63,541 nucleotides of DNA from Oscillospiraceae bacterium (lineage in GTDB: Bacteria > Bacillota > Clostridia > Oscillospirales > Oscillospiraceae), in the NCBI GenBank assembly GCA_017410425.1, contig JAFQQV010000058.1:1-63541 (forward strand). Direction: 5' to 3'. Of the stretch, positions 1 to 63,541 are shown one piece after another (within the stretch, counting starts at the first letter, position 1; each line of letters opens with the position of its first letter). Position numbers and translations under genes: made by a program. The notes beneath the pieces were generated by a model. That model did not search any database. It was given only the letters and a program-made list of their open reading frames with translations, and was not told the DNA's origin.

Positions 1-1
1 T

Positions 2-130
2 ATCATCAATCTCCCCGGCAGCAAGAAGGCAAGCGAGGAAAACATCCTCGCCGTCATCGGCGCCGTTGACCACGGTCTGGAGATGCTCCTTGGCTCTGGA
101 TCTGCGAACTGTGCGGAAACCGCTAAGTAA
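2..130 (+). CDS. MogA/MoaB-type molybdopterin adenylyltransferase, C-terminal fragment
   Basis: Only the last 42 codons are present; the gene begins before the window. The peptide starts INLPGSKKASEENI and continues with HGLEMLLGSG. This is the C-terminal signature of the MogA/MoaB family (NLPGSPKAV followed by H-LE-L-G), which adenylylates molybdopterin before metal insertion. The gene ends in TAA just before a strong hairpin. A convergent MoaE gene and a tungstate transporter nearby support a role in molybdenum/tungsten cofactor synthesis. MogA and MoaB cannot be told apart from this fragment. Confidence 0.75.
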   Translation: MINLPGSKKASEENILAVIGAVDHGLEMLLGSGSANCAETAK

Positions 131-169
131 AAAAAAGGACAGCCGCTTTTTTAGCGGCTGTCCTTTTTA
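131..169. terminator. Bidirectional intrinsic terminator between mogA-like gene and moaE
   Basis: The stem GGACAGCCGC/GCGGCTGTCC is flanked by A-run and T-run on either side. It ends the rightward MogA-like gene, and the leftward moaE stop codon lies within its T-run. Confidence 0.85.
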
Positions 170-559
170 TTCGTAGAGTTCGGTTTCAACGACGCATTCG
201 TTTTTTATCCTGCCCACCAGATACTGCAGGCAGTCCACCACACGGGGGCGGATGTCGCCGCCGATGAGCACATACATGATGTCGTCGCCGGTCTTGAGCT
301 CACCTTCGTTGAGCCAGGCACGGATGTAATATATGCCGTCCATGGCCTTTGCATCGGCGATGACGGAGTCGAGCTTCTCCTCATCGTAGGAAAAGAGCAT
401 GCCCTTTACCTTGCGCTCGGCTTCCCCGTTTCTGACGCTGGCCTTGTTGCTCTCACGCACAATGCCGTTGTGGCTCAGGTACATGCCGATTCTGGGGGCG
501 GATTCATGGGCCTTGGCTTCCTTGAGCCAGAGATCCATTGAGGGAATTGCCTTTGCCAT
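167..559 (-). CDS. moaE: MoaE-family molybdopterin synthase catalytic subunit
   Basis: This 130-residue protein has the features of the Firmicute MoaE branch: GMYLSHNGIVRES near residue 25, a GMLFSYDE stretch, the WLNEG motif and IMYVLIGGDIRPRVVD in the C-terminal half. MoaE carries the active site of molybdopterin synthase, which transfers sulphur from MoaD to precursor Z to form the dithiolene. The start follows a clear AGGAGG seven bases upstream. It is the second gene of a two-gene leftward unit, four bases after the small upstream gene, and ends in the shared terminator. No MoaD is visible in the window. The tungsten genes alongside suggest the cofactor is used for tungstoenzymes at least in part. 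Confidence 0.8.
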   Translation of the reverse strand: MAKAIPSMDLWLKEAKAHESAPRIGMYLSHNGIVRESNKASVRNGEAERKVKGMLFSYDEEKLDSVIADAKAMDGIYYIRAWLNEGELKTGDDIMYVLIGGDIRPRVVDCLQYLVGRIKNECVVETELYE

Positions 560-562
560 ATC

Positions 563-817
563 TTAACCTCCTGTGGAAAGAAACTGAATGAAAAAGCGGT
601 GATAGAGTTCAGCCACGTCCGCGTCCTCGCCCTCCATCTGCAGCTTTATGCGCTTTGCCGCCCACACGCCCATGCCCTTGGGCTTAAGCTCGGTTATCCG
701 GGCAGAACACGACTTGTAAGAAAAAAGATTAGTCTCCTGTTCAAGCACATCCTGCTGGCTGCGGAAAAATGAGCGCGCCCTGTCCATGGATACGCTCCAG
801 ATTTCTTCCTTTATCAT
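563..817 (-). CDS. Small protein of unknown function in the molybdenum/tungsten cofactor cluster
   Basis: This is an 84-residue, basic, soluble protein beginning MIKEEIWSVSMDRAR and ending RFFIQFLSTGG. The start is set by GAGGTGA seven bases before the ATG; the open frame continues upstream but without a ribosome site. It has no cysteine cluster, signal peptide or membrane segment. I do not recognise the family. Its four-base gap to moaE implies co-translation and a link to cofactor synthesis. It is the first gene of the leftward unit, whose upstream region carries the tandem motif shared with the mop gene. Confidence 0.7.
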   Translation of the reverse strand: MIKEEIWSVSMDRARSFFRSQQDVLEQETNLFSYKSCSARITELKPKGMGVWAAKRIKLQMEGEDADVAELYHRFFIQFLSTGG

Positions 818-917
818 GCTTATCACCTCATAAATAATATAACTTATCCCGGGCAAAAAGAAAAGACGGCAAGCCCCGGCAATGTACGGACAATGCCGGG
901 TGAAAGGGAATTTCTGC

Positions 918-939
918 GCGAAATGATACGAAATGACAC
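918..939. promoter_or_regulatory. Candidate metal-responsive operator: tandem GAAATGATAC-type repeat
   Basis: The site reads GCG-AAATGATAC-G-AAATGACAC, two ten-base direct repeats in tandem. A site matching at 19 of 22 positions lies upstream of the mop gene, in the same orientation and at nearly the same distance (about 100 bases) from the leftward start codon. It sits in the 313-base divergent gap between the moaE unit and tupA, which holds no other gene. I infer an operator for a molybdate/tungstate-responsive regulator; no such regulator gene is in the window. It does not look like the E. coli ModE palindrome. Confidence 0.5.
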
Positions 940-1130
940 ATAATGGTGTTTGAGAAGAAATTATCACTGTGCTATAATCTTATCTGACAAACGGCCGCCT
1001 TTTCTGCGGTGCATATTCCTCGTAAAACGGTGGACGAGCCTTTTTCCGGGAAGCCATTGGGGGCACAGCTATGCTGTGTTTCATTGTGCTGCGGATAGGC
1101 TGGTCATTTAATTTACATGGAGGAATACAC

Positions 1131-2168
1131 ATGAAGAAGATTATTGCTCTGCTGCTTGCTCTGACCATGGTTTTCGCCCTGTGCGCATGCGGCACCAAGA
1201 CCGAAGCTCCCGCTGAGGAGCCCGCAGAAGAAGTCGTCGAAGAAGCAGCTCCCGTTGAGGAAGTCGCTGAAGAGCCTGCTGCTCCCGCTGTTGACACCGT
1301 CATCCTCAAGGAAGCTGACGACAAGATGATCAACAACTACTCCCTGATTGCTGTCAACGCTGAGGCACCCTTTGTCGATGCTGACGGCAACGCTGTTGCA
1401 GACGTCGCTGTCAACACCGCCGGTGCTGACGCTCTCATCCAGTGGCTGCTGACCCAGGATGCTATAGACATGGCTGCAAACCACGGCTTTGAGCAGTACG
1501 GCGAGTACCTGTTCTACGCAAAGGAAGATGCTCCTGTCTACGCAGGTGAGATCGCTGCTGCCACCGAGGAGACCAAGGTCATCCGCCTGTCCACCACCAC
1601 TTCCGTCAATGACTCCGGCCTGCTTGCATACCTGCTGCCCGCTTTCGAGTCTGAGTACGGCTACACCGTTGAGATCCAGTCCGCCGGTACCGGCAAGGCC
1701 ATTGCCGCTGCAAAGGCCGGCAACGCAGACCTGATCTTCGTTCACTCCAAGAGCCAGGAAGAAGCTTTCGTTGAAGGCGGCTTTGGCCGTGTTGTCGATG
1801 GCTTCGAGGCTGAGCGCATCACCTTCCTGTACAACTTCTATGTCCTCTGCGGCCCCACTGCTGACCCCGCAGGCGTCAAGGATGCAGCTTCCGTTCTGGA
1901 TGCATTTGCAGCCATCGCCGAAGGCAAGTACAGCTTCATCTCCCGCGGCGACAAGTCCGGCACCCACACCAAGGAAATCTCCCTCTGGCCTGAAGATCTG
2001 GGCATCACCGCTGAGGCAGAGAGCTTTGTTGATTACACCGAGTGGTACGTCTCTGCCAACACCGGCATGGGCGCATGCCTCGTAATGGCTGAGGAAATGG
2101 GCGCATACATCCTCACCGACAAGGCCACCTTCCTCACCTTCTATGCAAACGGCGGCGTTATCGGCTAA
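1131..2168 (+). CDS. tupA: Tungstate ABC transporter substrate-binding lipoprotein, apparently circularly permuted
   Basis: This 345-residue lipoprotein has signal peptide MKKIIALLLALTMVFALCAC with Cys20 as lipid anchor. An acidic Ala/Glu/Pro linker follows to about residue 53. Residues 149-340 match the TupA core: LSTTTSVNDSGLL, GTGKAIAAAKAGNADLIFVH, SRGDKSGTHTKEISLW, GMGACLVMAEEMGAYILTD. In ordinary TupA the segment after TD-ATYL continues with a VEGD-L-NPY-VIAVNP strand, an N-EGA--F--W helix and a YGE-LF end. Here the protein stops after FYANGGVIG, and that missing segment is found at residues 55-129 (ILKEADDKMINNYSLIAVN, ALIQWLL, YGEYLFYA). So the C-terminal lobe piece has moved to the N-terminus. 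GGAGGAA precedes the ATG. Confidence 0.85.
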   Translation: MKKIIALLLALTMVFALCACGTKTEAPAEEPAEEVVEEAAPVEEVAEEPAAPAVDTVILKEADDKMINNYSLIAVNAEAPFVDADGNAVADVAVNTAGADALIQWLLTQDAIDMAANHGFEQYGEYLFYAKEDAPVYAGEIAAATEETKVIRLSTTTSVNDSGLLAYLLPAFESEYGYTVEIQSAGTGKAIAAAKAGNADLIFVHSKSQEEAFVEGGFGRVVDGFEAERITFLYNFYVLCGPTADPAGVKDAASVLDAFAAIAEGKYSFISRGDKSGTHTKEISLWPEDLGITAEAESFVDYTEWYVSANTGMGACLVMAEEMGAYILTDKATFLTFYANGGVIG

Positions 2169-2201
2169 GCCTTGATTTAAGACAGAATTTGTTATATCCT
2201 T

Positions 2202-2234
2202 TCCGTGGGCGGACTTCCCGTCCACGGATTTTTT
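2202..2234 (+). terminator. Terminator-like hairpin between tupA and tupB
   Basis: An 11-bp stem (TCCGTGG paired with CCACGGA plus an inner G-T/C-G extension) with a five-base loop is followed by six T. It lies within the operon. The likely effect is partial termination, so that the binding protein is made in excess over the membrane parts. Confidence 0.7.
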
Positions 2235-2254
2235 GAATCGCCGGGAGGAAAAGC

Positions 2255-2941
2255 ATGAAGACGGCCTTGATGAAGGCCATTGAGCTTATACTCAATGGTA
2301 GCCTTGAACTTAATAATATACTGTCCGTCACGGCGAGAATGAGCCTTTCAAGCTCCGTCATTGCCCTGCTCATCGGCGTGCCAATCGGCATCTGGCTGGG
2401 CTCCTGCCGCTTTCCGGGCAGAACTCCGCTGCTGGTGAGCTTCCGCACATTGATGGGTCTGCCGCCTGTGGTCTGCGGTCTGCTGTTTTACATGCTGTTT
2501 TCCGGCGTGGGCCCGCTGCGGCACTTGAAGCTGCTGTTTACTGTAACTGGCATGATAGTTGCCCAGGTGGTGCTTATTACGCCCATTGTGGTGTGCAATA
2601 TGGAGACCTATGTTTCGTCCATTGCCCACGATGTGCGTGAGACTGCCCGGGGCCTTGGGCTGGGTACAGCCAAGACCTTTCTGCTGCTTGCCAATGAGTG
2701 CGGCTACCAGATTGTCTCCGCATACCTGCTGGCCTTCTCCCGCGCTATCGCGGAGGTGGGCGCTGTCAGTATGGTGGGCGGCGCAATTTCATGGAAGACC
2801 ATGGTCATGACCACCGCCATCATGCAGTACACCAACCGGGGTGACTTCACCCTTGCGGTGGCACTGGGCATCATACTGCTGAGCCTGTCGCTGATTGTGA
2901 ATGTGACCATATCCCTGCTGCAAAGGAGGCTGAGCCGATGA
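2255..2941 (+). CDS. tupB: Tungstate ABC transporter permease
   Basis: This 228-residue integral membrane protein has about five to six hydrophobic segments. Its start is MKTALMKAIELILNG, and a loop near residue 130 reads VRETARGLGLGTAKTFLL, the EAA-type site that contacts the ATPase. FSRAIAEVGAVSMVGG follows. This arrangement (LPPVVCGLLFY and the EVGAVSMVGGNI-like motif) is that of TupB/WtpB tungstate permeases. The start follows GGGAGGAAAAGC. The stop overlaps the ATG of the ATPase gene by four bases, which indicates translational coupling. Confidence 0.85.
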   Translation: MKTALMKAIELILNGSLELNNILSVTARMSLSSSVIALLIGVPIGIWLGSCRFPGRTPLLVSFRTLMGLPPVVCGLLFYMLFSGVGPLRHLKLLFTVTGMIVAQVVLITPIVVCNMETYVSSIAHDVRETARGLGLGTAKTFLLLANECGYQIVSAYLLAFSRAIAEVGAVSMVGGAISWKTMVMTTAIMQYTNRGDFTLAVALGIILLSLSLIVNVTISLLQRRLSR

Positions 2942-3591
2942 AGATTCTTCCTTTCACCAAGCATTACTCAGGCCGCCTTGTGCTGGATTTCCCCGGCATT
3001 GAGCTTGAGCGAGGCAAAATATACGCCGTCATCGGCGCAAACGGCAGCGGCAAATCCACTTTTGCAAAAATCCTCTCCGGCTCCGTGCCGGCAGATAAAA
3101 AAGCCCGGCACTGCGATGCTCTCAGCATCGGCTATATGCCGCAGAAAAATTACGCTTTTCGTATGAGCACGAAGAAGAACATTCTCCTTGCCTCAAAGGA
3201 CGAGGACAGGGCAAATAAGCTCATGGCGGCGCTGGGGCTTGAGCATCTGGCCCAGAAGCCTGCTCACCGGCTCTCCGGCGGTGAAACGGCGCGCATGGCG
3301 CTGGCAAGGCTGATGATGAAAAGCTATGAGCTGGTGATTCTCGACGAGCCCACCGCGGCAATGGATATGGAGACTACATCTCTCTCGGAAGAGCTGATAG
3401 TAAACTATGTGCGCGAAAGCGGCTGCGCGCTGCTGCTGATAACCCACAGCCTGCAGCAGGCAAAGCGCATTGCGGACGAGACCCTGTATTTCCACAAGGG
3501 AAGCCTTATGGAGCATGGTTCCAGTGAAAAGCTACTCTCATCCCCCCAAAAGCCTGAGACAAAGCAGTTTCTTGAATTCTACGGAATATAA
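2938..3591 (+). CDS. tupC: Tungstate ABC transporter ATP-binding protein
   Basis: This 217-residue ABC ATPase has Walker A GANGSGKST near residue 35, signature LSGGETARMALARLMM, Walker B ELVILDEPTAAMD and the switch His in LLLITHSLQQA. It powers the tupB permease. The start overlaps the tupB stop (ATGA) with AAAGGAGG just upstream. It is short for the family, with no C-terminal TOBE metal-sensing domain; the separate Mop protein downstream supplies such a fold. The gene is followed after 25 bases by the radical SAM gene. Confidence 0.85.
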   Translation: MKILPFTKHYSGRLVLDFPGIELERGKIYAVIGANGSGKSTFAKILSGSVPADKKARHCDALSIGYMPQKNYAFRMSTKKNILLASKDEDRANKLMAALGLEHLAQKPAHRLSGGETARMALARLMMKSYELVILDEPTAAMDMETTSLSEELIVNYVRESGCALLLITHSLQQAKRIADETLYFHKGSLMEHGSSEKLLSSPQKPETKQFLEFYGI

Positions 3592-3616
3592 AAAAATAAA
3601 CTGAGGACGTGAGCGC

Positions 3617-4747
3617 ATGCTGAAAAAACTGTACATCGAGCCCACCACCAAGTGCAATCTCAACTGCAAAATGTGTTTTCGCAACACATGGTTTGATGAA
3701 CCCATCTGCGACCTGAGCCTTGAGGATTACCGCCGGGTAATTTCCGATATGCCCAGAAGCGTGGAGACAGTTTTCTTCGGCGGCATGGGCGAGCCTCTGT
3801 TTCACAAAGACATCCTCGAAATGATAAAGCTTGCCGCGGATACCGGCGTGGACGTGGAGCTTCTGACCAACGGCACTTTGCTGAGCGAGGAAATGATAAA
3901 CGGCATCATTGACGCCGGGCTTACAAGACTCTGGATTTCCATTGACGATCTGGAGACAGACTCCTCCATCAACGCGGAGTCTGACGGCAGGGACGCCGAA
4001 CATTCCGGCCACAAGCATTCCGGCCTTGTACTGAGCAATATCCGCCTGTTCAACAAGCTGCGCCAGAAGAAGCTTGCCAGCATCTCCCTGGGCATCACCT
4101 TTGTGGCCATGCGCAGCAATATCCACCAGCTTGGAAAGCTACCTTTCTTCATCGCCCAGCATCTGGTGGACGAGGTGAATGTTTCTAACATTTCCCCCAC
4201 GGACGAGGCCTCCCAGAGTGAGATGCTCTACACCGGCCTTGTGAACATGTACACCGGCCCCGGCAAGGACAGTATCCTGCCCACGGTGCATCTGCCCTTC
4301 TTCGATATGAACATCCCGGAATCTGCCGAGGGCATCAGGGCGTTGATGCAGAAGCAGAACTTCCACCTGTATTTCAACGGCCAGCCCGTGCTGCGCAAGA
4401 CTGCCTACTGCAAGTTTGTGCGTGAGGGCATGTGCTTTGTGCGCAGTGACGGCAAGGTAAGCCCATGCATGGCCCTGCTGCACAACGGCTACACCTATAT
4501 GAGTAATGTGCGCCGTAAGATTTATCACAGCTCCTTTGGCAGCATAAAGGAAAAATCCCTGAGCGAGATTTGGAACAGTGATGAATACAGGGCTTTCAGG
4601 CGCAAGTTTGATAATTTCGACTTTTCGCCCTGCATGTACTGTGGACATTGCGAGAGATTTTCCGACAATACTTCCGACTGCTTCGGCAATACCCACCCCA
4701 CCTGCGGCGGCTGCCTCTGGGCGGAGGGCGTGCTCAGTTGTCCTTAA
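3617..4747 (+). CDS. Radical SAM/SPASM protein, probable tungsten-enzyme maturase
   Basis: This 376-residue protein begins with the radical SAM motif KCNLNCKMC (CxxxCxxC) at residues 13-20, and FFGGMGEPLF provides the SAM-binding GGE-like motif. The C-terminal third is rich in cysteine (PCMYCGHCERF, DCFGNTHPTCGGC, final LSCP), as in SPASM domains that hold extra iron-sulphur clusters. The architecture and its place directly after tupABC match the family annotated as tungsten-cofactor oxidoreductase maturase, found beside aldehyde ferredoxin oxidoreductase-type genes. No such oxidoreductase is in the window. The true substrate is not shown by the sequence. The ribosome site is GAGGACG. Confidence 0.75.
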   Translation: MLKKLYIEPTTKCNLNCKMCFRNTWFDEPICDLSLEDYRRVISDMPRSVETVFFGGMGEPLFHKDILEMIKLAADTGVDVELLTNGTLLSEEMINGIIDAGLTRLWISIDDLETDSSINAESDGRDAEHSGHKHSGLVLSNIRLFNKLRQKKLASISLGITFVAMRSNIHQLGKLPFFIAQHLVDEVNVSNISPTDEASQSEMLYTGLVNMYTGPGKDSILPTVHLPFFDMNIPESAEGIRALMQKQNFHLYFNGQPVLRKTAYCKFVREGMCFVRSDGKVSPCMALLHNGYTYMSNVRRKIYHSSFGSIKEKSLSEIWNSDEYRAFRRKFDNFDFSPCMYCGHCERFSDNTSDCFGNTHPTCGGCLWAEGVLSCP

Positions 4748-4763
4748 ACTGAATTGAGAAAAG

Positions 4764-4799
4764 AAAAAGCCTTCCGGCTAAAAACCGGAAGGCTTTATT
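4764..4799. terminator. Bidirectional terminator between the tup operon and mop
   Basis: AAAGCCTTCCGG and CCGGAAGGCTTT form a 12-bp stem flanked by A-rich and T-rich runs. It lies between two convergent genes, so it probably serves both. Confidence 0.85.
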
Positions 4800-4809
4800 G
4801 CTTATTTGA

Positions 4810-5022
4810 TTAGTCCTCAACGCCAACCATGACGGAGCTTGCCTTGATGACTGCGTATGCGGTGCCGCCTACGGTCAGGCCGAGTTCCTTGATGGAAGCC
4901 ATGGAAATGTTGGAAGAAATGATGTTGCCGCCGCCGATGTCGATCTTGACGTAGCCGTTGACTGCACCCTCGATAATCTCAACTACGGTGCCCTTGAACT
5001 GGTTTCTTGCACTAAGCTTCAT
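4810..5022 (-). CDS. Mop/molbindin protein (TOBE domain)
   Basis: This 70-residue single-domain protein begins MKLSARNQFKGTV and carries VVEIIEGAVNGYVKIDIG and SSNISMASIKELGL, the molbindin/TOBE fold in which oligomers bind molybdate or tungstate. The length is exactly that of stand-alone Mop proteins. It likely stores or buffers oxyanion in the cytosol, or delivers it to cofactor synthesis. The start has AGGAGAT upstream. Its promoter region, about 96 bases away, holds a near copy of the tandem motif found upstream of the moaE unit, suggesting common regulation. Confidence 0.9.
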   Translation of the reverse strand: MKLSARNQFKGTVVEIIEGAVNGYVKIDIGGGNIISSNISMASIKELGLTVGGTAYAVIKASSVMVGVED

Positions 5023-5117
5023 GTTTTTTTATCTCCTTATTTCTGTTAAATGCTGGCAAATTATATTACAGTATCCGCTGCAAATCAATCAAATATTCAG
5101 TATTGCGGGATTTATGT

Positions 5118-5139
5118 GCGAAATGATACGGGATGATAC
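5118..5139. promoter_or_regulatory. Second copy of the tandem GAAATGATAC-type operator, upstream of mop
   Basis: GCG-AAATGATAC-G-GGATGATAC matches the site upstream of the moaE unit at 19 of 22 bases, with the same repeat phase and orientation. Shared sequence, spacing and gene function support a common regulator. Confidence 0.5.
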
Positions 5140-5180
5140 GGTTAAAGATATAAAAAACTTATACTGGCAGAGCAAAAGAA

Positions 5181-5208
5181 AAATGCCAGACAGAGTCTGG
5201 CATTTTTT
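5181..5208. terminator. Intrinsic terminator-like hairpin upstream of mop
   Basis: ATGCCAGAC and GTCTGGCAT form a perfect nine-bp stem with loop AGA, flanked by A-run and six T. It may insulate mop from transcripts coming leftward from guaA or the integrated element. Confidence 0.75.
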
Positions 5209-5246
5209 AATGAACCCGGTTTGCGGTGCCCGGCGCGTGCTGCACT

Positions 5247-5293
5247 AATAAAAGCTTTGCTGCGTCTGCCACCGGCAGCGCAAAGCTTTTATT
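5247..5293 (-). terminator. guaA: Probable original guaA terminator, now displaced by the integrated element
   Basis: AATAAAAGCTTTGC and GCAAAGCTTTTATT form a 14-bp outer stem enclosing a smaller CTGCC/GGCAG stem. Its right arm runs into TTTATTCCCA, the guaA-end sequence duplicated by integration. In the element-free chromosome the guaA stop codon would sit in this terminator. Confidence 0.7.
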
Positions 5294-5301
5294 CCCATTC
5301 G
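5288..5301. repeat. attL of the element integrated at guaA
   Basis: TTTATTCCCATTCG matches TTTATTCCCACTCG at the guaA 3' end at 13 of 14 bases. The guaA 3' end is a known integration target of tyrosine recombinases (established knowledge). The integrase between the two copies supports this reading. Confidence 0.75.
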
Positions 5302-5421
5302 CTTACGAGTTCTTTCCCACAGGTACTTTTCGCCTCATTTTGGGCGAATTTCCGTGAGGTTTCTCTCGTTTCGCTTCGTTTTTCTCTGTATTCTCTGTGT
5401 TCTCAGCCCGTTTGGTACTGT

Positions 5422-5446
5422 TTTGGTATCAAAGTTTGGTATCAAT
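5422..5446. repeat. Candidate integrase arm-type repeats (left end)
   Basis: TTTGGTATCAA occurs twice in tandem 13 bases apart (5422-5432 and 5435-5445). A third copy is at 8983-8993 near the other end of the element. Placement inside both ends suggests integrase arm-binding sites, which is inference only. Confidence 0.4.
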
Positions 5447-5627
5447 TTTCTGAAAAATCGGTGGAGAAAAAATCCGTTATTCTTTTCCGCTAAGTGATAC
5501 TTGGCTCTGTCCTACAGTTCAACCGGCTTTGATGTTTGAGTACAAAGAGGTATGTAAAGGTCGTGCTCCTCTTGGAGTAATTATATTATATCATAATTCT
5601 GGGAAAATACAAAGATACGACTTTTGA

Positions 5628-6542
5628 CTATTTCTTTCTTGAATATACCCAAAACAGAATGCTATCCATCAATCTCAATGAAAACAGCGCATCCTCCAAT
5701 GTCGGATTCTCGTTTGTTGATTCATTTCTATGTGTGCCATAATCAGACATCATGGAATAAATCATATATATTGCTTTCGTTTTGGTCAACTTACCTGCAC
5801 GATTTTCGTAAAAGAAATCTGCCAGATCATCTTTTCGAAGATCTGTATTTAACGCCTGTGATAAATCCTGCGCAGAAGAAATCGTATTGTCACCGCTTGT
5901 ATTATATATTCCGCGCATCCACTTAGCAAAACCTTCAGTCCCCTTATATTTAGAAAAAATACTGACTAAACAAGTTCTGCACGATTCAATGCACGCACCT
6001 GCATGACCTTGGGTATATGCATCGATTGCGGATTCATAAGCATCATATACATCTTTATGATTTTGTTTTAACCAGTTTTCTACAGAGAATAGCTCGACAA
6101 TTCTTTGCTCGTTGCTTTCCATACAGGTTGATACAGTCACTTTATCAGAATCGAGACTTATCGATAACCCCAGCAATTCATAGAGGTTTGCTAATTCATT
6201 AAAATCATCTATCAGGGACTCAGAAATATAGTAAACATTAAACGACTTGGTAAGCTCTTTTAGTAAAGAGATAATCTCTTCGTTTTTGTTCTCGCGATAT
6301 AAATCGCTAAAAATACAGTCCATTCCAAGAAACACATCATATTCATCGTTTGCATTTTGGAATTTGTGGCTATAGCCATTATTATAGTAATATGGGATTA
6401 AATAATCAGAATACTTGTCAAAGTATTCTCCCAAACCAACACATTTAAGTCTTGCTTTGAACTCAGAGTTACCTTTTACAAGAAAACCAGTTCTGCTCAA
6501 AATTTCTGCAATTTTTGCAAGGATTATTTCTTTGTTATTCAT
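5628..6542 (-). CDS. Abi/HEPN-like protein, possible defence cargo
   Basis: This 304-residue soluble protein starts MNNKEIILAKIAEIL. The N-terminal half is not recognised. The C-terminal half has a helical run AYTQGHAGACIESCRTCL followed near the end by SDYGTHRNE and a hydrophobic helix DSILFWVYSRKK. This resembles the abortive-infection C-terminal/HEPN-type domain of phage-defence proteins, but I cannot confirm a catalytic RxxxxH motif. It is the last gene of the integrated element, transcribed with the DUF2971 gene after a 37-base gap. Its location on a minimal integrative element supports, but does not prove, a defence role. Confidence 0.55.
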   Translation of the reverse strand: MNNKEIILAKIAEILSRTGFLVKGNSEFKARLKCVGLGEYFDKYSDYLIPYYYNNGYSHKFQNANDEYDVFLGMDCIFSDLYRENKNEEIISLLKELTKSFNVYYISESLIDDFNELANLYELLGLSISLDSDKVTVSTCMESNEQRIVELFSVENWLKQNHKDVYDAYESAIDAYTQGHAGACIESCRTCLVSIFSKYKGTEGFAKWMRGIYNTSGDNTISSAQDLSQALNTDLRKDDLADFFYENRAGKLTKTKAIYMIYSMMSDYGTHRNESTNENPTLEDALFSLRLMDSILFWVYSRKK

Positions 6543-6579
6543 AGAATATCTTTCTCCTAAATCTTTTTAGACAGCACAA

Positions 6580-7530
6580 TCAATAAAACGGCTTCTCTAT
6601 CATAGCAGAGTACAACACAGGCTTATTAAGTTCATACTTCTTTACAACATCTTTTACAACCTGAGTAAACCACTCTGGCGCATACGGTGATACGTATATG
6701 TTCTTAATTAAGACATCAAGATTCACCGGATGGGAAACACCTTTACCCGTGTTTTCGTGGTTTCTAATGAGCGCTCTTACTTCACGCTCATGTTCGAATG
6801 ATTTTCGTTTGTACCAAAAAGCACCACATCCAATGTTGGAAAACTGCTTTCTGTAATCAATGTACTTTACCTTGCCAATATCGATATAAGGATCTTCACC
6901 CAATGCTTGGTACAATCTTTGATATGTAGTTTCTATAGCAACAGCGTTAGTCACATTTACTGAATACAACTTCCACATTGCTTCGGACTCAAATTCATTA
7001 CAATGCCAACAACTAATACATGTATTTTTCCTGTCATGCAGCCCACTTTCTGTTAACTCATTTAATAATTTTTGTGCGGTCTTTTCAAGTTTTTCACCCG
7101 AAGAATCTTCCTTTGATATACCTGGTGCTGTTTTTATGGCATATCGAAAGAACTCCAAGTAATAATCGTTCCACTTGCGTTCTTTTTCGAGAACACCTTT
7201 AGCCCCCTCAAATGGATCATCAAATGATTCTGCAGGTGAAAAGTACAGAGATTCAGTGGATAGTAAAGAGATAAATTTTGCTATGTCCATATATCTCCAC
7301 AATTTGTCCTCCGGATTGGGAGATTCAAAAGGATCCTTCATCCAATAATAGCGTACTACCGTTTCGTCAAGCAATGTGGCACATCTATCGCAAAGAACAG
7401 CGGGCGATCTATCTTTTAAATGCCCCAAATGTGCCGTTTCACTTTCAGAAAACGGATGACCGCAATTTGTACAAGCGTTTCTATTTTTATGATAAAACTT
7501 GTCTAAGTCTTTTGTGTGCTTATGAGTCAT
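6580..7530 (-). CDS. DUF2971 family protein with N-terminal zinc-finger-like motif
   Basis: This protein has about 316 residues. Two CxxC pairs (CTNCGHPFSE and LCDRCATLLD) in the first 70 residues suggest a zinc ribbon. The DUF2971 region then follows: LWRYMDIAKFISLL, LYFSPAESFDDPFEGAKG, CISCWHCNEFESEAMWKLY, YKRKSFEHEREVRALI and a C-terminal IYVSPYAP. DUF2971 genes are often found on mobile islands; their biochemical role is not established. The ATG used here overlaps the integrase stop as ATGA, and a GTG nine bases earlier with GAGGTGA is an alternative start. The overlap ties its expression to the integrase. Confidence 0.65.
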   Translation of the reverse strand: MTHKHTKDLDKFYHKNRNACTNCGHPFSESETAHLGHLKDRSPAVLCDRCATLLDETVVRYYWMKDPFESPNPEDKLWRYMDIAKFISLLSTESLYFSPAESFDDPFEGAKGVLEKERKWNDYYLEFFRYAIKTAPGISKEDSSGEKLEKTAQKLLNELTESGLHDRKNTCISCWHCNEFESEAMWKLYSVNVTNAVAIETTYQRLYQALGEDPYIDIGKVKYIDYRKQFSNIGCGAFWYKRKSFEHEREVRALIRNHENTGKGVSHPVNLDVLIKNIYVSPYAPEWFTQVVKDVVKKYELNKPVLYSAMIEKPFY

Positions 7531-8741
7531 TTCCTGCACGGGATCACCTCCATTAAAGAATCCAAGAAAACAAAAACCGCATGGAATCCCTTCCACACGG
7601 TTGCTTTGGCTGGGCCAATGCCCACCGTTAAATAATTATACAACAAAATTCGTTGTTTTTCAATGCAACCGCTAGATATAGTCATTATATTATTTAATTT
7701 CGACACAACTTCCATCTGTGTGGAAGGAAATACGTGCGCATGACGATAAGTTATATCAATGCTCTCGTGACCAACGCGATCAGCGATAGCTACAGCCGAG
7801 AAGCCCATATCAATTAGCAGGCTGATGTGGCTATGTCGGATTCCGTGGATTCGAATGCGCTTCACTCCGCTTGCTGCACAGCCACGGCGTATTTCAGGAT
7901 GCAAATAGGATTTCGTAAATGGGAATATACGGTCATTTTCGTTGAGTCGCAACGATTCTATATAAGCCATCATCCTATCCGCATAGAAGTCCGGCATGAG
8001 GACGCGTCGGATTCCTTTCTCAGTTTTTGGTGGTGTGATAATGTCCTCGCCTTTTATTCGTTGAAAGGATTTTGTGACGTATATAATCTTCCGTTCAAAA
8101 TCAAAATCTGCAGGTGTCAGTGCAAGCATCTCGCCAGGCCGCAGATCACACCAATAAAGCGTTTCAAATGCGTAATAAGAAGCGGGCTTACCTTTCAATG
8201 TTTCGATAAACTGTAGATATTCATCTTTCGTCCATACAAGCACCTCACCGCATTTCTCTTTGCCCATATTACCGGCTTTCGCGGCAGGGTTCTCCGGCAA
8301 ACCATAAAAACGCTCAGCATGATTGAACATGGCGCTGAGCTGATTATGAATCGTTTTAAGGTAAACAGGCGAATATGGCATTCCGTTTTCATTCGTTGTT
8401 TCCATGATGATATTTTGCCAATGGAGCACGTCCACCGGCTTCACATCACGTACACGCTCGTCTCCAAAAAACGGTAGGATTTTCTTTTCGATGATACGGC
8501 TCTTTGTCACCCAAGTGTTTTGTCGTATGCGATTCTGCAGGTCGTTCCGATAGACCTCGTAGAATGAGTTGAAGGTCATATCCAAGCTTCCTGCGGATTT
8601 TTGAAGAAACTCTCGTTCCCATGCCAGCGCATCTTTCTTTGTGATAAATCCTCTCTTGGTTTTGCGGGATGGTTCTCCCAGCCAGTTCTTATAGCGGACG
8701 GACACATACCAACGTCCGCCTTTGTCTTTGTAAGCACCCAT
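7527..8741 (-). CDS. Tyrosine-type site-specific integrase
   Basis: This 404-residue recombinase has an N-terminal AP2-like arm-binding region (KGGRWYVSVRYKNWLG), a SAM-like core-binding domain (residues about 55-160) and a catalytic domain with the Arg in CDLRPGEMLAL, the HGIRHSH box and the Tyr nucleophile in DITYRHAHVF. It resembles Tn916/phage-type integrases of Firmicutes. The start is placed at MGAYKDKGGRW because AGGAGGG lies upstream; the longer open frame has no ribosome site. An unusual tail of about 55 residues follows the usual end near SKLNN and overlaps the next gene by four bases. It probably integrates the element at guaA. Confidence 0.85.
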   Translation of the reverse strand: MGAYKDKGGRWYVSVRYKNWLGEPSRKTKRGFITKKDALAWEREFLQKSAGSLDMTFNSFYEVYRNDLQNRIRQNTWVTKSRIIEKKILPFFGDERVRDVKPVDVLHWQNIIMETTNENGMPYSPVYLKTIHNQLSAMFNHAERFYGLPENPAAKAGNMGKEKCGEVLVWTKDEYLQFIETLKGKPASYYAFETLYWCDLRPGEMLALTPADFDFERKIIYVTKSFQRIKGEDIITPPKTEKGIRRVLMPDFYADRMMAYIESLRLNENDRIFPFTKSYLHPEIRRGCAASGVKRIRIHGIRHSHISLLIDMGFSAVAIADRVGHESIDITYRHAHVFPSTQMEVVSKLNNIMTISSGCIEKQRILLYNYLTVGIGPAKATVWKGFHAVFVFLDSLMEVIPCRK

Positions 8742-8916
8742 AAAATGCCCTCCTGAAATAATATATTTAGTACCAATCGGTGTACCAACTGCATCAAAAG
8801 TGGGAACTCCAAAGCCAGTTGACACTACTTTTCGCAGTACCAAATAAATTCTCCAAAATGGGCAGCGACAGCGTGATATCGCCCGATTTTCTCTGAAAAG
8901 TCCCAAGATGTAAGAA

Positions 8917-8952
8917 ATCCGCTCACCTTTACTCGCATAAGGGTGAGCGGAT
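8917..8952. other. Perfect hairpin in the element's right end (8,742-9,110 has no gene)
   Basis: ATCCGCTCACC and GGTGAGCGGAT form an 11-bp stem with a 14-base loop, upstream of the integrase start. The 370 bases between integrase and guaA hold this hairpin, one TTTGGTATCAA repeat (8983-8993) and CTCAGAGAACTGAG-type inverted repeats close to attR. No gene is visible. Its role could be regulation of the integrase or an att-region structure. Confidence 0.6.
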
Positions 8953-9110
8953 CACTATAAAGCCACTTGAAATAATTCTGTTTTTGGTATCAAATTGACC
9001 TCAGTTCAAACTCCAATTCTTGAGAATGTGGAGAAAACACGAGATAAATCGAGCTTTTTTGAGAAAAATGAGGCTTTGTGAGACCTCAGAGAACTGAGAG
9101 AATTTTGACC

Positions 9111-9124
9111 TTTATTCCCACTCG
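9111..9124. repeat. attR of the element, within the guaA 3' end
   Basis: TTTATTCCCACTCG contains the guaA stop codon and last codons and pairs with the attL copy. The integration event leaves guaA intact. Confidence 0.75.
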
Positions 9125-10092
9125 ATGGTGCCGATGGGCTTGGGGGTCAGGTCGTAGAGGACGCGGTTGATGCCGTCCACTTCGTGGGTGATGCGCTCGG
9201 TAATGTGCTGCAGCAGCTCGAAGGGGATGTTCTCAACGGTGGCGGTCATAGCATCCATGGTGTTGACGGCGCGGATGATGGCGGGCCAACCTTCGTAACG
9301 CTTGCCGTCCTTGACGCCGACGGACTTCATGTCGGGGACAGCGATAAAGTACTGCCATACCTTGCCGGCAAGGCCGTTCTTATCAAACTCTTCGCGCAGG
9401 ATAGCATCAGCCTCACGCAGAGCGTGCAGACGGTCGCGGGTAATGGCACCCAGGCAGCGGACACCCAGGCCGGGGCCGGGGAAGGGCTGACGGTAGACCA
9501 TGCCGTGGGGCAGACCCAGAGCATCGCCGACAACGCGGACTTCGTCCTTATACAGCAGCTTGACAGGCTCAACCAGCTCAAACTGCATATCCTCAGGCAG
9601 ACCGCCAACATTGTGGTGAGCCTTGACACCGTCAGATTCCAGAATGTCGGGGTAGATGGTGCCCTGAGCGAGGAAACCGATGCCGTTGAGCTTGGCAGCT
9701 TCTTCGTCAAAGACCTTTATAAACTCAGCGCCGATGATCTTGCGCTTCTTCTCAGGCTCACTGACACCGGCCAGCAGATCGAGGAAACGGTCGGTAGCAT
9801 CGACATAGACAAGGTTTGCATCCAGCTGCTTACCGAAAACTTCGATAACCTGTTCGCTCTCACCCTTACGCATGAGACCATGGTTGACATGGACGCAGGT
9901 GAGCTGCTTGCCGATGGCCTTGATAAGCAGGGCAGCAACAACGGAGGAGTCAACACCGCCGGAGAGGGCGAGCAGGACCTTGCCGTCGCCAACCTGGGCG
10001 CGGATCTCTTTTATCTGTTCATCAATAAAAGCATTTGCCAGTTCAAGAGTAGTGATACGCTGCATAGATTCAGGGCGTACATTACCGGACAT
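9112..10092 (-). CDS. guaA: GMP synthase, ATP-pyrophosphatase subunit (no glutaminase domain)
   Basis: This 326-residue protein carries the N-type PP-loop LALSGGVDSSV near residue 45 and the GuaA C-terminal dimerisation domain with RQPFPGPGLGVRC and the end KPIGTIEWE. It amidates XMP to GMP using ammonia. Ordinary bacterial GuaA is about 510 residues with an N-terminal class I glutamine amidotransferase. Here that domain is absent and no amidotransferase gene is adjacent. This is the split arrangement known from archaea and some bacteria, so a partner must be elsewhere or free ammonia is used. Start chosen at the second ATG (MSGNVRPES) because GGAAGG sits nine bases before it. Confidence 0.85.
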   Translation of the reverse strand: MSGNVRPESMQRITTLELANAFIDEQIKEIRAQVGDGKVLLALSGGVDSSVVAALLIKAIGKQLTCVHVNHGLMRKGESEQVIEVFGKQLDANLVYVDATDRFLDLLAGVSEPEKKRKIIGAEFIKVFDEEAAKLNGIGFLAQGTIYPDILESDGVKAHHNVGGLPEDMQFELVEPVKLLYKDEVRVVGDALGLPHGMVYRQPFPGPGLGVRCLGAITRDRLHALREADAILREEFDKNGLAGKVWQYFIAVPDMKSVGVKDGKRYEGWPAIIRAVNTMDAMTATVENIPFELLQHITERITHEVDGINRVLYDLTPKPIGTIEWE

Positions 10093-10200
10093 AGAAATCA
10101 TCCTTCCAAAATAAGAATAGAATTTACTGAAAAATTATACAACTATCTCTAAAACACTGCAAGAAAAAATTTCAGAATAAGCAACAAAAGGAGAGAATAA

Positions 10201-10249
10201 CTCCCTCAGTCTTCGGCTGCCAGCTCCCTCGGAGAGGGAGCCTTTAAAA
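10201..10249. repeat. Partial copy of a palindromic MITE-like repeat
   Basis: Contains GCTCCCTCGGAGAGGGAGCC followed by TTTAAAA, preceded by a CTTCGGCTGCCAG piece. This is the half-element form of the palindromic repeat seen complete near 63,150-63,260. It sits directly beside twin-hairpin repeat copy A. Confidence 0.55.
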
Positions 10250-10250
10250 A

Positions 10251-10363
10251 CCAACTTGAAGCCCAGCGCAGCGGGTTCAAGTTGGAGAGGAAAAACAACA
10301 CCATAAGGTCAACAGCCGCCGCAGTTAAGCGACGGCTGTTGACCTTATGGTGTTGTTTTGACG
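10251..10363. repeat. Twin-hairpin repeat, copy A (also purA terminator)
   Basis: Hairpin 1 has stem CCAACTTGAA/TTCAAGTTGG around the 15-base loop GCCCAGCGCAGCGGG. The linker AGAGG follows. Hairpin 2 is a perfect 27-bp palindrome (10292-10318 with 10333-10359), and the unit ends GACG immediately before the purA stop codon. Read leftward, hairpin 2 is followed by TTTTTCCTCT and would terminate purA. Copies B and C share the loop, linker and end but not the stem sequences. Confidence 0.75.
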
Positions 10364-11641
10364 TCAGAACATGGTGATGTATGCGTCGCGCTCTGCACCG
10401 ACGGAGACATACTTGATGGGGCAGTCAACAGCCTTCTCAATGTAGCGGATGTAGTCCAGAGCTTCCTTGGGCAGGTCTTCAACGGTGCGGCACTTGCTGA
10501 TGTCGCAGTTGAAGCCGGGAACGTACTCATACACGGGCTTTGCGGCGTTGAGCTCGTCAATGTCGGAGGGGAAGTAGTCGATGCGCTGACCGTTTACTTC
10601 GTATGCAACGCAGACGGGGATTTCCTTCATGTAGGACAGAACGTCCATCTTGGTCAGGGCCAGATAGCTGCAGCCCTGCATCAGAGCACCGTAGCGGGAG
10701 GCCACAACGTCGAAACCGCCAACGCGGCGGGGTCTGCCTGTGGCAGCACCGTACTCGCCGCCTGCTGCACGCAGCTCTTCGGCCTCTGCGCCGAACATCT
10801 CACAGGTGAAGGGGCCTTCGCCAACGCAGGAGGAGTAGGCCTTCATGATGCCGATAGACTCATCCAGCTTTGCAAAGGGGATACCGGAGCCGATGGGAGC
10901 GTAGGAAGCCAGAGTGGTGGAGGCGGAGGTGTAGGGGTAGATACCAAAGTCGATATCACGCAGAGCGCCCAGCTGAGCCTCAAAGATGATGGACTTGCCG
11001 TCCTTGATGGCCTTGTTCAGATACTCAGTGGTGTTGCAGACATAGGGAGCAAAGAACTTGCCGTACTCCTCAAGCCATGCCATGATTTCGTCCAGATCAA
11101 CAGGCTCATGGCCGTAGCCCTTTTCAACGGTCAGGTTCTTCCACTCGATAATGCCTTCGAGACGGTCGCGGATGCTGTCAAAATGGAGCAGATCTCCCAT
11201 ACGCAGGGTCTTCTTCATGTACTTGTCGGCGTAGACAGGGGAGATACCGCGGCGGGTGGAGCCGAACTTCTTGTCGCCCAGACGGTCTTCTTCCAGCTCG
11301 TCGAGCATTTTGTGGTAGGGCATGCAGATGGTGGCGCGGTCAGAAATGAGCAGGTGACCGGGCTCAACCTCAACGCCGCCCTCACGCAGCTTCATAACCT
11401 CACCGTAGAGATGCTTGAGGTCGATAACGATGCCGGGGCCGAGAACGTTCACGGTCTCGTCTCTGAGAATGCCGGAAGGCATCAGGTTCATGACGAAGGT
11501 GCCTCTGTCATTGATGACAGTGTGGCCTGCGTTGTTTCCGCCCTGATAGCGAACAACGATGTCATACTTTTCGCTGAGAAGGTCGACCATACGGCCTTTG
11601 CCTTCATCGCCCCAGTTGGTACCCACTATAGAAGTCAACAT
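10364..11641 (-). CDS. purA: Adenylosuccinate synthetase
   Basis: This 425-residue enzyme links IMP and aspartate with GTP to give adenylosuccinate, the first committed step to AMP. The family marks are visible: NWGDEGKGR at the N-terminus (phosphate loop), YQGGNNAGHT, the switch loop STRRGISPVYADK (GTTGRGIGP in most relatives, so slightly divergent), YPYTSAS, GRPRRVGGFD and TKMDVL (GTP base recognition). The start follows an AGGTAAAAAG site. It lies 20 bases after purB in the same direction, so the two AMP-branch enzymes are co-transcribed. Confidence 0.95.
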   Translation of the reverse strand: MLTSIVGTNWGDEGKGRMVDLLSEKYDIVVRYQGGNNAGHTVINDRGTFVMNLMPSGILRDETVNVLGPGIVIDLKHLYGEVMKLREGGVEVEPGHLLISDRATICMPYHKMLDELEEDRLGDKKFGSTRRGISPVYADKYMKKTLRMGDLLHFDSIRDRLEGIIEWKNLTVEKGYGHEPVDLDEIMAWLEEYGKFFAPYVCNTTEYLNKAIKDGKSIIFEAQLGALRDIDFGIYPYTSASTTLASYAPIGSGIPFAKLDESIGIMKAYSSCVGEGPFTCEMFGAEAEELRAAGGEYGAATGRPRRVGGFDVVASRYGALMQGCSYLALTKMDVLSYMKEIPVCVAYEVNGQRIDYFPSDIDELNAAKPVYEYVPGFNCDISKCRTVEDLPKEALDYIRYIEKAVDCPIKYVSVGAERDAYITMF

Positions 11642-11661
11642 ATCTTTTTACCTCTTTCCGT

Positions 11662-13095
11662 TTATACGTTTATCTCAGCCTTGACGCCGATATAATCTTT
11701 GTACTTTTCCAGTACAGGTTTTACGTGTTCATTGAGGAACTTCTCACACTGATGCTCTGCCATGCCGGTGAAGGTGGAGGGATCGGTGAGAGTGTCCAGC
11801 TCTTCCTGAGTGAGGGAGAAGGTATCGTCTGCCATGACGCGCTGGAGAAGGTCATTCTCGCGGCCGTAGAGCTTTACCTGCTCGGCGGCAGCCACGCTGT
11901 GGCGGCGGATAGCTTCGTGCAGAGCCTGGCGGTCGCCGCCCTTGTTCTTGACGCAGTACATGAGGATGTTTTCAGTTGCCATGAAGGGCAGCTCCTCGTT
12001 CATGTGCTTTTCAATAACGGCGGGGTAGACCTTCATACCGCGGACCACATTGATGTACAGGGTCAGAATGGAGTCGCAGGCGAGGAATGCTTCGGGGATG
12101 GAGATGCGGCGATTTGCAGAGTCGTCCAGAGTGCGCTCCAGCCACTGGGCGGAGGCGGTGATGGAGGCGTTCTGCAGGTCGCAGATGATGTAGCGGCTCA
12201 GGGAGGCGATACGCTCAGAGCGCATGGGGTTGCGCTTGTACGCCATGGCGGAGGAGCCGATCTGGCCGGATTCAAAAGGCTCGTCCACTTCCTTGAGGTG
12301 GCTGAGCAGTCTAATATCGCTGGAGAACTTGGAGGCGGACTGGGCAATGCCGCAGAGCACCTGCAGCACGGCATAGTCAACCTTGCGGCTATAGGTCTGG
12401 CCGGTGACACTCTGGCAGGCATCAAAGCCCATCTTTGCAGCGATCCTGCGCTCCAGCTCCTCAACCTTCTCAGCGTCGCCGTCAAAAAGCTCCAGGAAGC
12501 TTGCGCCGGTACCGGTGGTACCCTTGCAGCCAAGAAGCTTCAGATGCTCCAGCTGGAAGTCCAGCTGCTCAATATCAAACAGCAGGTCATTGAGCCAGAG
12601 GGTTGCGCGCTTACCCACGGTGGTGGGCTGGGCGGCCTGGAAATGGGTGAAGGCCAGGGTGGGCTGTGCCTTGTACTTCTCTGCAAACTCGGCAAGGGCC
12701 GCAACTGCGTTTACCAGAAGCTTGCGGATGATGAGCAGGGCACCGTGCATACGGATAATATCGGTATTGTCGCCCACGTAGCAGGAGGTGGCGCCCAGGT
12801 GGATGATGGGCTTTGCCTTGGGGCAGACCTCACCGAAGGTGAGCACATGGGCCATAACGTCGTGACGGACCTTATACTCATGGGCGGCAGCGGTCTTATA
12901 GTCTATATCATAAAGGTGTGCGCGCATTTCGTCAAGCTGTTCGTCAGTAATGTTCAGACCCAGCTCCTGTTCGCTCTCTGCCAGGGCAAGCCAGAGCTTG
13001 CGCCAGGTGGAAAACTTGTTGTCGTCAGAGAACTGACGCTTCATTTCCTCGGTGGCGTAACGGCCGCAGAGGGGATTTTCATAAAACTCATGCAT
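11662..13095 (-). CDS. purB: Adenylosuccinate lyase
   Basis: This 477-residue fumarase/aspartase-superfamily enzyme cleaves adenylosuccinate to AMP and SAICAR to AICAR. The signature loop is GSSAMAYKRNPMRSERI near residue 285 (GSSAMPYKRNP in many relatives). HLGATSCYVGDNTD near residue 105 and TGTGASFLELFDGD carry catalytic and substrate residues. The length suits the longer eukaryote-like branch seen in many Clostridia. It sits between nadE (18 bases) and purA (20 bases) with no terminator on either side. Confidence 0.95.
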   Translation of the reverse strand: MHEFYENPLCGRYATEEMKRQFSDDNKFSTWRKLWLALAESEQELGLNITDEQLDEMRAHLYDIDYKTAAAHEYKVRHDVMAHVLTFGEVCPKAKPIIHLGATSCYVGDNTDIIRMHGALLIIRKLLVNAVAALAEFAEKYKAQPTLAFTHFQAAQPTTVGKRATLWLNDLLFDIEQLDFQLEHLKLLGCKGTTGTGASFLELFDGDAEKVEELERRIAAKMGFDACQSVTGQTYSRKVDYAVLQVLCGIAQSASKFSSDIRLLSHLKEVDEPFESGQIGSSAMAYKRNPMRSERIASLSRYIICDLQNASITASAQWLERTLDDSANRRISIPEAFLACDSILTLYINVVRGMKVYPAVIEKHMNEELPFMATENILMYCVKNKGGDRQALHEAIRRHSVAAAEQVKLYGRENDLLQRVMADDTFSLTQEELDTLTDPSTFTGMAEHQCEKFLNEHVKPVLEKYKDYIGVKAEINV

Positions 13096-13113
13096 GATGT
13101 TTCTCCCTGCCTC

Positions 13114-13845
13114 TCAATCGTACTTATACATGGTGATGGGACGGCGTTTGTGTTCGCTGCGGCTGTGGTAACGGTCTATTATAGCCTTGTCCTCTGCATT
13201 GACTTGGCCGGTGAGAAGATAGGTGTCGATGGCCTTGTAGGTCACACCCATGTCCTGCTCGTCGGTCTGGCCGTCATAGAGGCCGGCGGAAGGGGCCTTG
13301 TCTATGATGCAGCGGGGGGCCTTGAGATACTCGAGAAATTCAAAGACTTCGGTGGCGGTCAGGTCGGAGATGGGATTGAAGTCACATGCACCGTCGCCCC
13401 ACTTGGTGAAGTAGCCCATGTGGCGCTCGGAGCGGTTGCCGGTGCCGGCTACCAGACGGTTTTCTGCAGCGCCGATGGCGTAAAGGGTGGTCATACGCAG
13501 GCGGGGGGCAAGATTTGTCAGCGCCATGTCATTGATGGTGCAGACCTTTTCAAGCTCTTTAAGCTCTGCTTCGCGTACTGCGGTAAGATCCACGGTGCGG
13601 CACTCAATACCATACTGATTTACCAGGGCGTTTGCATCATTGGTGTCGGCCTCATAGTTGCGCCTGGAGGCGCAGGGCATGATGACGCTCAGGGTGTTGT
13701 CGCAGGCGGCCTTGCACAGAATGCCCACAAGGGCACAGTCCTTGCCGCCGGAGTTGCCGAAGACGATGCCGGAGGCGTGGGCGCTTTCAACAAGCTCACG
13801 GATAAAGGCTACTCTGCCTTCAAATTCAGCCTTGTAATCTCTCAT
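13114..13845 (-). CDS. nadE: NAD(+) synthase, ammonia-dependent type
   Basis: This 243-residue N-type ATP pyrophosphatase converts nicotinic acid adenine dinucleotide to NAD. The PP-loop is NSGGKDC (SGGxDS in the consensus, with Cys for the last Ser). GTGNRSERHMGYFTKWGDGACD is split here as GTGNRSE and GYFTKWGDGACD, both typical of NadE. No glutaminase domain is present, so ammonia is the nitrogen donor. It follows the last LRR lipoprotein gene by 27 bases with no terminator, an odd pairing of a housekeeping gene with surface proteins. Confidence 0.9.
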   Translation of the reverse strand: MRDYKAEFEGRVAFIRELVESAHASGIVFGNSGGKDCALVGILCKAACDNTLSVIMPCASRRNYEADTNDANALVNQYGIECRTVDLTAVREAELKELEKVCTINDMALTNLAPRLRMTTLYAIGAAENRLVAGTGNRSERHMGYFTKWGDGACDFNPISDLTATEVFEFLEYLKAPRCIIDKAPSAGLYDGQTDEQDMGVTYKAIDTYLLTGQVNAEDKAIIDRYHSRSEHKRRPITMYKYD

Positions 13846-13872
13846 TTCTTTGTCCTTTCTCAGTGCCCTGAT

Positions 13873-15228
13873 TTAATACAGGGGGTCGTTCCAGTAGAAG
13901 GAGAATGCGGTGGAGGCGTAATCATCAAACTGCTCGCGCAGGAGAATATAACGGTCATGGTAGATATACATATAAGCCAGCTCATTGTAGTCCACATAGC
14001 GCCAGCGTCCGCCGACGGGGTCAATGTATACCTCGGTGTTGATTTCACAGTTGGGTGCGGCGGCCTGCATCTGGGCGACCTGCTCGGCAGGGACGGGGTT
14101 GATGCAGCCGATCCAGAGCCTTTCAAGCTCGGTAAGGCCGTAGAGAGGGGAAATGTCGCAGAGCTCATAATTGTATGCGATGTTCAGGTGGCGCAGGTTC
14201 TTCAGCTCGGAAAGGGGGCTGAGGTCAGTGCAGAGAGTGGTCTGCATTTCAAGATACTCAAGGTTCTTGCAGTTTGCCAGAGGGCTTGCATCGGTCCAGC
14301 AGGCCATGGCCAGGATTGCCACCTCAAGCTTGGACATATAGGCCACAAAGTCAATGTCCCAGAGATCATCGTTATGGCCCAGGTCAAGAAATCTCACATC
14401 GGTGCAGTACTTGAGCACATCGGTATTGTCACCGTTGAGCATGCCGCCCTTGGAGGGAGCAGAGGCCAGAATACGCTCCACATCAGTGCGCACACTGTAG
14501 GCATCGCCGAACCAGATGCGCCAGACAACCTTAACATCGGGATAAGCGTCACGGATGGCGGCCATGTCCTCATTGGAGACACCGCAGGTATCCATGTCCA
14601 GATAAGTCAGATCCGGCATATATGCCATGACCTGCTTTACATATGCGCCGCCGTCGTTGACGGGGACATGGCTGAGGTTTATCTGTGTATTCTGCAGATC
14701 CATCTCTTTTCCGTAAAGATCGAAGAGGTATTTGAACTTTACATCGGGGCAGGCCTGCTTGAGAACATCAATGTCCTCCCAGCCCATGCCGCTGCGCTCG
14801 CTGCCAAGCTCTATGCTTTCAAGCTCAGGCAGATAGCGGAGCACTTCGGCGGCGCTGCGGATGTCAGCGCTTCCCATGGCGGAAAGGTCTGCAGATTTGG
14901 CGGAAGTGTCCAGCACTGTACCGTCAGGCAGGGTGACGGTGTAAGTTACCTTGACCTGAGGATTGTTCTGAGCCCAGGCGTAAATCTCATCAACACACTC
15001 ACTGCCGCTGAAGTCTGCGGACTTGAGCGCAGTAAGCTGGTCGAGAAGCTGGGTCTCGCCGCTCTGCAGCACTATTGCAAGCTCGGTGGTGGTATCAATC
15101 TGAAACTCGCCGGCGCTGAGTGTGACGCTGGTGGGAACTGCAGGCTCTTCAGGCTTCTTTGAGCAGCCGCAGAGCAGGGCGCAGACGAGGATGATAATAA
15201 GCAAAAGGGAAAATCTTTTTCCGTTCAT
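13873..15228 (-). CDS. Leucine-rich-repeat lipoprotein, tandem paralogue 4
   Basis: This 451-residue exported lipoprotein has signal peptide ending LLCGC with the lipid-anchor Cys. A central block GSERSGMGWEDIDVLKQ...FKYLFDLYGKEMDLQNTQ and a C-terminal LRR region (FLDLGHNDDL, LEYLEMQT, NLRHLNIAYN, DISPLYGLTELERLWIG) follow. The end is FYWNDPLY. It is about half identical by eye to the next gene upstream. Internalin-like LRRs usually bind protein or glycan partners at the cell surface; the ligand is unknown. It is the last of four paralogues and is followed by nadE. Confidence 0.8.
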   Translation of the reverse strand: MNGKRFSLLLIIILVCALLCGCSKKPEEPAVPTSVTLSAGEFQIDTTTELAIVLQSGETQLLDQLTALKSADFSGSECVDEIYAWAQNNPQVKVTYTVTLPDGTVLDTSAKSADLSAMGSADIRSAAEVLRYLPELESIELGSERSGMGWEDIDVLKQACPDVKFKYLFDLYGKEMDLQNTQINLSHVPVNDGGAYVKQVMAYMPDLTYLDMDTCGVSNEDMAAIRDAYPDVKVVWRIWFGDAYSVRTDVERILASAPSKGGMLNGDNTDVLKYCTDVRFLDLGHNDDLWDIDFVAYMSKLEVAILAMACWTDASPLANCKNLEYLEMQTTLCTDLSPLSELKNLRHLNIAYNYELCDISPLYGLTELERLWIGCINPVPAEQVAQMQAAAPNCEINTEVYIDPVGGRWRYVDYNELAYMYIYHDRYILLREQFDDYASTAFSFYWNDPLY

Positions 15229-15246
15229 CGGGAATCCTCCGAAAAA

Positions 15247-16593
15247 TCAATAAAGGGGATCATTCCAGTGGAATGAGAAGGCGCTGTCCTTATATTCGCC
15301 GAACTGCTTGCGCAGCACATAGTAGCGGTAGTTCCAGGTGCCATTACCGTTGTAGCGCCATTTTTCGCCGGTGGGGTCATCGTAGACGCTGGTATTGATT
15401 TCGCAGTTGGGCGCGGCCTTCTGCATTTCTTCCACCTGTTCCCAGGGCACCATATTGTTACTGCCGATGTAGAGCCTTTCAAGCTCTGTGAGCTCATAGA
15501 GGGGGGAAATGTCGGTAAGGCTTGAGATACCCGCCACGTTCAGATGCCGCAGATTTTTAAGCTCGGAAAGGGGGCTCAGATCAGTGCACTGAGTGGTCTG
15601 CATTTCAAGATACTCAAGCTTGGGGCAGCTGGCAAGGGGGCTTGCATCGCTCCAGCCGTCCATGGCCAGAATGGCCACCTCCAGCTCGGGCATATATTTT
15701 ATAAAGGAAATATCGGTGAGGGTGGGGTTGTGGCCTAGGTCCAGATACTTGACTTCCGTGCAGTATTTGAGATCTGCGCCGCTGATCTGGTCAACAAAGC
15801 CGCCCACGGAGGATTTGGAGGCCAGTATGCGCTCCACATCGGTGCGGACGCTGTAGAGCATCTTGTCACCAAACCAGATGCGCCAGACAAGCTTCACATC
15901 GGGATAAGCATCACGGATGGCGGCCATGTCTTCATTTGAAACACCGCAGCTGTCCATGTCCACATATGTGAGCTTGGGCATGTATGCCATGACTTCCTTC
16001 ACGGCAGCGCCGCCGTCATCCACAGGAATGTGGCTGAGGTTGAGCTGGGTGTTCTGCAGGTCAAAGGCTTTGCCGTAGAGCGTGAACCTGAATCTGTAAT
16101 TTGCCTCGGGGCAGGTCTGCTGGAGATATCCTATGTCCTCCCAGCTCAGGCTGCTGCGCTCCTCACCCAGGTCAATGCTGCCCAGCTTTGGCAGGCAGCG
16201 GAGACTGTCAGCAGCTGCGCGGACCTCAGTACCGGTCATTTTGCTCAGGTCTGCTTTCTTAGTGCCGGTATCGAGCACTGTGCCGTCGGACAGGGTGACG
16301 GTGTAATACACATCTACCTGAGGATTGGCCTGGGCCCAGGCATAGATCTCATCCAGACATTCACTGCCGCTGAAATCGGCGGATTCAAGCTTTGTCAGCC
16401 GCTTGAGCAGCTCAGTCTCACCGGGCTGGAGCTTGATTGTAAGCTCCGTAATATCCTCGGCAATATCCATGTCGGGAGCCTCCGCAAAACGAAGGGGCTT
16501 CTCAGCAGGCTCCTCAGTCTTGCCGCAGCCGGAGAGCGCAAGGCAGAAGCACAGGACAAATGCAAGGCATATAAGAAGTTTGTTTCGGGTCAT
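15247..16593 (-). CDS. Leucine-rich-repeat lipoprotein, tandem paralogue 3
   Basis: This 448-residue lipoprotein has lipobox LALSGC. It has the same order as its neighbour: an SADFSGSECLDEIYAWA segment, the GEERSSLSWEDIGYLQQ block, FRFTLYGKAFDLQNTQL, VWRIWFGDKMLYSVRTDVERILAS, then LRRs (YLDLGHNPTL, LEYLEMQTT, LRHLNVAG, DISPLYELTELERLYIGSN) and the end FHWNDPLY. It lies 18 bases before the next paralogue. Function is unknown; the conserved C-terminal tail after the LRRs (TGEKWRY...LRKQFGEY) is shared by all four and may be a capping domain. Confidence 0.8.
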   Translation of the reverse strand: MTRNKLLICLAFVLCFCLALSGCGKTEEPAEKPLRFAEAPDMDIAEDITELTIKLQPGETELLKRLTKLESADFSGSECLDEIYAWAQANPQVDVYYTVTLSDGTVLDTGTKKADLSKMTGTEVRAAADSLRCLPKLGSIDLGEERSSLSWEDIGYLQQTCPEANYRFRFTLYGKAFDLQNTQLNLSHIPVDDGGAAVKEVMAYMPKLTYVDMDSCGVSNEDMAAIRDAYPDVKLVWRIWFGDKMLYSVRTDVERILASKSSVGGFVDQISGADLKYCTEVKYLDLGHNPTLTDISFIKYMPELEVAILAMDGWSDASPLASCPKLEYLEMQTTQCTDLSPLSELKNLRHLNVAGISSLTDISPLYELTELERLYIGSNNMVPWEQVEEMQKAAPNCEINTSVYDDPTGEKWRYNGNGTWNYRYYVLRKQFGEYKDSAFSFHWNDPLY

Positions 16594-16628
16594 GTATGTT
16601 CCTCCAGAACAATGGGGAAATCAGCCAA

Positions 16629-17846
16629 TTACCAACCGTAGTAGTAGAGAGGATCGTTCCAGATATACGCAAAGTCCCACTCCTCATAGCCAAACTGCTG
16701 GCGGAGCAGCTCGTATCTGGGATGGTAGCCGCCGAAGGCAAAGCGCCATTCTTCCTCAGTGGGATCCTTGGTGGTGTTGTTGACAATACAGTTGGGGGCG
16801 CACTTTCTCATCTCTTCAACCTGAGCGGGATCAACAGGGCAGTGCCAGCCGATGTAGAGCCTTTCAAGCTCGGTAAGGCCGTAGAGGGGAGAAATGTCCC
16901 TGAGTGCAAAGTTATAGCAGACATTGAGGTGTCTGAGATTCTTGAGATTTGCAAAAGGAGTAAGGTCGTGAAGCCTTGAGGTCATGGCCTCCACATACTC
17001 AAGCTTGGGGCAGTCAGCCACGGGGGAGAAATCCTCCACAAAGGTCATGCCCACAATCAGAACCTCAAGATCGGGCATGGAGCGGATGAACTCAATGGTG
17101 TCCAGATAGTTGTTGTGGCCAAGGTCCAGATATTTGACCTTGGTGCAGTACTGCAGGTCCATAACATTTTCGCTGGTAAGCTCACCTGCCTTGCCGGGCA
17201 TGGAGGCGAGAATCTTTTCCACATTGGTGCGGGCAGTGTAGTAATCGGCAAACCAGATACGCCAGACCACTTCCGCATTGGGCAGACTATCGCGGATTTC
17301 TGCCATGCTCTCATTGGAGACACCGCAGCTGTCCATGTCAAGATAAGTCAGATTCTTCATGCAGGCGGTGATCTGCTTTACCAGTGCGCCTTCATCGTCA
17401 ATCTGTATCCACTTTATGTCCATGCTCTCATCGCTGAGATTGAAATCCTTGCCGTAGAGCTGGAACGCGTAGTCTAACACTGCCTGAGGGGCAGCCTCGT
17501 GGATGGCGGTGATGCTGTCCCAGCTAAGGGGATTTTCCTGCTCACTGCCAAGGGCGATGCTTTTTACAGCGGGCATCTTTGCCAGGATTTCGGCGGCCTT
17601 GGCGGCGTCTTCATCACTCAGCCCGGTGAGATCAAGTTCCTCAGCATCATCGCGGTACTCCACACCCATCAGTTCATAATAAACATGGGGGGTGGGGGTA
17701 GGCTCTGGGGTGAGCTCGGGTGTGGGCGCGGCAGTGGCCTCTGCAGCGGGAGCGTCCCCGGCAGTTTCGGATGCACAGCCTGCCAATGCAAGGCAGAGAC
17801 ACAGGGAAAGAACTATATAGAAAATATGTTTAAGGTTTTTTGCCAT
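16629..17846 (-). CDS. Leucine-rich-repeat lipoprotein, tandem paralogue 2
   Basis: This 405-residue lipoprotein has lipobox LALAGC, then a low-complexity linker APTPELTPEPTPTP that would span the cell wall. The first SGSE segment of the other paralogues is missing. One copy of the LGSEQENPLSWDSITAIH block precedes the VWRIWFADYYTARTNVEKI and LRR parts (YLDLGHNNYL, LRHLNVCYN, DISPLYGLTELERLYIGWH). It ends IWNDPLYYYGW. Its ATG overlaps the stop of paralogue 1, indicating translational coupling. Confidence 0.8.
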   Translation of the reverse strand: MAKNLKHIFYIVLSLCLCLALAGCASETAGDAPAAEATAAPTPELTPEPTPTPHVYYELMGVEYRDDAEELDLTGLSDEDAAKAAEILAKMPAVKSIALGSEQENPLSWDSITAIHEAAPQAVLDYAFQLYGKDFNLSDESMDIKWIQIDDEGALVKQITACMKNLTYLDMDSCGVSNESMAEIRDSLPNAEVVWRIWFADYYTARTNVEKILASMPGKAGELTSENVMDLQYCTKVKYLDLGHNNYLDTIEFIRSMPDLEVLIVGMTFVEDFSPVADCPKLEYVEAMTSRLHDLTPFANLKNLRHLNVCYNFALRDISPLYGLTELERLYIGWHCPVDPAQVEEMRKCAPNCIVNNTTKDPTEEEWRFAFGGYHPRYELLRQQFGYEEWDFAYIWNDPLYYYGW

Positions 17847-19483
17847 TATCCGTAGACCTCTTTTCCGTACTGACCGGCGTGCTCAGGGGGCGCTTCAAGA
17901 TCGCAGAGGGGATCAAGCCAGTAGAAGCTGTATTCCTGGTAATCGTAGCCAAGCTGCTGGCGCAGAAGCTGGTATCTTTCAACGTAGTCCCATACGTGGA
18001 TGTTTATATCGTAGCTGTAATAACGCCAGCATTCACCGTGGGGATCCTCGGTGGTGGTGTTTATTTCACAGTTGGGAGCTGCCGCTGCCATTTTCTTGAT
18101 CTGATCCTCAGGCACAGGGGTCTGGCAGCCGACCCAAAGTCTCTCCATGCCGGTGATTCCGTAAAGGGGAGAAATGTCCTTGACGTTGGGGCAGCCGGCG
18201 ATGTTCATGTGCTTTATGGATGTGCAGTTTGCAAGGGGACTGAGATCATCAACAAAGGTGGAGTTAAGCTCCAGATAGTCAAGCTTCGTGAGGTTTTTCA
18301 GCGGGCTTAAATCCGTGACCATGGTCATGGAGATTATCAGTACTTCAAGGTCCGGCATGTTTGCAAGGAAGGAGAAGTCTGCCAGTTCATCATTGTGGCC
18401 CAGGTCCAGATATTTGACCTTGGTGCAGTACTGCAGGGGAGAGGAATCATAAATCATGCCGCCTACAGAGGGCTTGGATGCCAGAATACGCTCCACATCG
18501 GTGCGCACGCTGTAGTTATCGCCGAACCACACACGCCATACTATCTCTATGTCGGGGAAAAGCTTGCACAGATCGCCCATGACTTCATTCTCAACGCCGG
18601 TATCGTCCATGTCCAGATACTTGCAGTTGTTCATGCAGGCCAACACGGAATAAAGGGCCTGGCCCTTATCCTTGGCCTCGATGCCGCGGAAGTCCAGCTT
18701 CTCGCTGTCCAGCGTCAGCTCCTTGCCGTAAAGAGTGAAGCTGTAGCTGAACTTTGCTTCGGGCACGGCAGCCTTGAGCATGGCAATGTCTGTCCACTCA
18801 AGGGAGCTGTTTTTCTCGGAACCAAGCTCAACGGACTTGAGCTTGTTCATGCAGGCGAGAGCTGCAGCAGCATCAAGGGCGTCTTCCTTTTTAAGCTGGC
18901 TGAGGTCAATGCTCTCAGCATCGGCGCTTATGACGTTTCCGCCAATATCAACGCTGAAATCAAAATCAGCATTGGGTGCGGCGGCACGGAGATCGGACAG
19001 TGCGCTCATGTCAAGATCTTCGCCGCCCAGGGTGCCAAGGGTGATCTTTTTTACAGAGTCTGTGCTTTTGAGAGCATCGCTTACTGCGGCCACATCCGCG
19101 GTTTTAAGCCAGCTCAGATCCAGACTTTCGGTGTCGTTTCGGAGCTCATCACCATTGGGCAGGGGAACGGAGTAGATAACCTGCACCTCAGGGTGCTCGG
19201 CAGCCCACAGAGCAATTTCGTTATAGCATTTACTGCCACTGAAATCTGCGGTTTTGAGCTTGCTGAAGTACTTGAGCATTGGTATGTCACGCTCGGTGAT
19301 TACAGTGTCCAGCGTTTCAGCTTCACAGGAGAAGGTACCGCCGGTGAGCTGGACCTTTGCGTTGCCTATAAGATATTCAATTCCACCGGCTGTTTCCCGG
19401 GAGGGGCCGGAAAAGCAAAACAGAAATGTTGCTGCTATAAAAACAAGCGAGAATATTACTTTGATTGTTTTCTTGAAAGACAT
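17846..19483 (-). CDS. Leucine-rich-repeat exported protein, tandem paralogue 1 (longest)
   Basis: This 545-residue protein is the first gene of the leftward operon. The N-terminus MSFKKTIKVIFSLVFIAATF is a signal or anchor segment but lacks a clean lipobox (FLFCFSG), unlike its three paralogues. It carries at least two copies of a unit of about 80 residues (LDLSWLKTADVAAVSDAL... and IDLSQLKKEDALDAAAAL...), each followed by a LG-E...W/L-DIAML-AA-P pattern, before the shared VWRVWFGDNYSVRTDVERI and LRR parts. Extra unit copies explain its length. The end differs (LEAPPEHAGQYGKEVYG). Function is unknown; surface binding is an inference. Confidence 0.8.
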   Translation of the reverse strand: MSFKKTIKVIFSLVFIAATFLFCFSGPSRETAGGIEYLIGNAKVQLTGGTFSCEAETLDTVITERDIPMLKYFSKLKTADFSGSKCYNEIALWAAEHPEVQVIYSVPLPNGDELRNDTESLDLSWLKTADVAAVSDALKSTDSVKKITLGTLGGEDLDMSALSDLRAAAPNADFDFSVDIGGNVISADAESIDLSQLKKEDALDAAAALACMNKLKSVELGSEKNSSLEWTDIAMLKAAVPEAKFSYSFTLYGKELTLDSEKLDFRGIEAKDKGQALYSVLACMNNCKYLDMDDTGVENEVMGDLCKLFPDIEIVWRVWFGDNYSVRTDVERILASKPSVGGMIYDSSPLQYCTKVKYLDLGHNDELADFSFLANMPDLEVLIISMTMVTDLSPLKNLTKLDYLELNSTFVDDLSPLANCTSIKHMNIAGCPNVKDISPLYGITGMERLWVGCQTPVPEDQIKKMAAAAPNCEINTTTEDPHGECWRYYSYDINIHVWDYVERYQLLRQQLGYDYQEYSFYWLDPLCDLEAPPEHAGQYGKEVYG

Positions 19484-19629
19484 GTTTACCCTCGTGATTT
19501 ACATTATATTGCAATTATACAGTATAGCATTCCGGCAGGTCTTTTGCAAGACAGAGGGGAAACTTGTCATACATTTATTTATTATGTCTGGCTGCTGAGA
19601 AAAAATAAAAAAATTTTTCAGAAAAGGTG

Positions 19630-19658
19630 TTGACAAAATTCGAAAGCCATGCTATTAT
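19630..19658 (+). promoter_or_regulatory. Promoter of the tRNA-Asp/tRNA-Thr unit
   Basis: TTGACA and TATTAT are separated by 17 bases, about 25 bases before tRNA-Asp. The sequence upstream is an A/T-rich tract (GAGAAAAAATAAAAAAAT), an UP-element-like feature also present before the tRNA-Gln promoter. Confidence 0.8.
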
Positions 19659-19682
19659 GACCAAGCTGTCAAGCACAAGCGT

Positions 19683-19759
19683 GGCCGCGTGGTTCAGTCG
19701 GTTAGAACGCCGGCCTGTCACGCCGGAGGTCGAGGGTTCAAGTCCCTTCGCGGTCGCCA
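19683..19759 (+). tRNA. tRNA-Asp(GTC)
   Basis: This is a 77-base cloverleaf with acceptor GGCCGCG/CGCGGTC, anticodon loop CTGTCAC (anticodon GTC), T-loop GGTTCAAGTCC and an encoded CCA end. A perfect ATGCCCC/GGGGCAT hairpin lies between it and the next tRNA and may guide processing. Confidence 0.95.
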
Positions 19760-19791
19760 AAACATGCCCCGAATTTCGGGGCATGAACTTT

Positions 19792-19866
<75 letters not shown>

Positions 19867-19867
<1 letters not shown>

Positions 19868-19905
19868 AAAAACCAGTATTCCCGTTTGGGAATGCTGGTT
19901 TTTTC
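19867..19905 (+). terminator. Terminator of the tRNA-Asp/Thr unit
   Basis: ACCAGTATTCCC-GTTT-GGGAATGCTGGT, flanked by AAAAA and TTTTTT, follows the tRNA-Thr CCA at once. Confidence 0.85.
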
Positions 19906-19926
19906 TTGCTTGTTATAACCGGATTG

Positions 19927-20035
19927 CCACCGCAAAGCCCAGCGGAGCGGGTTTGCGGTGGAGAGGAAAAATAATGCCGCCGGTCGATGTGGCGCGGCTT
20001 GCCGTGACACATGACCTTGCGGTGTTATTTTGACG
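19927..20035. repeat. Twin-hairpin repeat, copy B
   Basis: Hairpin 1 is CCACCGCAAA/TTTGCGGTGG around GCCCAGCGGAGCGGG (one base different from the other copies). The linker AGAGG leads to hairpin 2 (AAAATAA.GCCGC.GGTC with GACC..GCGG.GTTATTTT), and the unit ends GACG. Stem bases differ from copies A and C on both sides together, so pairing is kept. It is followed directly by the duplicated tRNA-Thr tail. Confidence 0.75.
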
Positions 20036-20037
20036 AG

Positions 20038-20084
20038 GGGTAGCAGCTCCAAAAAAAGACACTCGTTTGAGTGTCTCTTTTTTG
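20038..20084 (+). repeat. Duplicated tRNA-Thr 3' tail plus second terminator
   Basis: GGGTAGCAGCTCCAAAAAA is identical over 19 bases to the tRNA-Thr 3' end and following A-run. It leads into a new terminator hairpin, AGACACTC-GTTT-GAGTGTCT plus T-run, with the same GTTT loop as the first. No other part of the tRNA is present, so this is a tail duplication and not a tRNA gene. Confidence 0.8.
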
Positions 20085-20105
20085 TTTTCTGCCGCAACCA
20101 TATTA

Positions 20106-20215
20106 CCAAGCCAAAGCCCAGCGCAGCGGGTTTGGCTTGGAGAGGAAAAAGAAAGGAGCATAGCGGAACTTTTGCCCGCAGGGCGAAAGAGAAGCGGTGT
20201 GAGTTTCTTTTGACG
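20106..20215. repeat. Twin-hairpin repeat, copy C
   Basis: Hairpin 1 is CCAAGCCAAA/TTTGGCTTGG around GCCCAGCGCAGCGGG, identical in the loop to copy A. Linker AGAGG and outer hairpin 2 stem AAAAGAAA/TTTCTTTT enclose a smaller TTTGCCC/GGGCGAA hairpin. The unit ends GACG. It is the second unit in tandem after tRNA-Thr. Confidence 0.75.
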
Positions 20216-20256
20216 TGGGCCACCTCCCTTTGCACAAGGGAGGCTTTAAATTTTCC
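20216..20256. repeat. Partial copy of the palindromic MITE-like repeat
   Basis: GGCCACCTCCCTTTGCACAA followed by GGGAGGCTTTAAA is the half-element form of the repeat complete at 63,142-63,264. The remaining 150 bases to the next gene hold only a GGACCGTCC-type hairpin (GTCCTGTGCCC/GGGACGGAC) and the presumed promoter. Confidence 0.55.
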
Positions 20257-20411
20257 GGACCGTCCTGTGCCCTGGCCCGGGACGGACAATTATTGATATT
20301 TAATATGTGCTGTGATATAGTTAAAATGTTAAAAGAGAGAAGCTTTTGGCGGATTCAGATAAGCCACGGAGTGCGTAACATTGAATGATGAAGAAGTAAG
20401 AGGTTCGTCGA

Positions 20412-21467
20412 ATGATTGGAAAAAAAGAGATTTATTTAAAGGCATATTTCCGCAAAAATGTGGGAGATGATCTGTTTGTCCGATGCGTGGCGGAACGTTA
20501 CCCTAATGTGTCGTTCAGAATGTTCGCGTACCCTGCCTTTGCCAAACCTTTTGCACAGTTTCACAATATCCGCAATATCGGGAAAGTGGGCCTGTTTATT
20601 GACAGAGCCTGCAACAGAATCACCGGTAAGCACATATGCAGACAGCTGATGGAAAAGTCTGCCCCTGCGGTTGTGCATATAGGCGGCTCGATCTTTATAG
20701 AACCCTATCAGTTTTCCTTGCTGAATCCCAACACCTTCGTAATCGGATGCAACTTCGGGCCATACAGGACTGAGGCGTACCGCAGATCTGTTTTCTCAGA
20801 ATTGGAGAGGGCGAAGGATGTCTGCTTCCGCGACAGATATTCATATGAAATGTTCTCTTCGCTGAATAATGTCAGAATGGCTCCCGATGTGCTGTTCGCG
20901 TATCCTGGCTATCCCGCCTTGCAGAAAGGCCATGGTGTGGGCATCAGCGTGATGAGCATTGATAAGCGGCCGGAGCTGAAGCATGCAGCCGAAAAATATT
21001 ACAGCGAGATTGCACGGACCCTTGATGAATGTGCCCGGATGCAGATACCTGTAAAGCTTTTCAGCTTTTGTGAAGCGGAAGGGGACACCGAAGCTATCCG
21101 TGAGATTATGGCGCGCAGCAAAACAAAGTGTGCGGAAGTCTGCGAATATGATGGCGATATGGATGCCATTTTGCATAAGCTCAATGAGTGCGAATATATC
21201 GTTGCAACCAGGTTTCATGCCATGGTCATTGGCTGGGGCCTTTCAAAAAAGGTTTTCCCGGTGGTATACAGCAATAAGCAGCTGAATGTGATGCAGGATA
21301 TCGGATATCGGGGTTCCTGCTGGGATCTGAAAAAAGCAGAAGCGGATTCAGACTTTAACCTGATGGAGCATATTATGGCAGCCGGCACTGTTGATGTGAA
21401 GGACTGTCAGCAGCACGCGCAGGAGCAGTTTGAAGCGCTGGACCGTTATATATCCGAATTTGCATGA
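20412..21467 (+). CDS. Polysaccharide pyruvyl transferase family protein
   Basis: This 351-residue cytosolic protein begins MIGKKEIYLKAYFRKNVGDD, where the N-GDD-F element is the nucleotide-sugar fold start of the family. Further marks are VVHIGGSIFIEP, VIGCNFGPYRT, CFRDRYSYEMF and the C-terminal CEYIVATRFHAMVIGWGLSK, the conserved RFH motif. The family adds pyruvyl ketals to sugars of envelope polymers. The start follows AAGAGGTTCGTCGA. A lipid-linked oligosaccharide flippase-like gene follows 21 bases later. No glycosyltransferases are nearby, so the glycan made is unknown. Confidence 0.8.
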   Translation: MIGKKEIYLKAYFRKNVGDDLFVRCVAERYPNVSFRMFAYPAFAKPFAQFHNIRNIGKVGLFIDRACNRITGKHICRQLMEKSAPAVVHIGGSIFIEPYQFSLLNPNTFVIGCNFGPYRTEAYRRSVFSELERAKDVCFRDRYSYEMFSSLNNVRMAPDVLFAYPGYPALQKGHGVGISVMSIDKRPELKHAAEKYYSEIARTLDECARMQIPVKLFSFCEAEGDTEAIREIMARSKTKCAEVCEYDGDMDAILHKLNECEYIVATRFHAMVIGWGLSKKVFPVVYSNKQLNVMQDIGYRGSCWDLKKAEADSDFNLMEHIMAAGTVDVKDCQQHAQEQFEALDRYISEFA

Positions 21468-21488
21468 GTATTGACAAGGTGCAGGAAA

Positions 21489-22973
21489 TTGATTGAGAAC
21501 AAAACAAACAGCAACTTAATAAAACTGGCATTGATGATTGTGATCACGCTGTGCATTCATGTTCTGACTTTGGTCAAGTCAAGCGTTGTTGCGGCAGCTT
21601 TCGGTACAAGCGAGAGCGTGGATGCATATAACTTTGCCAACAGTATTGTTACTTTTGTATTTGGTATAGTAATTTCCGGTATTTCAACAATCATAATACC
21701 GGAGTATTCCAACAAAAGAGAACGAAAAATCGTGGACTCCTTCATCACTGTGATTTATGGCGCAACGCTGATAATCACAGCAATGATGGTGCTGCTGCGC
21801 TATCCCCTTATTAACTTGCTGAGCAATAAGGGAGAAGCTTTCACCAGCATTGCCGCCAATTGCCTGGTGATCCTGATGATCTCCCAGTATCTGTCGGCGG
21901 TTTCGGGTATAACAACGGCCTATTTCCAGTGTGAAAACAAGCACAATGTGCCTAAAGTTGTAAACCTGCTGTGCCAGCTGCTTGTGATTGCGGTACTGCT
22001 TTGCGTGCAGGACAGGATGAGCATCCTGGAGTACGCACTGATAATTTCCGCCGGCTACATGCTGGGCTTCGTTGCGGACACTGCAGTTGCGCTGAAAAGC
22101 GGCTGGCGCTTCAGCCCTGCACTCCGGCTTGACAGCGACAGCAAGGCTGTGCTGCTCCGCTTTGTGCCGATTATTTTCAGCGGCGGCGTTTACCGCCTGT
22201 CATTGCTGATAGATTCCCTGATAGCTTCCACGCTGTCCACGGGTATGATCACGATTCTTAACTATTCCATTCAGATATCCAATATCGTAAGCTCGGTGAT
22301 AGTCGGCAATCTGCTGCTGTACATCTATCCCCGAATAACCAGGGAAGTAAGCCAGAGCGGATCCCAGGAGAGATTCTGGGAGCAGGCGCTGGGTCTGCAC
22401 GCCATTGTCTGCCTGATGATCGCCGGATACGTCTGCGTGGGCGAGGAGGCGGTTATGTTTCTGCTGAACAGAGGTCGCTTCTCGGCAGAGGCCTGCAAAA
22501 TCGTCTTTTACGCATCTGCCCTGTATATTACGGGGCAGGGAATCAGTATCATCCGGGATATGGTCTACCGGTACTTCTATGCCATCGGAAACACTAAGGC
22601 TCCGGCGGGCAACAGTGTATTGGTCAGCGTGTGCAATATTACCATAAGCCTGATTCTGGTGAAGCTCATCGGCTTCTATGGAATCATCCTGGGTACGCTG
22701 GCGGCATCCGTCATTTCGCTGACGGTTATCATGATCAAGTTCCATAAATTTGTTGGCTTTTCCGGCAGACTGCCGGCAATTATCAGAGATTTTGCCAAGA
22801 ATTTCGCCGTGATGCTGGTGACGATAGTGCTGGTCTGCGGGACCAAGCAGCTGTTCAATATTGACAGTAATCTGCTCGGCATTCTCGTGTTTGGCATGGA
22901 GACTGTGATTGCATACATACTGATCCAGGGCGTATGCAACAAGAATGTCCTTGCAGGGATCAGAAAACTATAA
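21489..22973 (+). CDS. MurJ/MviN-like lipid-linked glycan flippase
   Basis: This protein of about 494 residues has around 14 hydrophobic segments. The N-terminus VKSSVVAAAFGTSESVDAYNFA is the MurJ/MviN first-helix signature, followed by IIIPEYSNK. The family flips lipid II or other lipid-linked sugars across the membrane. Pairing with the pyruvyl transferase suggests an exopolysaccharide or teichoic-type polymer and not peptidoglycan, which is inference. No ATG fits the start: TTG at 21489 with AAGG nine bases upstream is chosen, and a TTG 18 bases earlier is the alternative. Confidence 0.8.
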   Translation: MIENKTNSNLIKLALMIVITLCIHVLTLVKSSVVAAAFGTSESVDAYNFANSIVTFVFGIVISGISTIIIPEYSNKRERKIVDSFITVIYGATLIITAMMVLLRYPLINLLSNKGEAFTSIAANCLVILMISQYLSAVSGITTAYFQCENKHNVPKVVNLLCQLLVIAVLLCVQDRMSILEYALIISAGYMLGFVADTAVALKSGWRFSPALRLDSDSKAVLLRFVPIIFSGGVYRLSLLIDSLIASTLSTGMITILNYSIQISNIVSSVIVGNLLLYIYPRITREVSQSGSQERFWEQALGLHAIVCLMIAGYVCVGEEAVMFLLNRGRFSAEACKIVFYASALYITGQGISIIRDMVYRYFYAIGNTKAPAGNSVLVSVCNITISLILVKLIGFYGIILGTLAASVISLTVIMIKFHKFVGFSGRLPAIIRDFAKNFAVMLVTIVLVCGTKQLFNIDSNLLGILVFGMETVIAYILIQGVCNKNVLAGIRKL

Positions 22974-23017
22974 TGCTTCGGCATTTTTGAAATTCATAAA
23001 AATTGGGAGGCAGTGCC

Positions 23018-23851
23018 ATGAAACTATACAATATACTTGTTGACGGACAGGTCCACCTGGCGGCGGAGAGCAGCCGCGGACTTACAGACCTTACAGCTGC
23101 GGGCTATGCCGGAGATATGGATGCGCTTATAAACGGCGCCAGCCGCACAGAGCTTGAAAGGCTGCTGGCAGACGAGAGCCTGCCTGTGGTGACTGAGCCT
23201 GTCTATGCCAACATTATGAACAAAATCGGCAAGCTCGTGTGCGTCGGCCTCAACTACAAGGCCCATGCTGAGGGCGTTTCAATGAAGCTGCCGGAATACC
23301 CCATACTTTTCTCCAAGTTTGACAATGCCCTTGCACCCGCAAACTCAAGCGTTGTGCTGCCCCCTTGGGAAAATAGCTACGACTATGAGGCGGAGCTGGT
23401 CATCGTTATGGGTAAAGAGTGCTGGAATGTCAGCGAGGACGAGGCCATGGACTATGTCTTCGGCTATACCTGCGGCAACGACTTCAGCCTGCGCGATGCA
23501 CAGATGAGAAGCGGCCAGTGGCTCATAGGCAAGACCATGCCCGGCTTTGGTCCCTGCGGTCCCTGCATTGTCACCGCTGATGGATATGATCCCGACGAGG
23601 GCAAGGCCGTCAGAAGCTATGTCAACGGTCAGCTGAGACAAAACGGCAGCACCGCCGACATGATATTCTCCTGCGCCCAGATTATTGCCTACGCCTCCAA
23701 ATACATAAAGCTCTGCCCCGGCGACATGATCTTCACCGGCACACCCAGCGGCGTTGCCCTGGAGGAGAGCGTGAAGCACTGGCTCAAGCCCGGCGACGTG
23801 GTGGATGTGGAGATAGAAGGCATCGGCACACTGACAAACACCCTGATATAA
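23018..23851 (+). CDS. Fumarylacetoacetate hydrolase family protein
   Basis: This protein has 277 residues. The C-terminal FAH domain shows CVGLNYKAHAEG, PILFSKFDNALA, YDYEAELVIVMGKE (metal-binding Glu pair), GYTCGNDFSLRDAQ and FTGTPSGVAL. The first 60 residues are the usual small N-terminal domain. Members hydrolyse or decarboxylate 2-oxo acids such as acylpyruvates or oxaloacetate, or hydrate 2-oxopent-4-enoate; the substrate here cannot be assigned. Start ATG follows GGGAGGCAGTGCC. It stands alone, with a strong terminator after it. Confidence 0.85.
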   Translation: MKLYNILVDGQVHLAAESSRGLTDLTAAGYAGDMDALINGASRTELERLLADESLPVVTEPVYANIMNKIGKLVCVGLNYKAHAEGVSMKLPEYPILFSKFDNALAPANSSVVLPPWENSYDYEAELVIVMGKECWNVSEDEAMDYVFGYTCGNDFSLRDAQMRSGQWLIGKTMPGFGPCGPCIVTADGYDPDEGKAVRSYVNGQLRQNGSTADMIFSCAQIIAYASKYIKLCPGDMIFTGTPSGVALEESVKHWLKPGDVVDVEIEGIGTLTNTLI

Positions 23852-23867
23852 TAGTTGCATAGCCAAT

Positions 23868-23896
23868 CCCCCGGCTTGACCGCCGGGGGCTTTTTT
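23868..23896 (+). terminator. Intrinsic terminator after the FAH-family gene
   Basis: CCCCCGGC/GCCGGGGG with a six-base loop and six T residues. Confidence 0.9.
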
Positions 23897-23942
23897 GTTA
23901 TTCTGATAAATACGAAAAAACTTGCAGAAAGGCGGTGCGGCA

Positions 23943-24989
23943 ATGGATATAGAACAGATACGCGAGGATCTGGAAACTCATTTTCCCCAGTGGTCAGGCC
24001 GCATTCGTATGCTGCATTTTCAGGATGCATCCAACATCTCCACGGTGAACAATGACGGGCGCACGATATATTATAATGAGCACTTCATGTCAAGGCTGAA
24101 CCGGGAGAACAGAAGCTTCTTCATGGCCCAGCAGCTCATGCACATACAGCTTGCCCACCACGCAAGACGGGGTGAGCGGGACAGGGCTGTGTGGAAAAGA
24201 GCCACCGATGCCGTAGTCAACACTATGCTCAGGGAGGACGGCTTTGTGCTGCCGGAGAGTGTGATGCTTGTAAAGGATGCCTCCGGGCAGAGCGCGGAGG
24301 AAATGTACGAGGTGCTCTACGCCCAGTGGGACGGTACGCTGGAAGCAGACCCGGACGAGGGCCGGGAGTTTGTGGAGGCGGAGCAGACAGAGCACTCAAA
24401 AGAAGCCGGTAAGGAGAGCCAGGCCCACGCCATTGAGCTGGATGACCCGGGCCTTGCTGCGGCGGTGGCCGGCCTTTCCGAAGCGCTGGAGCCCAGCATG
24501 CAGATAGACTTTGACTGGTTCCCAGGCAGCACCATCCGGGACGGTATGCTGCGCTATGACTTCAAGCCCTATCCCGTGGCCCATGCGGAGATACTGCTGG
24601 ATACCAGCGCCTCCGTGGATGCCCAGCTGCTGCGCTACTTTGTGCGCGCGGTGAAGGCCCTGATGCGGGAGGACGCTGTGGTTAGGGTCGGCTGCTTTGA
24701 CACAAGGTTCTACGGCTTTCAGGATGTGGCCACCGAGGAGGACATTGAAAATCTTGAACTCCACGGCGCAGGCGGCACGGACTTTACAGTGGCTGTGAAC
24801 GCCTTCACCGGTGATGCCGAGAACCAGATTATTTTTACAGACGGTTATGCCGAAATGCCCGAGGAACACTGCAACGCAGTCTGGGTGGTATACGGCACCA
24901 TGCCCATCCACCCAAACGGCGGCAGGGTTATATACGTTAAACCGAGCGAGGAGAAGGAGAAACATGAAATCGATTTTCTTATCACCTGA
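23943..24989 (+). CDS. VWA-like protein with DUF2201-type metallopeptidase-like N-terminus
   Basis: This 348-residue protein has an N-terminal putative metallopeptidase-like region (FFMAQQLMHIQLAHHARRGER, RATDAVVNTMLREDG) as in DUF2201. The usual catalytic HExxH is replaced by QLMHIQLAHH. The C-terminal VWA-like domain begins near residue 214 with AEILLDTSASVD, has CFDTRFYGF, AGGTDF and IIFTDGYAEMP, so the MIDAS metal site (DxSxS, T, D) is intact. Such proteins act with MoxR-type AAA+ ATPases. The next gene is one and overlaps by 26 bases. Start ATG is preceded by AAAGGCGG. Confidence 0.8.
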   Translation: MDIEQIREDLETHFPQWSGRIRMLHFQDASNISTVNNDGRTIYYNEHFMSRLNRENRSFFMAQQLMHIQLAHHARRGERDRAVWKRATDAVVNTMLREDGFVLPESVMLVKDASGQSAEEMYEVLYAQWDGTLEADPDEGREFVEAEQTEHSKEAGKESQAHAIELDDPGLAAAVAGLSEALEPSMQIDFDWFPGSTIRDGMLRYDFKPYPVAHAEILLDTSASVDAQLLRYFVRAVKALMREDAVVRVGCFDTRFYGFQDVATEEDIENLELHGAGGTDFTVAVNAFTGDAENQIIFTDGYAEMPEEHCNAVWVVYGTMPIHPNGGRVIYVKPSEEKEKHEIDFLIT

Positions 24990-26586
24990 TCAGGTGTTCA
25001 ATCAGCGCATTGCGCTGCTGGAGACTGTGGGCGCGGCAGCGCCTGCCTCCGATCTGGCCCTGCTTACCGTGGAGGACGACGGCTTTGTCACCGATGGCCC
25101 GGCCATAAACTACTACCTGGGTGAGGGCGGCTTTGTTGACCGCTTCGGCCGGGAAAACGCCTGTGAAATCTGCGCTGTGCGCCCCGTGCTGCAGCTGGAG
25201 GAGGGGGAGGAGAGCCTTCTTGAGCACCGCCAGCAGGACGGCAGCCTTGTTATCGTTGAGTATGGCCGCTACCCCTATGCAGCCCTTGACAGCAGTCTCA
25301 GGGATTTTGCAGAGCGTGAGTATGCCCGCGGCGCGCTGAAGGACAGCGGCAGACGCGTGCATATCGGCGGCAAGCCCTATCCCATCTACCGCATGGGCGC
25401 AAAGGAGATCGTATGCCTGCAGGTCAGCCAGGGCGGCGTAAACGGCTTTGTGCGCCTGAGCGACGGCAGTGTTTTTGGCGCAGGCGAGGATGTATTTCTT
25501 GAAATGCGCCCGGTGCGCTGGCTCTATGATGAGCAGCAGGGCCTGCTTGTAAGCTGCCTTGCCCTCTTTGCAGGGCTTGAGCGGGAAGCTGCTGAGGAGT
25601 ATCTGCAGGGCGAATTTCTTGAGGAGCTGGCCCCGGCAAAGGAAGAAAATCTCTCCGATCTGGGCTTCTGCGTAAAGCAGCATGACGAGCTGAGCCTTAT
25701 AAGAGCCTATGTAGAGGCCAACATCCCGGTATTTCTCCACGGCCTTTCCGGTGACGGCAAGTCTGACCGCGTACGCCAGATTGACCCTCAGGCCCTGGAC
25801 ATTGAGCTTGTAAACGAGACGCCCGAGACAATAAACGGACGCGCTGTTTATAACGAGACAAAGGACGAGATCGTGGACATCAAGCCCGTCTGGCTCATAA
25901 AGCTGGAAAAGCTCTGTGAGGACGGAAAGATCCACATCCTTTTCTTTGACGAGCTTACCAACGCCACAAAGCAGACCCAGTCCGTCATCTTCAAGATCGT
26001 GCTGGAGCGCTTTGTCAACAACCGCTGGCCCCTGCCGAAGAATGCCCGCATAGTTGCTGCCGGCAACGACCGCAGTGAGTCCTCTGCCGCCCACGATCTG
26101 GCGGAGCCTCTGTTCGGCCGCTTTGCCCACATCTACATCCGCACCACCGTGGAAAACTGGATGCCCTGGGCCATCGGCAACAATCTCAACCCCTACGTGC
26201 TGGAGTTTCTTGCAAACAACGACCTCTATCTCCGCACCGCCTACACCGGCACCGAGGGCAATGCTGACCCCCGCCGCTGGGAGATGGTGTCCAAGGTTCT
26301 GGACCACTCCGGCAATGACTTCAGCCTGCTGGGGCCCATCGTGGGCTATGAGACGGCGGATGCCTTTGTCCGCTTCTTCAAGGCCCAGCAGCAGATGGAG
26401 AGCCTTGGCCATTACAGCGATGAGGAAATCCGCAAGTTCAGCGTGGCCCGTCGCTATCAGCTGGCCCAGCAGTGCCTGTATCTGGCAAAGGCAAAGCCCG
26501 ATGAGGCAAGAGAACTGGTGGAACGCCTGGGCGGCGAGTATCTGGCCTGGTATGAGTACATGCTCAGCCGCAAGGCCGGGCTGTGA
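24964..26586 (+). CDS. MoxR-like AAA+ ATPase with an N-terminal DUF6273-like domain
   Basis: This protein has 540 residues. Residues about 90-220 (VEYGRYPYAALDSS, DGSVFGAGEDVFLEMRPVRWLYDEQQGLLVS in parts) resemble DUF6273, which I recognise by pattern only. The AAA+ core has Walker A GLSGDGKS at residues 260-267 (Asp after Ser instead of Thr), Walker B ILFFDEL near 326, sensor IVAAGND and an arginine-finger region EPLFGRF. MoxR ATPases with VWA partners act as remodelling or metal-insertion chaperones. The domain fusion is unusual. Start ATG lies inside the previous gene with GAGGAGAAGGAG upstream. Confidence 0.8.
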   Translation: MKSIFLSPDQVFNQRIALLETVGAAAPASDLALLTVEDDGFVTDGPAINYYLGEGGFVDRFGRENACEICAVRPVLQLEEGEESLLEHRQQDGSLVIVEYGRYPYAALDSSLRDFAEREYARGALKDSGRRVHIGGKPYPIYRMGAKEIVCLQVSQGGVNGFVRLSDGSVFGAGEDVFLEMRPVRWLYDEQQGLLVSCLALFAGLEREAAEEYLQGEFLEELAPAKEENLSDLGFCVKQHDELSLIRAYVEANIPVFLHGLSGDGKSDRVRQIDPQALDIELVNETPETINGRAVYNETKDEIVDIKPVWLIKLEKLCEDGKIHILFFDELTNATKQTQSVIFKIVLERFVNNRWPLPKNARIVAAGNDRSESSAAHDLAEPLFGRFAHIYIRTTVENWMPWAIGNNLNPYVLEFLANNDLYLRTAYTGTEGNADPRRWEMVSKVLDHSGNDFSLLGPIVGYETADAFVRFFKAQQQMESLGHYSDEEIRKFSVARRYQLAQQCLYLAKAKPDEARELVERLGGEYLAWYEYMLSRKAGL

Positions 26587-26600
26587 GCGGAGGAGAAAGC

Positions 26601-27074
26601 ATGAGCCAGAAAACAAAAATAATACTGCTTTCCGCAGTTGCAGTTGTGATGCTGGTCTGGGGCCTGGGTATGAAAGACGGGGACAAGGACGGCGGCTACT
26701 CCGACGAGACTACCTATTTTTCCAAAGAAGAGCTTGAAGCCCGGGAAAAGACCATCGCCCAGATGGCTGAGATGCGCGGCGAGACACCGCCTCCCACTGT
26801 AACACCTGAGCCGGAGAAGGAAGAGATTGAAAAGCTGGACGAAAAGTACAGCAGCATCCCCATGCAGGAGATCCCCCAGTCCTTCAAGATAAAGCAAGTG
26901 GGCTACGACCCTGAGCAGCAGATAATTCTTGCCGAGTACAACATGACCGGGCTTATCTACGCCTACTTTGATGTGCCCCAGGAGGAATGGGACAAGCTGA
27001 TGGAGGCCGCGGATTTTGACAAATGGTTTGAGTTTATGATAACTAAAAAGTTCAGCTTCCAGCAGCTTAACTGA
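26601..27074 (+). CDS. Membrane-anchored protein with a KTSC-like domain
   Basis: This 157-residue protein has one N-terminal membrane helix (KIILLSAVAVVMLVWGLGM), an acidic/proline linker with PPPTVTPEPEKEE and a C-terminal segment ILAEYNMTGLIYAYFDVPQE followed by WDKLMEA. It resembles the KTSC domain, a small fold of unknown role sometimes linked to nucleic-acid-binding proteins. It begins 14 bases after the ATPase gene with GCGGAGGAGAAAGC upstream, so it is the third member of this operon. It could be the membrane target of the VWA/ATPase pair, which is inference. Confidence 0.65.
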   Translation: MSQKTKIILLSAVAVVMLVWGLGMKDGDKDGGYSDETTYFSKEELEAREKTIAQMAEMRGETPPPTVTPEPEKEEIEKLDEKYSSIPMQEIPQSFKIKQVGYDPEQQIILAEYNMTGLIYAYFDVPQEEWDKLMEAADFDKWFEFMITKKFSFQQLN

Positions 27075-27082
27075 GAAATGAA

Positions 27083-27126
27083 AATGGCAGGCGGTGGAAA
27101 ATTCCTCCGCTTGCCATGTGTTTTTT
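27083..27126 (+). terminator. Terminator of the VWA/ATPase/KTSC operon
   Basis: TGGCAGGCGG and CCGCTTGCCA pair with a GGAA/TTCC inner stem, followed after GTG by a T-run. Confidence 0.75.
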
Positions 27127-27184
27127 GTTCTGATATAATATCCCTCACTTGAAATTGATGAATTCCACCGGGAGGTGCTTTGAA

Positions 27185-27919
27185 TTGGACAGATCTCTTT
27201 TTGATCTCTCCGGCATAGAGCTGGTAAAAAAGAAATACTATAATGCATCAAAGGTAACAGAGCGGCTTGAGAGCATCTGCGCCGAGTATGACAGGCTAAG
27301 CGCCGAAAACGGGGAGCTTAAAGAACAGCTTCAGACTCTCAGCTCCCAGAAAAACCAGATAAGCGACACCCTGATGTCTGCCCAGAGCATCGCCCAGCAG
27401 ATTATTGAGGATGCCAAGACCCAGGCCGACAGCATTGCAAGCCTTGCCCAGACCCAGGCAGAGGAAATCGTTAAGGCCGCAGAGAAAAAGGCTGAGCTTA
27501 TCCTCGCTGGGGCAAGGACCAGAAAGGATGCCTCCGACAAGGACGTGAGCGAGGTGCAGGACTACGCCCTCAAGTGCGTTGAAAACTGCGTTGAGAAGCT
27601 GCGCCGCCAGCATATGGAGGCCATTGAATATCTCAATGCCCAGTGGCAGGATTTTCTCAGCGGGCTTATTATCCCCGGCGATGAGCAGCAGCCCGAGCTG
27701 CCCGAGGCCGAGCCTGATACCTTCGCCCAGCCTCAGCAGCCGGTGGACTGGATGGCTATTGCCAACATGGAGCTGCCGGAAATTGACGATCCCTATGCCG
27801 ACATTGACGCTGACACCTTCTTCTCCGGCAACTTCTTTGCCGAGCAGAGCGGCGTGGATATACTGGGCCAGCTCAAGTCCATGATGGATTCCATCGAGCG
27901 CCCGGAAGAGAACGAATAA
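27185..27919 (+). CDS. DivIVA-like coiled-coil protein
   Basis: This protein has about 244 residues. A short N-terminal segment LFDLSGIELVKKKYYNA is followed by a long coiled coil (residues about 30-150, rich in Glu/Lys/Ala, with a QIIEDAKTQADSIASLAQTQ stretch). An acidic, proline-rich tail ends SMMDSIERPEENE. The layout is like DivIVA/GpsB-type cell-pole or division-site proteins, but the classical N-terminal motif is weak. The start is taken as TTG seven bases after GGGAGGTG; an upstream in-frame ATG has no ribosome site. It is a single-gene unit between two terminators. Confidence 0.65.
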   Translation: MDRSLFDLSGIELVKKKYYNASKVTERLESICAEYDRLSAENGELKEQLQTLSSQKNQISDTLMSAQSIAQQIIEDAKTQADSIASLAQTQAEEIVKAAEKKAELILAGARTRKDASDKDVSEVQDYALKCVENCVEKLRRQHMEAIEYLNAQWQDFLSGLIIPGDEQQPELPEAEPDTFAQPQQPVDWMAIANMELPEIDDPYADIDADTFFSGNFFAEQSGVDILGQLKSMMDSIERPEENE

Positions 27920-27922
27920 TAA

Positions 27923-27962
27923 AAAAGAAGCTCTGATGCGATGCATCAGAGCTTCTTTTTTA
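27923..27962. terminator. Bidirectional terminator
   Basis: AGAAGCTCTGATG and CATCAGAGCTTCT with A- and T-runs on either side lie between two convergent genes. The leftward gene's stop codon falls in its T-run. Confidence 0.85.
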
Positions 27963-29363
27963 TACAAGCCTTATTGATACGCCTGCTTCCTCAAACACGG
28001 CGCAGACCTTTTCAGCGTAGCCCCGGCAGGGGGCATCCTCCGCAGGCAGGGTGATGGCAAAGCTCCGGCCCAGATGGGGCAGGCCCGTGAGAATGTCATA
28101 GAGTGCGTCCAGATTGTGGCCATAGTCCTTGCGCCAGAGCATGCGCTCAGCCATAATTTCATAGAGCTCAGCGCGCTCACGGCACTGGGAGAAGTCCAGC
28201 ACTATCTCCTCGCAAAGCTCACCCAGAAGGCCTATACAGCCTGCGAAAACATCCTGCCATGTGGCTTCAAAATCCCCGGTGTACCAGGGGTCTGCAACGC
28301 TCTCACCCTCGCGCCCCGCATGGTCCAGCAGCAGGCTCAGCTTGGCGTCACGGTCCTCGCCGAAGACGCGGCTCATGCTTCGCATATTGGCAGAGTCCAT
28401 GCCGATTATCAGGTCAAATTCCTCATAGTCGTCTTTCACGATGCGGCGGGCGGTTTTGCCGCTGCAGTCAATGTCATGCTCGCGGAGCTTAGAGCGGGCA
28501 GGGGGGTAGACGGGATTGCCCAGCTCCTCAGAGCTGGTGGCGGCGGAGCTTATCTCAAACTTATCTTCAAGCCCGGCGCGGCGGACCATGTCCTTCATCA
28601 CAAACTCAGCCATGGGGCTGCGGCAGATATTGCCGTGGCAAACGAATAAGATCTTTTTCACAGGAAGCACTCCTTCTTGTTTTTGTTTTTTATCGCCTTC
28701 CAGATCCACAAAGTACACGCCGATAAAGGCGCCCAGCATCATGGATACCACAAGGGCAAGGGCGCTTGAAAGCACAAAGCGCAAGAGCCAGTTGAGCCCC
28801 GCGGTGAAAAGCAGCAGCACCAAAAGCCTTGAGTTGCTTCTGGCGCCGGGGATTATCATGCAGAGAAACACCGCGTAAAGCGCAATGCCGAAGCTGTTGG
28901 AAACTGTTATGGGCAGGGCTTCAGTCATCATTGCGCCGGCACAGCTGCTGAGACTGGTGGCCAGCATTATCACAGTGTTTATGCCTATCAGGCAGGAGGC
29001 ACTGTCATCATCGCCGGTGCAGAAAAGGCCTGCGCCCACATCGCATAGATTGGCGCAGCAGAGCATGCGGCGCAGAGGCGACAGCTTGCCCACCCGCTCC
29101 ATGGCGCTGCCGGCGAAGATCATGTTTTTCAGCGACATGAAAAACACGCTTATTAAAATTAGGTACATGGGGGCGCCGTCCATCACCATGCCCAGGGCCA
29201 GAATTTCACCCGAGCCGCACATGACCAGCGCCGTCATCAGCCCGGCCTGCAGCCAGCTCATGCCGGCCTGCGAGGCCACAAGCCCGATGGATATGCCCAG
29301 CGGGATGAGACTGATCCCCGCCGGTAAAGCCATTTTGGCCCCGGTCAGAAAATGCCTGTCCAT
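27960..29363 (-). CDS. AzlC-like transporter / low-molecular-weight tyrosine phosphatase / barstar-like triple fusion
   Basis: This is one open frame of 467 residues. Residues 1-212 are an AzlC-type membrane permease (ALPAGISLIPLGISIGLVAS, ten or fewer hydrophobic segments; the AzlC family exports branched-chain amino acids). After a charged linker GDKKQKQEG, residues 235-390 form a low-molecular-weight protein tyrosine phosphatase with P-loop CHGNICRS at 242-249 and acid loop DPWYTGD near 358. Residues about 399-467 (YGHNLDALYDILTGLP) resemble barstar, the barnase inhibitor fold. An internal GTG at 28661 with AAGGAG eight bases upstream could give a separate phosphatase-barstar product. The N-terminal start follows AGGA. 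Confidence 0.8.
   Translation of the reverse strand: MDRHFLTGAKMALPAGISLIPLGISIGLVASQAGMSWLQAGLMTALVMCGSGEILALGMVMDGAPMYLILISVFFMSLKNMIFAGSAMERVGKLSPLRRMLCCANLCDVGAGLFCTGDDDSASCLIGINTVIMLATSLSSCAGAMMTEALPITVSNSFGIALYAVFLCMIIPGARSNSRLLVLLLFTAGLNWLLRFVLSSALALVVSMMLGAFIGVYFVDLEGDKKQKQEGVLPVKKILFVCHGNICRSPMAEFVMKDMVRRAGLEDKFEISSAATSSEELGNPVYPPARSKLREHDIDCSGKTARRIVKDDYEEFDLIIGMDSANMRSMSRVFGEDRDAKLSLLLDHAGREGESVADPWYTGDFEATWQDVFAGCIGLLGELCEEIVLDFSQCRERAELYEIMAERMLWRKDYGHNLDALYDILTGLPHLGRSFAITLPAEDAPCRGYAEKVCAVFEEAGVSIRLV
28659..28675 (-). promoter_or_regulatory. Internal ribosome site and GTG start inside the AzlC-phosphatase fusion
   Basis: AAGGAG, eight bases, then GTG-AAA-AAG at exactly the usual first residues of a free phosphatase (VKKILFVCHGN). 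There is no stop codon before it, so read-through fusion and a free 233-residue protein may both be made. Confidence 0.6.
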
Positions 29364-29476
29364 AAATTTATCCTGATTTCTTTTTTGAATATTGAAAATT
29401 ATACCATGTCGGCGTAGTGGTATCAAGCCAGTAATATCCATTTGCCCGCAGGGCTCTTTCGTGTTATGATGGGGCC

Positions 29477-30622
29477 ATGGATAATGCCGTCAAGGAAAAA
29501 AGCAGGCTTTCTGCCATATTTCATCTTTGCCCTGTGGCCCATGTGTTGCTGCTGCTTTCTGCGGCGCTGATTGGGGCACACCTTTTGCTGCGCCAAAACC
29601 ATGAACTGATGTGCCGCATCTCGGAAAATGTGATAGCGCCGCTGCACCAGCGCATGGCGGCCTTCTGTGCGGTCTTTGGTACAGTATCCCTTGCGGAGAT
29701 ACTGATAGGCATATTTGCAATTTCTATATTGGTTTACATAATATATGAAACCATAGGCTTGGTATTCCAATCCGGCAGGCTGGGGCGACTGTACAGGCTT
29801 GTTATCCGCCTTGGGGCCACGGGCCTTGCGGTCTATGCGGGCTACAGCCTGCTCTGGGGAGTTTACTACTACGGCGATGATTTCATTGCTGCAAGCGGCC
29901 TTGAAAACGGCGAGATCAGTGTGGAACAGCTGGAGACGGTGACGCTGTATTTTGCCGAGAAGCTAAATGAATACAGCGGCCTTGTGCCCCGGGATGAGGA
30001 TGGCTTTTATACAGCGGACAGGGATGAGATTCTCGCAAGGTCCAATGAGGTGTACAGGAATATCGAAAAGACCTTTCCCTGTCTTGAGGGGCCGGATATA
30101 AATGCCAAGGGTCTGCGATTTTCAAAGATTCTAAGCTACATGGACTTTACCGGCTTTTTCTTCCCCTTTACAGCGGAGGCAAATCTGAACACGGACTTTC
30201 CACCGGGGCTCTTTGCCTCCACGGTGGCCCATGAGCTGGCCCACCAGAGGGGCGTTGCCAAGGAGCAGGAGGCCAATTTTGTCTCGGTGCTTTCCTGCCT
30301 TGACTATGGCGATGCGGAGTATTGTTATTCTGCATGTATGCTGGCCTATACCCACCTGGGTAATGCTCTGTACAAAGCGGATTACAGCGCATGGCATCTG
30401 GTTTACAGTGGGCTGGAGGAAAATGTGCTGCGGGATTTTGCAGCCAACCGGGCCTACTGGCAGCAGTTTGAAACCCCGGTGCAGACGGTGACAACAGGGG
30501 TCTATGAGGGCTTTTTGCAGAGCTATGACCAGACTCTGGGCATGAAGAGCTACGGGGCCTGCGTGGACCTTTTGGTGAACTATTACTATGCCGAGGCCGC
30601 CGAATATTATGGGCTGAAATAA
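29477..30622 (+). CDS. DUF3810-type membrane zinc metalloprotease
   Basis: This 381-residue protein has three hydrophobic N-terminal segments (ending near residue 135), then a large extracytoplasmic or peripheral domain with the zinc motif HELAHQRGVAKEQEANF near residue 251, where HExxH is followed by a downstream Glu. This is the DUF3810 family. The substrate is unknown. The start ATG has only a weak GGGG site. The gene stands alone before the tRNA-Gln promoter, and no terminator is seen in the 30 bases after it. Confidence 0.75.
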   Translation: MDNAVKEKSRLSAIFHLCPVAHVLLLLSAALIGAHLLLRQNHELMCRISENVIAPLHQRMAAFCAVFGTVSLAEILIGIFAISILVYIIYETIGLVFQSGRLGRLYRLVIRLGATGLAVYAGYSLLWGVYYYGDDFIAASGLENGEISVEQLETVTLYFAEKLNEYSGLVPRDEDGFYTADRDEILARSNEVYRNIEKTFPCLEGPDINAKGLRFSKILSYMDFTGFFFPFTAEANLNTDFPPGLFASTVAHELAHQRGVAKEQEANFVSVLSCLDYGDAEYCYSACMLAYTHLGNALYKADYSAWHLVYSGLEENVLRDFAANRAYWQQFETPVQTVTTGVYEGFLQSYDQTLGMKSYGACVDLLVNYYYAEAAEYYGLK

Positions 30623-30649
30623 AAAAATCAGAAAAAATAAAAAAATTGC

Positions 30650-30677
30650 TTGACAAATTGGGAAAAGAATGTATAAT
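30650..30677 (+). promoter_or_regulatory. Promoter of tRNA-Gln
   Basis: TTGACA, 16 bases, TATAAT, about 13 bases before the tRNA. It is preceded by an AAAAAATAAAAAAAT tract as at the other tRNA locus. Confidence 0.8.
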
Positions 30678-30690
30678 AACCCTTGCGTTT

Positions 30691-30764
30691 AGCGGGTTTG
30701 TGTAATGGTAGCACACCGGACTCTGACTCCGTTTGTGAGGGTTCGAATCCTTCACCCGCTGCCA
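30691..30764 (+). tRNA. tRNA-Gln(CTG)
   Basis: This is a 74-base cloverleaf with acceptor AGCGGGT/ACCCGCT, anticodon loop CTCTGAC (anticodon CTG), T-loop GTTCGAATCC and an encoded CCA. The last 12 bases recur at 31080-31091. Confidence 0.95.
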
Positions 30765-30768
30765 AAGA

Positions 30769-30801
30769 AAAGCTTCGGACAAAAGTCCGGAGCTTTTTCT
30801 T
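30769..30801 (+). terminator. Terminator of tRNA-Gln
   Basis: AAAGCTTCGGAC/GTCCGGAGCTTT with loop AAAA and a T-run. Confidence 0.85.
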
Positions 30802-30847
30802 TTTGTGTTGGTGGATTCGAAGCCTCACAAACAATTATGATCAGACT

Positions 30848-30948
30848 CCACACAAAGCCTTGTGCTTTGTGTGGAAAAGGAAGAACGGCCATGACCGAGA
30901 CTGAGGGCAAGCCTGCTTGGACTCAGTCTCCTCAGGGCTGTTCTGACG
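30848..30948. repeat. Divergent twin-hairpin repeat, copy D
   Basis: Hairpin 1 is CCACACAAAG/CTTTGTGTGG with a short seven-base loop in place of the conserved one. After linker AAAAGGA, hairpin 2 pairs AGAACGGCC with GGGCTGTTCT and encloses GAGACTGAG/CTCAGTCTC. The unit ends GACG. The order and sizes match copies A-C, though sequence identity is low. It lies downstream of a tRNA, as do B and C. Confidence 0.5.
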
Positions 30949-31079
30949 CAGGCGCTGAGGGTTCGTCCCCCGCTTTGCCGCATATAGCTTTTACGCCGCA
31001 CTGTCGTTTGCGCAAAAGCTGCGGCTGCAGAGCCGGACGGCCCGGCTTCATCTGCCGCAGGCAGCGCCGGTCCGCCGGC

Positions 31080-31130
31080 CACCCGCTGCCACGTCGTCAC
31101 AAGCTACACATTGCTTGTGACGACTTTTTT
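31080..31130 (+). repeat. Duplicated tRNA-Gln 3' tail plus second terminator
   Basis: CACCCGCTGCCA is identical to the tRNA-Gln 3' end. It leads into a perfect 12-bp terminator GTCGTCACAAGC/GCTTGTGACGAC with six T residues. Between copy D and this tail lies about 130 bases of GC-rich inverted repeats and a degraded second T-arm (TGAGGGTTCG). The same arrangement is seen after tRNA-Thr. Confidence 0.7.
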
Positions 31131-31180
31131 ATTTTTCAAATCAAAAAGTCATCCCGCGCTCGTTCCGCTGCGACTCCTTT

Positions 31181-31260
31181 CCAAATTGAAGCCGCTTCGC
31201 TTACGCTTCAATTTGGGGTTATTATGGAAGCTTACCAGAGAATTTTTTTCTCTGGTTTTT
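31181..31260. repeat. Two adjacent hairpins, possible further unit of the tRNA-linked repeat
   Basis: CCAAATTGAAGC/GCTTCAATTTGG (12 bp) is followed by CCAGAGAA/TTCTCTGG with a long T-run. The first stem resembles hairpin 1 of copy A, but its loop is different, so membership in the family is uncertain. No gene lies between tRNA-Gln and the AraC gene. Confidence 0.4.
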
Positions 31261-31294
31261 CTTTTTTTGCGGGTTCATCCCAAGCTTTGACGCA

Positions 31295-31328
31295 AATAAT
31301 CCCGGTCGGAAGACCGGGATTATTTTTA
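31295..31328. terminator. Terminator at the end of the AraC gene region
   Basis: AATAATCCCGGTC/GACCGGGATTATT with loop GGAA. T-rich sequence lies on its right side and weaker T on the leftward side. Confidence 0.7.
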
Positions 31329-31340
31329 TTTTTTGACATT

Positions 31341-32285
31341 TTATTTTCTGAATTTGGCTCTGTACTCAAGCAGCTTTCTGCAGGCTTCTTCGCGGGTGAG
31401 ATAATACTGGTTTATCTCTGCCACGCGGCTGTTTTCCTCGCTGTAGTCCCGGAAACTACGTCTGTACTCTGCAGGGGAGCAGCCGGCAATTTCCGCAAAA
31501 GCCTTCATCATGTAGCGTACATCGGAAAATCCGCTGGCGATGCTTATATCCAGCAGATTCATCTCAGAAGACTGGAGCAGGCGGCTGGCATTTTCAAAAC
31601 GCTTCTGTTTAAGATACTCCTGAAAGCTGATTCCCATTGTATCCTTAAACGCATGGCTGAGGTAGGACAGGGAAAGATTCTCCTTTTCTGCAAGTTCACC
31701 CAGCGTCAGCTTCTGGTGGAAGTTTTCATCCACATATTCCAGAATGCGGGAAATGGTTTTTGCCCGCAGTTTGCTTACCTTGGTGTCGTCATTTTTCCTT
31801 TCAGCTCTTGGCAGAAGATTTATCAGAATATTAATCAGCTTCGCCTGGAGTATAAAGCATTCACCGGCATCATCCTCCGGCATACCGGGATAGGACAGAG
31901 CGAGGTCAAGACAGATACTCCTGAGCGCCTGCTGCTCCTCTTTGGTCATTAGCTGGCTTATATCGGTATCTACCACGAAGAAAGGGCTTATCCTGTGGGA
32001 GAGGAAATACTCCAGCATGGCAAAGGAGGTCTGAACAGTGATGAGAAGAACTCCATTCTCACCGGAGCGCATCTCGTGCATCTCCATAGGGCCGATGACC
32101 GCAATGTTGCCTTCTGTCAGACGGCTGACTTTGCCGCTGGAAAAGATAATATCGGCCTCGCCTTCCAGCGCCATCATAAGCTCACATTCACGGTGGTAGT
32201 GGGGAGCGCGGTAATACAATTTTGACAGGAAGAGGTTCAGACCTCTGTAATAGTTATGTTCTATGACCTGATATTCCTGAATCAT
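31341..32285 (-). CDS. AraC-family transcriptional regulator of the mannoside operon
   Basis: This 314-residue protein has an N-terminal cupin-like sensing region (HYHRECELMMALEGEADI) and a C-terminal AraC DNA-binding domain of two helix-turn-helix motifs: LGELAEKENLSLSYLSHAFKD, then LLDISIASGFSDVRYMMKAF and CSPAEYRR. Start placed at MIQEYQVIEHN after GGGAGG; the track upstream has no ribosome site. It is transcribed divergently from the ABC importer and alpha-mannosidase genes, which it most likely activates on sensing a sugar. Confidence 0.85.
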   Translation of the reverse strand: MIQEYQVIEHNYYRGLNLFLSKLYYRAPHYHRECELMMALEGEADIIFSSGKVSRLTEGNIAVIGPMEMHEMRSGENGVLLITVQTSFAMLEYFLSHRISPFFVVDTDISQLMTKEEQQALRSICLDLALSYPGMPEDDAGECFILQAKLINILINLLPRAERKNDDTKVSKLRAKTISRILEYVDENFHQKLTLGELAEKENLSLSYLSHAFKDTMGISFQEYLKQKRFENASRLLQSSEMNLLDISIASGFSDVRYMMKAFAEIAGCSPAEYRRSFRDYSEENSRVAEINQYYLTREEACRKLLEYRAKFRK

Positions 32286-32373
32286 AGTCCGGCCTCCCGA
32301 CAAAGAATACATTTATTTTATATTATTCATGGTACAAGAGCAAGGGGAAGACACAAGTTTGCTGTTTTCTTGC

Positions 32374-32554
32374 GATTAGTTTGAGCACTTTTGTAAAGGG
32401 GAAAACAGTTTTGCTTGATGAGCTTTGCACATTTCTGACATCTGAGTCTTCAAACAGCTGGGTTTTTGAGGCATTTTCGTAAAAAATGACAGTTTTTCAG
32501 TTCAACTTAATCTGAGTAAAAGGTAGAACAAGAACTTTTTACAGCAAACTAATC
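32374..32554. promoter_or_regulatory. Inverted GATTAGTTTG pair in the divergent regulator/operon gap
   Basis: GATTAGTTTG at 32374-32383 recurs exactly in inverted orientation (CAAACTAATC) at 32545-32554. The pair sits in the 389-base gap between the AraC gene and the first importer gene, which holds no open frame. AraC-type proteins often bind separated half-sites, so these are candidates. Confidence 0.45.
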
Positions 32555-32619
32555 ACTAAAAGACAGCGAATATGTGAATGTTGTTTTCTGTATCTGACAA
32601 TACAATAGAATCAGAAAGC

Positions 32620-32641
32620 TTGCAGTGGCAGCCCACTGCAA
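32620..32641. promoter_or_regulatory. Perfect inverted repeat in the importer leader
   Basis: TTGCAGTGG-CAGC-CCACTGCAA lies 34 bases before the binding-protein ATG and just downstream of TACAAT, a possible -10 box. It could be an operator or a 5' mRNA hairpin. Confidence 0.5.
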
Positions 32642-32674
32642 CAAAACCAAAAAATCTGATAAAGGAGAATTCAA

Positions 32675-34081
32675 ATGAAAAAGTATCTTGCACTTCTTCT
32701 CGTGTTCTGCATGGTATTTGCTCTGTGTGCCTGCGGCGCCAAGGAAGAGCCCGCACCTGCACCTGCACCAGCAGCACCCGCAGACGGTGACGCACCTGCA
32801 GCAGCCCCTGTAGAAAAGCAGCAGATCGTTGTTGCCTTCAACGACGCTTCTGATACCGGCGAAAACGGCTTTACCTACAAGTGGATCAAGTCCGTTGCCG
32901 ACAAGTGGAACAGCGACGAATACGAAATCGTTATTCAGAACGAGCCCGTATCCGACAGTGACTTCACCACCAAGATGCACCTGCAGCTGTCCGACCCCTC
33001 CACCGCACCTGACATCGTTCTTTACGACGGCTTCCAGCTCCAGTCCGACATTTCCGCTGGCTACTTCATCGCTCTCGATGATCTGGCAGCAGGCTGGGAT
33101 GGCTGGAACAACGGCTACATCAGCGAGCACACCAAGCGCAACGGCACCGGTATTGATGGCGTGCTTTACGGCATCCCCGCATTCACCGATACCCGCTGCA
33201 TCTGGATCAACAAGGACCTCTTTGACCAGGCTGGCCTGGGCAAGGATTGGCAGCCCACCACCTGGGCAGAGCTGACCGACGGTCTGGCAACTGTTAAGGA
33301 TGCAACCGGCGTCATCCCCATCTACCTGCCCTCCTCCGAAGGTGAAGGCGAAAAGACCACCATGCAGGGCTTCCTTATGTACTACTATGGCACCGGCGAG
33401 CGTCTGGTTGACGATGCAACCGGCATCTGGAATGTAAATACCCAGGGCCTGTACGACACCTTCAAGCTCTACAGCGACATCTATGCAAACGGTCTGGGCA
33501 TGCCCGAGGCTGAGATCCTCGACTCCCACGCCCGCAACACCGCAACCGATTACTTCAAGGAGTCCCAGCTTGCCGCATACCAGTACGGCACCTGGTACGC
33601 TTCCAAGTTCCTGCCCCAGAACAGCCCCTGGGAAGGCTTTGAAGACATAATCAAGCCCATCAAGGTTCCCATGCAGAACGGCGGCGGCTTCATCAGCCTG
33701 TCCGGTGGCTCCTGCCTTGCAATCTCCACCGCATGTGAGTGCCCTGAGGCAGCATTTGACTTTATCGCTGCTCTCTTCGAAGATGTTGACGCATACGTTG
33801 ACTACCTCATCGGCGGCGGCAACCTGTCCATCGTTCCCTCTGCTTCCGAGAATGAGAAGTACGTTTCTGAGTTCCCCTTCCTGGATGAAGCTATCGAGTA
33901 TCTGGAGTTCAGCTACATCCGTCCCGCAAACGAGAACTATGCAACTGTTTCCTCCTTCATCGCATCCGCAGTTGAAAAGGCTGTGACCGATGGCCCCGAG
34001 GCAGCACTTGAGTACTACAACCAGGCTGTTACCGACCTTGTCGGCGCTGAGTTTGTAAACGACGGCGGCTACCTCAAGTAA
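32675..34081 (+). CDS. Sugar ABC transporter substrate-binding lipoprotein
   Basis: This 468-residue lipoprotein has lipobox ALCACG with the anchor Cys at residue 20, then an Ala/Pro linker (EEPAPAPAPAAPAD). The mature part is a family 1 extracellular solute-binding protein (DIVLYDGFQLQSDI, GVLYGIPAFTDTRCIWINKDLFDQAG split over the hinge). AAGGAG precedes the ATG. It heads the operon and is followed by two permease genes, a GH38 mannosidase and mannose-metabolising enzymes, which suggests import of mannose-containing oligosaccharides. No ATPase gene is present, so a shared MsmX-like ATPase elsewhere is likely. Confidence 0.9.
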   Translation: MKKYLALLLVFCMVFALCACGAKEEPAPAPAPAAPADGDAPAAAPVEKQQIVVAFNDASDTGENGFTYKWIKSVADKWNSDEYEIVIQNEPVSDSDFTTKMHLQLSDPSTAPDIVLYDGFQLQSDISAGYFIALDDLAAGWDGWNNGYISEHTKRNGTGIDGVLYGIPAFTDTRCIWINKDLFDQAGLGKDWQPTTWAELTDGLATVKDATGVIPIYLPSSEGEGEKTTMQGFLMYYYGTGERLVDDATGIWNVNTQGLYDTFKLYSDIYANGLGMPEAEILDSHARNTATDYFKESQLAAYQYGTWYASKFLPQNSPWEGFEDIIKPIKVPMQNGGGFISLSGGSCLAISTACECPEAAFDFIAALFEDVDAYVDYLIGGGNLSIVPSASENEKYVSEFPFLDEAIEYLEFSYIRPANENYATVSSFIASAVEKAVTDGPEAALEYYNQAVTDLVGAEFVNDGGYLK

Positions 34082-34097
34082 TTTCAAGCTTTAATAT

Positions 34098-34122
34098 AAG
34101 CGGCGGCTTTCTGCCGCCGCTT
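34098..34122 (+). terminator. Hairpin after the binding-protein gene
   Basis: AAGCGGCGGC/GCCGCCGCTT with a five-base loop but only a poor T-run. It may protect the binding-protein transcript end or reduce read-through to the permeases. Confidence 0.55.
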
Positions 34123-34205
34123 ATTCCAATTTTAATGATTGAATAAAATGCTGAATACATTTCAGAGCTTTATTGAGTTATTAAATGAAGGAAGTTGAAA
34201 AGATT

Positions 34206-35111
34206 ATGAGAAATTCATCAGTTGGAAAACGCCTGCCGCTTGTTCAGGGCGCAGGCACTCTGGTCTATAAGACATGGATGCTGTGGCCTGCAGTGGTGCT
34301 TCTGGCAATATTCTTTATACTGCCCATCTGCATGGCGCTGTACTATTCCTTTACAAACCTGGCCCTATCCGGCGCTGCGGCAAAGAACCTGGAGTTTATA
34401 TGGTTTGACAACTATGCCAAGATGCTCAAGGACAAGGATATGCTCAAGTCTATCCGGGCAACCCTTGTTTTCCTGCTTGGTTCCGTTGCCGGTCAGACTC
34501 TGCTGGGCTTCGTTTTTGCCTATCTTATGAAGGGCAGGAACGCCACCTTCCGCCGCGTTACCGGTTCCTGCATCCTCACCGGCTGGGTCATGCCTCAGGT
34601 TGTGGCTGCCATCTGCATGTATGCCTTCTTCTATAACAAAGATAGCGGCACTCTCAACCGCATCATCGGCCTTCTGGGGGCAGAGCCAGTTGCCTGGTTA
34701 TATGACCACGCCCTGCTTTCGGTAACCATCGCCAACATCTGGCATGGTGCGGCCTACTCTATGATGGTATTCCAGGCGGCGCTGGATAACGTGCCTGCCG
34801 ACACCACGGAGTCTGCCATGCTGGACGGTGCAAGCCCCTGGCAGACTCTCATACATATAACCATACCCCAGATAAAGGGTACGGTTTTTTCCAACACCAT
34901 GCTCATTACCCTCAAAACCATCGGTGTGTTTGAGCTTATCTTTACCATGACCGGTGGCGGCCCTGCCGGCAAGACCCAGACCCTGCCGGTATACATGTAC
35001 CTGCAGGCCTTCAAGAGCTTCCAGCTGGGCTACGGCAGCGCAATCTCTGTGGTATTGCTGGTATTGGGTATTATGCTGAGCGTGCTGTATACCCGTGTCT
35101 ACAAAGAGTGA
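34206..35111 (+). CDS. Sugar ABC transporter permease (MalF-type)
   Basis: This 301-residue protein has six membrane segments (LWPAVVLLAIFFILPI first) and the EAA loop ESAMLDGASPWQTLIHITIPQ near residue 215. It ends LSVLYTRVYKE. The start is set at MRNSSVGKRLPL with GGAAG upstream; an ATG seven codons earlier has no ribosome site. It pairs with the next gene to form the membrane channel for the lipoprotein upstream. Confidence 0.88.
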   Translation: MRNSSVGKRLPLVQGAGTLVYKTWMLWPAVVLLAIFFILPICMALYYSFTNLALSGAAAKNLEFIWFDNYAKMLKDKDMLKSIRATLVFLLGSVAGQTLLGFVFAYLMKGRNATFRRVTGSCILTGWVMPQVVAAICMYAFFYNKDSGTLNRIIGLLGAEPVAWLYDHALLSVTIANIWHGAAYSMMVFQAALDNVPADTTESAMLDGASPWQTLIHITIPQIKGTVFSNTMLITLKTIGVFELIFTMTGGGPAGKTQTLPVYMYLQAFKSFQLGYGSAISVVLLVLGIMLSVLYTRVYKE

Positions 35112-35126
35112 AAGGAGGAGAGATAA

Positions 35127-35945
35127 ATGAACAGAAAAAGAAGTGCAAGAAACGCTTATATTATCATGAGCGTTATGGCCATAGTTTTTATTATGCCCCT
35201 TCTGTGGGTCATCTTCGCCTCCTTCAATCCTGATGCCGGCGTTGGTCTGAAGCTCCCCTCCACCTGGGTTATTGAAAACTATCAGGCCGTTCTGAGCGAG
35301 AGCAAGAATGTGCGCTCCTTCGGCATAGGCCTTGCCCTCTCCATCGGCGTTGCCACACTTGAGGTCATAGTCTGCGCCCTTGCAAGCTATCCTCTGTCCC
35401 GATATGAGCTTCGCTATAAAAAGTCCTTCATGTACACCATACTTTTCATGTCCTGTCTGCCCATGACAGCGCTGATGATCCCGGCCTACAAGCTTTTTGT
35501 GCAGCTGCATCTGATGGACAATATCCTTGGCGTGGTGCTCTTCATGGCGGCAACTCAGCTGCCCTATAATATGTGGATGATGAAAAACTTCATGGACCAG
35601 GTGGCTATTGAACTGGAAGAAGCCGCATGGGTTGACGGTGCCAACAAGCTCAAGAGCCTTATCCACATCGTCATGCCTCTGATGATTCCCGGCCTCTGCA
35701 CCATCGGCATTCACTCCTTTACCTCCTCCTGGGGCAACTTCTTTACCCCCTTCATTCTGCTGACCTCCACCTCCAACTATCCCGCCGCAGTCAGACTTTA
35801 TCAGTTCTTCGGTACCCACGGCGTAAATTACGGTCACCTTGCGGCTTATTCTGTGCTATACTCTATACCGTCTATAGTACTCTACAGCATGGCCCAGAGC
35901 TTCATGTCCAAGGGCTTCATCATGCAGGGAGCAAACAAGGGATAA
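35127..35945 (+). CDS. Sugar ABC transporter permease (MalG-type)
   Basis: This 272-residue protein has six membrane segments. The EAA loop reads ELEEAAWVDGANKLKSLIHI near residue 170, and FVQLHLMDNILGVVL-type sequence before it is usual for carbohydrate uptake family 1. AAAGGAGGAGAG precedes the ATG, 15 bases after the partner permease. It ends 19 bases before the alpha-mannosidase gene. Confidence 0.9.
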   Translation: MNRKRSARNAYIIMSVMAIVFIMPLLWVIFASFNPDAGVGLKLPSTWVIENYQAVLSESKNVRSFGIGLALSIGVATLEVIVCALASYPLSRYELRYKKSFMYTILFMSCLPMTALMIPAYKLFVQLHLMDNILGVVLFMAATQLPYNMWMMKNFMDQVAIELEEAAWVDGANKLKSLIHIVMPLMIPGLCTIGIHSFTSSWGNFFTPFILLTSTSNYPAAVRLYQFFGTHGVNYGHLAAYSVLYSIPSIVLYSMAQSFMSKGFIMQGANKG

Positions 35946-35964
35946 TATCCAAGAGGTATTGCTT

Positions 35965-38900
35965 ATGATTCAACATCAGCTTGAGGCGCGGATTTTCCGC
36001 ATCCTCTCAGACTTTGACAGGGAGCTTGCAGCCTTCAGGGCGCCTGCAAAGCTGTATAGCTTCGATGAAAATGGAAACAGAATTGCCATCGCCAACGGCA
36101 CTGTCTGGGGCGAAAATCCTTGGCAGGATTTTGAGGTGGAGCTATATGCTGAGCCTGCCCCCGCAGGCCGGAAGAACTATCTCTACCTGACCACCGGCCG
36201 CGAGGGCCAGTGGGATGCCTGCAACCCCCAGTTTGAGGCCAGAATAAATGGTCGTGTCATGCAGGCCTTTGACGTAAACCATACCCGCATGCCTCTGGAT
36301 GAGTGCGGCGACATCACGGTTTCTCTTAAGGGCTACTGCTGCGGCAGTGAGCTCAAGGCTCCCCGGCCTTTTGTCAGCGCTGAGCTGCGGCAGATAAATA
36401 CCGAGCTTGAGCAGCTGAGCTACGATATCCGCGTGCCCTTTGAGGCCGCCACCCTTCTGCCCGCCGGTGAGCGGGAGAGGGAAGTGGCGCTGGAAACCAT
36501 TGCCAGGGCAATTGACCTGCTTGATATGCGCGTTTTCCACAGCGCAGAATTTGATGAGAGTGTTGCCGCAGCTCGCCGCTATATGCAGGAGAATTACTAT
36601 GCAAAGCGCCAGGACATGACTCCCATAGCCATTGCTGACTCTATCGGTCACACCCATATCGATGTTGCCTGGCTCTGGGATATTGAGCAGAGCCGCCACA
36701 AGGCCATCCGCAGCTTTTCCACCGTCTGCGACCTGATGGACAGATACCCCGAATATCAGTTCATGAGCAGCCAGCCTGTGCTCTATGAGTTCGTAAAAGA
36801 GGACGAGCCTGAGCTTTATGAGCGTATCAAGGCCTATGTTGCCGAAGGCCGCTGGGAAGTGGAAGGCGGTATGTGGGTTGAGGCCGACTGCAATATCAGC
36901 GGCGGCGAAGCCCTTGCAAGACAGTTCCTTTACGGTCAGCGCTTTTTTGATGAGGAGTTTGGCAAGCGCTGCCGCGTGCTCTGGCTGCCGGACGTTTTTG
37001 GTTACTCCGCAGCCCTGCCCCAGCTTATGAAGCTCTGCGGTATTGACTATTTTATGACCACCAAGATAAGCTGGAACGAATATAACAAGATGCCCTATGA
37101 CACCTTCAGCTGGAAGGGCATAGACGGCACATGTGTGCTTACCCATTTCTCCCCGCCGAGAGATTACTATTCCACCAACATCGGCGAAGGTCACCACCGC
37201 CACCATGACCACTACACCACCTACACCTCCATCATGAACCCCTCTGAGATTGCCGGTGGCTGGAAACGCTTTATGCAGAAGGGTCTGGACGAGCACTTCC
37301 TTGTGCTCTACGGCTATGGCGACGGAGGCGGCGGCCCCACGGACGGCATGCTGGAAAGAGCCAGACGTATGGCAGTGCCAATGCCCCTGACTCCGGTTGT
37401 AAAGCAGGAGTTTGCCCGCCCCTTCTTTGAAAAGCTGGATGCACGCGTGGGCAAGGATCCCAACTTACCTGTCTGGAGCGGTGAGCTCTATCTGGAGTTC
37501 CACCGCGGCACCTACACCTCTCAGGGCCCCACCAAGCGCAATAACCGCCTGGCGGAGATTGCCCTGCGCAGGGCGGAGCTGAGATGCGTCCAGTCCGGGC
37601 AGAAGCACAAGGATACGCTGGACAAGGTCTGGCACGATGTGCTGACTCTCCAGTTCCATGATATTCTTCCTGGTTCCTCTATCCACAAGGTATATGAGGA
37701 TTCCGACAAGAGCTATGCCCAGTGCTTCAAGGCTCTGGACAGTATCGTGACTGATACCGAGAATGCTCTTGTTGTACCTGATGGAAGTAGCCTCTGCATC
37801 TTCAACGATCTGGACTTTGTGCGTGACGATGTGATATCCTTCAAGGCAGACGCTGCTGTCGGCAGCCTTGAAGATGGCAAAGGAAAACTCTTCCCGGTTG
37901 AAAAGCTGGGCGATGGCTATCTTGCCTATGTGGAGGGCCTCAGCCCCTTTGCCGCAAACAATTTCCGCATCAAAGAGGAGGCCGTGGCTTCCGTAAAGCT
38001 CCGCGTTGACAGAGAAGGCTTTGATACTCCCTTCTACTCCGGACGCTTTGATGAATCCATGCGCATTGTGAGCCTTTACGACAAGCGCGCCGGGCGTGAG
38101 CTCTGCCCCGATGGCAAGGCTCTCAACCGCCTTGTCTGCTACGAGAACAAGCCCCACAACTATGACGCATGGGATATCAACATCTACTACCAGCGCAGAC
38201 ATTGGGAAATAGACAATGTGGTGGATGTGCAGCCTCTTGGCACAGGCACAGTCTTTGCGGGCCTGCGTGTCAAGTGGGAGTACATGTCCTCTGTTATCAC
38301 CCAGGACATTATCTTCTATGCCGACTCTCCCCGCATTGACTTTAAGACTCACGCCAGCTGGCAGGAGCAGACCTATGTTCTCAAGGCCCATTTCCCCCTG
38401 GATGTTTTCCACACCGACATCCGCTGCGACATTCAGTATGGCAATGTCAGCCGTCCCACCTGCAAGAACACCAGCTGGGATGTGGCCCGCTTCGAAGTCT
38501 GCGTCCACAAGTGGGTGGATATTTCCGAGTCTGACTACGGCGTGGCCCTGCTCAATGACTGCAAGTACGGCCACGGCGCAACAGACGATGACCTGAGCCT
38601 TACCCTGATTAAAACCTCCCACTACCCGGACGAAAGCGGCGACGTGGGTGAGCATGAGTTTTCCTATGCGCTCTATCCCCACATGGGCGATTGGCGCGAG
38701 GGCAATGTTATCGCCGAGGCCTATAAGTTCAACATGCCCGCTGCCGCAATCAGCGGCGTAAAGGCTGCAAATACCGAATCTCTCATCAAGCTGGAGGGCA
38801 AGGGCGCAGTCATCGAGGCTGTGAAGCCTGCCGAGGACGGCGAGGGCGTAGTTGTCCGCCTCTATGAATGCTTCGGCGGCCGCAGAACCGTAAAGCTTAA

Positions 38901-39033
38901 GCCCAGCTTTGAGTTTAATAGCGCCCATATTGTGAATATCCTTGAAGAAGAGCTTGAAAGCGTCCCTGTTGTTGATGGGGCGGTGGAACTCAGGCTCAAA
39001 CCCTATCAGATTCTCAGCATTAGATTCTGTTAA
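35965..39033 (+). CDS. Alpha-mannosidase, glycoside hydrolase family 38
   Basis: This 1022-residue enzyme has no signal peptide, so it acts in the cytosol on imported sugars. The GH38 catalytic domain starts near residue 223 with DSIGHTHIDVAWLWDIEQSR (zinc ligands His and Asp) and has the nucleophile Asp in LWLPDVFGYSAALPQ near residue 341. YGYGDGGGGPTDGM and LQFHDILPGSSIHKVYED follow. The C-terminal half is the usual beta-sandwich mannosidase region. Full length for the family. ATG at 35965 is preferred to an earlier TTG because AAGAGGT lies seven bases upstream. Confidence 0.93.
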   Translation: MIQHQLEARIFRILSDFDRELAAFRAPAKLYSFDENGNRIAIANGTVWGENPWQDFEVELYAEPAPAGRKNYLYLTTGREGQWDACNPQFEARINGRVMQAFDVNHTRMPLDECGDITVSLKGYCCGSELKAPRPFVSAELRQINTELEQLSYDIRVPFEAATLLPAGEREREVALETIARAIDLLDMRVFHSAEFDESVAAARRYMQENYYAKRQDMTPIAIADSIGHTHIDVAWLWDIEQSRHKAIRSFSTVCDLMDRYPEYQFMSSQPVLYEFVKEDEPELYERIKAYVAEGRWEVEGGMWVEADCNISGGEALARQFLYGQRFFDEEFGKRCRVLWLPDVFGYSAALPQLMKLCGIDYFMTTKISWNEYNKMPYDTFSWKGIDGTCVLTHFSPPRDYYSTNIGEGHHRHHDHYTTYTSIMNPSEIAGGWKRFMQKGLDEHFLVLYGYGDGGGGPTDGMLERARRMAVPMPLTPVVKQEFARPFFEKLDARVGKDPNLPVWSGELYLEFHRGTYTSQGPTKRNNRLAEIALRRAELRCVQSGQKHKDTLDKVWHDVLTLQFHDILPGSSIHKVYEDSDKSYAQCFKALDSIVTDTENALVVPDGSSLCIFNDLDFVRDDVISFKADAAVGSLEDGKGKLFPVEKLGDGYLAYVEGLSPFAANNFRIKEEAVASVKLRVDREGFDTPFYSGRFDESMRIVSLYDKRAGRELCPDGKALNRLVCYENKPHNYDAWDINIYYQRRHWEIDNVVDVQPLGTGTVFAGLRVKWEYMSSVITQDIIFYADSPRIDFKTHASWQEQTYVLKAHFPLDVFHTDIRCDIQYGNVSRPTCKNTSWDVARFEVCVHKWVDISESDYGVALLNDCKYGHGATDDDLSLTLIKTSHYPDESGDVGEHEFSYALYPHMGDWREGNVIAEAYKFNMPAAAISGVKAANTESLIKLEGKGAVIEAVKPAEDGEGVVVRLYECFGGRRTVKLKPSFEFNSAHIVNILEEELESVPVVDGAVELRLKPYQILSIRFC

Positions 39034-39049
39034 AGAAAAGGAGCTTAAT

Positions 39050-39736
39050 ATGAAACGTTCCGAAATAAACGCCGCTCTCAAAGAGCTTGAAGCCATGTGC
39101 GAAAAAGAGCATTGCTATCTGCCGCCCTTCTGCCACTTTACGCCCGAGCAGTGGGAAAACATCGGCCACGAGTATGACGAAGTCCGTGACTGCATGCTGG
39201 GCTGGGATATTACCGACTACGGTCTGGGTGACTTTGACAAGGTGGGCTTCTCACTTATAACTATCCGCAACGGCAACCGGGCCATGGCGGACAAGTATCC
39301 CAAAGTCTATGCTGAAAAGCTTTTGTACATGAAAGAGGGCCAGTACAGCCCCAACCACTTCCACTGGTACAAGACCGAGGACATCATAAACCGCGGTGGC
39401 GGCAATGTGCTTATCAGGGTATATAATTCTCTGCCCGATGAGGAGATCGACCGGGAAAGCGATGTTACCGTGCATATGGACGGCAGAACCTTCACTGTTC
39501 CTGCCGGAACCCAGGTGCGCCTTACTCCCGGTGAGAGCATCCACATCCAGCAGTATATGTACCATGACTTTGAGGTTGAGCCCGGCACCGGCCCCGTGCT
39601 TCTCGGCGAGGTCAGCCAGTGCAACGATGACAATAACGACAACCGCTTCAATCCTCCCGTGGGCCGCTTCCCTGCGATAGAGGAGGATGAGCCTCCTTAC
39701 AGGTATCTCTGCAACGAGTACCCCAAGGCAAAATAA
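39050..39736 (+). CDS. D-lyxose/D-mannose ketol-isomerase (cupin type)
   Basis: This 228-residue cupin-fold protein resembles the D-lyxose isomerase family (YdaE type): MKRSEINAAL start, DYGLGDFDKVGFSLITIRNG, then the metal site PNHFHWYKTEDIINRGGG and HIQQYMYHDFE. Enzymes of this family interconvert D-lyxose/D-xylulose and also D-mannose/D-fructose. Next to an alpha-mannosidase and a fructokinase, the mannose to fructose reaction is the sensible role here. AAAAGGAGC precedes the ATG; it lies 16 bases after the mannosidase stop. Confidence 0.85.
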   Translation: MKRSEINAALKELEAMCEKEHCYLPPFCHFTPEQWENIGHEYDEVRDCMLGWDITDYGLGDFDKVGFSLITIRNGNRAMADKYPKVYAEKLLYMKEGQYSPNHFHWYKTEDIINRGGGNVLIRVYNSLPDEEIDRESDVTVHMDGRTFTVPAGTQVRLTPGESIHIQQYMYHDFEVEPGTGPVLLGEVSQCNDDNNDNRFNPPVGRFPAIEEDEPPYRYLCNEYPKAK

Positions 39737-39739
39737 ATT

Positions 39740-40624
39740 ATGATCCATACCATCTTCAACGATTATCTTTCTGTCAGCGTGGACAGCATGGGCGCCCAGC
39801 TGCGCTCAGTCCGCTCCGCTGATGGAACTGAATATCTCTGGCAGGGTGATGCGCGCTATTGGGCGGATTCCTCGCCGGTGCTGTTTCCCTACATTGCAAG
39901 GCTCTATAATAACAGCTATACTTATCGCGGCGAAGCTTATAACATGGGTATTCACGGCTTTGCGGCGAGCTGCGAGTTCGAACTGGAATACGTAAGTGAT
40001 GACAGCATCAGCCTGCTTCTGCGCGAGAGTGAGGAGACGCTTGCCCAGTATCCTTTCCGCTTTGAACTGCGTATAACTTACAGCCTGTCAGGTTCAAAGC
40101 TGCTTGTGCAAAACAAGGTCAGAAATGCCGATGCCAAGCTCATGCCCTTTGCATTTGGTGCCCACCCCGGCTTCAATGTGCCGCTGGATGAGAGGACGGA
40201 GTTTGAGGATTACTACCTCTGCTTCAATGAGCCCTGTGAGCCTTTGCGTGTGGGCTTTAGCCATGAGCTTTTTATCTCCGGCGAATGCAGCCCCTATCCC
40301 CTTGAAGATGGAAGATATATTAAACTGAAGCACAGCCTTTTTGACGAGGACGCCATCATACTGCGCGACATGGCAAAGTCCGTCACCCTTGGCTGTTTCA
40401 AAACAAACAGAACTCTTACAATAAGCTTTTCCGGCTTTGATTATTTCGGCATTTGGCATGCACCGGGGACTGAAGCCCCCTATGTTTGCCTTGAGCCCTG
40501 GAGCAGCCTCCCGTCCCGGCAGGGAGTTGTGGAGGAACTGACCGAGAAGGCTGATATGCTTATGCTGAAGGCTGGAGAAGAATTTGAGAACCAGTGGAGT
40601 CTCAGTATTCGGGAGGGAAAATGA
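39740..40624 (+). CDS. Aldose 1-epimerase family protein (LacX-like)
   Basis: This 294-residue protein has NDYLSVSVDSMGAQLRSVRS at the start, YLWQGDARYW, GIHGFAASCEF (catalytic His region), FGAHPGFNVPL and CLEPWSSLPS near the end. This is the subgroup of aldose epimerases found in sugar operons. It would speed anomer exchange of mannose released by the mannosidase, or act on phosphorylated sugars. It starts three bases after the isomerase stop, and its own stop overlaps the fructokinase start. Confidence 0.85.
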   Translation: MIHTIFNDYLSVSVDSMGAQLRSVRSADGTEYLWQGDARYWADSSPVLFPYIARLYNNSYTYRGEAYNMGIHGFAASCEFELEYVSDDSISLLLRESEETLAQYPFRFELRITYSLSGSKLLVQNKVRNADAKLMPFAFGAHPGFNVPLDERTEFEDYYLCFNEPCEPLRVGFSHELFISGECSPYPLEDGRYIKLKHSLFDEDAIILRDMAKSVTLGCFKTNRTLTISFSGFDYFGIWHAPGTEAPYVCLEPWSSLPSRQGVVEELTEKADMLMLKAGEEFENQWSLSIREGK

Positions 40625-41577
40625 TGTACGATGTACTTGCTCTGGGCGAGCTGCTTATTGACTTTGCAGCCGTCTCCACTGACGGCGAGGGCTATCCCAC
40701 TATGGCGGCCCATCCCGGCGGCGCGCCTGCAAACTATCTTGCTGCGGTGAATAAGTTCGGCGGCAAAACTGCCCTTATCGGCAAGGTAGGCAATGATACC
40801 TTTGGCCATCTGCTGCTTAATACCCTGAAAGACAGCGGCATAGACACTGCCGGCATGAAGCAGACCGACGAGTTTTTTACCACTCTCGCCTTCGTCAGCT
40901 TTGATGAACATGGCGACAGAAGCTTTGCCTTCTCCCGCAAGCCCGGCGCTGACACCCAGCTTCGCTTTGAGGAAATCGAGCTCAAGATGATTGACGATGC
41001 CCGCGTGTTCCACTTCGGTACCCTGAGCTTAACTCATGAGCCCGCCAAGACCGCTACCATCAAGGCTGTTGAGTATGCAAAGTCCGGGGGCAAGCTTATA
41101 AGCTTTGATCCCAATCTCCGTCCGCCTCTCTGGGCAAGCCTTGATGAGGCAAAGGCGCAGATGGAGTGGGGGCTTAAGCAGGCCGATGTGGTGAAGATAA
41201 GCGATGAGGAAGTGGAGTTTCTCTGGCAGCTTTCACCCGCTGAGGGCGCTGAGAAGCTTATAAAGGATTATGGCGTAAAGCTTGCATTTGTCACCTGCGG
41301 CGCGGATGGCTGCGTTTATAAAAACGCTCTCTGCAGCGGCAGCGTGCCCGGTATGAAGGGCCTGAAGGTTATTGACACCTGCGGCGCCGGCGATATTTTT
41401 GGTGGCAGCGCCATGTGGAAAGTGCTACAGTCCGGCAAAGCCCCTGAGGCTTTGAACTCTGCTGAGCTTGAAGAAATAGTGCGCTTTGCCTGCACGGCGG
41501 CGGGCCTGTCTACAGAGCGCAGCGGCGGTATCTCCAGTATTCCAAGCCTGGAGGAAGTGCTTAGTGCCATTCCCTGA
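40621..41577 (+). CDS. Fructokinase (PfkB family)
   Basis: This 318-residue sugar kinase of the ribokinase fold shows GELLIDFAAV at the N-terminus, HPGGAPANYLAAVNKFGGKT (sugar binding), FHFGTLSLTHEP, SFDPNLRPPLW and the C-terminal anion hole DTCGAGDIFGGSAMW with catalytic Asp. The set of motifs is typical of bacterial fructokinases. It completes the operon: mannoside, mannose, fructose, fructose-6-phosphate. ATG overlaps the epimerase stop (ATGATG); GGGAGGGAAA precedes it. Confidence 0.88.
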   Translation: MMYDVLALGELLIDFAAVSTDGEGYPTMAAHPGGAPANYLAAVNKFGGKTALIGKVGNDTFGHLLLNTLKDSGIDTAGMKQTDEFFTTLAFVSFDEHGDRSFAFSRKPGADTQLRFEEIELKMIDDARVFHFGTLSLTHEPAKTATIKAVEYAKSGGKLISFDPNLRPPLWASLDEAKAQMEWGLKQADVVKISDEEVEFLWQLSPAEGAEKLIKDYGVKLAFVTCGADGCVYKNALCSGSVPGMKGLKVIDTCGAGDIFGGSAMWKVLQSGKAPEALNSAELEEIVRFACTAAGLSTERSGGISSIPSLEEVLSAIP

Positions 41578-41589
41578 ATAATTAAAGCT

Positions 41590-41620
41590 AAAAGCCAGAG
41601 GATTTATCCTCTGGCTTTTT
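41590..41620 (+). terminator. Terminator of the mannoside operon
   Basis: AAAAGCCAGAGGA/TCCTCTGGCTTTT with loop TTTA and T-run. Confidence 0.9.
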
Positions 41621-41669
41621 GTTATATATGGGGTTATGATAAGGAAAACGAAAAAACGAGGAATTTGAA

Positions 41670-42806
41670 ATGCGTTTTATCCATCTTTCCGACCTGCACA
41701 TCGGCAAGCGGGTCAATGAAATTTCAATGATAGAGGATCAGCAGTATATACTCAGCGCTATTATACGCATTGTTGATGAGCAGCAGCCTGAGGCCGTGGT
41801 AATTGCGGGCGATGTATACGACAAAAGTGTGCCATCGGCTGAAGCTGTAACGCTGCTGGATGACTTTCTCTGCAGGCTTGCGAAAAGGAATATGCCTGTG
41901 CTTATAATCAGCGGCAACCATGACAGCCCTGAACGTCTTGCCTTCGGAGGAAGACTTATGGAGGGAGCAGGTATATATGTCTCCCCGGTATACGGCGGCA
42001 AGCTGGAGCCTGTGGTGCTGGAGGATGCAAAGGGTGAAGTGAAGTTCTGGATGCTGCCCTTTGTAAAGCCCAGCCATGTGAAACGCTTTTTTCCTGAGCA
42101 AAAGATAGAAAGCTATACAGATGCTCTGCGCGTGGCAGTATCCGATATGGGCATTGATGTATCCCAGCGCAATGTGCTCATTACCCATCAGTTTGTTACC
42201 GGCGCCGAAACCTGTGAGTCGGAGGAAATTTCTGTGGGCGGCACGGACAATGTGGATGCATCCGTGTTTGCAGACTTTGACTATGTGGCTCTGGGGCACA
42301 TCCACGGCCCCCAGAACATAGGCAGCCAGCGCATACGCTACTGCGGAACGCCCCTTAAATATTCCTTCTCTGAGGTAAAGCATGAAAAGAGCGTCACATT
42401 GGTGGAGCTGGGAAGCAAGGGAGAGCTTGAAGTTTCCACTCTGCCTCTTGAGCCGAAGCGGGATCTGCGGGAGATAAAGGGCACATATGATGAGCTCACC
42501 GCCCGAAGCTTCTACGAGGGCACGGCGGTGGATGACTACCTGCATGTGACCCTCACCGATGAGGACGATATTCCCGAGGCTGTGGGCCGGCTCAGGGTAA
42601 TATACCCCAACATTATGAAGCTCAGCTACGACAATGCCCGCACCCGCAGCAGCAATGTGATAAGCGCTGTGGAAGATGTGCAGCGCAAGTCCCAGCTGCA
42701 GTTGTTTGAAGAGCTTTACGAGCTGCAGAACGACAGAGCTATGAGCGAAGAACAGCGGGGCTTTGTGCAGGGCCTTATTGAAGAAATTTGGGAGGGCAGA
42801 AAATGA
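41670..42806 (+). CDS. sbcD: SbcD nuclease subunit (Mre11-like)
   Basis: This 378-residue metallophosphoesterase begins RFIHLSDLHIGKRVN, with metal motifs VIAGDVYDKSVPS, ISGNHDSPERL, LITHQFV and LGHIHGPQ. With SbcC it forms the complex that cuts hairpins and protein-blocked DNA ends. The stop overlaps the SbcC start by four bases. GAGGAATTTGAA precedes the ATG. Long palindromes such as the 27-bp one near 10,300 are natural substrates for this complex. Confidence 0.93.
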   Translation: MRFIHLSDLHIGKRVNEISMIEDQQYILSAIIRIVDEQQPEAVVIAGDVYDKSVPSAEAVTLLDDFLCRLAKRNMPVLIISGNHDSPERLAFGGRLMEGAGIYVSPVYGGKLEPVVLEDAKGEVKFWMLPFVKPSHVKRFFPEQKIESYTDALRVAVSDMGIDVSQRNVLITHQFVTGAETCESEEISVGGTDNVDASVFADFDYVALGHIHGPQNIGSQRIRYCGTPLKYSFSEVKHEKSVTLVELGSKGELEVSTLPLEPKRDLREIKGTYDELTARSFYEGTAVDDYLHVTLTDEDDIPEAVGRLRVIYPNIMKLSYDNARTRSSNVISAVEDVQRKSQLQLFEELYELQNDRAMSEEQRGFVQGLIEEIWEGRK

Positions 42807-45562
42807 GACCTCTTAAACTAAAGATTTCCGGCTTTGGCCCCTATGCTGGGGAGCAGGAGATAGATTTTGAGAAATTTGGCAGTAAGGGCCTTTATCTTAT
42901 CTGCGGCGATACCGGTGCCGGTAAGACCACCATTTTTGACGCAATATGCTATGCCCTCTATGGCGAGGCCAGCGGCAACAACCGTGAAGCGTCCATGCTG
43001 CGTTCCAAATATGCTGATATTACAAGGCCTACCTTTGTTGAGCTCAGCTTCCGTAACGGAGACAAGGAATATACTGTCCGCCGTAACCCGGACTATGACA
43101 GACCCAAGGGCAGGGGAGAGGGCACCACCCAGCAGAAGGCAGATGCGCTGCTTATATATCCCGATGGCAGACAGCTGACAAAGATCAAGGATGTCAATAA
43201 AGCGGTGGAGGAGATTCTGGGCCTGAGCCGGGATCAGTTTTGCCAGATTGCCATGATTGCTCAGGGCGATTTTCTTAAGCTTCTGATGGCCAACACCAAG
43301 GAGCGGCAGGAAATTTTCAGGAACATTTTCAAAACCTCGCTCTATGTTGTGCTGCAAAAGCGTCTGGCAGAGGAAGCGGGCAGCCTTAGAAAAAAATGGG
43401 ACGAGACAAGGCTGGGCATAAACCAGTACATGGATTCCATCGTCTGGGACGAGGATTCACTGCTGTCTCAGGATGCCGCCAAGGCAAAGGCCGGTCAGCT
43501 TCCGGTGCTTGAAGTTATGGAGCTTATAAAAAAGCTGATAGCCGAGGACGGAGAGCATAAGGCCAAGCTCAACAAGGAGCTTGGTAGCGTAGAGGCTGAG
43601 CTTGAAGCTCTGGCGGCGGAGATTCGCCAGGCAGAGGAGCAGGAGAAAAACCGGCAGCTTCTCAGCCTTGTGGAGCAGAAATATCAGGACAAAAAGACAG
43701 CGCTTGCCGTGCTTGAAGAGCAAAGAACCATCGAGCAGCAGCGTCTGCCGGAGCAGGAAAGCCTGAAAGGGAAAATCGCAGCCATTGAGTTTATGCTGCC
43801 GAGCTATGATGAGCTGGACAAGCTGCGCCGTGAACAGAGAGACTATAATAGCAACATGGCGTCTGCCTCCGACAGACTTAACAAAGCAGAAGAGGCCAGC
43901 AAAATCATAAGCGCCGAGCTTGATGGGTTGAGAGTGGAAAAGGAAAGCCTGCAGGGTATTGCTGCTGAAAAAGAGCGCCTGCTTGCCGGCGATAAGGAGC
44001 TGGGAAAACAGCAGCAGGAAGTAAAGACAATTATTGCCGCCCTATCAGAGCTTGAGCTTATGCGTTCAAAGCTTGCTGTGCTGCAGCGGGAATATGTGGC
44101 AGCAGAGCAGAGCTATATTCAGCAGCAGAGTGATTATGAGCGCAAGAACCGGGATTTTCTCAGCGCACAGGCAGGCATCATTGCAAGAGAGCTTATAGAG
44201 GGAAGGCCCTGTCCGGTCTGCGGTTCGACAGAGCATCCGGCCCCGGCCCGTCTGCCGGAGTATGCGCCCAGCGAGGAGGATGTGGAGCGGGCTGAAAAGC
44301 AGGCCGCAAAGGCAAGGCAGCTTATGGAAAAGACCAGCCGCAGCGCAGGCGAGCATAAGCTGAGCATTGATATAAAGGAAAAGGCCTTGCTTGCAGAGCT
44401 TGAAAAGATTGGGCTCGGCAGCACGGAGGGGGCTGCGGCCTTTGCGGAGGAGCGTGGTGCAGAGCTTGAGAAGCAGCGCGCCGAAATCCGCAGCCGGCTG
44501 GAAGAACTGAGCCGCTGTGAGCAGCGCAGCCTGACTGTGGATACTCTTATACAGAAGCGGGAAAAGGACCTCAACGATGCATTACAGGCTCAGGAAGAGG
44601 CGAGAAAGACCATCGCGGTGGCCCAGTCCATGCTCCATAAGCTCCAGGAACAGATAAAGCGTGCGGAAGAAAAACTGCCCTATTCAAGCAAGCAGGAGGC
44701 TGAGAGGGAGAAGTCCGCTTTCACGACGAGCCTCAAAGCTATGCAGCAGGCTCTTGAAAAGGCGGAGCGGGACTGCATAAACTGTGAGAAGGAAGTGCTG
44801 AATCTCAGCGGCAGTATGGAGCAGCTGCGCCGCAGCATCAGCGAAGGAAAAAATGCCGACAAGGATGCACTGCTTGAAAAGAAAAATGCAGTCACAGAGT
44901 GCAAGGCAAAACTTTCAGATGCTATTACAAGGCTTAATATCCGGCTCAGCCGAAACGGCAGTGCCCAGGATGGTATACTGCTCAAGTCTGAGGCTATGGA
45001 TAAGCTGGAGACCCGACTTAAATGGATGCAGGCTCTTTCACAGACAGCAAATGGCGACCTTAGCGGCAGGGAGAAGCTGGCGCTTGAAACCTATGTGCAG
45101 ACCAGCTATTTCGACCGCATCCTTGCCAGGGCTAATCTGCGCCTGATGAAGATGAGCGGCGGGCAGTACGACCTGAAGCGTCGTGAGACGGCGGCCAGCC
45201 TCAGAGGCCAGACCGGACTTGAACTGGATGTCATTGACCATTACAACGGCACCGAGCGCAGCGTTAAAACTCTCTCCGGCGGTGAGAGCTTCAAGGCATC
45301 CCTTGCCCTGGCTCTCGGCCTTTCCGATGAGATTCAGATGTCCACCGGCATAAGGCTTGACACCATGTTTGTGGACGAGGGCTTTGGCTCTCTTGATCCG
45401 GAATCTCTCAATCAGGCCTACCGTGCGCTCTCTGATCTTACCGAGGGCAACCGCCTTGTAGGCATTATATCTCATGTGGCAGAGCTTAAAGAGAAAATCG
45501 ACAGGCAGATTATCGTCACCAAGGACAAGGCCGGCGGCAGCCGCGCTGAGATGGTATACTGA
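42803..45562 (+). CDS. sbcC: SbcC ATPase subunit (Rad50-like)
   Basis: This 919-residue SMC-type protein has the Walker A region GDTGAGKTTIFDAICYALYG in the first 55 residues, two long coiled-coil arms (residues about 180-460 and 490-720), the zinc hook CPVC near residue 470, then signature LSGGESFKASLALALGL and Walker B TMFVDEGFGSLD in the last 100. It holds DNA ends and drives the SbcD nuclease. The start overlaps the sbcD stop as ATGA. Length and layout are normal. Confidence 0.93.
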   Translation: MRPLKLKISGFGPYAGEQEIDFEKFGSKGLYLICGDTGAGKTTIFDAICYALYGEASGNNREASMLRSKYADITRPTFVELSFRNGDKEYTVRRNPDYDRPKGRGEGTTQQKADALLIYPDGRQLTKIKDVNKAVEEILGLSRDQFCQIAMIAQGDFLKLLMANTKERQEIFRNIFKTSLYVVLQKRLAEEAGSLRKKWDETRLGINQYMDSIVWDEDSLLSQDAAKAKAGQLPVLEVMELIKKLIAEDGEHKAKLNKELGSVEAELEALAAEIRQAEEQEKNRQLLSLVEQKYQDKKTALAVLEEQRTIEQQRLPEQESLKGKIAAIEFMLPSYDELDKLRREQRDYNSNMASASDRLNKAEEASKIISAELDGLRVEKESLQGIAAEKERLLAGDKELGKQQQEVKTIIAALSELELMRSKLAVLQREYVAAEQSYIQQQSDYERKNRDFLSAQAGIIARELIEGRPCPVCGSTEHPAPARLPEYAPSEEDVERAEKQAAKARQLMEKTSRSAGEHKLSIDIKEKALLAELEKIGLGSTEGAAAFAEERGAELEKQRAEIRSRLEELSRCEQRSLTVDTLIQKREKDLNDALQAQEEARKTIAVAQSMLHKLQEQIKRAEEKLPYSSKQEAEREKSAFTTSLKAMQQALEKAERDCINCEKEVLNLSGSMEQLRRSISEGKNADKDALLEKKNAVTECKAKLSDAITRLNIRLSRNGSAQDGILLKSEAMDKLETRLKWMQALSQTANGDLSGREKLALETYVQTSYFDRILARANLRLMKMSGGQYDLKRRETAASLRGQTGLELDVIDHYNGTERSVKTLSGGESFKASLALALGLSDEIQMSTGIRLDTMFVDEGFGSLDPESLNQAYRALSDLTEGNRLVGIISHVAELKEKIDRQIIVTKDKAGGSRAEMVY

Positions 45563-45580
45563 GGCCCGGTTTTATTTTCC

Positions 45581-45639
45581 TTGCAATTATTGCCATATTG
45601 TATTATGATGTTGTCTAACACTTTAATTTGACAAAGTGT
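45581..45639 (+). promoter_or_regulatory. Promoter and operator-like palindrome before the ATP-grasp gene
   Basis: TTGCAA and TATGAT are spaced by 17 bases. Just downstream is the inverted repeat ACACTTT-AATTTGAC-AAAGTGT (45618-45639), placed where a repressor would cover the start of transcription. Confidence 0.5.
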
Positions 45640-45672
45640 AGCCCAAGAGAAGCAAAAACGGAGAGTGACAAA

Positions 45673-46866
45673 ATGAATTTTATCTTTGTATCCCCCAACT
45701 TCCCCAAGAGCTACTGGCAGTTCTGTGACCGCCTGAAGAGAAACGGTGTCAACGTTCTTGGCATTGGTGACTGTCCCTATGATGAACTGAGCTGGGAGCT
45801 GAAAAACTGCCTTACCGAGTATTACAAGGTCAGCAGCATTGCAAACTATGAAGAGATGTACCGTGCAGTGGCCTACCTGATTTTCCGCCACGGCAAGATT
45901 GACTGGCTGGAGTCCAATAATGAATTCTGGCTGGAGCAGGATGCAAGACTGCGTACCGATTTCAATATTACCACCGGCGCTCAGAATGACTTCATCCAGC
46001 GCATCAAGGCCAAGTCTGCCATGAAGGACAGCTACCGCAAGGCCGGCGTGCCTGTGGCACGCCACCACATGGTAAGTCCTGATAAGGCAGCTGCCGAGGC
46101 TTTCATCGCCGAGGTTGGCTGGCCCGTCATCGTAAAGCCTGACAGCGGCTGCGGTGCAGAGGCTACCTATAAGCTCAAGTGCCAGGAAGATCTGGACAAT
46201 TTCTACACCAATTATCCTCCCTACCCCTATATTATGGAGGAGTTTATCACCGGCACCATTGTCAGCTTTGACGGCATTGCAGGCCCTGACGCTGTGCCCC
46301 TTTTCTGGACCAGCAATGAGTTCCCCACCCCCATCCTTGACATCGTTGCAGACTACGGTGACCTGTGCTACTGGACCGTGCCCCAGATCGACGAGAAGCT
46401 GAAGGACACCGGCTTCCGCACCATAAAGGCCTTCGGCGCAAAGAGCCGCTTCTTCCACTGTGAGTTCTTCCGCCTGACCAAGGCAAAGCCCGGTCTTGGC
46501 GAGGTTGGCGACTATGTGGCTCTGGAGGTCAATATGCGTCCCGCCGGCGGTTATACCCCCGATATGATCAATTTTGCCAACAGTGTTGACAGCTACGCTA
46601 TCTGGGCCGACATGGTTACCAGCGGCGAAAACCACCAGTACATGGGCCATGAGCACTATTACTGTGTCTATGCTGCCCGCCGTGACGGCAAGAGCTATCT
46701 CAACAGCCATGAGGATGTGCTGAATAAGTACGGCAGCCGCATTGTTATGTGCGACCGTATGCCTGATGCACTGGCGCTTGATATGGGCAACCAGATGTAT
46801 ACCGCCCTTCTCAACACCGAGGAGGAAAAGGACGAATTCATCGCCTTTGTTCAGACTCTGGCATAA
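45673..46866 (+). CDS. ATP-grasp carboxylate-amine ligase-like protein
   Basis: This 397-residue protein has an N-terminal Rossmann-like part (MNFIFVSPNFPKSYWQFCDR), a central ATP-grasp region with KAKSAMKDSYRKAGVPVARH, WPVIVKPDSGCGAEATYKL (nucleotide-binding Lys) and YIMEEFITG, and metal residues in ALEVNMRPAGGYTPDMINFA. ATP-grasp ligases join a carboxylate to an amine or thiol through an acyl phosphate. The substrate cannot be assigned. A second, homologous gene ends the window at its right edge. The start follows GGAGAGTGAC; the earlier ATG is rejected. Confidence 0.8.
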   Translation: MNFIFVSPNFPKSYWQFCDRLKRNGVNVLGIGDCPYDELSWELKNCLTEYYKVSSIANYEEMYRAVAYLIFRHGKIDWLESNNEFWLEQDARLRTDFNITTGAQNDFIQRIKAKSAMKDSYRKAGVPVARHHMVSPDKAAAEAFIAEVGWPVIVKPDSGCGAEATYKLKCQEDLDNFYTNYPPYPYIMEEFITGTIVSFDGIAGPDAVPLFWTSNEFPTPILDIVADYGDLCYWTVPQIDEKLKDTGFRTIKAFGAKSRFFHCEFFRLTKAKPGLGEVGDYVALEVNMRPAGGYTPDMINFANSVDSYAIWADMVTSGENHQYMGHEHYYCVYAARRDGKSYLNSHEDVLNKYGSRIVMCDRMPDALALDMGNQMYTALLNTEEEKDEFIAFVQTLA

Positions 46867-46867
46867 T

Positions 46868-46909
46868 AAAAAATGGAGCAGGTTCCGTTATGAACTTGCT
46901 CCATTTTTT
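46868..46909 (+). terminator. Terminator after the ATP-grasp gene
   Basis: AAAAATGGAGCA and TGCTCCATTTTT with an inner GTTC/GAAC stem and T-run. Confidence 0.88.
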
Positions 46910-46953
46910 GTGCTGTGATAGAATTACAATATAAAATTTGAGGAGGGATTTTC

Positions 46954-47856
46954 ATGACTCAGGAAGAAATCGTCAGAAAACGTCAGGAACTGGTGCACCA
47001 TATGTTCTCCAGTACCGGGGATGAGTTCTGCCGCATAGTACTGGAAAATTGCCGCAGTGGTGTAAGTGCGCTGAGCGCCGAGCAGCGCGAGAGGCTGAAC
47101 ACCGAGGAATATGACTGGAACGGCTTTACATGGTACAAGTTCCGCACAGGCCAGCCCAAGGGAAAAACAAAGAAGATTCTCTATATGCACGGCGGCGGCT
47201 GGGTTATGGACTCCGGCCTTGCCCAGTTTAACTTTGCAGAGGCTATTGCCAATGACACAGGCGCCGAGATATGGTTTCCCGAGTATCCCATAGTTCCGGA
47301 GCATAACGGCAAAGAGGCTTTGGATATGTGCATGGAGCTCTACCGCATGATGCTGGAGGAATGCCCCGGCGAGGAGATCGCTCTGGGCGGCGACTCTGCC
47401 GGCGGCGGTCTGGCGGTCTCCGTTGCACTCCAGATAAATGCAGAGGGTCTTTCCAGACCCAATAACCTTTTCCTTATATCCCCGGGCACAAACTGTGGCG
47501 GAAGCCCCAGAAACGCCGAGGAGAAGGCTTATGAGGATTTGCTGCTGACAAGGGATCCTATCGTGTCCACCGTGGCTTTCCCCACCGTGCTCAAGCTCTG
47601 GAGCGGGCCGCTGGATATAGATGACTGGCGTATAAATCCCATGCGTGGTGAGCTTTCCGGCCTGCCGCCCATGCTGATCTTTGCCGGCGGCCATGAGGCT
47701 ATGGAGCTGGGTATCCGCCAATTTGTGGAAGAAGCTATCCGCCAGGATGTGGATGTGGTCTACTACCTGAAAAACGGCAAGGGCCACGCCTATGTCATGT
47801 ATGAGGGCAGGGCCGCTGCCGAGGAATACAGAATGATAATCAACAGACTGCTGTAA
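46954..47856 (+). CDS. Alpha/beta hydrolase, hormone-sensitive-lipase family esterase
   Basis: This 300-residue cytosolic enzyme has the oxyanion-hole motif MHGGGWVMDSG near residue 76, nucleophile Ser in GGDSAGGGLAVS near residue 150 and acid/His partners in the C-terminal third (FAGGHEAMELG and GKGHAYVMYEG). It belongs to the HSL/family IV esterases, which split short acyl esters. GAGGAGGG precedes the ATG. It is a single gene between two terminators, so no pathway is indicated. Confidence 0.85.
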   Translation: MTQEEIVRKRQELVHHMFSSTGDEFCRIVLENCRSGVSALSAEQRERLNTEEYDWNGFTWYKFRTGQPKGKTKKILYMHGGGWVMDSGLAQFNFAEAIANDTGAEIWFPEYPIVPEHNGKEALDMCMELYRMMLEECPGEEIALGGDSAGGGLAVSVALQINAEGLSRPNNLFLISPGTNCGGSPRNAEEKAYEDLLLTRDPIVSTVAFPTVLKLWSGPLDIDDWRINPMRGELSGLPPMLIFAGGHEAMELGIRQFVEEAIRQDVDVVYYLKNGKGHAYVMYEGRAAAEEYRMIINRLL

Positions 47857-47864
47857 AATAGAGC

Positions 47865-47902
47865 AAAGAAACCGCATGGTCAACAGACCATGCGGTTTCT
47901 TT
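47865..47902. terminator. Bidirectional terminator between esterase and NAT genes
   Basis: AAAGAAACCGCATGGTC and its exact complement with loop AACA, a perfect 17-bp stem, lie between convergent genes. Confidence 0.9.
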
Positions 47903-47903
47903 A

Positions 47904-48662
47904 TCAGTATTTGAGGCCGAATTTTGCGTATGCCTCCGGCATTTCTTCGTCTGTAAGGGTCCATACTGTGACCTTGCCGTTGACAAGCTCCTTGTATATG
48001 TGCCCGTCCAACGCGATAAGGCCGGTGTCGGTTTTCAGGGAGAACATTTCCTCAATTATGAAGGGGGAGTCGGGGTGGCGCTCACAGTAGCAGCTGAGAG
48101 CCACATAGTCCTGGGGCAGCTGAGGCTCCTCGGTAAAGGAGTAGAAAGGCTTCCACTCGCCCTTGTTCTTGTCCATGAGAACCCAGCCTAGGAACTCGTC
48201 CTTGTCGAAGCGGTAGAGTTCATTGAACTGAGGCTGTTCCAGCCCCACTTCCATTTTAACGGGATAGCGGGGGCAGACATCGCCGATACCCACATCGGCG
48301 CACCAAGTGCCGTCGGTAGCTTCAACCTTAAGCACGCGGTGGCGGCGCATGGGGATAGTGGCTTCGCCGCGCAGATAGCGGGATGCATACTCAGTGACCT
48401 TGTAGCCCAGCTTACGCAGCAGCCATGCAAACAGGCCGTTGAGCTCAAAGCAGTAGCCGCCTTTGCCCTCAACCACGACCTTCTGATAAAGACCCTCATC
48501 GTCCAGCCGCAGGGGGAGCAGGCCGCGGAGTATGTCCAGATTTTCATAGGGAACATGGGTGCAGTGGGCGTAGTGGAGCTTCTTGAGAAGCTCAGAATCA
48601 GGAACTATATTCTCCGGCAGCTCAAGACCGATACGCTCAAAATATTTTTTCACTTTCTCCAT
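47904..48662 (-). CDS. Arylamine N-acetyltransferase family protein
   Basis: This 252-residue protein has the catalytic triad positions of the NAT family: Cys in GKGGYCFELNGLF, His in RRHRVLKVEA and Asp in CADVGIGD. HVPYENLDIL near residue 38 is the usual N-terminal motif. These enzymes move acetyl or other acyl groups from CoA to arylamines or hydroxyls. It is the last gene of an eight-gene sugar operon and starts inside the end of the oxidoreductase gene (13-base overlap), so it may acylate a product of that pathway or simply ride along. Confidence 0.85.
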   Translation of the reverse strand: MEKVKKYFERIGLELPENIVPDSELLKKLHYAHCTHVPYENLDILRGLLPLRLDDEGLYQKVVVEGKGGYCFELNGLFAWLLRKLGYKVTEYASRYLRGEATIPMRRHRVLKVEATDGTWCADVGIGDVCPRYPVKMEVGLEQPQFNELYRFDKDEFLGWVLMDKNKGEWKPFYSFTEEPQLPQDYVALSCYCERHPDSPFIIEEMFSLKTDTGLIALDGHIYKELVNGKVTVWTLTDEEMPEAYAKFGLKY

Positions 48663-49636
48663 GGTGCGCTTATCTCCTCCAGAAGTTCCATAACATCCAG
48701 CAGCTGCTGACGGCTGACATAGGGTGTGGGCTCGTTTTCGCGGACACATTCAAGGAAGTGCTTGAGCTCATTGTAGTACCAGCCGCAGGGGGGCACATTG
48801 ATGCCGGTGGAGACCATCACATCGTCGGTGCAGTCATAGACCCTGGGCTCCTTGCCGAACTGGTAGGCTGTGAGTGTGCTGCCGTCGTTTATCATCATGC
48901 CGTTTTCAAAGTAAACACGCCAGCGGGCGGTCCAGGGAATGTCGGCATTGAACCATGCGGCCTCGCCGCCAACGTGCAGCCTGCCGTAGTCATAGGCCAC
49001 GCGGAACTGCTCCGGATAATCCTTGCCATCACCCTGGCAGGAGCTGTAGCTGAAGCTCTTGGGCTTGCCAAAAAGGGAGACGATCAGGTCAAGATCATGG
49101 ATATGCAGGTCATAGGGCAGAAGGCCGGACTTGTTCACGTCAAAGAGCCAGCCGTCCATAGCCCACTGAGGGCAGGCGGAGAGCCGCTCAAAATATGCGT
49201 CCAGAGGCTTGCCGAATTCGCCGCTCTGCACAGCCTCGCGCAAAAAGCCTACTTCCTTTGTAAACTGAAGCACCTGAGCAATGTAGAGCTGCACGCCCTG
49301 CTTTTCAGCCTCGTCCAGCATTTCCTTTGCATCATTGAAGGAAAGGGCGATGGGCTTTTCGCAGATGGTGTGCTTTTTGCAGCCAAGACTTTCCATAACC
49401 AGATCGTGATGGGTAAAGGTGGGGGTGCAGATGTCTACAATGTCAATGTCGCAGGAATTGACCATCTCAGTAATGCTGGGATAGCAGGGCAGCCCCCAGC
49501 CTGCAGCGGTGTTTTTGACGCGCTGGGAGGAGCCCACAACGGCGGTGACAGCGCAGCCCTCAATTTCCTTGAAGTTGTGGTAGTGGACACTGCCCATGCC
49601 GCCCACGCCCACAAGACCGATTTTCAAAGTTTCCAT
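48650..49636 (-). CDS. Gfo/Idh/MocA family oxidoreductase
   Basis: This 328-residue NAD(P)-dependent dehydrogenase has Rossmann motif GLVGVGGMGSVHYHN at the start, EKPIAL near residue 93 (conserved catalytic Lys) and a C-terminal alpha/beta substrate domain with DLHIHDLDLIVSLFG. Members oxidise ring hydroxyls of sugars and inositols. It is paired in the operon with a second Gfo/Idh/MocA gene and two isomerases, a set that fits stepwise keto-sugar conversion. It lies nine bases after the isomerase gene. Confidence 0.87.
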   Translation of the reverse strand: METLKIGLVGVGGMGSVHYHNFKEIEGCAVTAVVGSSQRVKNTAAGWGLPCYPSITEMVNSCDIDIVDICTPTFTHHDLVMESLGCKKHTICEKPIALSFNDAKEMLDEAEKQGVQLYIAQVLQFTKEVGFLREAVQSGEFGKPLDAYFERLSACPQWAMDGWLFDVNKSGLLPYDLHIHDLDLIVSLFGKPKSFSYSSCQGDGKDYPEQFRVAYDYGRLHVGGEAAWFNADIPWTARWRVYFENGMMINDGSTLTAYQFGKEPRVYDCTDDVMVSTGINVPPCGWYYNELKHFLECVRENEPTPYVSRQQLLDVMELLEEISAPWRK

Positions 49637-49645
49637 ATAAACTCC

Positions 49646-50461
49646 TTAAAACTCAAAGCCCTGGGCGCGCAGATACTCGGCAGAATCCAGCACGGCCTGA
49701 TTGACCTCGTCCAGATCCTTTGCACCTGCGGCGGTGAACTCTATCTCAATGGAGAAGGGGGAGAGATTGTCCTTCTCGTCCAGCATCCTAAAGATGCCGG
49801 GGAAGTCCACATAGCCCTTGCCCAGTGCAGGGAAATCCCATGCCTGGCGGCCGCCGGCCTTTTCCTTAAGATGGACATAGCCGGTCTTGTCCACACAGGC
49901 GGTCATATCCTCCAGCACGTCCACATCGCCGTAGAAGATGGCGTTTGCGGTGTCATAGTTTACCATTACGCGCTCGGAGCCCACAAGCTCAACGATCTCC
50001 TTGAGAATTCTGCCGGTGCCATGGTCGCCGTGAACTTCAAGAACCAGCTTCATATCGTACTGCTCAAGATACTTGACCAGAGCTTTCACATGCTCTGCCA
50101 CAACCTCATTGGAGGCAACGGCCTTGTCTTCAAGGTGAGCCTCGCCCACAGAGGAGACTATATAGTCGCAGCCGAAAAAATGGGCCAGACGGATGTTTTT
50201 GACAAAGTCACCGATGCGCTCAGTATCCATCAGATTGGTGTGGCCGCTCATTGCAAATGGGATGAGGCCGGCTTCGTCCAGCATATCCTTGACCTCCAAA
50301 AGCCTTTCAAAGCTCTGGTCAGGGAAAACATGCTCGGTCCAGCCCTTGGTGGCGGTAAGCTCTATATACTTGAAGCCTGCGGCCTTGATGCCGGCGATGG
50401 CATCTTCAATGGGGTAGCCGTGGTAACAGTTGGAGTTTACGGCGATTATCCTTTTTTTCAT
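49646..50461 (-). CDS. Sugar phosphate isomerase/epimerase (xylose-isomerase-like TIM barrel)
   Basis: This 271-residue protein begins MKKRIIAVNSNCYHGYPIED. Probable metal ligands are Glu in LVLEVHGDHG, Asp in VNYDTANAIFYG, His in GYVHLKEKAGG and Glu in SIEIEFTA. The family isomerises or epimerises sugars and inositol derivatives, and some members eliminate glycosides after 3-oxidation. AGGAGG precedes the ATG; a much longer open frame upstream is not used. It follows a paralogous TIM-barrel gene by 19 bases. Confidence 0.85.
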   Translation of the reverse strand: MKKRIIAVNSNCYHGYPIEDAIAGIKAAGFKYIELTATKGWTEHVFPDQSFERLLEVKDMLDEAGLIPFAMSGHTNLMDTERIGDFVKNIRLAHFFGCDYIVSSVGEAHLEDKAVASNEVVAEHVKALVKYLEQYDMKLVLEVHGDHGTGRILKEIVELVGSERVMVNYDTANAIFYGDVDVLEDMTACVDKTGYVHLKEKAGGRQAWDFPALGKGYVDFPGIFRMLDEKDNLSPFSIEIEFTAAGAKDLDEVNQAVLDSAEYLRAQGFEF

Positions 50462-50480
50462 GGGCGTAGGCCTCCTTTTA

Positions 50481-51404
50481 TCAGTAAATATAGTTGTGCA
50501 GGTAGCGCTTGGAAAGCTCAATGGAGCGGAGAATATCCTCGCTGCAGCTTTCAAAGGCCTTGTCCTCAACCTCGATAACGGCGCAGCCGTCAAAGCGAAT
50601 GTCGTTGAGAGCGGAGACGAATGCGCTCCAGTTTACATCTCCCAGACCGGGGATCTTGGGGCTCATGTAGTCCAGAGGATAGGCCAGCACGCCGCATTCC
50701 TTCAGCTTTTCGGGATAGAGCTTGATGTCCTTGAAGTGGATGTGGAAAATTCTGTCCTTGAACTCGTAGACGGTCTGCAGGTAGTCCAGACCCTGCCATA
50801 CATAGTGGCTGGGGTCAAAGTTCAGACCGAAGTTGGGGGAGGGGATAATCTCAAAAAGCTTGCGGTACATCACGGGGGTGCACATCAGATTCTGGCCGCC
50901 GGGCCACTGATCTGCGCCAAAGAGCATGGGGCAGTTTTCAATGGCGACCTTTACGCCGCACTCTTCTGCCAGCTTGATGATAGGAGGCCAGATTTCCTTG
51001 AACAGCTCAATATTCTCTTCCACGGTCTTATACTGGTTGCGGCCGATGAAGGTGGTGACCATACCAACACCCAGTTTGCCGGAGGCCTTGATCAGAGCTT
51101 CCAGATGGGCTATGGCGGCAGCGCGCTTATCTGTATCGGGATCCATGGTGTTGGGGTAGAAGGCGAGAGAAGAAATCTCCATGCCCTTGTCTGCAACGTA
51201 GCCTTTGACGTAGGCTGCGTAGTCATCATCTTCCAGCACACGCTCAGCGTCAATGTGGCTGACACCGGCGTAGCGGCGTTCTGCCTTGCCGGCGGGCCAG
51301 CAGGCAACCTCAAGGCACTCAAAGCCCATTTCGGCAGCGGTGTCTATAGCTTCTTCAAAGGTCCAACCGTCCAGAATGGCGGTGAGAAGTCCGAACTTAA
51401 ACAT
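50481..51404 (-). CDS. Sugar phosphate isomerase/epimerase (TIM barrel), second paralogue
   Basis: This 307-residue protein has MFKFGLLTAILDGWTFEEAI at the start. Probable metal-binding residues are Glu in KVAIENCPM, Asp/His in LNFDPSHYVWQGLD, His in IFHIHFKD and Glu in AVIEVEDKAF. It is distinct from its neighbour in length and in the CACW region, so it is probably not a recent duplicate. It lies between the two isomerase and oxidoreductase genes with 21-base and 19-base gaps. Confidence 0.85.
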   Translation of the reverse strand: MFKFGLLTAILDGWTFEEAIDTAAEMGFECLEVACWPAGKAERRYAGVSHIDAERVLEDDDYAAYVKGYVADKGMEISSLAFYPNTMDPDTDKRAAAIAHLEALIKASGKLGVGMVTTFIGRNQYKTVEENIELFKEIWPPIIKLAEECGVKVAIENCPMLFGADQWPGGQNLMCTPVMYRKLFEIIPSPNFGLNFDPSHYVWQGLDYLQTVYEFKDRIFHIHFKDIKLYPEKLKECGVLAYPLDYMSPKIPGLGDVNWSAFVSALNDIRFDGCAVIEVEDKAFESCSEDILRSIELSKRYLHNYIY

Positions 51405-51425
51405 AGATTATTTCTCCCTTCAATT

Positions 51426-52469
51426 TTACTTGTTGGCTTCGATTTCAACAGTCCTGCCGGTTTCGGAGGATTCGATGGAGGCGAATACTGCGCGCATTGC
51501 ACTGACAACGCTATCGCCGTTGATTTCAGGCTCCTTGCCTTCCTTCACACAGGCGACCCAAGCATCAATGATGCCGGACTTGGTCTGGTTGTCATTGGTC
51601 TGGATCTGCTCCACATCAAAGTACTCAGGCTCGCATCCGGGCTTCTTGAGAACGATGGAGTGAGCGGGATCATCATAGATGCGGATTTCACCCTTGCTGC
51701 CGTAGAGTACGGTGGAGTTATCCTCGGCTGCGTAGTAGGTCCAGCTGGCGGTCATGGTGCCGATGGTGCCGTCAGCCATCTTGTAAATGCATATTGCGTT
51801 GTCATCAACGCTGATAAGCTCATCATCAGCGCCGCGCTTATCAAGGGTGGTGAGCATGGCGGTGGTAGCCACAACCTTCTGGCCCAGCAGGAACTGGATA
51901 AGGTCGGTCTTGTGGATACCAAGGTCAGCCATAACGCCCATTGCTGCCTTGCTCTTGTCAAAGAACCAGGTATCCTTGCCGGGCTTGATGGCCCAGGTCT
52001 CAGGGCCGCCATGGCCGAAACTGGTGCGGAAGCTGATGACCTTGCCGATAACGCCGTCCTCCACCATCTTGCGGGCCATCATATGGGCTGCAGTGAGGCG
52101 CTGGTTCTGGCCTATCATAAGCAGCTTGCCGCTTTCCTTTGCGGCGGCGACCATTGCCTCGCAGTCAGCCAGATTTGTGGCCATGGGCTTTTCGCAGAGC
52201 ACATGCTTGCCGGCTTTGAGCGCCTTGATGGTCAGCTCGGCGTGGGCATAGTTTGCTGCGCACACGGAGACAGCGTCAATGTTGGGGTCAGAGAGCAGCT
52301 CTTCGGGGGTATCAAAAACCTTGCCGCCGTATTTCTTTGCCATGTCTTCGGCGCGGGATCTGGTGGGGTTATAGAAGCCGTAAAGCTCGCAGTCCTTATT
52401 GTCTGCATATTCGGGGATGTGACGCACCTGGGCGATTTTGCCGCAGCCGAGTATACCAATACGAATCAT
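51426..52469 (-). CDS. Gfo/Idh/MocA family oxidoreductase, second paralogue
   Basis: This 347-residue dehydrogenase has Rossmann motif GILGCGKIAQVRHIPEY, CEKPMATNLADCEAMV with the catalytic Lys near residue 95, and DLGIHKTDLIQFLLG in the substrate domain. It is the first enzyme gene after the importer and probably acts early on the imported sugar. GAAGGATTTACT precedes the ATG, so the longer open frame is not used. Confidence 0.87.
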   Translation of the reverse strand: MIRIGILGCGKIAQVRHIPEYADNKDCELYGFYNPTRSRAEDMAKKYGGKVFDTPEELLSDPNIDAVSVCAANYAHAELTIKALKAGKHVLCEKPMATNLADCEAMVAAAKESGKLLMIGQNQRLTAAHMMARKMVEDGVIGKVISFRTSFGHGGPETWAIKPGKDTWFFDKSKAAMGVMADLGIHKTDLIQFLLGQKVVATTAMLTTLDKRGADDELISVDDNAICIYKMADGTIGTMTASWTYYAAEDNSTVLYGSKGEIRIYDDPAHSIVLKKPGCEPEYFDVEQIQTNDNQTKSGIIDAWVACVKEGKEPEINGDSVVSAMRAVFASIESSETGRTVEIEANK

Positions 52470-52545
52470 AGTAAATCCTTCCTTTGTCTTAATATGGTCC
52501 GGGGCGGGAGGTAAATGCCTCCCGCCCATAATTTGACGGTTATAT

Positions 52546-53580
52546 TTATACGTTGTCCTTCTTCTGCAGCATGACCGCGAAGATGATGATTGCACCCTTG
52601 ATGGCGTCGCACAGGAAGGTGGGAACACCTACGGAGTTGAGTATGTTGTTCATGACACCCATGATAAGCATACCAACGAAGGCACCCACAAGGCTGCCGC
52701 GGCCGCCGGACATGGCGGTGCCGCCGACGATGACTGCAGCGATAGCATCCATTTCATAGCCGGAGCCTGCGTTGGCAAAGTCCATGGAGCCGATACGGGC
52801 AAGATAAATGATGGAGGCAAAGGCGACCATGACGCCGGTAAGAGCATAAATCTTGCACTTGACCTTGGCAACGTTGATGCCGGAGAGCTTGGCAGCGCGC
52901 TCATTGGAACCGATAGCGATGGTCTGGCGGCCCAAAGCGGTCTTCTTGAAGATTATGTGCATTGCAATGACAATGAGTACCCAGTAGATAATAGGCAGAA
53001 TAACCTGACCGCCAATCTTTGCAGAGGCAATGAGCTTAAAGCCCTTGGGAACAGCGGGGTTAAAGGTCTTGGTAAGCTGCTGGGTGACGGAGCGGAAGAT
53101 CTTCATGGTGCCCAGAGTGGCAATGAAGGGAGGCAGCTTTCCGTATGAGATAAGTACGCCGTTAATAAGACCCATGATGGCACCTGCGATAATGATCAAC
53201 ACAATGGCTACGGCATAGGCAGGCGCTCCTACAAGACCCATTGCGGCGAGGGGGCCGTTCATCTCATCCAGCAGATACATGAGCATTGCGCCCAATGCAC
53301 AGAGCATAGAGCCGACGGACAGATCAATACCGCCGGAAATGATGATAAAGCACATACCCAGTGCAATAATGCCGGCATAGGTGTTGTTTCTCAGAATGTT
53401 CAGCCAGGCCATGCCCATTTTACCGAACATACCGCCGAAAGAACCGGCCACATTGGTCATGACAACACTCTGCACAAGTATCATTACCAGCAGGGCAAGA
53501 AGGGTGGAGAACATGGGGCTGTGTGCCCATTTGTCTTTGAACCATCCAATAATGTCAGTTTTAACAAGCTTACTCTTCAT
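52546..53580 (-). CDS. Sugar ABC transporter permease (RbsC type)
   Basis: This 344-residue protein has about ten membrane segments. Typical RbsC features are GMCFIIISGGIDLSVGSM near residue 80 and the coupling helix GSNERAAKLSGINVAKVK. It ends with IIIFAVMLQKK. ATG at 53580 is chosen with GAGAG upstream; a TTG three codons earlier is possible. It is adjacent to the ATPase gene (five-base gap). Confidence 0.9.
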   Translation of the reverse strand: MKSKLVKTDIIGWFKDKWAHSPMFSTLLALLVMILVQSVVMTNVAGSFGGMFGKMGMAWLNILRNNTYAGIIALGMCFIIISGGIDLSVGSMLCALGAMLMYLLDEMNGPLAAMGLVGAPAYAVAIVLIIIAGAIMGLINGVLISYGKLPPFIATLGTMKIFRSVTQQLTKTFNPAVPKGFKLIASAKIGGQVILPIIYWVLIVIAMHIIFKKTALGRQTIAIGSNERAAKLSGINVAKVKCKIYALTGVMVAFASIIYLARIGSMDFANAGSGYEMDAIAAVIVGGTAMSGGRGSLVGAFVGMLIMGVMNNILNSVGVPTFLCDAIKGAIIIFAVMLQKKDNV

Positions 53581-53585
53581 ATAAA

Positions 53586-55085
53586 TCAACTCTCACTTTC
53601 ATTCTGATTGCCGCCGGTGGCAAGATACATGATGCTGGTTTCGGTCATTTCTTCGCCCACAAGTTCTCCTACCTGCTTACCGTGGAAGAGAACCAGGGTC
53701 CTGTCGCAGATACGGATGATCTCCTGTGCTTCGGAGGAAAGCACGATGACTGCAACGCCTTCAGCAGCCAGCCTGTGGATTATGTGGTATATTTCTTCCT
53801 TTGCACCAACGTCAACACCCTGGGTGGGGTTGTCGAGAATAAGCAGCTTGGGACCGCTCATAAGCCACTTGGCAAGAACGACTTTCTGCTGGTTGCCGCC
53901 GGAGAGGCTGGTGATAAGGTCGTACTGGCTACCCATTTTGATGCGCAGCTCTTCTCCCTGCTGCCCGAACAGCTGTTCCTGTTTTGCAAAGTCAATGAAA
54001 AGACCCTTTTTTAATTTGGACAGCATGACTATGGAGCCATTGTCAAGAATGCTCATGTCCTTGATAATAGCGTTTTCCTTGCGGTTACGGGGCAGGTATG
54101 CAATGCCGTTATCCAAAGCCTGATGGGTATTGCTGGGATGGATTTCCTTACCATCCATCAGTATACGGCCGCTGTACTTGCTGCCTGCAGCACCGAAAAC
54201 AGCCTGAAACAGTTCGCTTCGACCATCGCCCAGAAGGCCGGTGACACCCAGAATCTCGCCTGCACGGACCGAGAGAGATATATTCTGGAAGTTCTTGCCG
54301 TCAGAGAGCTTGTCCAACTCAAGTACAACATCACCGATGGTAGCCTCATGCTTGAGCACATCATTGCTGACCTCATGTCCTACCATGTGGGCAGCCAGCT
54401 TCATGGGATCAGTATCCTTTACAAGTCCCTCAGCAACCATATTGCCGTCACGCAAAACAGTGTATCTGTCGCAAATTGCCATAACCTCATTGAGCTTGTG
54501 AGAGATGAAGATGATGCTGACACCCTGCTCCTTGAGGGTCCGCATCATGGCAAAGACACGCTCAATCTCAGGCTCTGTGAGGGAGGTGGTAGGCTCGTCC
54601 ATGATGATTATGGAAGCCTCCTGCAGCAAGGCACGACCTATCTCAACGATCTGCTTATAACTTGCATCCAGATCACGCACCATAGTGCAGGGGTCCAGCT
54701 CTATGTTCATGCGCTCAAAAAGCTCTGCTGTCTTATTCTGCATGAACTTTGCATCTAGAAAAGCGCCCTTCTTGGGCAAATGGGTAATGAACATGTTTTC
54801 ATAAATGCTCAGGTCGTTTATCAGGTTCAGCTCCTGATGGATAAAGCCGATACCGGCATCGAGGGAATCAACGGGGTTAAGGAAATGCTTTTCTTCTCCA
54901 TCGATTACTATTTTACCGCTGTCGGCAGGCAAAACGCCGCCCAGTATATTCATCAGCGTAGACTTGCCGGCGCCGTTTTCGCCCAAAAGAGCACAAATCT
55001 CCCCGGCGCCCAAGCTGAAATTGACCTCAGTCAAAACATTATTGGCACCGAAGGACTTGTAGATCTTTTCCATTGAAAGATTCAA
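53586..55085 (-). CDS. Sugar ABC transporter ATP-binding protein (RbsA type, two ABC domains)
   Basis: This 499-residue protein carries two fused ABC domains. The first has GENGAGKSTLMNIL near residue 38 and IIMDEPTTSL; the second has signature SGGNQQKVVLAKWLMSGPKL and ILDNPTQGVDVGAK, with a degenerate Walker A (GLLGDGRSEL), as in the RbsA/MglA family. The start is TTG with GGATG seven bases upstream; an ATG four codons later is possible. It lies downstream of a terminator-like hairpin that follows the binding-protein gene. Confidence 0.9.
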   Translation of the reverse strand: MNLSMEKIYKSFGANNVLTEVNFSLGAGEICALLGENGAGKSTLMNILGGVLPADSGKIVIDGEEKHFLNPVDSLDAGIGFIHQELNLINDLSIYENMFITHLPKKGAFLDAKFMQNKTAELFERMNIELDPCTMVRDLDASYKQIVEIGRALLQEASIIIMDEPTTSLTEPEIERVFAMMRTLKEQGVSIIFISHKLNEVMAICDRYTVLRDGNMVAEGLVKDTDPMKLAAHMVGHEVSNDVLKHEATIGDVVLELDKLSDGKNFQNISLSVRAGEILGVTGLLGDGRSELFQAVFGAAGSKYSGRILMDGKEIHPSNTHQALDNGIAYLPRNRKENAIIKDMSILDNGSIVMLSKLKKGLFIDFAKQEQLFGQQGEELRIKMGSQYDLITSLSGGNQQKVVLAKWLMSGPKLLILDNPTQGVDVGAKEEIYHIIHRLAAEGVAVIVLSSEAQEIIRICDRTLVLFHGKQVGELVGEEMTETSIMYLATGGNQNESES

Positions 55086-55158
55086 GTGATCACATCCGTT
55101 TCATTTTTTTTCGCACTTTTCAAAAGACTACCCTGAGCGAGGCACTCTTTTGAAAAGT

Positions 55159-55191
55159 AAAAAGGGGCTATGGCTCAATAGCCATAGCCCC
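55159..55191 (-). terminator. Terminator between binding-protein and ATPase genes
   Basis: GGGGCTATGGCT/AGCCATAGCCCC followed leftward by TTTTT. A second stem CTTTTCAAAAGA/TCTTTTGAAAAG lies just beyond it. Partial termination would give excess binding protein. Confidence 0.8.
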
Positions 55192-55229
55192 TGAGCTTTG
55201 TTTAAGCTATGTTCGTTTTAGCTGATAAA

Positions 55230-56234
55230 TTAGTAAACGTTGTTGGAGGGATCGAGGTGATCTGCAACGTTTTCAGCGGAAACGATGGTGGTGGGGATGA
55301 CGATGACGGGCTCTGCCTCTTCACCGTTCATGAGCTTGATAGCGACCTGGATAGCATCCTGAATCATTGCAGGGCTGTACAGAGCGGAAGCAGCGCCAAT
55401 TGCCTGGCCTTCTTCGGAAGCAATGATGTTGAAGTATTCCTGGCAGCCGCCGCCACCGGTGATGGCCTTGATCTCAGTGCGGCCAGCCTCGGTCATGGCC
55501 TGGATGGTGCCGATGGAGGTCTCGTCGTCCATGGAGTAGAATGCATCGATATGAGGCATCTTCTCGAGGATGTCAGCAGCGTTCTTCAGACCGTCGTCAC
55601 GGGAGAAGGATTCGAGGGTGAACTCCTGGATGTTGGACTGGTCGTAGCCAATCTCGTTGAGGTAATCATAGAAGCCCTGCTTACGCAGCTCGCAGACGGA
55701 GCCGGAAGAAGGAACGTCGAGAACTGCGATGTAAGCTGCATCGCCGGCCTTCTCAACAATGTACTTTGCGGACTGGTAGCCCATGTCGTAGTTGTCGCCG
55801 GTTACCTTGTAGATGCCTTCGCATGCTACGTCAACGTCGAAGTTAACAACGGGAATACCTGCATCGATGATTTCCTGCATTGCAGTCTCCATGCCTGCCC
55901 ACTGGGGGAAGGAGACGATAACGGTTGCGCCCCATGCTACCAGATCCTGCAGACCGGCCTGCATCTCAGCAGCGTCAGCGGAGGTGTGAACCTTGTACTC
56001 AAGGCCATTGTCCTGGCAGTACTTTTCGGCGTAGTAAGCAACACCAGCAACCCAGCCGTGGGTTACGTCGGGAGCTGCGATACCGACCTTGATTGCGGGA
56101 GCGGCTTCCTCAACGGGAGCTGCTTCCTCAGCAGGAGCTGCGGGTGCTGCTGCAGGAGCTTCTTCCTTTGCGCCGCAAGCGCAGAGAGAAAGAACCATGC
56201 ACAGAGCGAGCATCAGTGCGAGAAACTTTTTCAT
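55230..56234 (-). CDS. Sugar-binding lipoprotein (RbsB type) of the second sugar operon
   Basis: This 334-residue lipoprotein has MKKFLALMLALCMVLSLCAC signal with Cys at residue 20 and an Ala/Glu-rich linker. The mature part is a periplasmic-binding-protein type 1 fold: IKVGIAAPDVTHGWVAG, VIVSFPQWAGMETAM, IPVVNFDVDVACEG, DAFYSMDDETSIGTIQAM. It heads the eight-gene leftward operon. The sugar is unknown; the two dehydrogenases and two isomerases suggest an inositol- or glycoside-like substrate. Confidence 0.9.
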   Translation of the reverse strand: MKKFLALMLALCMVLSLCACGAKEEAPAAAPAAPAEEAAPVEEAAPAIKVGIAAPDVTHGWVAGVAYYAEKYCQDNGLEYKVHTSADAAEMQAGLQDLVAWGATVIVSFPQWAGMETAMQEIIDAGIPVVNFDVDVACEGIYKVTGDNYDMGYQSAKYIVEKAGDAAYIAVLDVPSSGSVCELRKQGFYDYLNEIGYDQSNIQEFTLESFSRDDGLKNAADILEKMPHIDAFYSMDDETSIGTIQAMTEAGRTEIKAITGGGGCQEYFNIIASEEGQAIGAASALYSPAMIQDAIQVAIKLMNGEEAEPVIVIPTTIVSAENVADHLDPSNNVY

Positions 56235-56295
56235 TGTGTTTCCTCCATAAATTTATTTTTTCGACGGTCTTTACCGTTGAATCCAAAGAATAGAA

Positions 56296-56318
56296 TTTTG
56301 GTATCTTTGATACCAAAA
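56296..56318. promoter_or_regulatory. Perfect 10+3+10 palindrome upstream of the sugar operon
   Basis: TTTTGGTATC-TTT-GATACCAAAA lies about 60 bases before the binding-protein start. Size and symmetry fit a LacI-type operator, but the T-rich flank could also make a hairpin. No regulator gene is adjacent. The rest of the 450-base gap to the aminotransferase is A/T-rich without genes and probably contains the promoter. Confidence 0.5.
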
Positions 56319-56641
56319 AGGAAAGGAACTTTTCCTTTATTGATTTAGAAAAGCGGCATAAAGTAAATTATCCCGCCTTAGTACGCCAAGAATAGAAATA
56401 CATCAGATATGTAAAATAATTCCTAACTTAAGGGGGATAGAGAACAATATTGCTTATTAGTACTTTGAAAGTCTAGCATATTTTTGTACAAGTGTCAACA
56501 TGGCGGGGCTTTGGGGGATAGCGTTTTTGTGACAAGTGCCGAAAGAAAAAACATATAATAAAATATAATAACTTTTTTGCGGACAAAATATAGAAAAAAT
56601 AATTTTAAGCTATCATAAGCCAATATTTGCATCACAAAAGC

Positions 56642-56679
56642 AAAAAAATCACCGGAATATGTCTTGCATTCCGGTGATT
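56642..56679 (-). terminator. Terminator of the aminotransferase gene
   Basis: AATCACCGGAAT/ATTCCGGTGATT with a nine-base loop, followed leftward by seven T. Confidence 0.85.
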
Positions 56680-56683
56680 ATAT

Positions 56684-57880
56684 TCATTTTTCCGAAGCAA
56701 GCAGCTTTCCAAGCCGCTCCATGCCGATGCGGATATTCTCCGGCGGCACATTGCCGAAGCTCAGACGCATACAGTTTTTACCTTTGCCGCCTCCATCGGT
56801 GAAGAAGGCTTCGCCGGCAATAAAGGCGACTTTATATTCACCTGCTTTTTTCAGAAGCTCAGTGGTGTCGTAGCCTTCTGGCAGCTCAACCCAGACAAAG
56901 AGTCCGCCTTGGGGCGTGGTACGCTTTGTACCTTCGGGGAAGAAGCGGTCAATGCATTCCAGCATCACGTCACGGCGCTGGCGGTAGAGCGCTCTGGTTT
57001 TGCTCAGAAGCTCCTCAAAAAGGCCGCGGCGGAAAAATTCTGCACAGATAAGCTGCAGGGTGGTGTTGGTCTGGGAGTTGGTTGCAGTCTTTGCATTGTA
57101 GAGCTTTTCCAGAATTTCCGGTGCGGCATTTACATAGCCCAGGCGGGCACCGGCGGAGAAGATCTTGGAAAAGCTGTTGGCAAGCACAGTGTTGCCGCTG
57201 CTGTCAAAGCTTTTTATGGGCGGAATCTCCTCGCCCTCAAAGCGAATGTCGCGATAGGGATCGTCCTCAAGGATTATTACATCATATTTTGTGCCCAGCT
57301 CCGCCAGCTTTTTCCTGCGCTCAAGGCTCAAAGTTCTGCCACTGGGATTCTGGAAGGTGGGTATGACGTAGACAAACTTGGGGTGGTACTGCTTTATTTT
57401 GGCCTCAACATCCACCGGGTCTATGCCGTCATCATCAGTGTGTACGGCTACGCAGCGGGCTTCAAACATCTCAAAAATCTCCACACAGTGGACAAATGTG
57501 GGTTCTTCAACCAGAATAACATCACCGGGATCGATGAAGACCTGACACATGAGATTCATGGTCTCAAGACCGCCGTTGACAATCATGATCTCATCAGGCT
57601 CTGCCTTGACACCCTTGGGGCGCAGCAGATATTCTGAAACCACTTCGCGCAGCTCCTTTTCACCCTCCGGGTGGCCGTACTGCAGCATTCTGGCGCCGTA
57701 TTCCTCAGAGGAAAAAAGCTCACTGCAGATCTGGGCCAGCTGCTTTGCGGGCAGAGTCTCCCTTGCGGGGGCGCCACCGCCGAAGGAGATAGTCTCCGGG
57801 TCACCCATGGCCTTGAAGAGATTTTTTATAACCGTGGCAGAGCCTGCCATATATTCCATGCGCTTTGCAAAGGGGATCAT
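56684..57880 (-). CDS. PLP-dependent aminotransferase, class I/II
   Basis: This 398-residue enzyme has YGHPEGEKELREVVSEYL near residue 80, the PLP-binding Asp in ILEDDPYRDIRFEG, the Schiff-base Lys in NSFSKIFSAGARLGY and the substrate Arg in NCMRLSFGN near the end. It resembles the aromatic/2-aminoadipate group related to MocR catalytic domains, without the DNA-binding part. The precise amino acid is not clear. It is a single-gene unit, divergent from the next operon. Confidence 0.88.
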   Translation of the reverse strand: MIPFAKRMEYMAGSATVIKNLFKAMGDPETISFGGGAPARETLPAKQLAQICSELFSSEEYGARMLQYGHPEGEKELREVVSEYLLRPKGVKAEPDEIMIVNGGLETMNLMCQVFIDPGDVILVEEPTFVHCVEIFEMFEARCVAVHTDDDGIDPVDVEAKIKQYHPKFVYVIPTFQNPSGRTLSLERRKKLAELGTKYDVIILEDDPYRDIRFEGEEIPPIKSFDSSGNTVLANSFSKIFSAGARLGYVNAAPEILEKLYNAKTATNSQTNTTLQLICAEFFRRGLFEELLSKTRALYRQRRDVMLECIDRFFPEGTKRTTPQGGLFVWVELPEGYDTTELLKKAGEYKVAFIAGEAFFTDGGGKGKNCMRLSFGNVPPENIRIGMERLGKLLASEK

Positions 57881-57949
57881 TTACATACCACCTTTTTCAG
57901 TTTTTATTTTAATATAACACAGAGCCTCCGCTCTGAAAAGACAAAAGCC

Positions 57950-57978
57950 GTGACAAGATGCACTTTCGGTGGTAGAAT
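57950..57978 (+). promoter_or_regulatory. Promoter of the CpXC/deformylase operon
   Basis: GTGACA and TAGAAT are spaced by 17 bases, about 30 bases before the first start codon. Confidence 0.6.
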
Positions 57979-58008
57979 GTAAAAAACTAAAAACAGGAGG
58001 CTTTCAAA

Positions 58009-58299
58009 ATGCTTGAACAGCTTAAAGATAATCTCAGTGAAATAACCAGAGCCCTTTTTTATGATGAAATAGAGTTTACCTATGACGCGATGGGCTTTAC
58101 CATGGGCTTTTCCCACCCGGCTGAGCTTTTGGGTGATATGTGTGCAGAGCTTGACACCATGCTCGAGTACGGCACAGAAAACGCGGAGGATCTCAACATG
58201 ATTCTCTCCGGCATGAAGGAGATGGTTTTCAGCTTCGACCTTGTGCAGCTCAACGATTCCATCAAGCTTCTCGAAGCTTATCTTGAAGAGAACAAGTAA
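58009..58299 (+). CDS. Small acidic protein of unknown function
   Basis: This 96-residue, acidic, mainly helical protein starts MLEQLKDNLSEITRALFYDE and ends LLEAYLEENK. It has no cysteine, membrane helix or signal. ACAGGAGG precedes the ATG, and it is the first gene of a five-gene rightward operon (17 bases to the CpXC gene). I do not recognise the family. Its helical acidic nature might suit a partner or inhibitor of a neighbour, but nothing shows that. Confidence 0.75.
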   Translation: MLEQLKDNLSEITRALFYDEIEFTYDAMGFTMGFSHPAELLGDMCAELDTMLEYGTENAEDLNMILSGMKEMVFSFDLVQLNDSIKLLEAYLEENK

Positions 58300-58316
58300 T
58301 TTAAGAGGAGAAAACT

Positions 58317-58955
58317 ATGTCACAGTCCAGTATAACCACCGCCGCCTGCCCCAACTGCGGCAAAGAAATGGAGTTCAAGCTCTGGCAGACCATCAACACC
58401 GAGACGGAGAATGCCCGTGAGGATATAATCAGCGGCGCACTTTTTGACTTTACTTGCCCTGAGTGCGGCAATGTGGCAAGAATCCAGTACCCCATTTTGT
58501 TCAACGACCTTGAAAACAATGTGTGGATCTGGTGCTATCCTGAGGATGCTACCGAGGAGATCATGCCTGTTATTAAGGCTGCAAAGGCCAAGGGCGTCAC
58601 CTGCCGTCTGGTGCACTATCAGGAGGCTCTCAGCGAGAAGGCTGCCATTTTCAAGCTGGGTATGGACGACAGAATAATCGAGCTTATGAAGCTTGCTGCC
58701 GGCGCCCAGGTGACCGAAATCATGTCCGGCTGCGAGCTGGGCCCCATCGTTTTTGCTCTGAACAAGGAGCAGCAGCCCTGCTTCCTGTTCAAGGTGGATG
58801 GCAAAACCAACTTTATGGATATGAGTCTTGAGGAATATGAGGAGTTCAAACGCATATTCGGCGCTTTGCTGGCTGATGACGACAGTCTTGTCATCGATGC
58901 ACGCTGGGTGATGGGATTCATGCAGGGTGGTACCGCTGTGGAGAGTGATGCCTGA
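58317..58955 (+). CDS. CpXC-domain zinc-ribbon protein
   Basis: This 212-residue protein has two CPxC knuckles in the first 55 residues (CPNCGKEMEFKLW and FTCPECGNVAR), the CpXC domain pattern. The remainder (ENNVWIWCYPED, CRLVHYQEALSEKAAIFKLGMDD) is typical of Firmicute members and has no known catalytic motif. Its stop overlaps the deformylase-like gene by one base (TGATGG), so the two are co-translated. Function is unknown. Confidence 0.8.
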   Translation: MSQSSITTAACPNCGKEMEFKLWQTINTETENAREDIISGALFDFTCPECGNVARIQYPILFNDLENNVWIWCYPEDATEEIMPVIKAAKAKGVTCRLVHYQEALSEKAAIFKLGMDDRIIELMKLAAGAQVTEIMSGCELGPIVFALNKEQQPCFLFKVDGKTNFMDMSLEEYEEFKRIFGALLADDDSLVIDARWVMGFMQGGTAVESDA

Positions 58956-59365
58956 TGGTACGCGAGATAATGAAGGACGAGGCCTTTCTGGCCCAGCCCT
59001 CAGTACCGGCCACGGCTGATGATATTGATATTGCCCGTGATTTGCTGGAGACACTTATCGCCCATAAGGACGGCTGTGTCGGCATGGCGGCAAATATGAT
59101 TGGCGTTTCAAAGTGCATCATCGCTTTTGAAAACGGGGATGAGTACATGATTATGTTCAACCCCGAGATCGAAAAATACTCCCAGCCCTATACGACTGAG
59201 GAAGGCTGCCTTTCTCTCAGCGGCAGGCGGCAGACCAAACGCTATAAGAACATCAAGGTGAAGTATTATAACGAGGCTTTCCAGCTTCGCCATAAGAGCT
59301 TTTCCGGCTGGACCGCCCAGATAATCCAGCATGAGATTGACCACTGCAAGGGCATAATAATATGA
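58955..59365 (+). CDS. def: Peptide deformylase-like protein with altered motif 1
   Basis: This 136-residue protein has the three deformylase motifs as CVGMAANMIG, EEGCLSLSGRR and IIQHEIDHCKGI. Metal ligands (Cys of EGCLSL, both His of HEIDH) and the catalytic Glu are present. The conserved Gln of motif 1 (GLAANQIG) is Met here, and the protein ends right after motif 3. The short form resembles a Firmicute subgroup. It may deformylate proteins less efficiently or act on other formyl compounds. The stop overlaps the next start. Confidence 0.82.
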   Translation: MVREIMKDEAFLAQPSVPATADDIDIARDLLETLIAHKDGCVGMAANMIGVSKCIIAFENGDEYMIMFNPEIEKYSQPYTTEEGCLSLSGRRQTKRYKNIKVKYYNEAFQLRHKSFSGWTAQIIQHEIDHCKGIII

Positions 59366-60087
59366 AGCGTTTTTATGAAAAGCATGAGCTGGCTTTTGCT
59401 ATAATCTGGATACTTGTCTACGTCAATCTTTTCAGCATGGCGGACAATGCCTCCAGAGCCATGGGCACTGAAAAGCTGATCACATTCCCGGTGGCCGCTG
59501 CAATGAGCATTGTTTTGCTCCTGTGGCTTAAGAAAAACGGCCTGTTTGAAAAGTATGGACTCTGCGCCCCCAGAGCCAGTGCCCGGCAGTTTCTGTACTA
59601 CCTGCCTCTACTGCTGATCGTGTCCTGCAACGCATGGTTTGGTCTGCAGCTTAATATGAGCGTTTTGGAGAGCCTTCTCTATGTGCTCAGCATGCTCTGC
59701 GTGGGTTTTCTGGAAGAAGTGATTTTCCGCGGCCTGCTGTTCAAGGCCATGTGCCGGGACAGCGTGAAAGCTGCAATCATTGTCTCCAGCATCAGCTTCG
59801 GCATCGGACACATCGTGAATCTTTTCAACGGCAGCGGGGCGGAGCTTTTGCCCACCATGCTGCAGGTTTGCTATGCCGTGGCTGCGGGCTTCATGTTCGT
59901 GATTATCTTCCATCGCAGCGGCTCCCTCATTCCCTGCATTTTAACCCACAGCGGCATCAATATGCTCAGCGCCTTTGGCGTGGAGCCGGGAAATCCGGGC
60001 AGGATTTTTTCTGCTGCAGCGCTGTGTGTCATTTCGCTGGGCTATGCCATATATCTGGATAGAAAGTTTGGAGGCAGCGAACAATGA
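59362..60087 (+). CDS. CPBP-family intramembrane metalloprotease (CAAX/Abi type)
   Basis: This 241-residue membrane protein has seven or eight hydrophobic segments. The catalytic motifs are EEVIFRGLLFKAM (EExxxR) near residue 120, FGIGHIVNLF (FxxxH) and TLQ-H replaced by ILTHSGINMLS (HxxxN/B). The CPBP family includes prenyl-protein proteases and bacteriocin self-immunity proteins. It overlaps the previous gene by four bases and the next lipoprotein gene by four, so the three are tightly coupled. Confidence 0.87.
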   Translation: MKRFYEKHELAFAIIWILVYVNLFSMADNASRAMGTEKLITFPVAAAMSIVLLLWLKKNGLFEKYGLCAPRASARQFLYYLPLLLIVSCNAWFGLQLNMSVLESLLYVLSMLCVGFLEEVIFRGLLFKAMCRDSVKAAIIVSSISFGIGHIVNLFNGSGAELLPTMLQVCYAVAAGFMFVIIFHRSGSLIPCILTHSGINMLSAFGVEPGNPGRIFSAAALCVISLGYAIYLDRKFGGSEQ

Positions 60088-60878
60088 AAAGAATGACTGC
60101 ATTTTTGCTCTGCTTGGTTTGCCTTATGTGTCTTGCGGCCTGCGGCTCAAAGGAACCGGCGGTGGAGTATTACATCAGCCGGCGGCAGCTTGAGCACAGC
60201 ACTGGGGATGTTAACCTGAGCGTAACCGAGTATGACGATCAGTGGCGCATGCTCTCTGTCGACACCTATCTCAACGGCGAAATCTCCTCCCGGCTTGATT
60301 ACAGCTACAGTGAGGACGAAAGCCTTGTGACGGTGAAAAGCAGCTCCAGGCTTTACGGAGAAAGTATCGCTGAGTACCGGCAGAAATTTGACGCTGAGGG
60401 TAGGCTTTCAAAGTCCGTTGCCTATAATGACGGTGAGCTTGTGGGCTCCACCGAGTATAGCTATGACGCCGAAGGGCGGGAGCGTGAGCTTGTAAGCCGT
60501 GACCCCAATGGGGAGGTATACTCAAGGCTTATATATGAGTACGATAAGAAGGGAAATCTCATTTCCCAAAGCGTAGAAACTCCCGCCTATACCTCAAAGC
60601 AGGAGCATAGCTACGACAAGGCGGGACAGCTTATAAGCACCAAAAGCTACCGCAACGGAAGCCTTGAAAGCTGCGCAGAATACACCTGGGAAGACAATGT
60701 CCGTCATGGGAGCAGCTATGATGCGGAGGGTAAGCTGATCGGCACGAACCTTGCCGTATATGACGAATTTGGCAACATTCTTGTGGAAGACAGTTTCGAC
60801 ATTCTCGGCACACTCCAGCTGCACAGTCAGTATGAATATATCGGCACTGACGGCAGCATCTCAAGCGGTATAAACTGA
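60084..60878 (+). CDS. YD/RHS-like repeat lipoprotein
   Basis: This 264-residue lipoprotein has lipobox LAACGS with Cys at residue 20. The mature part has repeats of about 20 residues of the type EYSYDAEGRERELVSRD and YEYDKKGNLISQSV, with YDK-G-L consensus as in YD/RHS beta-sheet repeats. Such repeats often bind sugars or form shells; here they are few and without a toxin domain, so a surface or envelope role is the simplest reading. It is the last gene of the operon. Confidence 0.78.
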   Translation: MKRMTAFLLCLVCLMCLAACGSKEPAVEYYISRRQLEHSTGDVNLSVTEYDDQWRMLSVDTYLNGEISSRLDYSYSEDESLVTVKSSSRLYGESIAEYRQKFDAEGRLSKSVAYNDGELVGSTEYSYDAEGRERELVSRDPNGEVYSRLIYEYDKKGNLISQSVETPAYTSKQEHSYDKAGQLISTKSYRNGSLESCAEYTWEDNVRHGSSYDAEGKLIGTNLAVYDEFGNILVEDSFDILGTLQLHSQYEYIGTDGSISSGIN

Positions 60879-60888
60879 TATAAACAAA

Positions 60889-60923
60889 AATAAAGCCTGA
60901 CATTGAGTCAGGCTTTATTTTTT
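60889..60923. terminator. Bidirectional terminator after the lipoprotein gene
   Basis: AATAAAGCCTGAC/GTCAGGCTTTATT with a five-base loop lies between convergent genes. Confidence 0.88.
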
Positions 60924-61710
60924 ATCTCCATATTGCGTTGAGCTTTTTTCTGGGTACAGTGCGCTGATACTTTACATCCGGCCAGCCGAAGCACAGACAG
61001 TTGACCACCTGATCATCCTCAGCAAGACCGAGAAACTCCCGTATATTTCTGCTGATTGCTGCCATGCGCACGAAAAAGCCCACATACAGCATGCCCAAGC
61101 CCTGAGACACGGCCTGCAGCTCCATGTCGGCTGCGGCGATGGTGGCGTTTACGGTGTGGGGAGACACGGTGAGGATGATTACCGGGGCACCCTTGAAAAG
61201 GAAATTGTCATCGGAAAAGTCCATGCGGTCCCGGCTGTAGGGAGGGGGAAAGACCTTCCTGAAACTCTCCTCGTCCTGCTCATAGCTTCTCAGCTCTGCC
61301 ATGGAAAGCTCGCGCAGCTTTTCAGTCTCCTCGCTGAAAACAATGTACCTAACGTTCTGGGCATTGCTGGCGGTGGGGCTGAAGCGGCCCGCCTCCAGAA
61401 TCTTTTCAAGCTCGGCCTTGTCCACGCCCTGCTTTTTGAAATGGCGGATGGAGCGGCGGGTCTTGATGGCGTGGAGCATGGTATCGGCGTCGATTCCAAA
61501 GCCCTTGCCCACAGGCTCCACATCTGCCATGTCGTAGTTTTCACCCACGAAGCTGACGGCCTCGCTGGGGCAGATTGCAACACAATGGCCGCACATGAAG
61601 CAGCCCTTTATAATCTCTGCCTTGCCGGACTCAAGACTTATGGCCTTGCCCAGACAGTCTCCTGCGCAGAGCCCGCAGCCTATGCATTTTTCTTTGTCGA
61701 TGTGTACCAT
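60922..61710 (-). CDS. Nitroreductase with N-terminal 2[4Fe-4S] ferredoxin domain
   Basis: This 262-residue protein carries two cluster motifs, CIGCGLCAGDC and CFMCGHCVAIC, in the first 50 residues. The nitroreductase fold follows from about residue 75 (IKTRRSIRHFKKQGVDKAEL, GRFSPTASNAQN, with FMN-binding Arg residues). It would pass electrons from reduced ferredoxin to flavin and then to nitro- or other acceptors. The start follows the previous gene by one base, so the two are co-translated. Confidence 0.9.
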   Translation of the reverse strand: MVHIDKEKCIGCGLCAGDCLGKAISLESGKAEIIKGCFMCGHCVAICPSEAVSFVGENYDMADVEPVGKGFGIDADTMLHAIKTRRSIRHFKKQGVDKAELEKILEAGRFSPTASNAQNVRYIVFSEETEKLRELSMAELRSYEQDEESFRKVFPPPYSRDRMDFSDDNFLFKGAPVIILTVSPHTVNATIAAADMELQAVSQGLGMLYVGFFVRMAAISRNIREFLGLAEDDQVVNCLCFGWPDVKYQRTVPRKKLNAIWR

Positions 61711-61711
61711 A

Positions 61712-62206
61712 TCAGCGCCTCACATATCTGATCTTGCAGACACCGTCACCTCTGGCAATGGTGGCGGGCAGATCCAGCTCACAGCCGTAGCTCTTGCCGA
61801 TGCCCCGGTCGCCGCACATGGCGTAGTCGCAGAGACAGCTGATTTCCTCGTCGCTGCAGCCCTGCTTCTGCCAGGCTTTGACCAGAGGACAATAGTGGAA
61901 GTCAATGTCCAGATGGTCATCGTCACAGCGGAGAATCTGCATCTCAAATACCCACTGGGCAGCCTTGGAAAACAGAGTCTTTTTAAGGCCCTTCAGGCTG
62001 GTGGTGCCGCCTTTTTTCACAAGGTTTCCGCCCTGATAAAGGCCGCAGCGCATGATGGCATCAGGTGCAAATTTCTCAGCCTCAAGGCCATGCTTCTTAG
62101 CCTCGTCCAGCAGCAGATACATCCACAGTGCCCGGTGCTCCAGCTGCTCGCGGATGGCAACGATAAGGGGATTTTTGATCTTAGGTTCGTTTACAACTTT
62201 GCTCAT
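61712..62206 (-). CDS. L-2-amino-thiazoline-4-carboxylate hydrolase family protein
   Basis: This 164-residue protein has the family marks FHYCPLVKAWQKQGCSDEEI and CDYAMCGDRGIGKSYG, with several conserved cysteines. Named members hydrolyse the cyclic cysteine precursor ATC, but most homologues in anaerobic Clostridia are of unknown role. GGAGGG precedes the ATG (MSKVVNEPKI), which is chosen over a start five codons earlier. It lies between an SPL-like radical SAM gene and the nitroreductase gene, 21 bases and one base away. Confidence 0.75.
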   Translation of the reverse strand: MSKVVNEPKIKNPLIVAIREQLEHRALWMYLLLDEAKKHGLEAEKFAPDAIMRCGLYQGGNLVKKGGTTSLKGLKKTLFSKAAQWVFEMQILRCDDDHLDIDFHYCPLVKAWQKQGCSDEEISCLCDYAMCGDRGIGKSYGCELDLPATIARGDGVCKIRYVRR

Positions 62207-62227
62207 TTTTCTACCCTCCATGATATT

Positions 62228-63091
62228 TCAAAACAAACTCATCTGAGTATCTTTTTCTTCAAATTCATTCAAATAAGCAAAAATTTCATCGTTATTGTGC
62301 ATTATCCCGGCGCTTTCACAGCGCTGATGGAACAGGGCTGAAAGCTCATGCTTACGCGGGCTTGCAATCTCATAGGCATTGCCCCAGCGGCGGATGTATT
62401 CATCCTTCAGGCCGGGAAAATGTCTGTCCAGTGCATTATAAAAATATTCCCGGTTCCCATCACGGAGCGTAAGGCCCATGCCAAAGTTGATGATGCCCCG
62501 GACTTTGGCCTGCTCACAGTAATCCAGAATGCCGTTTATGTTTTCTGCGCTATCGTTTATAAGCGGCAGGATGGGGCAAAGCCATACTACGGTGGGGATA
62601 CCTGCATCTTTCAGCACCTTAAGGGCTTCTACGCGCTTTGCGCTGCTGCACACTCCCGGCTCAAGGATTTTGCAGAGCTTTTCATCAAAGGTGGTCAGGG
62701 TCATCTGTACCACACATTTTGCCTGTTCATTGATGGCCTGAAGCAGATCAATGTCCCGCAGCACAAGGTCGGATTTCGTTATCAGTGTGGCACCGAAACC
62801 GTACTTATGTATCAGCTCCAGCGCCTGGCGGGTGTAGCCCAGCTCCTTTTCCAGGGGCATATAGGGGTCTGACATGGAGCCGGTACCAATCATGCAGACT
62901 TTGCGTCTGCGGCGCAGGGCATCGACCAAAAGGCTGAGTGAGTTTTCCTTGACCTCAATGTCTTCAAACTCATGCTCCATGCCATAGCAGTGGCTGCGGG
63001 AGTCGCAGTAAATGCAGCCGTGCTGGCAGCCCCGGTAGAGATTCATGCCGTTTCGGGCAGAGAGTATGCTTTTGGCCTGAACATAGTGCAT
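62228..63091 (-). CDS. SPL-like radical SAM protein with possible sliding-clamp-binding tail
   Basis: This 287-residue radical SAM enzyme has GCQHGCIYCDSRSHCY near residue 21 (CxxxCxxC), TGSMSDPYMPLE (SAM-binding) and ATLITKSDLVLRDIDLL in the barrel. It belongs to the broad spore photoproduct lyase-like group whose members repair or modify nucleic acids. The last residues read TQMSLF, close to the QLSLF/QLDLF motif by which proteins bind the DNA polymerase sliding clamp. It is the first gene of a three-gene leftward operon. The start follows GGGGGATATTC. Confidence 0.85.
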   Translation of the reverse strand: MHYVQAKSILSARNGMNLYRGCQHGCIYCDSRSHCYGMEHEFEDIEVKENSLSLLVDALRRRRKVCMIGTGSMSDPYMPLEKELGYTRQALELIHKYGFGATLITKSDLVLRDIDLLQAINEQAKCVVQMTLTTFDEKLCKILEPGVCSSAKRVEALKVLKDAGIPTVVWLCPILPLINDSAENINGILDYCEQAKVRGIINFGMGLTLRDGNREYFYNALDRHFPGLKDEYIRRWGNAYEIASPRKHELSALFHQRCESAGIMHNNDEIFAYLNEFEEKDTQMSLF

Positions 63092-63141
63092 GAATATCCC
63101 CCCTTAGTTATAAAGATAATAACACAGGCTTAAAAAAATAA

Positions 63142-63264
63142 AAAGCCTCCCTTGTTAAAGGGAGGTGGCAAAACCGAAGGTTTTGACGGAGGGATTCAAA
63201 AAACAATGATTCTGAATCCCCCAGTCAGCTTCGCTGACAGCCCCCTTTAACAAGGGGGCCTTTA
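63142..63264. repeat. Complete palindromic MITE-like repeat
   Basis: Terminal inverted repeats GCCTCCCTTGTTAAAGGGAG and its near complement CCCCCTTTAACAAGGGGGCC enclose two smaller hairpins (AAACCGAAGGTTTT and GTCAGCTTCGCTGAC) and a GGATTC..GAATCC pair. Length is about 120 bases, and no open frame is present. Half copies lie at 10201-10249 and 20216-20256. It may be moved by a transposase encoded elsewhere. Confidence 0.7.
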
Positions 63265-63275
63265 AATTTGTCGCA

Positions 63276-63541
63276 TTAATGGGTCTCGGTCAGCTCGCGG
63301 TAGTAGGCAAAGAGTTCTTCCTCAGTCTCGAAGGTTGCAAGGTACATCATGTCTGCCATTGCGCCGGAGAGTGCCTCGGGAACGCGCTCTGCAATCTTCC
63401 TGCAGTGGCCGTACTTTGCCATGATGGCATCGTGGTCCATGACGAAGTTCTTGCCGTCGCGGCGGCCGCAGAAGCCTGCAAAGTGATGGGGACGGCTCAT
63501 GTCCATGGTGCTCTCATCGAAGGCGACCATGTCAGCCCAGA
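63276..63541 (-). CDS. ATP-grasp ligase-like protein, C-terminal part (runs off the window)
   Basis: The last 87 residues of a protein homologous to the ATP-grasp gene at 45,673: WADMVAFDESTMDM here against WADMVTSGENHQYM, then RRDGKNFV and AKYG-type sequence, and the tail ETEEELFAYYREL. The 5' part is outside the window, so length and motifs cannot be checked. Whether it is a recent duplicate cannot be judged. Confidence 0.75.
   Translation of the reverse strand, partial: WADMVAFDESTMDMSRPHHFAGFCGRRDGKNFVMDHDAIMAKYGHCRKIAERVPEALSGAMADMMYLATFETEEELFAYYRELTETH

What the first reader, a model, noticed from the sequence alone, without database searches (positions are those of the whole stretch)
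10251..20215. Twin-hairpin repeat with conserved loop and compensated stem changes
Three copies (10251-10363, 19927-20035, 20106-20215) share loop GCCCAGCGCAGCGGG, linker AGAGG and end GACG at the same spacing. Their hairpin 1 stems are different but fully paired (CCAACTTGAA, CCACCGCAAA, CCAAGCCAAA). Hairpin 2 also differs yet pairs, up to 27 bp perfect. Covariation within one genome shows that structure, not sequence, is kept. I know no described family with this layout.
Basis: seen in the sequence. Interest (0 to 1): 0.75.

Follow-up and report, generated by a model that had tools for sequence, protein, structure and literature searches.

The report
Folded mobile repeat abutting gene ends
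A short folded stretch of DNA without any gene of its own, found in many copies in a group of gut bacteria and in some phages, sits with one end pressed exactly against ordinary genes and sometimes comes with a foreign copy of the gene's end, which makes it look like an undescribed small mobile element.

Summary
The three copies are real and the claim that structure is kept is right (copy 2 differs by one core base). Two degenerate copies also lie in the window, beside tRNA-Gln. A model of hairpin 1 finds it in 93 of 102 genomes of the genus (1-35 each, own 22) and in 50 of 394 of the order; pattern scans find it in Flavonifractor, Oscillibacter and viral contigs. Hairpin 1: 98.6% of cells paired, 11 of 15 pairs change on both sides; wobbles and folding energies single out the + strand. 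New: (1) the 3' end (GACG) is flush with conserved genes: 23 of 41 antisense stop codons and 37 of 37 tRNAs lie within 0-4 nt; on the 5' side 5 of 44 and 0 of 11. (2) Sense copies inside gene 3' ends carry a second copy of that end; the two differ mostly synonymously, as in fungal 'mobile ORF' hybrids. It behaves like a non-coding homing-type element. Y1, TnpB, IscB and reverse transcriptase do not track it: the enzyme is unknown. No Rfam match; no held paper prints five core strings. RNA guiding is possible, not shown.

The parts
10251..10363 (+). copy 1: hairpin 1 10251-10285 (bulged G and A, GNA cap), linker AGAGGA 10286-10291, hairpin 2 10292-10359 (27 bp without mismatch), end GACG 10360-10363; 3' end flush (0 nt) with the purA stop codon on the other strand
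19927..20035 (+). copy 2: hairpin 1 19927-19961, hairpin 2 19968-20031, end GACG 20032-20035
19854..19872 (+). 3' end of the intact tRNA-Thr gene plus A run (D, upstream copy GGGTAGCAGCTCCAAAAAA)
20038..20056 (+). second copy of that tRNA-Thr 3' end (D'), directly after copy 2, followed by another terminator-like hairpin
20106..20215 (+). copy 3: hairpin 1 20106-20140, hairpin 2 20147-20211, end GACG 20212-20215; its 3' flank was not identified
30847..30948 (+). copy 4, degenerate: hairpin 1 with a short loop (core lost), AAAGGA linker, hairpin 2, end TTCTGACG; followed, by eye, by a tRNA-Gln-like fragment
31092..31216 (-). copy 5, degenerate: hairpin 1 with altered core GCGTAAGCGAAGCGGC, long hairpin 2, end GACGACG
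31081..31091 (+). copy of the tRNA-Gln 3' end (ACCCGCTGCCA) flush against the 3' end of copy 5; the tRNA-Gln gene itself is at 30691-30764

Best explanation
It is a family of about 110-nt non-coding mobile elements that works like a homing element. Shown: one strand (+) folds into hairpin 1 (10-bp stem of free sequence, bulged G, CCC/GGG, bulged A, GC-GNA-GC cap), a purine linker and hairpin 2, and ends in GACG; structure is kept while stem sequence changes; the 3' end often lies exactly against conserved gene sequence (stop codons and tRNA 3' ends of opposite-strand genes, 5' ends of tRNA and tmRNA, gene starts in phages) and the 5' side does not; copies inside a gene 3' end carry an own copy of that gene end and leave the homologous end behind them, the two differing mainly at synonymous sites. 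Inferred: the folded strand is recognised near its 3' end; the conserved sequence next to that end gives target identity in the recipient (by homology or as a guide); the 5' side is healed by recombination with the homologous gene carried on the incoming DNA, so the gene survives with a foreign end. The enzyme is unknown and is not one of the four families tested, as far as their present-day distribution tells.
For: Structure. Strand: G.T 50 against A.C 12 in 186 stems under a symmetric filter (24 against 7 without CCCC stems); hairpin 2 folds better on + in 192 of 238, mean z -4.6 against -3.2 with simple shuffles. Spread. Flush 3' side with internal control (ends set by hairpin pairing, 173 of 241 elements kept): antisense stops within 0-4 nt 23 of 41 (17 at exactly 0), tRNAs 37 of 37; 5' side 5 of 44 and 0 of 11. 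An earlier count with the first GACG as end gave 25 of 47 and 39 of 43 against 6 of 59 and 0 of 13, and 0 of 6 for another repeat. The 26 flush stops form 19 clusters of similar flanks (one, L083, is an end misread). Nine copies lie 1-6 nt before the tmRNA start motif. Gene-end duplication anchored within 10 nt of the end: 31 of 231 elements against 5 of 917 mismatched controls (a few of the 31 are tRNA neighbours, palindromes or element arrays). Genes at such duplications include PGK, enolase, TIM, sigma-70, SRP54, flagellin, RNase H, rubrerythrin, SDR and a FAD-dependent protein (Pfam; pieces). Codons of the two ends: 38 synonymous, 11 non-synonymous in 13 chosen loci; 33 to 5 without L145 and L286, where an in-frame indel or a new stop spoils the comparison. 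Empty site: the element is absent from the 330 nt behind purA in the other 25 of 26 readable loci (30 fetched), where for example the next start lies 22, 14 and 14 nt after the stop in G083, G012 and G119. Viral copies lie beside terminase, portal, tape-measure and tail genes (9 of 10 proteins matched).
Against: No movement was observed; everything is comparative. No enzyme found: Y1, TnpB, IscB and RVT_1 do not track the element. No clear promoter: paired -35/-10 sites upstream in 5 of 236 (shuffled 5-11) and TATAAT-like sites in 52 (shuffled 57-74); only TGATATAAT-like sites are above shuffles, 35 against 14-22. The element's body shows next to no match to its own 3' flank (complementary run 5.61 against 5.42-5.56 in five shuffles, identical run 5.78 against 5.64-5.78). 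200 of 231 elements have no anchored duplication, so gene-end exchange is a minority pattern or its trace decays. 18 of 41 antisense stops are not flush. Two duplicated ends are identical (L234, L274). Same-target copies in different species could be vertical inheritance with fast stem change. 77 of 229 3' flanks were not classified by the simple caller, the tmRNA sites among them, and its sense gene starts are not trusted.
Confidence: 0.5

Rival explanations
1. A REP/PATE-like element moved as single-stranded DNA by a Y1 (HUH) transposase of the RAYT or IS200/IS605 kind, which reads the bulged hairpins.
For: Strand-specific hairpins with two extrahelical purines and a precise 3' end; the cap GCGNAGC is of the sequence type known as an extraordinarily stable DNA mini-hairpin (PMC4686876, passages); Y1 genes occur in 56 of 102 genomes.
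Against:: of 20 divergent Y1 loci none has the core (one loose match without a stem, L213); of 30 loci of other Y1 hits one has a core variant about 0.7 kb from the gene (L187). G124 (99% complete, 32 copies), G118 (18), G029 (23) and G018 (18) have elements but no Y1 match. No fixed 5' end was seen.
Confidence: 0.1
2. A host-useful RNA or terminator element: hairpin 2 ends transcription or protects RNA ends, and it is flush with genes because it works as a trailer.
For: Copy 1 has a 27-bp hairpin with A run before and T run after it, right behind the purA stop codon; structure is kept by selection; many copies follow stop codons and tRNA 3' ends on the other strand.
Against: Copies also sit in sense 3-4 nt before tRNA-Pro/Lys (7 of 9) and 1-6 nt before the tmRNA start motif (9 copies), where a terminator would silence the gene; a run of four T within 8 nt before GACG occurs in 14 of 241; gene-end duplications and viral copies are not explained.
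Confidence: 0.17
3. No dedicated enzyme: copies arise rarely and then spread passively when natural transformation or phage recombination, anchored on the conserved gene next to the 3' end, joins the other side illegitimately.
For: Synonymous divergence of the two gene ends, imprecise 5' junctions, arrays in which a new element seems to take the place of the end of an old one at the same gene boundary (by eye), four mobile-element enzymes that do not track the element.
Against: Does not explain why the hairpins are under structural selection, why one strand matters, or why the 3' end is exactly at the gene boundary instead of anywhere in the spacer.
Confidence: 0.18
4. Guide-RNA element: the + strand RNA is a scaffold whose 3' extension, the flanking gene sequence, guides an unknown nuclease to the empty allele (like the omega-RNA of TnpB, recalled).
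For: Scaffold-then-guide order, + strand selection, conserved sequence starting exactly at the 3' end, gene-end remnants of 23-77 nt in 12 of 13 loci, upstream gene end different at synonymous sites.
Against: IscB in 1 of 102 and TnpB over the cut-off in 9 of 102 genomes; no clear promoter; some remnants are identical to the upstream end (L234, L274) and would be self-targets.
Confidence: 0.15

Closest known systems
Fungal mitochondrial mobile ORFs that carry gene C-termini (atp6, atp9, cox2, nad3 hybrids; PMC3630166, passages read)
   Same: Insertion near a gene 3' end that brings a foreign copy of the end; the native end is left downstream; for atp6 one end differs from that of a relative only synonymously; horizontal origin is inferred there.
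   Different: There the insert codes for a homing endonuclease (about 1 kb between the two ends in atp6); here it is about 110 nt, folded, without an ORF, at many different genes.
REP sequences and RAYTs; IS200/IS605 derivatives (recalled; a REP paper seen in a search listing only)
   Same: Short intergenic palindromes, several to many per genome, strand-specific.
   Different: No Y1 gene linked, no fixed head motif seen, the precise side is 3' and lies against genes, arms free in sequence.
Double-hairpin elements of mitochondrial DNA (search listing only)
   Same: Two hairpins in tandem, mobile-looking (recalled).
   Different: Organelle genomes; the flush 3' end and the core seen here are not known to me for them (recalled).
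HEARO / IscB and TnpB omega-RNA elements (recalled; a HEARO paper seen in a search listing only)
   Same: Structured non-coding element whose flank may identify the target.
   Different: Nuclease families rare or absent in this genus; no Rfam model but tRNA reaches its cut-off in the window.

Membership tests
REP/RAYT or IS200/IS605 non-autonomous element | linked or co-occurring Y1 transposase | tested here: not met
   core at 0 of 20 divergent Y1 loci and a variant about 0.7 kb away at 1 of 30 others; G124, G118, G029, G018 have 18-32 copies and no Y1 match
REP/RAYT or IS200/IS605 non-autonomous element | strand-specific bulged hairpin | tested here: met
Any described structured RNA family (Rfam 15) | match at the curated score | tested here: not met
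   on the whole window (three tRNAs only); on 19880-20260 at relaxed threshold: 9 matches, all below their cut-offs, best E 0.06
TnpB or IscB omega-RNA element | cognate nuclease in the genome | tested here: not met
   IscB 1 of 102, TnpB over cut-off 9 of 102 (15 at E <= 1e-3), element 93 of 102
Retroelement (group II intron, retron, DGR) | reverse transcriptase in element-bearing genomes | tested here: not met
   PF00078 only: none in G118, G018, G116, G023 (6-19 copies each); two in G124; one weak match below cut-off in G029
Homing element with gene-end exchange (mORF type) | two copies of the gene end, diverged at synonymous sites | tested here: met
   in a minority of elements
Homing element with gene-end exchange (mORF type) | encoded homing endonuclease | tested here: not met
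   elements are about 110 nt; within the fetched loci (mostly 3 kb, at most 6 kb upstream) distant repeats of the 3' flank were tRNA paralogues or serial elements
Miniature inverted-repeat transposon (MITE) | terminal inverted repeats and short constant target duplication | tested here: not met
   window copies fold as two separate hairpins, no pair of terminal arms; duplications are gene ends of variable length
Integron attC site | R and L boxes and an IntI integrase | not tested
   neither boxes nor integrase were searched

The most novel reading that the evidence does not exclude
A non-coding guide-RNA homing element: the + strand RNA forms the twin-hairpin scaffold, the conserved gene sequence directly behind GACG serves as guide, and a nuclease unrelated to the families tested (TnpB, IscB, Y1, reverse transcriptase) cuts the empty allele in relatives and phages, whose repair copies the element together with a gene end that differs from the guide.
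Probability: 0.15. Interest if true: 0.92.

Novelty: new variant of a known kind. Interest (0 to 1): 0.7.

Why it matters
It is present in 93 of 102 genomes of one genus of gut-type bacteria and in viral contigs, yet Rfam does not hold it and the searched papers do not print its core. Its exact 3' contact with conserved genes and the exchange of gene ends make horizontal exchange of core genes visible at base resolution. If the target is read through the flank, it would point to an undescribed sequence-directed mobility system without a linked enzyme; if it is only recombination, it shows how a tiny folded DNA can persist without one.

Tried and rejected
Rejected or not supported: Rfam family; RAYT/IS200; IscB and TnpB; reverse transcriptase as a common need; a consistent neighbour gene (of 1107 ORFs around 241 elements the largest similarity cluster spans 7 loci and looks like a spurious frame; a serine-recombinase-like cluster spans 5 loci at differing distances); a larger autonomous version; programming of the hairpins by the flank; a clear promoter just upstream (where one of three motif tests was above shuffles); related DNA in the annotated phage and plasmid collections (6 and 8 records, short pieces at E 0.3-1, chance level).

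Dropped rows and biases: the element sets need the core and a GACG at the right distance, and one search also a stem of 6 or more; the stem statistics were therefore repeated without a stem filter (203 hairpins, 17 with 6 or fewer pairs, which probably include chance hits in GC-rich genomes). The first strand-bias count used the filtered set and is replaced; one search also used it and is cited only for core variants. Searches took the first GACG as the end; one search set ends by hairpin pairing, changed 35 of 241, and dropped elements with weak pairing (173 kept). Loci for searches were chosen by me from the best duplications. One search scored at most 16 candidates per genome (own genome 14 there, 22), so its counts are low. 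Genomes are unnamed, many are incomplete, and related species are not independent. The outputs were cut; of 54 only what one search prints is used (31 candidate empty sites, many of them element arrays rather than empty sites).

A motif CT before and G after the insertion point in many duplications was read by eye and not tested; it is left out of the argument. Clusters are by flank similarity and may merge similar tRNAs or split orthologous genes.
Full report
What was checked. The three copies were read in the window. They lie at the stated places; copy 2 differs by one base in the conserved stretch. Each copy folds as two hairpins: hairpin 1 with a 10-bp stem, a bulged G, CCC/GGG, a bulged A and a GC-GNA-GC cap, then the linker AGAGGA, hairpin 2 and the end GACG. 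The core therefore is not an open loop. GNA and GNNA loops with at least two G-C pairs are described as extraordinarily stable DNA mini-hairpins (PMC4686876, passages read); both loop lengths occur here (core variants), and in alignment A1 one copy has an A-T pair in place of the upper G-C pair.

Spread. Exact core: 8 in the own genome; with TT added in 24 of 60 genomes, own included, all of the same genus (24 of 37), and in 0 of 23 genomes of other families. Whole-element pattern: 57 of 102 genomes of the genus, reversed control pattern 0. A covariance model of hairpin 1 (46 sequences) finds E <= 1e-5 matches in 93 of 102 genomes of the genus, 1 to 35 each, own genome 22, and in 50 of 394 genomes of the order: 27 of 43 of the same family by the listing and 23 in eight other families. 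Of viral contigs, 37 stretches carry the core with AA and TT; those with a whole element lie, where proteins were tested, beside terminase, portal, tape-measure, tail and other virion genes (9 of 10 proteins). In the window the model adds two degenerate copies near tRNA-Gln.

Structure is selected. On 46 diverse copies 98.6% of 690 cells pair, 11 of 15 pairs change on both sides, slid structures pair in 28-48%. Without any stem filter 186 of 203 distinct hairpins have at least 8 of 10 stem pairs. Elements at similar targets in different species have different but paired stems: 13 elements in the largest cluster of similar tRNA flanks have 11 arm pairs, 8 at tmRNA have 6. Wobbles tell the strand: under a symmetric filter 50 G.T against 12 A.C on +, and hairpin 2 is more stable on + in 192 of 238. 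Selection thus seems to act on the + single strand, as RNA or ssDNA, not on a cruciform.

Where the 3' end lies. With ends set by hairpin pairing (173 of 241 elements kept) an antisense stop codon follows within 60 nt in 41, 23 of them at 0-4 nt and 17 at exactly 0; tRNA genes follow in 37, all at 0-4 nt. The 5' side of the same elements gives 5 of 44 and 0 of 11. With the first GACG as end the figures were 25 of 47 and 39 of 43 against 6 of 59 and 0 of 13, and another repeat of the same loci gave 0 of 6. The 26 flush stops, one of them (L083) a misread end, form 19 clusters of similar flanks. Nine copies stand 1-6 nt before the tmRNA start motif in sense. Copy 1 is flush with the purA stop; of 30 purA loci fetched from the genus 26 could be read, and the other 25 have no element in the 330 nt behind purA; in G083, G012 and G119 the next start follows after 22, 14 and 14 nt.

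Exchange of gene ends. In 31 of 231 elements the sequence right behind the 3' end recurs upstream of hairpin 1, against 5 of 917 mismatched pairs; a few of the 31 are tRNA neighbours, a palindrome or element arrays. In the sense insertions the order is gene body, gene end D, spacer S (1-54 nt, once 177 with another element in it), element, second end D' (23-77 nt to the end of its stop codon in 12 of 13; L286 has an earlier stop), and, in those I read, a terminator-like hairpin after D'. The genes include PGK, enolase, triosephosphate isomerase, sigma-70, SRP54, flagellin, RNase H, rubrerythrin, SDR and a FAD-dependent protein. The differences between D and D' are mostly synonymous: 38 to 11 in 13 chosen loci, 33 to 5 in the 11 that can be compared cleanly; two of them (L234, L274) are identical. 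A plain target duplication followed by decay of D' should give mostly non-synonymous differences, so D' was recently a working gene end: the two ends most likely come from diverged alleles. Copy 2 of the window has this form with the tRNA-Thr 3' end (19854-19872 and 20038-20056). The layout resembles fungal mitochondrial gene hybrids made by endonuclease-coding mobile ORFs (PMC3630166, passages). Arrays suggest, by eye, that a new element can take the place of the end of an old one at the same gene boundary.

Mechanism. Committed reading, 0.5: a non-coding homing-type element. Recognition of the folded + strand near GACG and target identity through the conserved 3' flank are inferred; recombination between diverged alleles follows from the codon pattern. 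Machinery: IscB in 1 of 102 genomes, TnpB over cut-off in 9 of 102, Y1 in 56 of 102; none of the three has a match in G124, G118, G029 or G018, which have 32, 18, 23 and 18 copies. Reverse transcriptase (PF00078) is missing from G118, G018, G116 and G023, present in G124, doubtful in G029. No neighbour gene recurs, no larger version was found in the fetched loci, and no clear promoter: one of three motif tests (TGATATAAT-like, 35 of 236 against 14-22 in shuffles) was above chance, the other two were not, nor were paired sites. So the enzyme is unknown, encoded elsewhere, or not needed.

Novelty. No Rfam family but tRNA reaches its cut-off in the window (relaxed search of copies 2 and 3). Paper searches for five core strings (0 papers), and listings for intergenic palindromes, double-hairpin elements, omega-RNA and HEARO and repeats in these genera, showed no description; I read passages of two papers only, and the library lacks most subscription papers and all preprints. 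Short palindromic repeats are a known kind; this layout, the flush 3' side and the gene-end exchange make it a new variant. It would become categorically new only if the guide reading holds.

Noticed in passing
L101, L121, L146, L090, L105: Another structured element of about 130 bp sits at tRNA 3' ends: it follows about 21 nt of a tRNA 3' end, has about three hairpins (CTTGCATT......GGTATTC......CAGCCC..GGGCTG...) and in several loci ends in an arm complementary to the tRNA T-arm side (for example GAGAGGATTCG...CGAATCCTCTC). Its arms change with the tRNA. Read by eye, not identified.
   Followed up: partly
window 10201-10243 and 20221-20244: Short palindromic repeats of another kind (CTCCCTC...GAGGGAG; CTCCCTTTGCACAAGGGAG) lie next to copies 1 and 3; the first kind was used as a small control, neither was classified.
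   Followed up: partly
window 13873-19483 (-): Four tandem ORFs (451, 448, 405, 545 aa) that look like paralogous lipoproteins with leucine-rich-like repeats; not annotated.
   Followed up: no
window 7527-10101 (-): An ORF that looks like a tyrosine recombinase (7527-8906) lies directly behind an ORF (9112-10101) that looks like the synthetase part of guaA only, while several relatives have what looks like the glutaminase start of guaA right behind purA. Possible integrative element at the guaA end.
   Followed up: no
L348, L219, L255, L224, L134, L146 upstream of hairpin 1: Subfamilies seem to share a box just 5' of hairpin 1 (TGCACCCAAAA, CTCYCGTA, GGGGNCCCC, CTTTACACTAAAGATGCC), read by eye; it may mark the 5' end.
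   Followed up: no
L217 7149-7595: Two elements in series at one pgk gene end with several copies of parts of that end, like serial insertions at one site.
   Followed up: partly
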